Origin: a virus
Strand: one strand, 5' to 3'
Virus record (IMG/VR): IMGVR_UViG_3300025120_010918
Span: 1 to 24,464 of that record
DNA length: 24,464 bases
Shown here: piece by piece, positions 1 to 24,464 of the stretch
Position numbering within the stretch: position 1 is the stretch's first letter
Layout: each line of letters starts with the position of its first letter
Program-made: the position numbers and the translations under genes
Notes under the pieces: model-generated
The model's input: the letters and a program-made list of their open reading frames with translations, nothing else
Databases searched by the model: none
Told to the model about the DNA's origin: nothing

Positions 1-162
1 ACGTAAACTATCTTCATGTTTTTGTCCTGCTTCAATACAAGTATAATGTGCATCTGGCCAAAACTTTTTTACAGCGTTAGTCCATCTGCCATTCCAGGCA
101 CCTAAATCTAATACTCTTTTTGGTGAGTCAAGTGTTTGCAAGTAGTCATACATTTCATCCAT
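1..162 (-). CDS. SAM-dependent methyltransferase, N-terminal part (runs off left edge)
   Basis: This is the first 54 codons of a gene that leaves the window on the left. It starts at the ATG at 162-160. Residues around 17-26 read VLDLGAWNGR, a typical motif I (glycine-rich SAM-binding loop) of class I methyltransferases. It is followed by CIEAG, which fits the acidic residue that binds the ribose of SAM. The loop resembles that of the FkbM protein at 1883-2509 (VIDVGAWCGTW), so the two may be related sugar or glycan O-methyltransferases. The start overlaps the end of the upstream glycosyltransferase by 8 bases, so it is probably co-transcribed with the minus-strand glycan genes. The substrate cannot be told from this fragment. 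Confidence 0.75.
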   Translation of the reverse strand, partial: MDEMYDYLQTLDSPKRVLDLGAWNGRWTNAVKKFWPDAHYTCIEAGQKHEDSLR

Positions 163-862
163 TTATTTTTTTCCGTAATACTTCAATATCAGTTTGTAAA
201 TGTCTATCTCTTACTTTTGTCCAAACAAAATTATCTCTGTAATTAATGTTGAAATTCTTCCGTATTTGTTTACCAGCGTTGTCATTTATGATCTTTTTAG
301 CCTTAAATGTCACTGTTGGCAGATAAAGGCATCTACCTAACTTACGTGCAACTTTTTGTGTATAAGTGTCCACATGCCAATGCCAAAAGAAAGGAGGTGC
401 TAGGTATCCTAATGTATCCACCCAATTTTTATGTACCGCAAAATGTGCCGCTGGCAGTGGTTCATCTGGCCAGAGTTTTGTTTCACTACCTGAATTTTTA
501 TTACCTTTGGCTCTACCATCACTTGGCACTACCATAAGAATCTTGTCCTCATATCTATTGAATTCGTCTGCTATCAACTGATCCCAGTCCTGTGTTTGCA
601 CCTGGACATCATCGCCCATGAGCATAACAATATCGTTGGTTGCTTTCTCAGACATAAGATTCCAACTGTAGCAGGTGGACTGATTTGGTCCAACTGTATA
701 ATGTTTTTCGTCCAGTAAATCTTTGTATTGTTCTAACATTTCATCATCGTCATTGAGGTAAAATAAAAATTCTGTGTTGTGTTTTTGTGTTGCAGTAGCA
801 GTGTCGACTAGTCTTTTTGCCAGTTCGGGTCTGCCTCTCGATGGACAACAGAACGAAATCAT
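155..862 (-). CDS. GT2-like (GT-A fold) glycosyltransferase
   Basis: A 235-aa protein that probably transfers a sugar from a nucleotide sugar. The N-terminus (ISFCCPSRGRPE) is the first beta strand and loop of GT-A glycosyltransferases. An NDDDE motif at about residues 37-41 and a second acidic motif, MLMGDD, at about 80-85 fit nucleotide and metal binding. A WHWHVDTY stretch towards the C-terminus may carry acceptor-side or metal residues. I chose the ATG at 862 because it forms an ATGA overlap with the stop of the epimerase gene. A TTG six codons upstream (880) is possible but less likely. No membrane segment or signal peptide is visible. The neighbours are sugar-nucleotide and methyltransferase genes, which supports a glycan role. 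Donor and acceptor are unknown. Confidence 0.72.
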   Translation of the reverse strand: MISFCCPSRGRPELAKRLVDTATATQKHNTEFLFYLNDDDEMLEQYKDLLDEKHYTVGPNQSTCYSWNLMSEKATNDIVMLMGDDVQVQTQDWDQLIADEFNRYEDKILMVVPSDGRAKGNKNSGSETKLWPDEPLPAAHFAVHKNWVDTLGYLAPPFFWHWHVDTYTQKVARKLGRCLYLPTVTFKAKKIINDNAGKQIRKNFNINYRDNFVWTKVRDRHLQTDIEVLRKKING

Positions 863-1863
863 ATCAATTTCTTCTTCCAAGTATCAGGAGTTTGGTCATT
901 GATAATTTCTAGCGGCAAGTGGTATTGAAACTTTTTTGTACCTCTGGTTCTTATGTACTCGGCTGTCTTCTTGACTGACTGTCGCATGTTTGTCGCTGTG
1001 TTGTATCCTAATAAATCCCTTGCTTTGTCTGATGAACACACTGCTAGTTTTACTTCCTTGGGTCTGTCTTTGTGATGTATGGGATCTAAATTAAGTCCTG
1101 TTTCGTTTGCACATGCCTCTGCTAACTCATTGATTGTTATAGGTTCTTCGTCTGGTCCTATATTAATTACTTCACCAACAACGTTATCACGAAATGCTAA
1201 TGCATTCAAACAATACAAACAATCATCAATGTAACTGAAACATCTTTGTTGCTTGCCATCTCCATATATGATAGGCTGTTTGCCTTGTAACATTCTATTC
1301 AACATGATGGACATAACATTTCTAAACGGGTCGTCGTACTTCTGTCTTGGTCCAACTATGTTGTGTGGTACAGCAATTACGTACTCTACTCCATGTGTTT
1401 CGCATAAGTTTCTTAACACATCTTCGCCGGCCTTCTTTGCGATTCCATATGGATCTTGAGGACGACACTCGTAAGTTTCTTTGTATGGCATCTCATCATG
1501 ATGTCCATATCTTGCCATGCTAGAACAATACACAATACGTTTTACTTTGTTCCTTATGGCCGCCGTAATAGTTGTAACTGATGCTTCAAATATATTTCGT
1601 GTAACAAGCACAGGAGAAAATACTGATAGTCCTTCGTAAGCCGTAGCGGCAGTATGATACACTATGTCACAACCCTCCATGGCTTTGGTCATGTTCTCCA
1701 AATCGCAACAGTCCACTTGGTGAAACTCTACATTCTGCGGAACATTATCTGTATAACCACCAATCATATTATCATTACCAGCCACGGTGTGGCCTTCTGA
1801 TATCATTAAATCTGCTAGATGAGAACCTAAAAATCCTGCTACACCTGTTATAAAAATTTTCAT
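859..1863 (-). CDS. NAD-dependent sugar epimerase/dehydratase (extended SDR)
   Basis: A 334-aa extended short-chain dehydrogenase that probably modifies a nucleotide sugar in the cytoplasm. The N-terminal Rossmann motif is TGVAGFLGSH (residues 6-15), fitting GxxGxxG for NAD(P) binding. The catalytic set is visible as CSSM (113-116) and YGIAK (Y139, K143). Later motifs such as FSYIDD and INIGPDEEPITI are those of UDP-glucose 4-epimerase-like and dTDP-sugar dehydratase-like enzymes. The exact reaction (epimerase, dehydratase or reductase) cannot be decided from sequence alone. Length is normal for the family. The gene follows the FkbM gene after 19 bases and overlaps the next glycosyltransferase by ATGA, so it belongs to the minus-strand operon. 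No clear Shine-Dalgarno sequence precedes the ATG. Confidence 0.85.
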   Translation of the reverse strand: MKIFITGVAGFLGSHLADLMISEGHTVAGNDNMIGGYTDNVPQNVEFHQVDCCDLENMTKAMEGCDIVYHTAATAYEGLSVFSPVLVTRNIFEASVTTITAAIRNKVKRIVYCSSMARYGHHDEMPYKETYECRPQDPYGIAKKAGEDVLRNLCETHGVEYVIAVPHNIVGPRQKYDDPFRNVMSIMLNRMLQGKQPIIYGDGKQQRCFSYIDDCLYCLNALAFRDNVVGEVINIGPDEEPITINELAEACANETGLNLDPIHHKDRPKEVKLAVCSSDKARDLLGYNTATNMRQSVKKTAEYIRTRGTKKFQYHLPLEIINDQTPDTWKKKLI

Positions 1864-1882
1864 TTTGAGTATTTAATTTAAG

Positions 1883-2509
1883 TTATGCACGATAAAAAAC
1901 TTTATCAGGCCAGTGTTCTATCAGCACCTTGAACCCTAGCGAGCTTATATGTTTCTCTATTTCGGTATTAGTGCTTCCATATTTTTTAGTGTTGTTGTTT
2001 AATTCTATCATTAGGTACATTATATTTTTTAATGTGTTCTTTGCACCTTTCAACACTTCCATTTCATATCCTTCGACGTCGATCTTGATCATGTCAACAT
2101 CCTGACAATTTAAATTATCTAGTGTTGTCATTCTTATGTCACCCTGTCTATCCACTCTTTTTGCCTGTGTAAAATTGTCTTCCGTCAATGATATTTCTTT
2201 TATTTCCGAACCAACTGCTTCCATTCTAGGGTGGCAGTTAATCGTACAGTTCTTTTGTAAACATTCAAAATGTGTTTTGTCGGGTTCGAATGCAATTACT
2301 TTTTCAGCATATGGTTCGATGGCCTTAGACCATGTTCCGCACCATGCACCCACATCTATCACAGTTTTCATTTTTTTATTTTGCACTTCACAGTGCTTTA
2401 GAAACTTATTCAAACATTTATTTTGAGTGAAAGGTTGTCCAGACTTCCATTGCTCTATGTGTATATCGTTTGATGGTACCCAAAAGCCGTTAATTTTTTC
2501 TATTTTCAT
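1883..2509 (-). CDS. FkbM family methyltransferase
   Basis: A 208-aa SAM-dependent methyltransferase. Motif I is VIDVGAWCGTW (residues 50-60) and the next acidic motif is FEPD (74-77). The FkbM signature TTLDNL (128-133) followed by DMIKIDVEGYE (139-149) is clear. FkbM members O-methylate sugars or small hydroxylated molecules, and many lie in polysaccharide clusters, so glycan methylation is the likely job here. The start ATG overlaps the stop of the preceding gene as ATGA. An AAAGGA ribosome binding site lies 6-7 bases upstream. No sign of truncation is visible. Confidence 0.85.
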   Translation of the reverse strand: MKIEKINGFWVPSNDIHIEQWKSGQPFTQNKCLNKFLKHCEVQNKKMKTVIDVGAWCGTWSKAIEPYAEKVIAFEPDKTHFECLQKNCTINCHPRMEAVGSEIKEISLTEDNFTQAKRVDRQGDIRMTTLDNLNCQDVDMIKIDVEGYEMEVLKGAKNTLKNIMYLMIELNNNTKKYGSTNTEIEKHISSLGFKVLIEHWPDKVFYRA

Positions 2510-3318
2510 AATATTCCTTTGTCCATCAATATCTCAACTGCTGTACCGTTGCTGATCTCCTCCGGAGTGAACTGTTGGTATGCTAGACTGTACAACCATG
2601 GTTCGGGTCCAGCATAAAAAGGATCCTCAATATCTTCTAGGTTTAAATTGCCCATTGGCTCAGCAAAACTTTTTCTATCACAGAACACAGGCACGCCCAT
2701 ACAAACGGCCTCAACAGCACTGATACTGCAACTGGTCACACACGCCCAAGCATCTTTTAGGTCCTCGGATAAGGGTACCTTTGCCTCACTTGGTCCTGAT
2801 GTACCTCTGCCCCTAGGCTTGTCTCGAAGTTTGATCGGCCTGTCAGTGACTCTTTTTAATCTATCTATCGTGTCTTGCGTCCAATCTGGAGTGTCGAGAT
2901 AGTTGTGGATACCTGTTGAACTAGGACACACTAAAATATATGAGCCTTTCAACGTTGGCGCTTTAATCTGCATTCCAAATTTTTCAAACCTATCTGCTTT
3001 ACAATCTTTTAAAAATCTTGCATGTATTTGATTTTTACATACACGCCAATAATGATTATCCTGTTTTAAATTGTTATTGTCAAATCTACCAAAGTATGGA
3101 GTGTCAGTGAACCAGTAATTGTGATTACGTGCTTCTAATTTCTTTATCATCGGTCTGTTGTTGCCAACAAATCCCCAAAACATGCTGTTGTTCACCGGAT
3201 CCGTTTCTTTGGTGTTATCTAACTTGGCTATCTGGTCTGGCCACGACTTTTCAACGCCGGCAAACACTTCCCATGCTTTGCTGTTTTTATTATTAAATGG
3301 TGCGTAAATTGTTAACAT
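2506..3318 (-). CDS. Capsule-polysaccharide/Kdo-transferase-like glycosyltransferase (paralog 1 of 4)
   Basis: A 270-aa protein and the only minus-strand member of a four-gene family in this window (others at 6980, 7785 and 11397). Shared blocks are a strand ending TDRPIKLR (about 158-165), the segment DAWACVTSCSISAVEAVCMG (189-208) followed by VPVF, and a C-terminal LAYQQFTPEEISNG (245-258). The last two blocks resemble the C-terminal nucleotide-sugar half of GT-B proteins of the KpsS/KpsC capsule type. Where two paralogs have RPHP, this one has RDKP, so activity or donor may differ. It overlaps the SGNH gene by 26 bases and the FkbM gene by ATGA. The family call is by motif resemblance, and the sugar is unknown. 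Confidence 0.6.
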   Translation of the reverse strand: MLTIYAPFNNKNSKAWEVFAGVEKSWPDQIAKLDNTKETDPVNNSMFWGFVGNNRPMIKKLEARNHNYWFTDTPYFGRFDNNNLKQDNHYWRVCKNQIHARFLKDCKADRFEKFGMQIKAPTLKGSYILVCPSSTGIHNYLDTPDWTQDTIDRLKRVTDRPIKLRDKPRGRGTSGPSEAKVPLSEDLKDAWACVTSCSISAVEAVCMGVPVFCDRKSFAEPMGNLNLEDIEDPFYAGPEPWLYSLAYQQFTPEEISNGTAVEILMDKGIL

Positions 3319-3958
3319 CTATAAATTCTTTAATTTGTTTTGCCCACTGCCTATGTCCTTCTACTGATGGGTGTGGATCGTTTGGACTTACGATTAAATT
3401 TTTGTCTGATATAAATTCTAGTTGACTTGTCCCTGGACTAAAAAATCTATCCATATTGATTGCATTTTTAATTACATTAAAGTCCTCTGTGCCATTACCA
3501 AAATTATTAGGCAATGAATTATACATAACGTAAGGTATCCGCTTACGTTCAAAATAATTCTGTAAATCAAAAACATTATCAAGAAAATTCATTGTAAGAT
3601 TATTTTCTATGTCCCACCCCTTGTGGTTACGTATGAAACTTACATTGTCTAATGTCTTCCATGTTCTCCACGTGAGCTCTGTGCCTGGGCTACGACCTTT
3701 CTTCCATCCGTCATCCGTTATGTAATCATTCCTGATTGAACTCGACCATCCTATGACAGCAAAAATCTTTTCATCCTTATTTTGTTCGCACCAAACTTTT
3801 GTAGAAAAACTTATCCTGGTATTGCCCCTGCCACCCATGGCCAAGTTGACGAGTCCTATATCATAATTGTCTGCCAGTATCTGTGTGGTAAAAGTTTCCA
3901 CACCATCTTTATTTCTTGGTGTTAGGAAACTACATCCATTTGATAATAATTTGCTCAT
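3293..3958 (-). CDS. SGNH/GDSL hydrolase-like protein
   Basis: A 221-aa protein with the layout of SGNH hydrolases. Block I is NGCSF (residues 7-11, with the candidate nucleophile S10), followed by a glycine/asparagine block MGGRGN (41-46) and a C-terminal NDPHPSVEGH (193-202) supplying the Asp and His. In glycan clusters such proteins often add or remove O-acetyl or other acyl groups, which would fit here. The ATG at 3958 is preferred over an in-frame ATG at 4027. The latter would run across the divergent promoter and overlap the start of the opposite gene. It is the first gene of the minus-strand operon and overlaps the next by 26 bases. No signal peptide is seen, so it probably acts in the cytoplasm. 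Confidence 0.65.
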   Translation of the reverse strand: MSKLLSNGCSFLTPRNKDGVETFTTQILADNYDIGLVNLAMGGRGNTRISFSTKVWCEQNKDEKIFAVIGWSSSIRNDYITDDGWKKGRSPGTELTWRTWKTLDNVSFIRNHKGWDIENNLTMNFLDNVFDLQNYFERKRIPYVMYNSLPNNFGNGTEDFNVIKNAINMDRFFSPGTSQLEFISDKNLIVSPNDPHPSVEGHRQWAKQIKEFIDVNNLRTI

Positions 3959-4006
3959 GCTGTTGTTTAATAGTATAATTATAGTGTAGTTATTCACAAA
4001 ATGCAA
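3951..4006. promoter_or_regulatory. Symmetric bidirectional promoter
   Basis: The 50-base gap between divergent genes is centred on the perfect palindrome TATAATTATA (3974-3983). On the plus strand, TTGCTC (3951-3956), a 17-base spacer and TATAAT (3974-3979) form a sigma70-type promoter. On the minus strand, TTGCAT (4006-4001), 17 bases and TATAAT (3983-3978) form another. The two -10 boxes share bases, so only one can be opened at a time. Predicted leaders are about 23 bases (plus) and 13 bases (minus). The -35 boxes match consensus at only 3 of 6 positions. Confidence 0.55.
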
Positions 4007-4008
4007 AC

Positions 4009-5088
4009 ATGAAAAACATAGATTCAATCAAGTATTTTCTAGAAAAATGGGAAACTGTTGATACAAGTTACGATTACACCGTTCCATATCATGAGGACAT
4101 AGATCCAAATTTCACAAGTTTACCAACTTTTGTTGCTGAATTTTATGATTGCAAAGTACATAGTTGTCCGTTACTTGTTACCTATCAGCAGAAATTGATA
4201 ACCAATTATATATGGGGCCTTACCGATCAACGCAGAAACAAACCAGACAAGACACACAGACTTTGGAAAGAGTGGGGAGACGAGGTACACGCAGATCTAC
4301 CGCCCGTTAGTGAACACTTTCATGAGAAATATAATTATGTTTGGTTGCCTATCGACGAAGAGAGTGTTAACAATCCATGGCACATATGGATCGATGTCAT
4401 ATCTAAATTTAGATTATTAGAAAAGAGATGGTCCACCGATTTCACAAAATACTGCTATGTGTTGGCAAACGAGAGCGGATATTTTAAAAAAGTAATTCAA
4501 GAATTATTTCCTGAAATTAAAGTCCTTGTCATGCCAAAAAACGAAACATGGCAATTCAAACATTTACTTGTACCCAGTGCAAGTAATTCAAAAGATGGAG
4601 TAATTACGCCCCACCTGGCACCATGGCTGAGACACTTCAAAGGTATCAATAAAGATCAAAAAGAACCACATAGAAAAATTGTTGTACTGCGTCCAGGAGC
4701 AAAAACAAGACGACTTACCAATTCCGAAGAATTATTATTGGCCTTGAAAGGATGGGAAACAATAGTATTAGAGACCATGACAATTAGAGAACAAATTAGA
4801 ACATTTGCTGAAGCAACCCACATTGTTGCGGCACATGGAGCAGGGTTGGTTAACCTACTTTGGTGTAAGCCGGGTACAAAAGTAATCGAAATACAAGACA
4901 GAAAAATGATTCATAAAAAGGTTTATCCACTGCTTTCATACCACCTCGGATTGAAACATGAACTATATTTGGCAGACACAGTGCCAATAAAATTAAAAGA
5001 CGGTAAAAAACCCAAAGGTATTAAAAGAATAAGTGATTTAATAAATTTTAAAATTGATATACCTGACTTGCTTAAATATCTTGATTGA
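4009..5088 (+). CDS. GT61 (DUF563) family glycosyltransferase
   Basis: A 359-aa protein with the hallmarks of glycosyltransferase family 61. The middle has NPWHIWIDVISKF (122-134), in the place of the family's N-x-x-H-x-x-x-D stretch. After it comes RKIVVLRPGAKTRRLTNSEE (222-241), the usual basic block before the C-terminal domain. The signature AAHGAGLVNLLW (274-285), followed by PGTKVIEIQ, is very clear. The family includes xylosyl- and other pentosyl/hexosyltransferases, and bacterial and phage members usually sit in surface-glycan clusters. It is the first gene of the plus-strand arm, served by the divergent promoter. No membrane segment is visible. Donor and acceptor are not known. Confidence 0.85.
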   Translation: MKNIDSIKYFLEKWETVDTSYDYTVPYHEDIDPNFTSLPTFVAEFYDCKVHSCPLLVTYQQKLITNYIWGLTDQRRNKPDKTHRLWKEWGDEVHADLPPVSEHFHEKYNYVWLPIDEESVNNPWHIWIDVISKFRLLEKRWSTDFTKYCYVLANESGYFKKVIQELFPEIKVLVMPKNETWQFKHLLVPSASNSKDGVITPHLAPWLRHFKGINKDQKEPHRKIVVLRPGAKTRRLTNSEELLLALKGWETIVLETMTIREQIRTFAEATHIVAAHGAGLVNLLWCKPGTKVIEIQDRKMIHKKVYPLLSYHLGLKHELYLADTVPIKLKDGKKPKGIKRISDLINFKIDIPDLLKYLD

Positions 5089-5090
5089 CA

Positions 5091-5990
5091 ATGAAAATTA
5101 AAGTAATTACATCATACAAACCCGGTTGTTGGAATCTATACGCTAAAAAAGGAATAGAATCAATGGCAGAACAATTTCCTAAAGAAATTGACTTGGTTGT
5201 TTATGCTGAAGAACCAAAACGGCCATGCAAATTCGAAAGGATCGAGTGGATAGATTTAAAAACTGCAGAGCCTGAACTTACTGCATTCAAACAGAGACAC
5301 AAGGATGATCCAGTGGCTCATGGCAAATTAGAAACTAAAGAAAATGGCGTTCGTAGAGTACCTGAACTGCAAACGCTTGGCGGCTCTGACAAGAACAAAG
5401 AATCTTTCTTATGGAATGCTGTGCGTTTTGCAAACAAAGTATTTTGTGTAGTCAATGGACTACGTAATTCCAAAGGCTATGACTATGTGGTTTGGATAGA
5501 TGCTGACACATTTTCGTTTCGCCCTGTTCCACTGGATTGGTTTGAGAAATTATTACCAAACGATACCATGGTCACTTACCTTGGCAGAGAAAATCCAAAG
5601 TTAGGTGATGGTGGCAAATATCCCGAGTGTGGCTTTGTTGGTTATAATTGTAATCATCCAGAAATACAGAATTTCATAGACGACTGGGAGCAATTATACG
5701 TGACCGACAATGTATTCAAGATTTTAGAATGGCATGACAGTTACGTTTTTTGGCATTTAACAAAAATATACAGGAAAGAAAAAAATATAAAAGTGAATGA
5801 CATCGGTTATTGGAAAGGTGTAAAAGGACACCATGTGTTTGTAAACAGTGAACTCGGTTTATACATGGATCACATGAAAGGCAATCGTAAAACAAAAGGC
5901 ACCAGCGTCAAGAACGATCTTAGACAAAATCCAAACGTCAAAGTAAATGTGCAGGACATAGAATATTGGAAAAAAGTACCGCCAGCGTAG
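5091..5990 (+). CDS. DxD-motif (GT-A) glycosyltransferase, twin of 10540-11397
   Basis: A 299-aa protein starting MKIKVITSYKPG. A DAD motif inside VVWIDADTFSFRP (133-145) is the metal and nucleotide-sugar site of GT-A glycosyltransferases. ECGFVGYN, a typical middle block, follows. The ATG at 5091 is chosen over an in-frame TTG at 5085 because the twin gene at 10540 starts at exactly this point, MKIKVITSYKPG. The start lies two bases after the stop of the GT61 gene. The two twins are alike over almost their whole length (shared SELGLYMDH and KGNRK near the end), which indicates duplication inside the island. A tail of about 35 residues after that is charged and variable. The sugar is unknown. 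Confidence 0.78.
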   Translation: MKIKVITSYKPGCWNLYAKKGIESMAEQFPKEIDLVVYAEEPKRPCKFERIEWIDLKTAEPELTAFKQRHKDDPVAHGKLETKENGVRRVPELQTLGGSDKNKESFLWNAVRFANKVFCVVNGLRNSKGYDYVVWIDADTFSFRPVPLDWFEKLLPNDTMVTYLGRENPKLGDGGKYPECGFVGYNCNHPEIQNFIDDWEQLYVTDNVFKILEWHDSYVFWHLTKIYRKEKNIKVNDIGYWKGVKGHHVFVNSELGLYMDHMKGNRKTKGTSVKNDLRQNPNVKVNVQDIEYWKKVPPA

Positions 5991-6009
5991 ACAACCATAA
6001 TTACATTAA

Positions 6010-6993
6010 ATGAAAAAGATTGCATTTGTAACCGGCATGACCGGACAGGACGGTCCTTACCTAGCCAAACATTTACTTGAAAAAGACTACAAAGTTTATG
6101 GGCTGGTAAAAAGATACAGTAATCCTAATCTATCTAATCTCAATTATCTCGGAATAGAGAATGAGGTTGAATTGATAACTGGTGATATCACTGACGATGC
6201 AAACATGAATCATTTGGTAAGGACTATCAGACCAAACGAATTTTATAATCTTGCCGCACAAAGTTTTGTAGGTGCAAGTTGGGAACTAAACAAGCAAACA
6301 ACAGAAGTAAACGCAGTGGGCGTATTGAACGTCCTTAATGCAATCGTCAATCAAAATCCGCTTACACGATTCTATCAGGCAAGTACTAGTGAACTCTATG
6401 GCAATGCAAACGTTGAAGGCGTACAAGATGAGGACACGCCATTCCATCCACGTTCACCGTACGGTGTTTCTAAATTGTATGCATACTGGATGACCATTAA
6501 CTTCAGAGAAAGTTACAGCATACATGCTTCTAATGGAATATTGTTCAATCATGAATCGCCAATAAGAGGCAAAGAATTTGTAACGAGAAAAGTCACGGAT
6601 GGAGTTGCCAGGATAAAATTAGGACTGGCAAAAAAAATTACTCTAGGAAATTTAGATGCAAAAAGAGATTGGGGATTTGCTGGTGACTTTGTTGAGGCCA
6701 TGTACACAATGGTACAAGAAAAAAATCCTGGAGACTATGTAATATGCACAGGAGTACAACATACTATCCGAGAATTACTTACCCATGCTTTTAGAACCGC
6801 CGATATAGAAGATTGGGAACAATACGTTGAGTCCGATCCACGTTTCAAACGTCCAGCGGAAGTACATGCATTGCATGGATCATATTCAAAAGCAAAAGAA
6901 AAACTAGGATGGGAACCTAAAACCGAATTCAGAGACATGGTTGCTTTGATGGTTAACGAAGATATAAAGAGATTGTCCCATGATCTACGTTAG
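6010..6993 (+). CDS. gmd: GDP-mannose 4,6-dehydratase
   Basis: A 327-aa enzyme that converts GDP-D-mannose to GDP-4-dehydro-6-deoxy-D-mannose, the branch point to GDP-fucose, GDP-rhamnose and perosamine. The NADP-binding motif is TGMTGQDGPYLA (8-19). Catalytic T126-S127-E128 lie in ASTSELYG, and Y151 and K155 in YGVSK. LFNHESPIRGKEFVTRK is the diagnostic GMD stretch for substrate and tetramer contacts. It is slightly shorter than the usual 340-370 residues but has all key motifs. The gene begins 19 bases after the glycosyltransferase and overlaps the next gene by 14 bases. No obvious GDP-fucose synthase is seen. The SDR at 859-1863 or a host enzyme might complete the pathway, which is inference. 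Confidence 0.93.
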   Translation: MKKIAFVTGMTGQDGPYLAKHLLEKDYKVYGLVKRYSNPNLSNLNYLGIENEVELITGDITDDANMNHLVRTIRPNEFYNLAAQSFVGASWELNKQTTEVNAVGVLNVLNAIVNQNPLTRFYQASTSELYGNANVEGVQDEDTPFHPRSPYGVSKLYAYWMTINFRESYSIHASNGILFNHESPIRGKEFVTRKVTDGVARIKLGLAKKITLGNLDAKRDWGFAGDFVEAMYTMVQEKNPGDYVICTGVQHTIRELLTHAFRTADIEDWEQYVESDPRFKRPAEVHALHGSYSKAKEKLGWEPKTEFRDMVALMVNEDIKRLSHDLR

Positions 6994-7795
6994 TTCTACA
7001 AACAGGAAACTTACTGAAAAATATGTTGACTGGGCTGTACAAGGTTTGCCAGATGCTAAAAAACTTCCACCAACTCAAATAATAGACAAGACAGACTGCA
7101 CCAAGGCAGTGATGTTTGGTGTACTACGTGGCACTCATCTAGTTTACAAATGGGCTCAGCAAAACAAAATTAATTTCTACTACATGGATCGACCTTATTG
7201 GGGAGAGACAAGAAATAGTCCTTTTTACACTAAAATTGTAAAGAACAATCATCTAAAGAACTGGCAAGAAAATAGGCCGGACGATCGTTTTAAACAATCA
7301 TTTCCTTGGCCTATAAATCCATGGAAGAAAGACGGCAAGAACATAATTGTGTGTCCACCATCCAACGCTATTAAAGAGTTTTTTGGAGTGCATGATTGGT
7401 TGGACATGACTTTAGCAACACTAAAAGCAAACACGGATCGGCCGATCATAATAAAAAATAAAGGGTATAATCCTATAATGGAATATGATAAAGACGGTGG
7501 CATGATAGTCAAAGGCAAAGATAACACGGCGCCGAGTGGTCCTATTAACTGGAAAGATGCTTTTGCTATTGTGACTTATAATTCAAATATTACGTTGGAG
7601 GCAACTACAAGAGGCATACCTTGTTTTACTGATAAACACAATGCCTGTGCACCTATATCTGAAACAGATTTCTCAAAAATAGAAACACCTAAATATATCG
7701 ACAGAGAACCGTTATACCATTCATTGGCATACGGACAGTTCACAGCAGAAGAAATTAAAAACGGACGTGCTTGGAGAATTTTAGATGAAGGTTGA
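6980..7795 (+). CDS. Capsule-polysaccharide/Kdo-transferase-like glycosyltransferase (paralog 2 of 4)
   Basis: A 271-aa protein most like the minus-strand paralog at 2506-3318. Shared landmarks are an aromatic/Pro block YYMDRPYWG (67-75), IIVCPPSNAI (122-131), TDRPIIIKN (152-160), DAFAIVTYNSNITLEA (193-208) with GIPCF (212-216), and the end block LAYGQFTAEEIKNG (249-262). At the place of the RPHP motif of two other paralogs it has KNKG, so this basic site has been lost or moved. The ATG lies inside the end of gmd (14-base overlap), and the gene itself overlaps the next paralog by 11 bases. Probably a GT-B fold sugar transferase. The role is inferred from family resemblance and context. Confidence 0.6.
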   Translation: MIYVSSTNRKLTEKYVDWAVQGLPDAKKLPPTQIIDKTDCTKAVMFGVLRGTHLVYKWAQQNKINFYYMDRPYWGETRNSPFYTKIVKNNHLKNWQENRPDDRFKQSFPWPINPWKKDGKNIIVCPPSNAIKEFFGVHDWLDMTLATLKANTDRPIIIKNKGYNPIMEYDKDGGMIVKGKDNTAPSGPINWKDAFAIVTYNSNITLEATTRGIPCFTDKHNACAPISETDFSKIETPKYIDREPLYHSLAYGQFTAEEIKNGRAWRILDEG

Positions 7796-8765
7796 AATTT
7801 TTAGAAGGACAGTTAAAGACAGACGTAGGGGAGCAAGTTACGATCTCTTACAACACATGGCAGAAGGCATCAGAGCGTGTGGTGACGAACCAATCATGGT
7901 GAATGAAAAAAAGACTGGAGAATGGACTAAGAATGAAATGGAGCCAACCCACCCAATTGGTTGCATGTTTGGGTACGGAGGTAGTAACCAAAAACATCAC
8001 ACAAAAGGCCGTAGACGGGATTTAGTAGAACGTGCAAAGAAAAAAGGAATCAAGATAATAACATTTGACGGTGGCTTACTTTCAAGTTTTGGTAATGTAC
8101 ATGGCCCAAAACATCATTGGCGAGTTTCGTTGTTTTCTCCAATGAACAACGGCGATTTCCTGTCAGACAACAGTCCTCCTGATAGGTGGGAGGCCGCAAA
8201 GGCGAGATGGAATATTAAAAGTGGAGCATGGCGAAAATCAAATCAAGAAGATCCTATTATGTTTGTTCTGCAACCAAAAGATAACTGGAGCATGAACGAT
8301 CTTGATCCCATAGAATGGTTTCACAGTGTGTATGAAAAATTAAGGCCAATAACAGATAGAAAATTTATAGTGCGTCCTCATCCTAATCATGTTGTTCACA
8401 TTGAAGAACGAATGAATGAATTTCCTGAGGACGTTGAAGTTATTATAGGTCAAAAATATTTTAATGGAGACGAGAAAAAGTACTACAGATTTCATTTCCA
8501 AGAAGCAATAACTAATGTTCATGCTGTTGTTACTCACAATTCTACTGCCGGTGTCGACTCTTGCGTTCGTGGAATCCCTACCTTTAATACCTCAGATCTT
8601 GCAATCAGTTGGCCTGTAGCAAATAGAAATCTAAATAATATTGAAACTCCCGAATATCCTGACCGGACACAGTGGCTTTACGACCTAGGATACAAACTGT
8701 GGAGTGAAAAAGAAATAAGGGATGGCACAGTCTTTAAAAGATATAAGACAAAGTTAGGATTATAA
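7785..8765 (+). CDS. Capsule-polysaccharide/Kdo-transferase-like glycosyltransferase (paralog 3 of 4)
   Basis: A 326-aa protein, the longest of the four paralogs. It keeps the RPHP motif (197-200) in KFIVRPHPNH, typical of the capsule Kdo-transferase (KpsS/KpsC) type. VVTHNSTAGVDSCVRGIPTF (248-267) is the nucleotide-sugar-side block, and it has the C-terminal family signature LGYKLWSEKEIRDG. The N-terminus (MKVEIFRR, then an arginine-rich stretch and MFGYGG) differs from paralogs 1 and 2 and has an MKVE start like paralog 4. The stop shares one base with the start of the asparagine synthetase gene (TAATG), suggesting coupled translation. Acceptor and donor are unknown. Confidence 0.62.
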   Translation: MKVEIFRRTVKDRRRGASYDLLQHMAEGIRACGDEPIMVNEKKTGEWTKNEMEPTHPIGCMFGYGGSNQKHHTKGRRRDLVERAKKKGIKIITFDGGLLSSFGNVHGPKHHWRVSLFSPMNNGDFLSDNSPPDRWEAAKARWNIKSGAWRKSNQEDPIMFVLQPKDNWSMNDLDPIEWFHSVYEKLRPITDRKFIVRPHPNHVVHIEERMNEFPEDVEVIIGQKYFNGDEKKYYRFHFQEAITNVHAVVTHNSTAGVDSCVRGIPTFNTSDLAISWPVANRNLNNIETPEYPDRTQWLYDLGYKLWSEKEIRDGTVFKRYKTKLGL

Positions 8766-10525
8766 TGTGCGGCATATACGGTATAACTGATTACGACCCA
8801 GAATTTATACAACAGTTTATAAAGAAATGTGAACACAGAGGACCTGACGGCAACAAGGTCTGGTGGGATCCTGACCATAAACTGACACTGGGTCACAACC
8901 TGTTGAGCATAATGGCAAACCCACAACTCTCTATACAGCCATGGAAGACACCCAAAGGTAACACACTGGTGTACAATGGTGAGATATTCAACTACTACGA
9001 ACTGAAACAAAAATACAATGGGAAAGGTTTTGCTGGTATCACTGGGTGCGATACAGAATTGTTGGCGTGGGGACTAGACGAATTTGGATTGGATTTTATT
9101 GATGAGATAGATTCCATGCACGGTTTTGCATATTACCGCAAAGACGAACAACAACTTTGGCTATCTAGAGATCATGCTGGCATCAAGCCATTGTACTATG
9201 CTGAAATCAAAGAGGGATTGGTATTTGGTTCTGAAATAAAGGGCATGTTAGACAAGGTACCGGGAAGCAGAAAAATGGATAATCTCGCAGTGAGTTTTAT
9301 GGCAAGGACAGGAATCAATGCACTACGTAATACTTTTTTCACTGGCATTAAAAAGTTATTGGCCGGCGAGACAATAGTGTACGACATAGCAAAAAAGCAA
9401 ATTATAAAAACACACCGGGTGCATATCAAACCAACAAGTGATAAAAATTTTAATGCCGAAGAGTTTAGAAACATGGCACACAAAACAGTTAATATGTGTT
9501 CCATTGGGCGAAGGAAGATTGGTGTGTTCTTGAGTGGTGGTCTAGATTCTAGCGTTATTGCTTATGAATTAAAACAAATAAAAGGTGAGGTAAACACGTT
9601 CACTAACAGAATGAATCCAAATGTTCAGGCAGATGAAGACTACAACAGTGATGCTAACTGTGCCAAGATATTGGCTGAACAAAATAATTTCAATCACAAA
9701 GAAGTTGTGATAACACCAGAGTCGTTCATAGACAAGTGGGACGACAGCATATACTACATGGAGCAACCTGTGTACAATCCTAGCATGTCAATGTACTGCT
9801 ACACCAACAAGTTCCTAGCAGACAATGATATAATCGTTACACTCGCTGGAGACATGGGAGATGAGATCCTAGCAGGGTATCCAAAATATTGGAAGATGAA
9901 AAATCCTGAATGGTTAGAAAAACAGATAGGAAAAACTAAAATAGAAAGTTGGGATGACGTGCTTAAACTTTGGCTACATAGAATAAAACGTCCATTAAAA
10001 CTTACAGACAATCCTGTAAGTGATGACATATTACTCAAAGAGTTTAAAAAATGTTATGAGGGTGAACTATGGAATCCAGACGATCCTATAGGCTCCCATA
10101 TGGCCTTAGACTGTGTTGCCCAAGTACCTGAAGAGATGTTCAGCAGAAACGACAAGTACGGTATGGCATACAGTATGGAAGGACGTTTTCCATTAGCAAC
10201 TAAAACTTTTATGAAATACTGCATGAGCATACACACAGATAAAAAATTAGGGCCAGATAAAAATGATACAAAAATTTTCATTAAGAAAGCATATGACGGA
10301 AGACTACCTAGCGAGATTATTAACAAACAAAAAACAGGATGGACAGTTCCTGTAGGACATTGGCTGACAACAAGCACCAGCAGTAAACTAAACAATTTCT
10401 ATAAGGAACGAACAGGCACAGCGTCTAAACTTGATATAACAAAAGCAAGTCAGAAAGCGGGCAAGGCATTGATACCTGCATGGATTGTAAGTGACTGGAT
10501 TAAAAAGTACAACATGACAAGGTAA
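8765..10525 (+). CDS. asnB: Asparagine synthetase B (glutamine-hydrolysing) family
   Basis: A 586-aa two-domain enzyme. The N-terminal class II glutaminase starts with Met-Cys (MCGIYGI). Cys2 becomes the N-terminal nucleophile. HRGPDG (24-29), NGEIFN (71-76) and GCDTE (94-98) complete the glutamine site. The C-terminal synthetase domain has the PP-loop SGGLDSS (257-263) that binds ATP, then GDMGDE, EGRFPL and a final KTGWTVPVGHWL. The classic reaction is Asp + Gln + ATP to Asn + Glu. In polysaccharide clusters such proteins (WbpS/AsnB type) are thought to amidate uronic acids instead, which fits this setting better. Length and motifs are intact. It shares one base with the upstream gene and is followed 14 bases later by a glycosyltransferase. 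Confidence 0.92.
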   Translation: MCGIYGITDYDPEFIQQFIKKCEHRGPDGNKVWWDPDHKLTLGHNLLSIMANPQLSIQPWKTPKGNTLVYNGEIFNYYELKQKYNGKGFAGITGCDTELLAWGLDEFGLDFIDEIDSMHGFAYYRKDEQQLWLSRDHAGIKPLYYAEIKEGLVFGSEIKGMLDKVPGSRKMDNLAVSFMARTGINALRNTFFTGIKKLLAGETIVYDIAKKQIIKTHRVHIKPTSDKNFNAEEFRNMAHKTVNMCSIGRRKIGVFLSGGLDSSVIAYELKQIKGEVNTFTNRMNPNVQADEDYNSDANCAKILAEQNNFNHKEVVITPESFIDKWDDSIYYMEQPVYNPSMSMYCYTNKFLADNDIIVTLAGDMGDEILAGYPKYWKMKNPEWLEKQIGKTKIESWDDVLKLWLHRIKRPLKLTDNPVSDDILLKEFKKCYEGELWNPDDPIGSHMALDCVAQVPEEMFSRNDKYGMAYSMEGRFPLATKTFMKYCMSIHTDKKLGPDKNDTKIFIKKAYDGRLPSEIINKQKTGWTVPVGHWLTTSTSSKLNNFYKERTGTASKLDITKASQKAGKALIPAWIVSDWIKKYNMTR

Positions 10526-10526
10526 C

Positions 10527-10538
10527 GTAAATATTTAC
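10527..10538. repeat. 12-base perfect palindrome GTAAATATTTAC
   Basis: A perfect inverted repeat fills the short gap between the asparagine synthetase and the next glycosyltransferase, ending one base before the ATG at 10540. It could be an operator, an AT-rich promoter element or chance. No matching copy was noticed in the other gaps. Confidence 0.3.
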
Positions 10539-10539
10539 A

Positions 10540-11397
10540 ATGAAAATTAAAGTTATCACATCATACAAACCCGGCACATGGAATCATTATGCCAAACGAG
10601 CAGTCAACAGTGTGTTGCAACACTGGCCGGAAGATACTACTGTTTCAGTATATCATGAATCCCAAACACAAGACTTGTTCGAACATCCGAGAGTCGAATG
10701 GATTGATGTGCATGAAGTACAACCAGAACTACTAAAGTTCAAAAACAAGTGGAGGGACGATCCCGTGGCTAATGGTGAGATACAGGAGATTCCTAATGGT
10801 ATGCGTAGACCAACCCCCATGCCTTCCAAAGGGTCATTCCAATGGAACGCTGTTAGGTTTTCAAACAAAGTGTTTTGTGTCACACATGCCCTTGAAAATT
10901 CTACTGAGTGCGATTATGTTATCTGGTTAGATGCTGACACTTATTCTTTTAGACCCATGCCATCCAGTTTCTTAGAAAAATTGTTGCCAGCAGACACCCT
11001 AATCACCTATCTAGGAAGAGAAGATCAAGACCCGGAATGCGGATTTGTTGGTTACAATCTTAGCCACCCTGAGCTACAAAACTTTAAAAAGGAGTGGGAA
11101 CAACTTTACGTAAATGATGAAATATTCAAACTTACATCAGGATGGACCGACTGCTCGTCCCTGATCCACTTATCCAACAAATACCAAAAATATAAAAATA
11201 TTAAAGTAAATGATATAGGCCATGGAAAAAAAGTTATGGGCCATCACGTATTCATAAACAGTGAACTAGGTTTATACATGGATCATTTCAAAGGCAATAG
11301 AAAAAAACTACAGAAAAGCAATAAGAAAGATTTTAAACTACAGACATCAGAGTCTACAAAAAAATTAACAGAACTAGAATATTGGAAAAAAATTTAA
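10540..11397 (+). CDS. DxD-motif (GT-A) glycosyltransferase, twin of 5091-5990
   Basis: A 285-aa protein beginning MKIKVITSYKPG, like its twin. The DAD motif lies in VIWLDADTYSFRP (127-139). ECGFVGYN follows, as does the shared ending SELGLYMDH and KGNRK. Compared with the twin it lacks a short insertion before the central WNAVRF block. The first roughly 45 bases of both genes are nearly the same at DNA level, so duplication or later gene conversion is likely. The stop overlaps the next gene's ATG by one base (TAATG). The likely role is adding a second residue of the same glycan or using a related donor. The substrate is unknown. Confidence 0.78.
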   Translation: MKIKVITSYKPGTWNHYAKRAVNSVLQHWPEDTTVSVYHESQTQDLFEHPRVEWIDVHEVQPELLKFKNKWRDDPVANGEIQEIPNGMRRPTPMPSKGSFQWNAVRFSNKVFCVTHALENSTECDYVIWLDADTYSFRPMPSSFLEKLLPADTLITYLGREDQDPECGFVGYNLSHPELQNFKKEWEQLYVNDEIFKLTSGWTDCSSLIHLSNKYQKYKNIKVNDIGHGKKVMGHHVFINSELGLYMDHFKGNRKKLQKSNKKDFKLQTSESTKKLTELEYWKKI

Positions 11398-12266
11398 TGA
11401 AAGTAGAAGTTTGGACACAGTACGGGCCTTTGAACTCAGAACTTATTTTCAAAGCGTTTATAAAAAGTCTTCAAGACGCAGGCGACGAAGTTGTATTGAA
11501 TAGAAACAGTGATGCAGATGTGGCTGTGATCTGGAGCGTATTGTGGATGGGGAGAATGCGTAACTACAAACAAATTTGGCAAAAATATAGACAAGCCAAC
11601 AAACCAGTAATAGTGCTAGAAGTTGGAGGACTAAGACGGAACAAAAGTTTTAAGATTGCAATAAATGGCGTCAATAGGAAAGCGGACTTTGCCAATCAAG
11701 AAGTCGATGAAAAAAGGTGGCACCTGTTTAACCACGAACTCAAACCATGGCAACAAAGAGGACAGACTATAATTTTACTCGGACAACACCATGCTTCTGA
11801 ACAGTGGGCAGGAATGCCAGATATGAGAACTTGGTTTGAATCACAAGTACAACAAATAAGAAAGCACACAGATCGTCCAATACAAATCAGGCCCCATCCA
11901 AGAAACAACGTTGGCTTTGATGTTAAAAAATATCCAAACGTGACTCTAAAACATCCTGTAATAGATGTTAGCAAAATAGATGACACAGATTTCAAAGACA
12001 CATTAAAAGATGCTTGGGCAGTTGTGAATCATAGTTCTAATCCGGCCATGGAGGCTGTTATAAATGGCATACCTGTGTTTGTGTCTGAGGCCAGTCTTTG
12101 CTATGAAGTTGGCAATCATTCTTTAGATACAATAAACAATCCTGTCATGCCAGAAAGAAAATCTTGGACAAACAAATTATCATACACAGAGTGGTTTCCA
12201 GACGAAATTGAAAAAGGATTGCCATGGAAAAGAATCAGAACCAGACTAGAGGAGACATACCTTTGA
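11397..12266 (+). CDS. Capsule-polysaccharide/Kdo-transferase-like glycosyltransferase (paralog 4 of 4)
   Basis: A 289-aa protein. The ATG at 11397 overlaps the previous stop (TAATG) and is preferred over an in-frame TTG at 11382. It keeps RPHP (165-168) in the context TDRPIQIRPHP, then DAWAVVNHSSNPAMEAVING (205-224) with IPVF, and the C-terminal family block LSYTEWFPDEIEKG. The conserved stretches line up with those of the paralogs at 2506, 6980 and 7785. The N-terminal half has DVAVIWSVLW and VIVLEVGGL, which fit beta strands of a GT-B N-terminal domain. It ends overlapping the TTG start of the next gene by four bases. Role inferred as a surface-glycan sugar transferase. Confidence 0.62.
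   Translation: MKVEVWTQYGPLNSELIFKAFIKSLQDAGDEVVLNRNSDADVAVIWSVLWMGRMRNYKQIWQKYRQANKPVIVLEVGGLRRNKSFKIAINGVNRKADFANQEVDEKRWHLFNHELKPWQQRGQTIILLGQHHASEQWAGMPDMRTWFESQVQQIRKHTDRPIQIRPHPRNNVGFDVKKYPNVTLKHPVIDVSKIDDTDFKDTLKDAWAVVNHSSNPAMEAVINGIPVFVSEASLCYEVGNHSLDTINNPVMPERKSWTNKLSYTEWFPDEIEKGLPWKRIRTRLEETYL
12247..12265 (+). promoter_or_regulatory. Ribosome binding site that supports a TTG start
   Basis: AGAGGAG (12247-12253) lies 9 bases before a TTG at 12263, whose last bases overlap the previous stop (TTGA). This is a better start signal than the ATG at 12224, which has no such site and would overlap the previous gene by 43 bases. Confidence 0.5.
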
Positions 12267-12988
12267 TCGACGCAATAGAGTTCAAACCATATGTGGGAGA
12301 AACTGTAAACACAGTTCTTAGGATAAAGAACGGAAAAAAGACACAGGAAACCGAGTGGTATCCTGATAAGATTAAAGCAGTGCCGAGAGGTAATGCATAT
12401 TGCATAGGTAACGGGCCATCTCGTAAAGATTTTGACTTGAACAGATTGAAAGCATCAGGCCAAACATACGGGTGTAATGCATTGTACAGAGACTTCATGC
12501 CTGACTTCATATTCTCTGTGGATCAGAAGATGTCCACACAGATGGTGGAAGACGAAGTTGGATTGAAGACTGTACACTACGCTCCTGCCCTGGAAGTAAA
12601 CAGGAAACAGAGCAAAGGCATGATAAACCTTATACCTAACAATCCACACTGGATATCAGGCAATCAAGCATTCTGGACGGCGGGAGTACACGGACACAAG
12701 AACATATATCTCATAGGATACGACTTTAGGGAGTATGGCAAAGGAGAACTGAACAACATATACCAAGACACTGCCTGCTATGGCGAACGTAATGATGATC
12801 AAATATTTGATGGATGGTTAAAACAGTTCCGCGATATGTTGAAGATGAGGCCTTATGTGAACTACACAGTAGTACATGACAGTCCGCCCGAATACATGAA
12901 CCACTTACAGACTGGAACTGATCTCGGTAACAGTAGAGTTATAACTTATGCGGAGTTTGAAAAAGAACTAGCATCTGGCCAGACGTAA
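12263..12988 (+). CDS. GNGPS-motif protein, possibly DUF115/MptE-like
   Basis: A 241-aa protein from the TTG at 12263 (254 aa if the ATG at 12224 is used). The central motif CIGNGPSRKDFDLNRLK, followed by YGCNALYRDFMPDFIFSVD, resembles the DUF115/6-hydroxymethylpterin-pyrophosphokinase-like group and other proteins of glycan clusters. In these, a GNGPS loop is followed by a 'name and place in a catalogue' Rossmann-like domain ending in a D after PD-F. A later IYLIGYDFREYG strand supports the same fold. It is the last gene of the plus-strand island and its end overlaps the convergent SprT-like gene by 21 bases. Proteins of this kind have been tied to sugar transfer or motility-associated glycosylation. 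The exact role here is unknown. Confidence 0.5.
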   Translation: MIDAIEFKPYVGETVNTVLRIKNGKKTQETEWYPDKIKAVPRGNAYCIGNGPSRKDFDLNRLKASGQTYGCNALYRDFMPDFIFSVDQKMSTQMVEDEVGLKTVHYAPALEVNRKQSKGMINLIPNNPHWISGNQAFWTAGVHGHKNIYLIGYDFREYGKGELNNIYQDTACYGERNDDQIFDGWLKQFRDMLKMRPYVNYTVVHDSPPEYMNHLQTGTDLGNSRVITYAEFEKELASGQT

Positions 12989-13447
12989 TCCGGCCGCATT
13001 AAATTTAGGTTTCCAAGCAAAAAAGTTTGCATTGTGATTTGAATAAGGATCTTTCAACCAAGTCATTTGATATAGGTGCACCATTTCGTGTGCTAACGTT
13101 TCTATAAAATCTTTCCATTTAGGAAATTTTTGATGTAGTTCGATGTAGTACTCGACTTCAATATGGTAAGGTATAATTCTCTGATCAAATTTACCTTTAG
13201 GTGTGTGTCTATTATCCCAATTGGCTACACATCTGCCCCAATCTTTATGTAAATTCCTAATATATAACGGAACCATTGGTAATCTACTGTTGAATAGTGT
13301 CTTGTTCAAATACCTAAACCAACTGTATGCTTGGGCTTCTGTGGGTCTAAAGCCGACTGCGTTCCTGTGTCTAGTCAGAGTATTTTCCAACTTGATCTTC
13401 AGTTGTTTCTTGACATTTACACTTTTGTTTATTTTCTTCTTTTTCAT
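12968..13447 (-). CDS. SprT-like zinc metallopeptidase domain protein
   Basis: A 159-aa protein. The zinc site HEMVH (120-124) is the HExxH motif, with a third likely ligand, H138, in SNHNANFFAW. This matches the SprT/Spartan family, where the helix is followed by an H-G-x-x-F-like motif. The N-terminus is strongly basic (MKKKKINK and later KK/RHR), which fits nucleic-acid binding. Spartan proteins cut DNA-protein crosslinks. The phage members' role is unproven. The C-terminal zinc ribbon of full SprT is absent. The ATG at 13447 is chosen over an upstream TTG at 13465, which would lie inside the promoter. It is a lone minus-strand gene and its end overlaps the opposite gene by 21 bases. Confidence 0.78.
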   Translation of the reverse strand: MKKKKINKSVNVKKQLKIKLENTLTRHRNAVGFRPTEAQAYSWFRYLNKTLFNSRLPMVPLYIRNLHKDWGRCVANWDNRHTPKGKFDQRIIPYHIEVEYYIELHQKFPKWKDFIETLAHEMVHLYQMTWLKDPYSNHNANFFAWKPKFNAAGLRLARC

Positions 13448-13449
13448 GG

Positions 13450-13477
13450 TTGACTGCTTTACCAAATATGTTATAAT
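13450..13477 (+). promoter_or_regulatory. Strong sigma70-type (early) promoter
   Basis: TTGACT (13450-13455), 16 bases and TATAAT (13472-13477) match the sigma70 consensus at 11 of 12 positions. It points towards the 453-aa gene and the UvsW operon, with a predicted start near 13484 and a leader of about 18 bases. The -35 box sits just upstream of the SprT-like start codon on the other strand. Confidence 0.7.
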
Positions 13478-13501
13478 ATACTAGTAATTATCTAAAAACC
13501 C

Positions 13502-14863
13502 ATGGACAATATGCACATAGATTTGCCAAAAACAATTAACGAAGCACTCAAAATACTAGCATATAATGATTATTTTTGGTCCGACTCCTTATCTAGCCAA
13601 AAGAGCCATATTAAACCACATCCAAAGGATCAAGAGACAGTGAGGTCGCTGGCAGAATCGCAGTATGCATGGACCGAGAAGCAGGCCAGATTAGCACTGG
13701 TCATACTGAAAAGATACCTGTCCAAGTTCCAGGCACACGGTATGGACATCAAGAAATTGCTAGACACACCAGTGTATGAGGACGACTTCCGTGTGATAAG
13801 TTTTGACAAAGTAATAGAGAAATACACAGATGAAGATAATATTGACAGGATAGAAATGAGATTTCCTTACAACAAGAAAGTAATACAACTGATACGTTGC
13901 ATGAAAGACCAACGTGGCCTACCTGGAATGTATGCATTGTATGATGGTGAGAAAAAGAAATGGACTTTCTTGCACAGCGACGTTACTGCCTACTACCTAA
14001 CACTGATAGCGGTAAGATACGATTTCAAATTCATGGACGAAAGTCTACTCGACGACTACGAAGAAATCAAGAAAGAAGTAGTCGGACATCGACAACCAAC
14101 AGCAAGATTGATAGCAGGTGAGATTGTGTTAGACAATGCTACTGAATCACTACAGGAATATTGGGATGAAAATTTGAGAGGCAAAACAGTATTGGCCCAA
14201 GTGGACTCGTTGAAAAACTTTAGCATATCAACCAAAGGGATCAACGTGCCTGCAAAGACCACAGTAGGTCACAAAGTAGCACATAACAATTACCACAAGT
14301 TATGGATAGACTCAAAAGGATTCAGCAAGAACGAAGTTGTCAAAGGATTGATAGAATTGGATTGTTTTCCATTGATGATGCCGGTCAGTGGAGACATACA
14401 TATGCAGGAAGACGTCAAGAATTTTTGGGAATGGCTTAACGCCTTCAAATCATTCGGTATAGACATATTGAATGATTGCAGTTGGGGATTTGATGTGAAA
14501 GAACCTGTGTATTCAAAAGATTACAAAGACGGGATGACGTCACCGGAAAGGACTCAACTAATTAACAACGGCACGTCACAAGAGTTTTTTCAAAACTTAT
14601 TTGAACTGCATCAGATGAGCAAACAGTTCAAACTTATTAATGATAAAACCAAAATTATATTTGTAAGGAACAGAATACCAAGAGCATTGATCAAGAGCAA
14701 GATAAAACCAAAAGCATCATTGGTCGCACTGGGCGGCGGTTATTATGCAACAGGCACAGACAACTTGAAAAGAATGCTTGAAAATCTTCCAAAAAAGTTG
14801 TATTATAGTGATCACCAACCGAGTAGTTGGGATTGGCAAGATCACGTAATAGTAAAAATTTAA
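13502..14863 (+). CDS. Unknown 453-aa phage protein, first gene of the UvsW operon
   Basis: I do not recognise this protein. It has no transmembrane segment, signal peptide or Walker motif. The first 100 residues look helical (with AWTEKQARLALVILKRYL as a clear amphipathic stretch). The middle is mixed alpha/beta with an HRQPTAR turn. The end contains LVALGGGYYATGTDN followed by LYYSDHQPSSWDWQDHVIV, a glycine-rich turn then an aromatic/histidine-rich tail. It is the first gene after the strong early promoter and stops one base before the uvsW start, so it is almost certainly co-expressed with the helicase. A role in DNA repair, recombination or replication is inference from position only. Start at the ATG at 13502. 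An internal ATG three codons on is also possible. Confidence 0.85.
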   Translation: MDNMHIDLPKTINEALKILAYNDYFWSDSLSSQKSHIKPHPKDQETVRSLAESQYAWTEKQARLALVILKRYLSKFQAHGMDIKKLLDTPVYEDDFRVISFDKVIEKYTDEDNIDRIEMRFPYNKKVIQLIRCMKDQRGLPGMYALYDGEKKKWTFLHSDVTAYYLTLIAVRYDFKFMDESLLDDYEEIKKEVVGHRQPTARLIAGEIVLDNATESLQEYWDENLRGKTVLAQVDSLKNFSISTKGINVPAKTTVGHKVAHNNYHKLWIDSKGFSKNEVVKGLIELDCFPLMMPVSGDIHMQEDVKNFWEWLNAFKSFGIDILNDCSWGFDVKEPVYSKDYKDGMTSPERTQLINNGTSQEFFQNLFELHQMSKQFKLINDKTKIIFVRNRIPRALIKSKIKPKASLVALGGGYYATGTDNLKRMLENLPKKLYYSDHQPSSWDWQDHVIVKI

Positions 14864-14864
14864 A

Positions 14865-16328
14865 ATGAGCAGTTGTAAACTAGTAATAAAAGATGAGGTA
14901 AACGTGAAGTTCGAGAACCTAAGTCTCGAATGGCGTAAAAGATTATCTAACAAATTCAAATACGAGATACCCTATGCAAGACATTTACCAGCAGTGAAGT
15001 TAGGTAGATGGGATGGTAAGGTCAGTTTCTTTGGATTAGGGGGCACCACATACCTAAACCTAGTTGATCAGATACTTCCCATACTAGACGAGGGAGGTGT
15101 GTACATAGATGTCGAAGATAAAAGAGAAAAGCACAACTTTGAATTCAAAGCAGTAGATAAAGGTTATCTATCTCACATAAAGTGGCCGAAGAATCATCCA
15201 GCCGCGGGACAGCCGATAGAGTTGCGAGACTACCAAGTGGAAACAATTAACAAGTTTATAGAACATCCACAAAGCATACAAGAGATTGCCACAGGAGCGG
15301 GCAAGACAATAATCACAGCGGCTTTGTGCCAACTGGTCGAGCCTTATGGACGTACACTAACAATAGTGCCAAACAAGAGCCTTGTCACACAAACGGAAGA
15401 AGACTTCCTTGCTTGTAACTTGGACGTGGGTGTATACTACGGTGACAGGAAAGAGCTAGGCAGGTTCAACACTATCGCAACATGGCAATCGTTAAATGTA
15501 TTAGAAAAGAAAAGCAAGGACGAACACTCTGAAGCATTTGCAGAAGCAATAAAAGGAATCAACACAGTAATAATAGATGAGGTGCACATGGCAAAGGCAG
15601 ATGTGCTTAAAAGATTACTGACGGGGCCATTCGCACACTGTGGCATACGTTGGGGTCTGACAGGAACTGTGCCAAAAGCAGATTATGAATTCATGGGATT
15701 GAAATGTAGCATAGGTGACGTGTCCAATAGGATACAGGCCAGCGAATTGCAGGACAAGGGTGTACTCGCAAACTGTCACGTCAATGTTTTACAGACACAG
15801 GATCATCCACAATTCAAAACATACGGAGAAGAGCTGAAATGGCTAACTACGGATAAAGTCAGAATGAAATGGGTGGCCAACACCATCAAAGATATATCGT
15901 CATCAGGAAACACACTAATACTTGTAGATAGAATATCAGCAGGTGAAATACTACAAGAGCAATTGGAAGATTCAGTTTTCGTATCTGGGGCAACCAAAAA
16001 CACAGACAGAAAGGAACAATACGATGAAGTGTCTACAGCGACAAATAAAATTATTATTGCCACATATGGAGTGGCTAGTGTTGGTATCAATATTCCTAGG
16101 ATATTCAATCTTGTTCTTATTGAACCTGGCAAATCTTTTGTAAGGGTCATACAGAGCATAGGAAGAGGTATTCGTAAAGCAGAAGACAAGGACAATGTCC
16201 AAATTTGGGATATTACCAGTAGTTGCAAGTTTGCGAAAAGACACCTGGGTGCAAGGAAAAAGTTTTACAAAGAGGCCAATTACCCGTATAATATAGAAAA
16301 GATAAATTATGAAAATCCTTACACTTGA
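14865..16328 (+). CDS. uvsW: UvsW-type superfamily 2 DNA helicase
   Basis: A 487-aa helicase. T4 UvsW unwinds branched DNA, R-loops and Holliday-type junctions and helps switch from origin- to recombination-dependent replication. Seen here are an N-terminal substrate-binding domain (about 1-105) with LPAVKLGRWDGKVSFF, then LRDYQ (120-124), Walker A ATGAGKT (142-148), motif II DEVH (238-241) and motif III LTGT (265-268). A C-terminal RecA-like domain ends with QSIGRGIRK (motif VI). Length is close to the 500-odd residues of T4 UvsW. It follows the unknown 453-aa gene with one base between them and overlaps the next gene by 20 bases. Confidence 0.93.
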   Translation: MSSCKLVIKDEVNVKFENLSLEWRKRLSNKFKYEIPYARHLPAVKLGRWDGKVSFFGLGGTTYLNLVDQILPILDEGGVYIDVEDKREKHNFEFKAVDKGYLSHIKWPKNHPAAGQPIELRDYQVETINKFIEHPQSIQEIATGAGKTIITAALCQLVEPYGRTLTIVPNKSLVTQTEEDFLACNLDVGVYYGDRKELGRFNTIATWQSLNVLEKKSKDEHSEAFAEAIKGINTVIIDEVHMAKADVLKRLLTGPFAHCGIRWGLTGTVPKADYEFMGLKCSIGDVSNRIQASELQDKGVLANCHVNVLQTQDHPQFKTYGEELKWLTTDKVRMKWVANTIKDISSSGNTLILVDRISAGEILQEQLEDSVFVSGATKNTDRKEQYDEVSTATNKIIIATYGVASVGINIPRIFNLVLIEPGKSFVRVIQSIGRGIRKAEDKDNVQIWDITSSCKFAKRHLGARKKFYKEANYPYNIEKINYENPYT

Positions 16329-16812
16329 TAACAGAACATACAAACTAGAGAAGATACCTGAATGGGTAGACGAGAATCTAAGATTTGCAGTACTAGATAA
16401 TGCTGATCCAGATAATCCGGATTTCTTTTACATACCGTTAATATTTCTAGAAAGTTTTAATGCTCCGGCGGCCGTCTTAGAAATTGGACCGCACAAGATA
16501 AAGATGCCACTGGACTGGAAAATGTTAATAGGAGAAGCAGGACAACAAGAAATGCATGTGCTACCTATAACCAGTTTGAATGACCGGGGGTTTGACGCAT
16601 TTACTTTCAACCCATTGTCTAGTCCAAAGCCTGATTTCTATCCAATTGATGTAGTAGACATCTACACAGAAGTAAAATGGTATTTTCCAAAGATCAAATC
16701 AGGACAGATGTTGGCAGTACCTTTAAGCAATGGAGCGAATCCCATATGTGCCTACTTTGTCAAGGACATTTCGAGACAATGCGAACAGGTGGACTATGGC
16801 TCAGTCTGGTAG
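16309..16812 (+). CDS. Unknown 167-aa phage protein
   Basis: Not recognised with certainty. It is acidic (many D/E), rich in beta-prone stretches and prolines, and ends NPICAYFVKDISRQCEQVDY, which has the look of a conserved signature of marine T4-like phage proteins, though I cannot name the family. There is no membrane segment, no signal peptide and no nucleotide-binding loop. The start lies 20 bases inside the end of uvsW, and its own end overlaps the next gene by 17 bases, so expression is coupled to the recombination and replication genes. It may be an accessory protein of DNA metabolism, which is inference from position only. Confidence 0.8.
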   Translation: MKILTLDNRTYKLEKIPEWVDENLRFAVLDNADPDNPDFFYIPLIFLESFNAPAAVLEIGPHKIKMPLDWKMLIGEAGQQEMHVLPITSLNDRGFDAFTFNPLSSPKPDFYPIDVVDIYTEVKWYFPKIKSGQMLAVPLSNGANPICAYFVKDISRQCEQVDYGSVW

Positions 16813-17029
16813 GAAATCAATCACAATCGATGCACCGGTCATGATAACCAGCAACAAAATCGCTGTGTGGATGGACGAGAACTGGATGCACAATTTTTTC
16901 GACTTCATAAAGAAACATAAATTCCAATTTTCAGGTTTACAACACAAACACAATAAGATAAAATTAACATTCGTAACAGCAAAAGAATGCACAATGTTTG
17001 CACTAAAATATGCCAGTAGAAAAAAATAG
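16796..17029 (+). CDS. Unknown 77-aa basic protein
   Basis: A small, lysine- and histidine-rich protein (HKHNKIK in the middle, ASRKK at the end) of unknown function. The ATG at 16796 is preferred over one at 16730 because an AGGTGG ribosome binding site lies 3-4 bases before it and the overlap with the upstream gene shrinks from 83 to 17 bases. Alternating hydrophobic residues (ITIDAPVMI, IKLTFVTA) suggest a small beta-alpha fold. It overlaps the probable gp62 gene by 20 bases. It could be a nucleic-acid-binding accessory factor, but nothing in the sequence proves it. Confidence 0.65.
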   Translation: MAQSGRKSITIDAPVMITSNKIAVWMDENWMHNFFDFIKKHKFQFSGLQHKHNKIKLTFVTAKECTMFALKYASRKK

Positions 17030-17462
17030 AAAATTTTTTGATTTAAGGAACGGATTAAAAGCCGTTGACTTCAGAAACAAAGATTACTTTGACAGGATAG
17101 ACGACAAAGAAAAATCCCTGTACAGTCCATACATGCTGATGAGATATGTATCAAACGTTTCTTCGAAAGATCCTTTCTACGTAGAACACTATGTAGAGAT
17201 GATCAACGAGTGCGTCAACAAGCACTGTTTCACACTAGGCAAACACAAGAAACTTTTATGGATATTGACTGCCATGTGTGGGGCGGAGACACAACAGTTC
17301 CATCCATGGATGAAACCCATGAAGCGTGTGCCAAACAAGAGTTTAAAGAAACTGCAACAGATATACCCAACATGGAAGGAAGCAGACCTAGAGACATTGG
17401 ACAAAGTGATTACGGATAGAGAACTAGAGGAGTTAATAGAAGCACATGGCATCGACAAATAA
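17010..17462 (+). CDS. 62: Probable clamp-loader small subunit (gp62-like)
   Basis: A 150-aa protein. The order SPYMLMRYVSNV, EMINECVNK, KHKKLLWIL, HPWMKP and then a helical tail DLETLDKVITDRELEELIEAHG follows the pattern of the T4-type clamp loader subunit A (gp62) family. In that family a Pro-Phe/Tyr near the N-terminus is followed by a short Asn-bearing helix, a Trp-Lys turn and an acidic C-terminal helix. With gp44 it would load the gp45 sliding clamp for the polymerase. No gp44 or gp45 gene is in this window. T4 gp62 is 187 aa, so this version is shorter. Neighbours are DNA-replication genes, which agrees. The identification is by motif layout from memory and is not secure. Confidence 0.55.
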   Translation: MPVEKNRKFFDLRNGLKAVDFRNKDYFDRIDDKEKSLYSPYMLMRYVSNVSSKDPFYVEHYVEMINECVNKHCFTLGKHKKLLWILTAMCGAETQQFHPWMKPMKRVPNKSLKKLQQIYPTWKEADLETLDKVITDRELEELIEAHGIDK

Positions 17463-18129
17463 ATGTACATACTGTGGCAAGGAGTTCGCTAAAGAAAGAA
17501 CATTACAAGTACACCTGTGCGAGCCCAAGAGAAGGTACCTACAAAAAGATGAGAAGTGGGTAGTAAATGCGTTCATGGTGTTCCAGAGATTCTATCAGAT
17601 ACATCAGCACAATTCAAAAACAAAGACGTACGACGATTTCGTTAAAAGTTCGTACTACAATGCCTTTGTGAAATTTGGTAGGTTCATTATGCATATTAAT
17701 CCACTGTATCCAGAAAAGTACATAGAGTTTGTGTTGAGATCAAAAATTAAGTTGGATCATTGGTCAAGGGATGACTTGTACGAAACGTATCTCATAGAAG
17801 CATTAAAAACTGAACCTGTGGAGGCCGCACTACAGAGGAGTATTACAACAATGATGGACTGGGCAACAGAACAAAACGCACAATGGTCTGACTACTTCCG
17901 TTTGGTCAACACCAACAGAGCAGTGCAACACATACAGCAGGGAAAGATAAGTCCGTGGCTGTTGCTAGGTTGCAACGCAGGCAAAAGGATGTTAAAATCA
18001 TTTAACGACGAACAATTACAAATGATTGAAAGATTTATTAATACCAGTTTTTGGCCAAGCAAGTTAAAGAGCTATCCTGCTGATCACATGCTGGTACAGG
18101 ACACAGCAAAGGAGGCCAAGATTGTCTAA
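17446..18129 (+). CDS. Zinc-finger protein of unknown function
   Basis: A 227-aa protein. A compact zinc finger lies at the N-terminus: C7-x2-C10, then H23 and C25 (CTYCGKEF ... QVHLC), similar to a C2H2/C2HC finger. The rest is alpha-helical with many aromatic residues (WVVNAFMVFQRFYQ; HWSRDDLYETYL) and lacks catalytic motifs that I can name. A nucleic-acid or protein-binding role in replication is plausible from the finger and the neighbours. Its start overlaps the probable gp62 gene by 17 bases, with a GAGGAG site upstream. Its stop overlaps the next gene's TTG start by 8 bases. Confidence 0.8.
   Translation: MASTNKCTYCGKEFAKERTLQVHLCEPKRRYLQKDEKWVVNAFMVFQRFYQIHQHNSKTKTYDDFVKSSYYNAFVKFGRFIMHINPLYPEKYIEFVLRSKIKLDHWSRDDLYETYLIEALKTEPVEAALQRSITTMMDWATEQNAQWSDYFRLVNTNRAVQHIQQGKISPWLLLGCNAGKRMLKSFNDEQLQMIERFINTSFWPSKLKSYPADHMLVQDTAKEAKIV
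18108..18124 (+). promoter_or_regulatory. Strong ribosome binding site before a TTG start
   Basis: AAAGGAGG (18108-18115) is followed by a 6-base spacer and TTG at 18122. This is among the best Shine-Dalgarno matches in the window and decides the start of the 77-aa gene. Confidence 0.6.
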
Positions 18130-18355
18130 AATTAATTTAGAAGTTGCAGAGAACTTAGACTTCGAAGAAGGCGACTGTGCTATCACAATCAAGAAGGACG
18201 GATCCATCGGCAAAGTTATTGTACCAAAGATGAATCGAGCCATGTTGGATAGTGCCGGATACAAAGCACTACTGGACGTTGTAGAAGTATTACAGCCGGG
18301 AGCAAAAGATGAATTCATTAAACACAACGAGGCCACAGGAGGGAGCGTACACTAA
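18122..18355 (+). CDS. Unknown 77-aa protein with TTG start
   Basis: Function not recognised. A short beta-rich N-terminus (ITIKKDGSIGKVIVP) is followed by a helical part with the stretch YKALLDVVEVLQPGAKDEF. It is acidic overall. The TTG start is supported by a strong ribosome binding site and by the 8-base overlap with the previous gene. Its stop shares one base with the start of the DnaE-palm-like gene (TAATG), so the two are likely translated together. The two proteins may act as partners, which is inference from coupling only. Confidence 0.7.
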   Translation: MSKINLEVAENLDFEEGDCAITIKKDGSIGKVIVPKMNRAMLDSAGYKALLDVVEVLQPGAKDEFIKHNEATGGSVH

Positions 18356-18945
18356 TGCCTGATGTAGACATAGATTTCTTTGACCGAGACAACACATTAA
18401 AACTTTTCAAGCACACACCTGCTTCCATGATCAAAGATGGCAAAAGCGAAAAACACAAGACAGGGGTCTACTTCCACGCAGTTCCAGAACATCCAGTCAC
18501 AGGACATGCCTCATTGGATTACAAGAATGCAGAGGATCGAGGATACTTTAAAATAGATTGTCTAAATGTAAACATATACAAAGATGTTAAGTCAGAACAA
18601 GAACTAGTTGAACTGATGATACAGGAACCCGACTGGGACATGTTGAAAGATACAAAGATAGTAGAAAACCTTTTCCATCTGAATGGTCATTTCAATATAG
18701 TGTCCAAGTTGGAACCACGTACCATAGAACAACTTGCGGCTGTACTAGCAATCATACGTCCTGCTAAAAGAGGACTGATGTACAAGGATTGGACTGATAT
18801 AATGAAAGAGGTATGGGTCAAACCAATCGATGGCAGTTACTTCTTCAAAAAATCACATGCTGTTGCATACGCCCAAGCGATAGTAGTGCAGATGAATTTG
18901 ATAAGCAGAGCTAAATATAGTTTTGATGCACCATCAAAAAACTAA
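18355..18945 (+). CDS. Miniature DNA polymerase III alpha (DnaE) palm-like protein
   Basis: A 196-aa protein that lines up in order with the palm domain of C-family polymerases. PDVDIDF (2-8) matches the DnaE PDxDxDF motif with its two catalytic Asp (D3, D5). EKHKTGV (32-38) matches the KHAGGV block, and HPVT (46-49) the HPVT block before the third acid. FKIDCL (65-70) matches KFDFL with the third catalytic Asp (D68). QLAAVLAIIRP (126-136) matches the 'ALVALFRPGP' block and KKSHAVAYA (165-173) the 'NKSHSAAYA' block. About 100 residues that separate the first two blocks in DnaE are missing, as are the PHP, fingers and tau-binding parts. Whether it polymerises, binds DNA or regulates is unknown. 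It overlaps the 48-aa gene by 20 bases. Confidence 0.75.
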   Translation: MPDVDIDFFDRDNTLKLFKHTPASMIKDGKSEKHKTGVYFHAVPEHPVTGHASLDYKNAEDRGYFKIDCLNVNIYKDVKSEQELVELMIQEPDWDMLKDTKIVENLFHLNGHFNIVSKLEPRTIEQLAAVLAIIRPAKRGLMYKDWTDIMKEVWVKPIDGSYFFKKSHAVAYAQAIVVQMNLISRAKYSFDAPSKN

Positions 18946-19072
18946 AAAAAGAAAATCCAAAAAACGCAGTAAAAGAATCCCCAAAAAAGATTGGTATGAG
19001 AACGCTTATGATCCTACCAACCCGTTGACAATATATTTTGCAAAGTATATTAATAAAGACGGAAAAGTTTAA
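18926..19072 (+). CDS. Small basic protein, 48 aa
   Basis: A small open frame starting at an ATG inside the end of the DnaE-palm-like gene (20-base overlap, the same spacing as several other junctions here). The first 21 residues are extremely basic (KTKKRKSKKRSKR), followed by DWYENAYDPTNPLTIYFAKYI. This fits a nucleic-acid-binding peptide with a short folded tail. Its stop overlaps the stop of the opposite minus-strand gene by four bases (TTAA). It fills an otherwise empty gap, supporting a real gene, but no family is recognised. Confidence 0.55.
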   Translation: MHHQKTKKRKSKKRSKRIPKKDWYENAYDPTNPLTIYFAKYINKDGKV

Positions 19073-19443
19073 ACGGGTCTTCTTACCAACTGTATAGTAC
19101 GTCTCTTCACCCGTTTCTTTGAAATATCAGAAAGTCTTACAGTTGGCCCGTGTACTATTTCAACATCCTTTGAATTAAGAGTTACCAATGTTGTTCTAAA
19201 ATACCTAAACTCACCTTTTAGGAATATGTTGATTGGTAGTTTGCGATTTGATTCGTGCCACCAAGTCTCCCCACATTTCAAATACTTCATCTTGTCTTGG
19301 GGCATCATCAATCTACCATAATCGTAGAAACTGATAACATTGGTGTCTTCGTTCTGCACAATGCCCACATACTCCAAATCGCCCTTTCTAATCAGGCTTA
19401 GGAATGGGAACTTGTCCCTTAGAGTGTTAAAAATTTCGTTCAT
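19069..19443 (-). CDS. Unknown 124-aa protein, lone minus-strand gene
   Basis: Function not recognised. The sequence is a mixed alpha/beta protein with VGIVQNEDTNVISFYDYG near the start, a conserved-looking CGETWWHESNR, and a basic end (SKKRVKRRTIQLVRR) that could bind RNA or DNA. It looks like a small domain of phage type. The ATG at 19443 is 32 bases from the divergent structural gene. Its stop overlaps the plus-strand 48-aa gene. Plus-strand transcription from the replication block would read it antisense. Confidence 0.75.
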   Translation of the reverse strand: MNEIFNTLRDKFPFLSLIRKGDLEYVGIVQNEDTNVISFYDYGRLMMPQDKMKYLKCGETWWHESNRKLPINIFLKGEFRYFRTTLVTLNSKDVEIVHGPTVRLSDISKKRVKRRTIQLVRRPV

Positions 19444-19451
19444 TCTATATC

Positions 19452-19459
19452 TATAAATA
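19452..19459 (+). promoter_or_regulatory. T4-type late promoter TATAAATA
   Basis: TATAAATA is the exact T4 late promoter element, used by the phage sigma gp55 with gp33/gp45. It lies 16 bases before the ATG of the structural gene at 19476, so the predicted start near 19465 gives a leader of only about 10 bases. No other exact copy was noticed on either strand in the window. Confidence 0.8.
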
Positions 19460-19475
19460 CTGTTAAATATGTATT

Positions 19476-20279
19476 ATGCAAACAGTACAAAGGTATTTAA
19501 TAAATCAATTGGTAATCGCCTACATAAATGGTTATCACGGAAGGAACTCAAAAGTGTACGATAGACGCTTAACATTGCACAGAGGGGTATCAAACCCAGT
19601 CTCATTCACGTTTAAGAACGAGGATCAGAAGGCACAGGACATTACTTCTAAGACCTACGAGTTCAACATGATTGATTCTGAGACTAAGAAAGCAATTCTC
19701 ACAAAGACATTGACTGTGTTAGATGACGGATCAACAGTGAGTACAAAAGGCGATGCTAGTTGCACAATCACAGAAGGCGACCTATTACCGCTAGATGCCA
19801 AATTCTACAACTTCTCTGTCCGTGAAGTCAAGTCAGATGGTAGCAGGGAGATCACGTATGCAGACACAGGATACGCGGCCGCTGGCACTGTTGAACTATT
19901 AGATGGTGCATACCCAGAATTTGTAGCAAGTACAAGTGTATCAAGTTTCACAGCACCAGGTGGTCCATTAACTTACACATCGGGATCCATAGATGCAAGG
20001 CCAGGCATCAATAATAACAAAGCACTACACACTATCGCAGTGTACACAAAGAACTTCACTGGAGCATTGAGGGTTCAAGGAACAATGAGTGCTTCACCGA
20101 GCAACACAGATTACTTTGATATTACCATGGAAGGTGCAGGATCAACTGCAAACTCTTTCACTGACTCAACAACAGTTACCAACTTCAACTTCACAGGCGT
20201 TTATCACAGCGTGAGATTCAGTTGGGGCAACAGCACTGATAATACCGGTGTGATTGACAAAATCCTATATAGACAGTAA
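19476..20279 (+). CDS. Putative virion structural protein (baseplate/tail-fibre type)
   Basis: A 267-aa, beta-rich, Ser/Thr/Asn-rich protein with no catalytic motifs. The N-terminal stretch (SKVYDRRLTLHRGVSNPVSF, then FKNEDQKAQDIT) has the form of the N-terminal domain of phage baseplate/fibre upper proteins (BppU-like) that attach to the virion. The C-terminal half (SIDARPGI ... NFTGALRVQGTMSASP ... FNFTGVYHSVRFSW) looks like a jelly-roll or receptor-side domain. The T4 late promoter just upstream supports a late, virion role. It stands alone between early genes. Its place on the virion is not known, and the N-terminal relationship is from memory of such proteins. Confidence 0.72.
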   Translation: MQTVQRYLINQLVIAYINGYHGRNSKVYDRRLTLHRGVSNPVSFTFKNEDQKAQDITSKTYEFNMIDSETKKAILTKTLTVLDDGSTVSTKGDASCTITEGDLLPLDAKFYNFSVREVKSDGSREITYADTGYAAAGTVELLDGAYPEFVASTSVSSFTAPGGPLTYTSGSIDARPGINNNKALHTIAVYTKNFTGALRVQGTMSASPSNTDYFDITMEGAGSTANSFTDSTTVTNFNFTGVYHSVRFSWGNSTDNTGVIDKILYRQ

Positions 20280-20292
20280 AATAGTATAGATT

Positions 20293-21306
20293 ATGAATCT
20301 TATACAGAATACAATTCTGACTAGTCTTCCTGCGAACAGAAAGAAGACCCCAAGCGGATGGATCAGTTTCAACGCACCTTGTTGTGTGTATAATGGCGAA
20401 TCAGCAGACAAGAAGAAGCGTGGCGGTATAATGACCAGTGCCGACGGCACAGTCAGTTATCACTGTTTTAACTGTGGTTTCAAAGCGAGCTATGTGATAG
20501 GACGTAAACTGACCTACAAGATGAGACAGTTCATGGGATACATCGGAGTTCCAGATGACACTATAAAGAAACTTGCCATAGAAGCCATGCGTGAGGAAGA
20601 AGGCGATGTCAAGTATGAGAAGAAAAAGTTTGTAACATTTGGCAAAAAAACTTTGCCAAACAATACTAAATCATTAGACACGTGGTTAGAAAAATACACC
20701 ACAGGAACATTATCAGATGTAGAACAGAAAAGAATAGACAACTTGTTAACCTATCTGTCTAGCAGAGGTATAGGTGCTGACTGGTATGACTTCATGTACT
20801 CTCCAAACAAAGTGTGGGACGTGTATCAACGATTATTGATACCATTTTATTGGCGAGGAGAGGTTGTAGGATTCACGGGCAGGATGTTTGAGGAATCAGA
20901 TGGAGTAAAGTATTACACAGATGTATGGCCTGGATACGTGTTCAACATGGATGCACAAGATTGGACGAGAAAATTTGTAATAGTAACTGAAGGACCTTTC
21001 GATGCTATATCCGTTTCTGGTGTAAGCATACTTGGTTCGGAGATAAATGATACACAGCGAGAGCTGATAGACAACCTTGGTAGACAAGTGATTGTTGTAC
21101 CAGACCGAGACGCACCAGGAGAAAAACTTATTAATCAAGCAACAGAATTTGGATGGAGTGTAGCGTTCCCAGAATGGAACGAAGATGTGAACGATGTAGC
21201 AGATGCCGTGTTGAAGTACGGGAGACTGTTCACAATTCAATCTATATTAAAAACAACAGAGACCAGTAAATTAAAAATAGATTTGAAAAGAAAGATGTAT
21301 GGTTAA
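20293..21306 (+). CDS. 61: DNA primase (T4 gp61-like)
   Basis: A 337-aa primase that makes RNA primers for lagging-strand synthesis with the gp41 helicase. The N-terminal zinc-binding site is APCC (C30, C31) plus CFNCGF (C58, C61). A second part (about 150-215) includes LLIPFYWRGEVVGFTGR, the primase RNA-polymerase basic domain. The TOPRIM domain has TEGPFDAIS (232-240, with the catalytic Glu) and PDRDAPG (270-276, with the DxD-type acids). Length is close to T4 gp61 (342 aa). It starts 13 bases after the structural gene with no strong promoter seen in the gap, so late readthrough may contribute. Its stop overlaps the radical SAM gene by 8 bases. Confidence 0.9.
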   Translation: MNLIQNTILTSLPANRKKTPSGWISFNAPCCVYNGESADKKKRGGIMTSADGTVSYHCFNCGFKASYVIGRKLTYKMRQFMGYIGVPDDTIKKLAIEAMREEEGDVKYEKKKFVTFGKKTLPNNTKSLDTWLEKYTTGTLSDVEQKRIDNLLTYLSSRGIGADWYDFMYSPNKVWDVYQRLLIPFYWRGEVVGFTGRMFEESDGVKYYTDVWPGYVFNMDAQDWTRKFVIVTEGPFDAISVSGVSILGSEINDTQRELIDNLGRQVIVVPDRDAPGEKLINQATEFGWSVAFPEWNEDVNDVADAVLKYGRLFTIQSILKTTETSKLKIDLKRKMYG

Positions 21307-22207
21307 TTTTCACATAGAGCCCACAAGTAAATGCACCTTAGAATGCAAGTTATGTGATAGAACTTGGTTCTATGAAACTTTTAAGCGTAGGAACTTGCAT
21401 GAAATAAACATCGAGCATCTAGCGGACTTCGTTGGTATGAATACAGAAATAAGTTTGTGTGGCAACAATGGAGATCCTATATATCACTCACAGTTTCATG
21501 AACTTTGCCAAAGACTCAAAGATAATAATTGTAGCATACACATACACACAAACGGGTCTGCCAAATCAAAATCTTGGTGGAGCAAACTTAATAATATATT
21601 GACTAAAGACGATTGTATTACTTTTGCACTAGACGGACTGGAAGACACAAACCACCTGTACAGGAAGAATGCCAAATGGGGATCCATTATGTCTGCGATA
21701 AAAACATTAAAGAACAGAAATTTCAAAATGATATGGCAGTTCATTCCTTTCAAACATAATCAACATCAGATACTAGAGGCTGGCAATTTAAGTAAAAAGT
21801 TAGGATTTGATGAATTCAAACTGCTACAGAGTGACAGATGGCTAGGGCAGAAAGACCTCATGCCTGACAGAGAATACGTTGACAATTACTACCAACATCA
21901 AAAGCAAGTTTTAATCAACCCAACTTACACCGCAGGCATGAACCCTGAATGCCTAGTAGATAAAAAGCCAAGTAACCAGATGTACATAGATGCAGAGGGA
22001 GACTTCTATCCTTGCTGTTACATAGGCACCTATAGATACAAGTATAAATCAGTATTCTCCCCGAAACAACAATCATTTAATATAAAGGACAACACATTTA
22101 ACCAAATAATGGAAAACAACAACATAAAAGACTTCTTTGAATCAACAAAACAATTTACTTCTGCTCATGAATGTTGTAAAATACAGTGTGGAGTAAAACA
22201 TGGCTGA
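21299..22207 (+). CDS. Radical SAM enzyme with SPASM-like C-terminal cysteines
   Basis: A 302-aa enzyme that would use a 4Fe-4S cluster and SAM to make a radical. The start, HIEPTSKCTLECKLCDR, holds the CxxxCxxC site (C12, C16, C19). LCGNNGDPIYH stands where the SAM-binding GGE-type motif is expected, then HTNGS and FALDGLED follow in the order of a radical SAM barrel. The end has several cysteines (FYPCCYIG ... HECCKIQC) like an auxiliary-cluster (SPASM/twitch) domain. Such enzymes modify peptides, nucleosides or sugars. The target is unknown. It is wedged between primase and helicase with 8-base overlaps on both sides, so it is co-translated with the replisome genes. Confidence 0.87.
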   Translation: MVNFHIEPTSKCTLECKLCDRTWFYETFKRRNLHEINIEHLADFVGMNTEISLCGNNGDPIYHSQFHELCQRLKDNNCSIHIHTNGSAKSKSWWSKLNNILTKDDCITFALDGLEDTNHLYRKNAKWGSIMSAIKTLKNRNFKMIWQFIPFKHNQHQILEAGNLSKKLGFDEFKLLQSDRWLGQKDLMPDREYVDNYYQHQKQVLINPTYTAGMNPECLVDKKPSNQMYIDAEGDFYPCCYIGTYRYKYKSVFSPKQQSFNIKDNTFNQIMENNNIKDFFESTKQFTSAHECCKIQCGVKHG

Positions 22208-23672
22208 TTATAAAGAACAACACTCGCAGGCTAAGAACTATTCGTTTGATGTGCAGAAATTGTATATCGAGATGCTATTGGCCGATGCAGAATCATTCGC
22301 AAGGGCACAGAACATATTCAAGCCAGAATCTTTTGATCGTAAACTACAACCCATCGCAAAGTTCGTCAAGGACTACATGGACGAATACAAAGTGATGCCG
22401 GAAGTTGATATTGTGAATGCAGAACACGATATCAAACTAAAAACAGCAAAGGACTTAGACCCAGCACACTTCAACTGGCTGTTGGATGAGTTTGAAACAT
22501 TCTCGAGACACAAGGCACTGGAACATGCGATACTTTCGTCTGCGGATCTATTGGAGAAGGGGGACTATGCTCCCGTTGAGGACATGGTCAAGGAAGCAGT
22601 CAATGTAGGACTGACTCGAGACTTAGGCACAGACTACTTTGAAGACCCGAAAGGAAGACTAGAGGCACTCAAGGCAAACAATGGACAGATCAGCACTGGC
22701 TGGAACAACTTAGACAAGAAACTGTTTGGGGGTTTCAACCGTGGAGAACTAAACATCTTTGCAGGTGGATCAGGTGCAGGTAAGAGTTTGTTCTTACAGA
22801 ATCTTGCAGTTAACTGGGCACAGGCTGGACTAAATGTTTGTTACATTTCTTTTGAATTAAGCGAACAACTAACTGCTATGAGATTAGATGCTATGATGAC
22901 AAACATTCCAACAAAGAAAGTGTTTCCTGAAATAGATAATGTAGAAATGAAAGTTAAAATGTTAAAGAAAAAATCAGGTACATTACAGATCAAATACTTG
23001 CCTAGTGGTAGTAACGTGCTAGATGTGAGAACATATTTGAAAGAGCTAGAACTTAAGAACAAGAAAAAAATAGATTGTATACTGATCGACTACTTGGATC
23101 TGATGATGCCAAAGAGCAAACGTATAAGTCCGGCGGACTTGTTCATAAAAGACAAGTATGTGTCTGAGGAACTAAGGAACTTGGTTGTTGAGAAACACTG
23201 TGTATTGGCAACAGCATCACAGTTGAACAGGGCGTCCGTTGAAGAGATAGAGTTTGATCACTCTCACATCTCTGGTGGACTGTCCAAGATACAGACAGCA
23301 GACAACGTGATTGGTATATTCACTAGTAGAGCTATGAAGGAGCGTGGAAGATATCAGATACAGTTCATGAAGACTAGATCCAGTTCGGGTGTAGGACAGA
23401 AAGTAGATTTGGAGTTTGACGTAGATAGTCTGAGAATAAGAGACCTTGCAGATGATCCAGAATACAAACAGTTTGACAAACAACGTAGCACAATATATGA
23501 TTCTCTAAAACAAACATCTAAGGTATCTGCAGGTAATAGCACACCAAAAGATGCGAGACCGGAAGTGCCAGATCCACGTAAGGGTGACACAGTGGGCAAG
23601 GTGAAGGCCACAGTCGAAGGCGGAAAACTGAGACAACTTCTAAACGAACTGCACTCAGATGAAGAACAGTAA
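22200..23672 (+). CDS. 41: Replicative DNA helicase (T4 gp41/DnaB-like)
   Basis: A 490-aa hexameric 5'-3' helicase that drives the replication fork with gp61. The N-terminal domain (about 1-145) is the gp41-type interaction domain. The RecA-like domain starts at TGWNNLDKKLFGGFNRGEL (166-184). Walker A is GGSGAGKS (189-196), and Walker B is ILIDY (294-298) inside CILIDYLDLMMP. ATASQLNR is the motif 3 sensor and QFMKTRSS the arginine/DNA-loop region. The last 70 or so residues are a charged linker (DARPEVPDPRKGD) plus a short helix ending in acidic residues. A GTGGAG ribosome binding site sits before the ATG at 22200. It overlaps endonuclease III by 14 bases. Confidence 0.93.
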   Translation: MADYKEQHSQAKNYSFDVQKLYIEMLLADAESFARAQNIFKPESFDRKLQPIAKFVKDYMDEYKVMPEVDIVNAEHDIKLKTAKDLDPAHFNWLLDEFETFSRHKALEHAILSSADLLEKGDYAPVEDMVKEAVNVGLTRDLGTDYFEDPKGRLEALKANNGQISTGWNNLDKKLFGGFNRGELNIFAGGSGAGKSLFLQNLAVNWAQAGLNVCYISFELSEQLTAMRLDAMMTNIPTKKVFPEIDNVEMKVKMLKKKSGTLQIKYLPSGSNVLDVRTYLKELELKNKKKIDCILIDYLDLMMPKSKRISPADLFIKDKYVSEELRNLVVEKHCVLATASQLNRASVEEIEFDHSHISGGLSKIQTADNVIGIFTSRAMKERGRYQIQFMKTRSSSGVGQKVDLEFDVDSLRIRDLADDPEYKQFDKQRSTIYDSLKQTSKVSAGNSTPKDARPEVPDPRKGDTVGKVKATVEGGKLRQLLNELHSDEEQ

Positions 23673-24333
23673 TGACATCAATTACATATACGAGAAATTA
23701 AGTTCTCTTTATCCAAACTACGCCAATAAAAAACCCAAAGCAAAAATATATTCAAAAGCGTACACTAGCCTCATAGGTGTAATGCTTTCTGCACAATCCC
23801 AAGACAAACGGACAGCGATTGCATGTAGACAGTTATTCTCACTGGCCAACACTCCGGAAGACATGCTCAAACTCACACAAGAAGAAGTGATCGAAGCAAT
23901 TAGGCCTGCCGGGCTGTTCAATGCCAAATCAAAAAATATACTTGCCACTAGCAAGATGTTGTTAGAAGAATTTAGTGGACGGGTACCGCAGACACAAAAA
24001 GAGTTAATGACACTACCTGGTGTTGGACGTAAGAGCTCAGACATAGTGATGCGATTCGTTTTTGGTGAACCACACATAGCGGTGGACACACACGTTTTCA
24101 GAATGCTGTGGAGACTGGGTTGGGCTGACAGCCTAGACGAGGGCAAGGCATCCATCACTGTTAACAACACCACACCTAGCAAGTACAAGTATGGTGCCCA
24201 CATGTGGTTGATAACACATGCCAAATACGTTTGTAAATCCAGAACACCCGTGTGCAATGAATGTGTGATCACTGCCGCTTGTGACAGAAGAGACATCACT
24301 GTTCCCAAGAGCAAATTACGCCAAAAAGTATAA
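23659..24333 (+). CDS. nth: Endonuclease III (DNA glycosylase/AP lyase)
   Basis: A 224-aa base-excision repair enzyme that removes oxidised pyrimidines and cleaves abasic sites. The helix-hairpin-helix LPGVGRKSSDIVM carries the catalytic Lys (K125), and AVDTHV the catalytic Asp (D143). The iron-sulfur cluster ligands are C192-x6-C199-x2-C202-x5-C208, the exact spacing of bacterial Nth. VMLSAQSQDK (41-50) is the conserved N-terminal block. Length is normal (E. coli Nth is 211 aa). T4 itself uses DenV rather than Nth, so this is a different repair solution. The gene starts 14 bases inside the end of the helicase gene and probably shares its transcript. Confidence 0.94.
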   Translation: MKNSNDINYIYEKLSSLYPNYANKKPKAKIYSKAYTSLIGVMLSAQSQDKRTAIACRQLFSLANTPEDMLKLTQEEVIEAIRPAGLFNAKSKNILATSKMLLEEFSGRVPQTQKELMTLPGVGRKSSDIVMRFVFGEPHIAVDTHVFRMLWRLGWADSLDEGKASITVNNTTPSKYKYGAHMWLITHAKYVCKSRTPVCNECVITAACDRRDITVPKSKLRQKV

Positions 24334-24350
24334 CCAAAATAATATACGCA

Positions 24351-24358
24351 GATAAATA
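24351..24358 (+). promoter_or_regulatory. Possible late-type promoter (GATAAATA)
   Basis: GATAAATA differs from the T4 late element TATAAATA at one base. It lies in the 73-base gap after nth and 48 bases before the ATG of the partial gene at 24407. One mismatch in AT-rich DNA is weak evidence. Confidence 0.3.
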
Positions 24359-24406
24359 TTCCTGTCCAGAGCTTTATGCGAGAGGCGATAACAGGCAAAC
24401 ATAGGC

Positions 24407-24464
24407 ATGAAAAATAAAGAACTAAACGACATAACAAGGCTATACGATAGATTCATTAGGCATT
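24407..24464 (+). CDS. Start of an unknown gene (runs off right edge)
   Basis: The first 19 codons of a frame that stays open to the end of the window (MKNKELNDITRLYDRFIRH). They suggest a charged amphipathic helix. No family can be named. No clear ribosome binding site is seen, and an overlapping 13-codon frame begins at 24376 (ATG) and stops at 24417. Only the sequence beyond the edge can confirm this gene. Confidence 0.45.
   Translation, partial: MKNKELNDITRLYDRFIRH

Follow-up and report, generated by a model that had tools for sequence, protein, structure and literature searches.

To our knowledge, studies of bidirectional promoters have dealt with cellular genomes and with plasmids, and there is little comparative evidence that both of their directions are under selection. 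Symmetric bidirectional promoters of bacteria, in which the −10 elements of the two strands overlap, were reportedly described by Warman et al. in 2021, and the PeSLs of T4-type phages are said to have been described by Arbiol in 2010 and by Comeau in 2014. In the portions of the literature covered here, the divergent starts of bidirectional promoters lie 7–25 bp apart, with distances of 18 (the commonest), 10 and 23 bp favored (PMC12825309), and the 18-bp distance is the form in which positions −7 and −11 coincide (PMC10268837). At five E. coli bidirectional promoters that were tested, basal firing was too low for the polymerases to compete, and competition appeared once one direction was strongly activated (PMC12825309, in the portions covered). 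As far as the sections consulted go, PeSLs are short intergenic sequences with an early promoter, located where genes of T4-type phages are shuffled (PMC4503421, PMC5348500), and in phage rV5 bidirectional σ70-type promoters were predicted between divergent genes by consensus search (PMC3606486). We recognized no symmetric two-way phage promoter serving as a recombination seam in the open-licence PMC literature, judged mostly by title and the start of the abstract.

The window analyzed here, a whole stretch of 24,464 bases, is one uncultivated virus record in which two divergent gene arms meet at a short gap (Table 1). Judging from its sequence and that of its relatives, this gap is probably a divergent promoter of the host σ70 type that starts both arms and, at the same time, a seam for exchange of the SGNH gene. 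As in rV5, a σ70-type promoter is called between divergent phage genes; rV5 is one phage, and a shared −10, comparative support and a seam are not reported in the portions of that paper covered (PMC3606486). Like a PeSL, the gap carries a promoter of early type, by its sequence, and marks the borders of gene shuffling. Unlike PeSLs, it is divergent rather than tandem, has no stem-loop and is present in one copy in the window record. The predicted fold of the gap is −0.6 kcal/mol, with 195 of 200 shuffles folding at least as well, and a terminator scan listed none at the gap. Dispersal of the PeSL kind was not seen: the window has one site and a 196-kb relative has two when as many as 3 mismatches are allowed, of which one is at another locus; both records are fragments. 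With neither stem-loop nor dispersal, a dispersed PeSL was ruled out.

Results

Organization of the locus and its relatives

The minus arm consists of five genes (155–3958), including an epimerase and an FkbM methyltransferase, and the plus arm, which begins at 4009, includes a glycosyltransferase of family 61 (GT61), a GDP-mannose dehydratase and an asparagine synthase; genes for replication (helicase, primase and DnaB) follow the plus arm. SGNH and GT61 are sugar-modification genes, and the two arms form a glycan-modification island of an uncultivated marine phage. Neither of the two genes had a match among 50,697 records of cultured phages, and the DNA of positions 3000–5400 likewise had none among cultured phages. 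Pfam returned nothing above threshold for the SGNH gene product, the only match being a sub-threshold one to DUF6071. The first structural matches of its predicted model (mean pLDDT 67) were SGNH esterases and peptidoglycan O-acetyltransferases, led by EstA (3hp4, E 2e-4) and PatB (7tlv, E 9e-4), both of which we take to be SGNH proteins; going by the model, the product may acylate or deacylate a glycan. Because the ATG at 4001 is the in-frame start in distant relatives, the start codon of GT61 has apparently moved in the window lineage. A Shine-Dalgarno comparison across the window genes found the strong word missing from most of them, and its absence at the two genes flanking the gap is therefore uninformative.

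Table 1. Coordinates of the gap, its flanking genes and the promoter elements in the window (groups of relatives are defined in the text).
Feature	Position	Strand	Remarks
Intergenic gap between the divergent SGNH and GT61 genes	3959..4008 (50 bp)		Candidate two-way promoter and recombination seam
SGNH-fold hydrolase gene, first of minus arm	3293..3958	−	Swapped cassette; Pfam, model, trees
Glycosyltransferase family 61 gene, first of plus arm	4009..5088	+	PF04577, E 2.3e-21
Three-codon ORF, ATG CAA ACA TGA	4001..4012	+	Overlaps GT61 start; more distant relatives use this ATG as in-frame start
TATAATTATA, −10-type hexamer on both strands	3974..3983		SGNH replacement breaks at its left edge against L002, L005, L006, L007
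Plus −10, TATAAT	3974..3979	+	Predicted start near 3986, 23-nt leader; 9/9 in the window's group, g50
Plus −35, TTGCTC	3951..3956	+	Spacer 17; in first codons of the opposite SGNH gene, conservation confounded by coding
Minus −10, TATAAT	3978..3983	−	Predicted start near 3971, 13-nt leader; TATAAT in g50 9/9, g43 40/41
Minus −35, TTGCAT	4001..4006	−	Exactly 17 bp from −10; reverse complement of the relict start codon context ATGCAA
Pseudo-palindrome ATAATTATA-G-TGTAGTTAT	3975..3993 (19 bp)		7/9 pairs; each strand has two hexamer-like boxes
Positive control, TTGACT-N16-TATAAT with TG extension, helicase operon	13450..13477	+	Top matrix score in the window

Relatives were collected by a scan with GT61, which kept 80 of 106 confirmed loci, and by scans with SGNH (44 loci), DnaB (80 of at least 600) and the gene at 13502 (80 of 98). 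At 157 of the 168 loci with a GT61 start, a minus-strand ORF of at least 150 aa stands head-to-head within 74 nt; the 11 loci without such an ORF were removed by the filter, and merging identical 300-nt contexts gave 91 distinct contexts. These were grouped by gap sequence into g50 (n = 9, with the window), g43 (n = 41, with leftovers), g36 (n = 9) and g34 (n = 32). The grouping pattern was taken from the seam itself, so that counts within a group are not independent of it, and the relatives are clustered and non-independent. The head-to-head layout of SGNH and GT61, a direct observation, is constant among the retained relatives.

Predicted promoter boxes at the palindrome

The first-pass annotation had named two −10 boxes within one palindrome, each with a TTG-type −35 at 17 bp; on a letter check all boxes, coordinates and both spacers were exact, and the −10 boxes do share bases, 3978–3979 being common to both strands. 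This overlap likens the window, in its letters, to the symmetric bidirectional promoters of bacteria, and g34 is alike in the TATTATA of its two strands. Unlike those promoters, the window has a full candidate −35 on either side, each 17 bp away, both of these lie at or in the starts of the opposite genes, its predicted starts are 15 bp apart rather than at one of the favored distances, and the promoter is a predicted one in an uncultivated phage. The −35s of the window are weak, TTGCTC and TTGCAT each agreeing with TTGACA at 3 of 6 positions. Since each −35 is located at or inside the start region of the opposite gene, SGNH or GT61, the gap can shrink to 34–50 bp. The earlier reading had missed both this nesting and the role of the gap as a recombination seam.

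The 19-bp pseudo-palindrome is more perfect in some relatives than in the window. A near copy of it with 2 mismatches stands just before a tandem-oriented gene in a 196-kb relative (L286:2408-2426).

Sites were scored with an E. coli σ70 matrix, which may not be that of the host. By this matrix the minus site ranks 13th (9.8) and the plus site 18th (9.4) among all window positions. A simple consensus scan gave the minus site as TTTGCA-18-TATAAT and did not list the plus site at 3974.

The predicted minus promoter among relatives

In g50 and g43, a TTG was observed exactly 17 bp from the minus TATAAT in 46 of 50 contexts (9/9 and 37/41, respectively), and in none of the 50 did it lie at 15, 16, 18 or 19 bp. 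The −35 hexamers themselves vary (TTGCAT, TTGCTA, TTGTAT, TTGTAA, TTGCAA and TTGGCA), as does the distance from the minus −35 to the GT61 start codon. In g34 the minus element is [CT]T[GA].CA-N18-TATAAT in 27 of 32 contexts, mostly with a TG extension; the site is weak in g36, with TATAAT in 1 of 9. The best minus scores exceeded those of block shuffles (p≤0.05) in 100% of g50, 95% of g43, 94% of g34 and 67% of g36 contexts; in 6 of the 9 g50 contexts, the window excepted, the matrix favors another minus box, TATACT, which lies 6 bp further on. The comparison strongly supports a predicted minus promoter conserved at exact spacing across most relatives. Its mRNAs would be nearly leaderless, since in most contexts of g34 and g43 the predicted starts precede the SGNH start codon by 0–3 nt.

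The candidate plus promoter among relatives

The compact bidirectional promoter proposed by the first pass survives in its minus half and in the conserved head-to-head layout. Its plus half is limited to certain groups: TTG-N17-TAT[AT]AT on the plus strand is present in 9/9 g50 contexts and, mirrored, in 27/32 of g34, and in 0/41 of g43. That the palindrome TATAATTATA is the essential element is not supported, as it is found in 26 of the 91 distinct contexts and is absent throughout two groups of the four. In g34 the plus box is TTGAAA or TTGAGA-17-TATTAT, with TATTATA common to the boxes of both strands, and the predicted starts are 18 bp apart in 29 of 32 contexts; by these predictions g34 resembles the favored form of the symmetric bidirectional promoters, in which the −7 and −11 bases are shared.

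The best plus scores exceeded those of block shuffles (p≤0.05) in 100% of g50, 27% of g43, 97% of g34 and 78% of g36 contexts. Conservation of the plus −35 in g50 is weak evidence, because this hexamer falls in the first SGNH codons and the nine g50 contexts carry near-identical SGNH starts; here, and in the coding overlaps, conservation may reflect the proteins. The predicted plus site at 3974–3979 thus likely fits the window and is not general across relatives. The plus arm of g43 must be served by another site, and the right half of the 19-bp pseudo-palindrome is among the candidates for it.

A possible reading, although we doubt it, is that the shared site holds a real promoter for the minus strand alone and that the GT61 arm is transcribed from the right half (3985–3990) or by read-through, the −10s standing back to back. 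Right-half boxes are indeed among the plus candidates of g43 (TATAGT with TAGGCA-17 and TATACT with TTAACA-17), g36 has TATAAT with TTGACA or TTAACA at 16, and relatives often lack the first T of the plus TATAAT. Against this, the right-half box of the window, TGTAGT, scores 2.5 compared to 9.4 for the plus site at 3974–3979, and the 27 plus boxes of g34 lie at the shared position.

Symmetry, chance and other candidate promoters of the phage

The pseudo-palindrome could also be mainly an operator, bound by a dimeric DNA-binding protein over both genes, with the promoter look-alikes arising from AT-rich symmetry. In 16 of 41 g43 contexts, 8 or 9 of the 9 palindrome pairs match, as against less than 1% of shuffles. 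In g34 and g36, however, the palindrome hardly differs in quality from shuffles (5–7 pairs; shuffled means 6.0 and 5.6), yet the promoter spacing of g34 holds, and an operator leaves a TTG at exactly 17 bp unexplained. We consider this explanation unlikely.

Single promoter-like sites are no better than chance, since the first 12 kb of the window contain 36 of them compared to 37.3 in shuffles. In 300 shuffles of the window, overlapping divergent pairs with both scores of at least 9.38 averaged 0.053 per shuffle, as against two in the actual sequence, the one at the gap and another at 3057/3060, within a gene. The palindrome TATAATTATA, of which the record holds one occurrence, appeared alone in 5% of 2000 shuffles, and TTG-N17-TATAATTATA-N17-CAA in 0 of 2000, or in 0.1% when 16–18 bp were allowed, in a post hoc test whose pattern was picked by eye. 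The combination of boxes exceeds chance. That the gap is simply AT-rich and promotes transcription in neither direction, its likeness among relatives coming from descent and recombination alone, would agree with the weak −35s and with the frequency of single sites; this is improbable, as the exact spacing persists despite differing hexamers and start-codon distances and the joint occurrence is rare in shuffles.

Elsewhere in these phages there are clear candidate σ70-type promoters. Ahead of the helicase operon, TTGAC[ACT]-N14..19-TATA[AC]T is found in 46 of 53 distinct contexts. The opposite strand of this promoter is poor (median 6.9 vs 13.1), and strong two-way scores are therefore not automatic between divergent genes of the phage. 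The spacer of the helicase promoter contains TTACCA in the window and in the listed relatives.

Late promoters of the T4 type are not known to need a −35. An exact octamer of this type, TATAAATA, is located at 19452–19459, ahead of the virion gene at 19476. Relatives have a similar octamer at this gene, with a conserved CTGTTAAATATGTA stretch downstream. Neither TATAAATA nor its AAATA core occurs in the gap (3959–4008), where the TTG spacing is conserved instead, so that a T4 gp55-type late promoter on each strand is very improbable there, and with the core missing this reading was ruled out.

Gene exchange at the gap

The SGNH proteins form two families with an identity of about 40%, one in 56 contexts and the other in 35, and members of both are found next to GT61 genes that are otherwise alike. 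The two families swap between constant neighbors in the manner of alleles. On the GT61 tree, the SGNH family label changes at least 17 times, or 13 times when only well-supported branches are counted, compared to 28 for shuffled labels. For the seam haplotypes, of which there are four, 9 changes were counted on the GT61 tree and 7 on the SGNH tree, against a minimum of 3, and haplotypes h1 to h3 are each paired with more than one GT61 cluster. SGNH families, haplotypes and GT61 clades thus form mosaics that can be observed directly.

Identical tracts cross the gap between relatives with diverged flanks: L004 and L024 share an exact tract of 99 nt, their SGNH and GT61 being 47% and 76% identical, and a 58-nt tract is common to L027 and the window (SGNH 42%, GT61 75%). 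Seam tracts of at least 45 nt were found in only 3 of 2347 pairs with SGNH below 65% and GT61 below 80%, and recent exchange of the bare seam is therefore uncommon. Sharing of the seam may in part be constraint rather than exchange.

Break points at the seam are likewise directly visible. When the window is compared to L002, L005, L006 and L007, the change point falls 35 nt before the GT61 start, at base 3974, with 99% identity to its right and 26–28% to its left. In 154 non-independent pairs that differ in SGNH family and have GT61 at 80% or above (2 pairs were skipped), 116 break points lie no more than 43 nt from the GT61 start; the other 38 are more than 50 nt upstream of it, and several of these are poorly fitted. 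To the left of SGNH, identity returns at the next gene, m2 (2506–3318), which is kept at 68–89% in all 71 contexts with enough sequence; the SGNH gene alone therefore seems to have been exchanged, between the gap and m2. By these comparisons the gap is a recombination seam, at which the SGNH gene has apparently been swapped repeatedly among related marine phages.

A scan of genome contigs gave four distant matches and one phage-like match. The latter, L288, is a contig binned as a Flavobacterium MAG, which carries the phage gap and a GT61 gene at 62% identity. It is probably a mis-binned phage, and possibly a hint of the host, although we assign none.

Discussion

Under the preferred reading of the gap as a divergent σ70-type promoter and exchange seam, host RNA polymerase would bind either way, transcribing the minus arm from TTGCAT-17-TATAAT (start near 3971) and the plus arm from TTGCTC-17-TATAAT (start near 3986). 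Recombination inside the gap would replace one flanking gene while expression of both is retained; such one-gene replacement without loss of expression would be possible because the gap is short, is needed by both genes and is near-identical in many lineages. We infer that the site fires, and with it the timing during infection and the ratio of the two directions. The overlap of the boxes had also been taken to make transcription of the arms mutually exclusive. The geometry bears this out insofar as two polymerases could not occupy the site together; at basal activity the effect is probably unimportant, and because basal competition was absent at the five E. coli promoters, mutual exclusion is a possibility rather than an expectation (PMC12825309, in the portions covered).

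Selection in the phage may have favored the seam as such; alternatively, the seam may simply be where recombination shows up. A further proposal, which we put forward tentatively and regard as more doubtful than not, is that exchange is brought about by the two-way promoter itself: with its −35 boxes nested at the starts of both flanking genes, this symmetric stretch of about 50 bp would serve as a patch of homology through which the first gene of either arm could be replaced, each arm still having a working promoter afterwards, and after each swap the plus start could shift between lineages by use of spare hexamers in the pseudo-palindrome. The features most likely to be unusual are the nesting of the predicted −35s at the starts of the opposing genes and the doubling of a putative promoter as a recombination seam.

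Many divergent lineages carry the same head-to-head pair, so that selection on each direction can be read from the spacing. The link to gene exchange points to a simple way in which phages may vary their glycan-modification genes with expression unbroken.

Follow-up and report, generated by a model that had tools for sequence, protein, structure and literature searches.

What is a radical SAM gene doing between the two replication genes of a virus? The question is raised by a 24,464-bp virus record, which we refer to in full as the window and which, to judge by its size, is a fragment. A preliminary description had reported an open reading frame (ORF) for a radical SAM protein between the primase and helicase genes, with a CxxxCxxC motif, extra C-terminal cysteines and eight-base overlaps with both replisome genes, and all of these we could confirm. 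It had also proposed that the gene was inserted with translational coupling kept and that the enzyme might act on DNA precursors or on a replication protein, and these proposals fared differently in the analysis presented here.

Organisation of the primase–helicase locus

The names gp61 and gp41 given to the flanking genes in the preliminary description are right by function, as they encode a primase and a DnaB-like helicase (see Table 1 for coordinates), but the nearest annotated relatives of both are found in the jumbo phages PA5oct, Atu_ph07 and Phosso (35–54% identity) and not in T4. In PA5oct, Phosso and Vibrio phage 2.275, as in relatives with empty junctions, the two genes lie end to end or almost so, with nothing inserted, which bears out the view that the radical SAM gene was inserted. 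The primase–radical SAM–helicase layout is common to about 50 orthologous loci, so it is not a chance arrangement of ORFs. The overlap at the start of the inserted gene is exactly eight nucleotides in nearly all of the distinct junctions, and in empty junctions the primase and helicase genes also overlap by eight nucleotides (49/57). The geometry is thus retained on insertion, and with it the translation of the cargo would presumably be coupled to that of its flanks. By eye, the left half of the window (155–12988) looks like a dense glycan-type island with glycosyltransferase-, epimerase-, asparagine-synthase- and methyltransferase-like ORFs.

Table 1. Features of the window and the evidence for each (positions are those of the window)
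Feature	Position	Strand	Evidence
DNA primase gene, whose 3' end borders the slot on the left	20293..21306	+	PHROG 47, E = 5.9e-37; dnaG/Toprim matches
Place of the putative sigma70-like promoter of empty genomes, TTGnnG-N15-TGn-TAnAAT; degenerate in the window	21188..21217	+	Genome comparison
Overlap of eight nucleotides, ATGGTTAA, primase stop with cargo start codon	21299..21306	+	Exact; 46/47 distinct radical SAM junctions
Radical SAM/twitch cargo gene, 302 aa, ATG start	21299..22207	+	
CxxxCxxC motif (C12, C16, C19), radical SAM [4Fe-4S] site	21332..21355	+	Invariant in 44 orthologs
C-terminal auxiliary-cluster domain with invariant C218, C239, C293 and C297	21950..22189	+	Alignments; SPASM Pfam match
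Putative replacement helicase promoter within the cargo coding sequence: −35 TTTACT (22154–22159), 17-bp spacer, −10 TAAAAT (22177–22182)	22154..22182	+	Synonymous constraint, wobble conservation, consensus scan
GGAG Shine-Dalgarno-like site for the helicase, at the cargo 3' end	22190..22193	+	Conserved, G/G/A/G 1.00/1.00/0.95/0.89
Overlap of eight nucleotides, ATGGCTGA, cargo stop with helicase start	22200..22207	+	Exact; 39/46 radical SAM junctions
DnaB-like replicative helicase gene, bordering the slot on the right	22200..23672	+	PHROG 19, E = 5.8e-74; DnaB_C

The radical SAM protein

The 302-aa protein matches Pfam Radical_SAM (E = 2.8e-8, 34.6 bits against a cut-off of 29.5) and, over residues 223–297, Pfam SPASM (E = 7.7e-7, 29.7 bits against 21.5). 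Orthologs were retrieved from about 50 loci (45–78% identity); 44 of them form alignment A1, and a wider alignment, A2, has 23 rows. The cysteines of the cluster motif (C12-TLE-C16-KL-C19) are invariant in both, as are those of C218-x20-C239 ... C293-x3-C297, while C240 and C292 are nearly invariant; the ortholog alignments also have the signature FKHNQHQI, and GNxGDP where GGEP is expected. SPASM domains carry two auxiliary clusters and have seven conserved C-terminal cysteines, and twitch domains carry one cluster and have four. Although the Pfam SPASM match lies above its cut-off, both alignments have the four invariant C-terminal cysteines of a twitch domain and not seven, and the twitch is therefore favoured over a full SPASM domain. 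The cysteine pattern fits a domain of the one-cluster twitch type, and the earlier label SPASM-like stands for the Pfam match but is better narrowed to twitch.

An AlphaFold2 model (pLDDT 92.9) has the radical SAM/SPASM-twitch fold, and a fold search with it returned SuiB, DesII, anSME and MoaA at Z 17–19, with SkfB also among the closest; because the first four are near ties, the fold cannot name the substrate. All NCBIfam equivalogs score far below their cut-offs (in bits, NirJ 41.5 against 515, tungsten-cofactor maturase 48.9 against 380, QueE 27.8 against 206, MoaA 22 against 284, and viperin 24.9 against 180), so that QueE membership is rejected and no housekeeping family claims the protein. 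NCBIfam, PHROGs, PADLOC, and PDB sequence and fold searches placed it at superfamily level only. The enzyme is under purifying selection, with a dN/dS of about 0.14 at a dS near saturation.

The junction as an insertion slot

Junctions were retrieved by means of the primase or helicase and not the radical SAM gene, which removes the bias towards filled junctions. When related phages with and without the gene were compared, as the preliminary description had proposed, many junctions were found to be empty and others to hold unrelated genes: of the 62 distinct junctions selected by primase, 30 were empty, this radical SAM gene was present in 20, and the remaining 12 had other inserts. On the same contigs, 52% of primase–helicase junctions have insertions compared with 0–10% of the adjacent ones (g20–primase 2%, Fisher p = 1.7e-11 versus the slot; helicase–endoIII 0/25, p = 9e-7; polA–g20 7%, p = 2.7e-8). 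A rare insertion of ~1.15 kb was observed between the g20 gene and the primase gene in L037, L041 and L047. The state of the junction appears nearly uncoupled from flank phylogeny, with 26–29 changes of radical SAM state on the flank-gene trees and 24–37 with shuffled labels, and the nearest flank relative of the window (L084, 91/97% at the amino acid level) has an empty slot.

The other inserts, for which some group names rest on motifs, include GDSL/SGNH-like proteins (GDSH...DxxH, weak Pfam matches), a 2OG-Fe(II) oxygenase (HxD...H; a moderate-confidence model has 2OG oxygenases as its listed fold matches), at least two further radical SAM-like proteins, P-loop/sulfotransferase-like and methyltransferase-like proteins each named by motif only, a 52-aa coiled coil, and a DUF2061 membrane protein. 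A third radical SAM-like family of 395 aa (CSMKF...NCHAAAPH) occupies the same slot in L369, L471, L489, L493, L500, L516, L544 and L550. No endonuclease gene was recognised among the translated inserts, and on this ground we rejected a homing-endonuclease hotspot.

Phages of the window clade, with slots filled or empty, also have a second island (L334:7650-12111, L335:6536-13091 and L336:6763-12119) with two to three radical SAM genes and short reductase, sulfotransferase-like and GDSL-like genes. Slot cargo is distantly homologous to island genes in the case of the other radical SAM type (29%, E = 4e-45) and the GDSL-like type (23%, E = 3e-8); for the reductase-like and P-loop types, no link between slot cargo and the other radical SAM island was found.

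Genes starting with ATGG..T.. would drop in at the ATGG common to the primase end and the helicase start, which is possible since the final codons of the primase gene already provide a ribosome-binding region and the eight-nucleotide overlap would keep translation coupled. In these last codons, a synonymous AGGA Shine-Dalgarno motif is present in 32/54 filled and 4/58 empty genomes, and the difference holds on independent pairs. On this comparison of sequences, the primase–helicase gap of marine phages serves as a plug-in slot that accepts enzyme genes unrelated to one another.

Both the location of the gene and its eight-nucleotide coupling geometry would suit an enzyme that modifies the primase, the helicase or the phage nucleotides, as had been suggested earlier. 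We consider such a role in replication very unlikely because unrelated genes fill the same slot and the slot is empty in close relatives, half of which do without the gene. The divergence of the radical SAM protein also tracks that of the helicase weakly (Mantel r = 0.17, p = 0.1), and the protein, as described above, is not a member of QueE. The radical SAM gene is optional cargo and no part of the replisome.

Promoter-like sites in the primase gene

Along the primase gene, empty and filled genomes differ little as far as ~21163 and then sharply: 3' of this position the empty genomes are nearly invariant, synonymous sites included, and the radical SAM genomes are not, with no such difference seen in the helicase gene. 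The constrained block (21163–21235) matches an RNA polymerase footprint in size. The wobble sites that are fixed in empty genomes (0.97–1.00) belong to TTG, as the −35, and to TG and TAAAAT, as an extended −10, with several spacer wobble sites dropping to 0.53–0.71. This is the pattern expected of a sigma70 promoter, i.e. −35 and −10 hexamers at 16–18 bp and conservation beyond codon need. It should be noted that the sequences are fragments of uncultured viruses.

In the first set of genomes, from which the thresholds were taken, the exact geometry TTGnnG-N15-TGn-TAnAAT is found in 55/56 empty genomes and in 9/9 whose slot holds a coiled-coil, 2OG or membrane gene, but in none of the 54 with radical SAM, GDSL-like, P-loop-like or other radical SAM cargo (0/44 for this radical SAM gene alone). 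A deduplicated second set, used for the primase geometry only, gave 44/44 empty genomes, 5/18 with other cargo and 1/2 with the radical SAM gene. The pattern is absent from the primase 3' end of the window itself. The isolates taken as an outgroup, which are PA5oct, Atu_ph07, Phosso and Vibrio 2.275, have a promoter at neither this place nor the cargo end, and the primase promoter therefore looks particular to this clade.

Promoter-like sites at the cargo 3' end

The last ~75 nt are the most synonymously constrained part of the radical SAM gene (excess 0.5–0.78 against a mean of 0.115), and here we found the motif TTTACW-N17-TAAAAT, immediately ahead of the helicase start. Conservation is 0.95–1.00 at most wobble sites of the hexamers (0.50 at 22159) and mostly 0.50–0.76 at those of the spacer, and the first base of the −10 also belongs to the codon for the cluster cysteine C293. 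The GGAG site which follows has a mean anti-Shine-Dalgarno energy of −5.3 compared with a baseline of −2.5. An exact TTnAnn-N17-TAAAAT is found in 29/44 radical SAM genomes and is absent in that form from 15/44, so that the site is a weaker one than that in the primase gene. In all seven GDSL-like and P-loop cargo genes, TTGGAT or TTTAAA-N17-TATAAT lies 5–6 nt upstream of the helicase ATG, in a leaderless geometry, and the other radical SAM gene of L147 has TTGACT-N17-TATAGT; the background for such promoter scores is about 13% of tiles. In the out-of-sample 395-aa radical SAM-like cargo, a promoter-like site has its TATAAT 21–23 nt before the helicase start. No terminator was found.

In single genomes, consensus scans found promoter-like sites no more often than in shuffled sequences, and for this reason the case for promoters rests on comparison. 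On the helicase tree, about 18 independent pairs differ in cargo of the promoter type. Such cargo and an intact primase promoter changed together in 0 of these and in opposite directions in 14.6 (p~6e-5), while promoter-type cargo and a helicase-proximal promoter gave 11.8 same and 0.2 opposite (p~5e-4). Exceptions are L009 and L016 (both radical SAM plus coiled coil) together with L423, which are without either site, and L514 (radical SAM) and L513 (P-loop cargo), which retain the primase promoter. The latter two resemble intermediates in which a newly filled slot would still have both promoters, and most of the primase tract is also preserved in L013. Size alone does not explain the split between cargo types since genes of 0.6 kb are among the cargo that retains the primase site.

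We suggest that, where the slot is empty, a sigma70-like promoter within the primase 3' end would drive the helicase gene. This promoter would be lost with radical SAM, GDSL-like and other radical SAM cargo (and the P-loop-like cargo of the first set), each of which would supply a promoter-like element at its own 3' end, from a few to 23 nt upstream of the helicase start, and would be kept with the small coiled-coil, 2OG-oxygenase, methyltransferase-like and membrane cargo.

The conserved tracts might also be read as recombination or homing footprints of cassette exchange, kept in empty genomes and broken or co-converted on entry, and the sharp left border at about 21163, a tract from there to the junction that differs by state when the helicase gene does not, and the very frequent switching of junction state would all agree with this. 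We regard it as unlikely, however, as a homing target would not be retained at wobble positions in empty genomes, the strongest constraint lies on TTG, TGn and TAnAAT with a freer spacer, the geometry survives in divergent empty genomes in which hexamer bases 4–5 vary, the tract is unbroken when small cargo enters, and no nuclease gene was seen among the inserts of the slot. The reading we think probable is that the slot takes plug-in genes and that the radical SAM gene is one such optional cargo, with the putative helicase promoter moving from the primase gene to the cargo end. We lean, with less assurance, towards the more general proposal of a standardised plug-in site with a shared eight-nucleotide start overlap, in which larger cargo must bring a helicase promoter in its C-terminal codons and the resident one is discarded, so that the choice of cargo and helicase expression would be exchanged as one unit.

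This would amount to a rule for fitting accessory genes into an essential operon while leaving it functional: the start overlap is preserved, and the next core gene either retains its promoter or receives a new one. More than 100 distinct junctions show the rule, and its main prediction held in genomes outside the discovery set. It also follows that neighbouring replisome genes are no guide to the function of phage cargo, and that synonymous constraint can expose promoters hidden in the coding sequence of uncultured viruses.

Probable role of the enzyme

More distant phage relatives of the enzyme sit in islands where radical SAM enzymes account for 30 of the 90 neighbouring proteins, with genes for an Asp/Arg hydroxylase, a 2OG-oxygenase, a halogenase and a UDP-sugar dehydrogenase in the same islands. 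Because of this company we favour a tailoring role: most likely the enzyme modifies a small molecule, sugar or surface polymer and is not part of replication, with the substrate as the weakest step of this argument, and a tie to surface or glycan genes is plausible. Cellular relatives are common in Bdellovibrio-like bacteria (L237–L313), sometimes in several copies per genome, where the mixed gene neighbourhoods point to no clear pathway.

An alternative is that the enzyme is a RiPP-type peptide or protein maturase with its precursor encoded elsewhere in the genome, given that SuiB and SkfB, which modify peptides, and anSME, a sulfatase maturase, are among the nearest folds (Z 17–19). We find this possible though doubtful: the fold does not discriminate, with DesII, MoaA and BtrN scoring nearly as well (18.8, 17.5 and 15.8), and the junction leaves no room for a precursor ORF as it is filled exactly by the cargo in 39/46. 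No adjacent RiPP precursor peptide gene was found at the junction, where the only candidate is a coiled-coil ORF of 52–53 aa in a few genomes. A weak PADLOC match to pVip (E = 1e-7) would suggest a viperin-like enzyme producing chain-terminating nucleotides as a block on competitors, but this is extremely improbable as the viperin score is far below the NCBIfam cut-off, other radical SAM families score higher, and an auxiliary cluster domain is present. A tailoring enzyme remains our preferred reading.

Radical SAM genes can be numerous in uncultured phages, and we note that the G009 contig (L337 and L338; 179,647 bp) has 23, mostly in one 40-kb island, and that two other phage contigs have 14 and 9, with Fe-S assembly genes on three of the large contigs. 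The phage operon of the window, with the radical SAM gene in the slot, is also found on a 16.5-kb contig (L236) from a bin assigned to Pelagibacter, which gives a weak hint of the host.

Comparison with known systems

Phage morons are cargo genes that bring along a promoter and a terminator. Like the slot cargo, they are optional and unrelated genes between conserved phage genes, but here the putative promoter is at the cargo end and would serve the next core gene. Amongst characterised enzymes, BtrN, MoaA, DesII and SuiB (twitch/SPASM enzymes) are alike in fold, CxxxCxxC motif and C-terminal cysteine domain, whereas the window protein has GNxGDP for GGEP and the signature FKHNQHQI, and no equivalog model scores above its cut-off.

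The lytic Campylobacter phages CP220 and CPt10 have 11–12 radical SAM genes, some of which belong to a module that can be exchanged, with nucleotide-sugar transferase-like genes close by (PMC2853527); this is a multigene module with no stated tie to the replication operon or a promoter, and identity to the window protein is only 23.5%. Closer in habitat, the marine pelagimyophages have radical SAM cassettes in hypervariable islands (PMC7029224) and the T4-like marine TARA_ERS488813_N000010 has 12 radical SAM genes (PMC5332604), and these cassettes are gained and lost as here. The relevant portions of the two reports place them in the host-recognition island and do not describe a primase–helicase slot or promoter exchange. 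We found no description of the slot or of cargo-linked promoter exchange in the literature on insertion hotspots, primase and helicase, internal promoters, and morons. Radical SAM cargo in phages is therefore already known, and it is the slot and the proposed promoter exchange, as cases of a phage cargo slot, that appear to be new.
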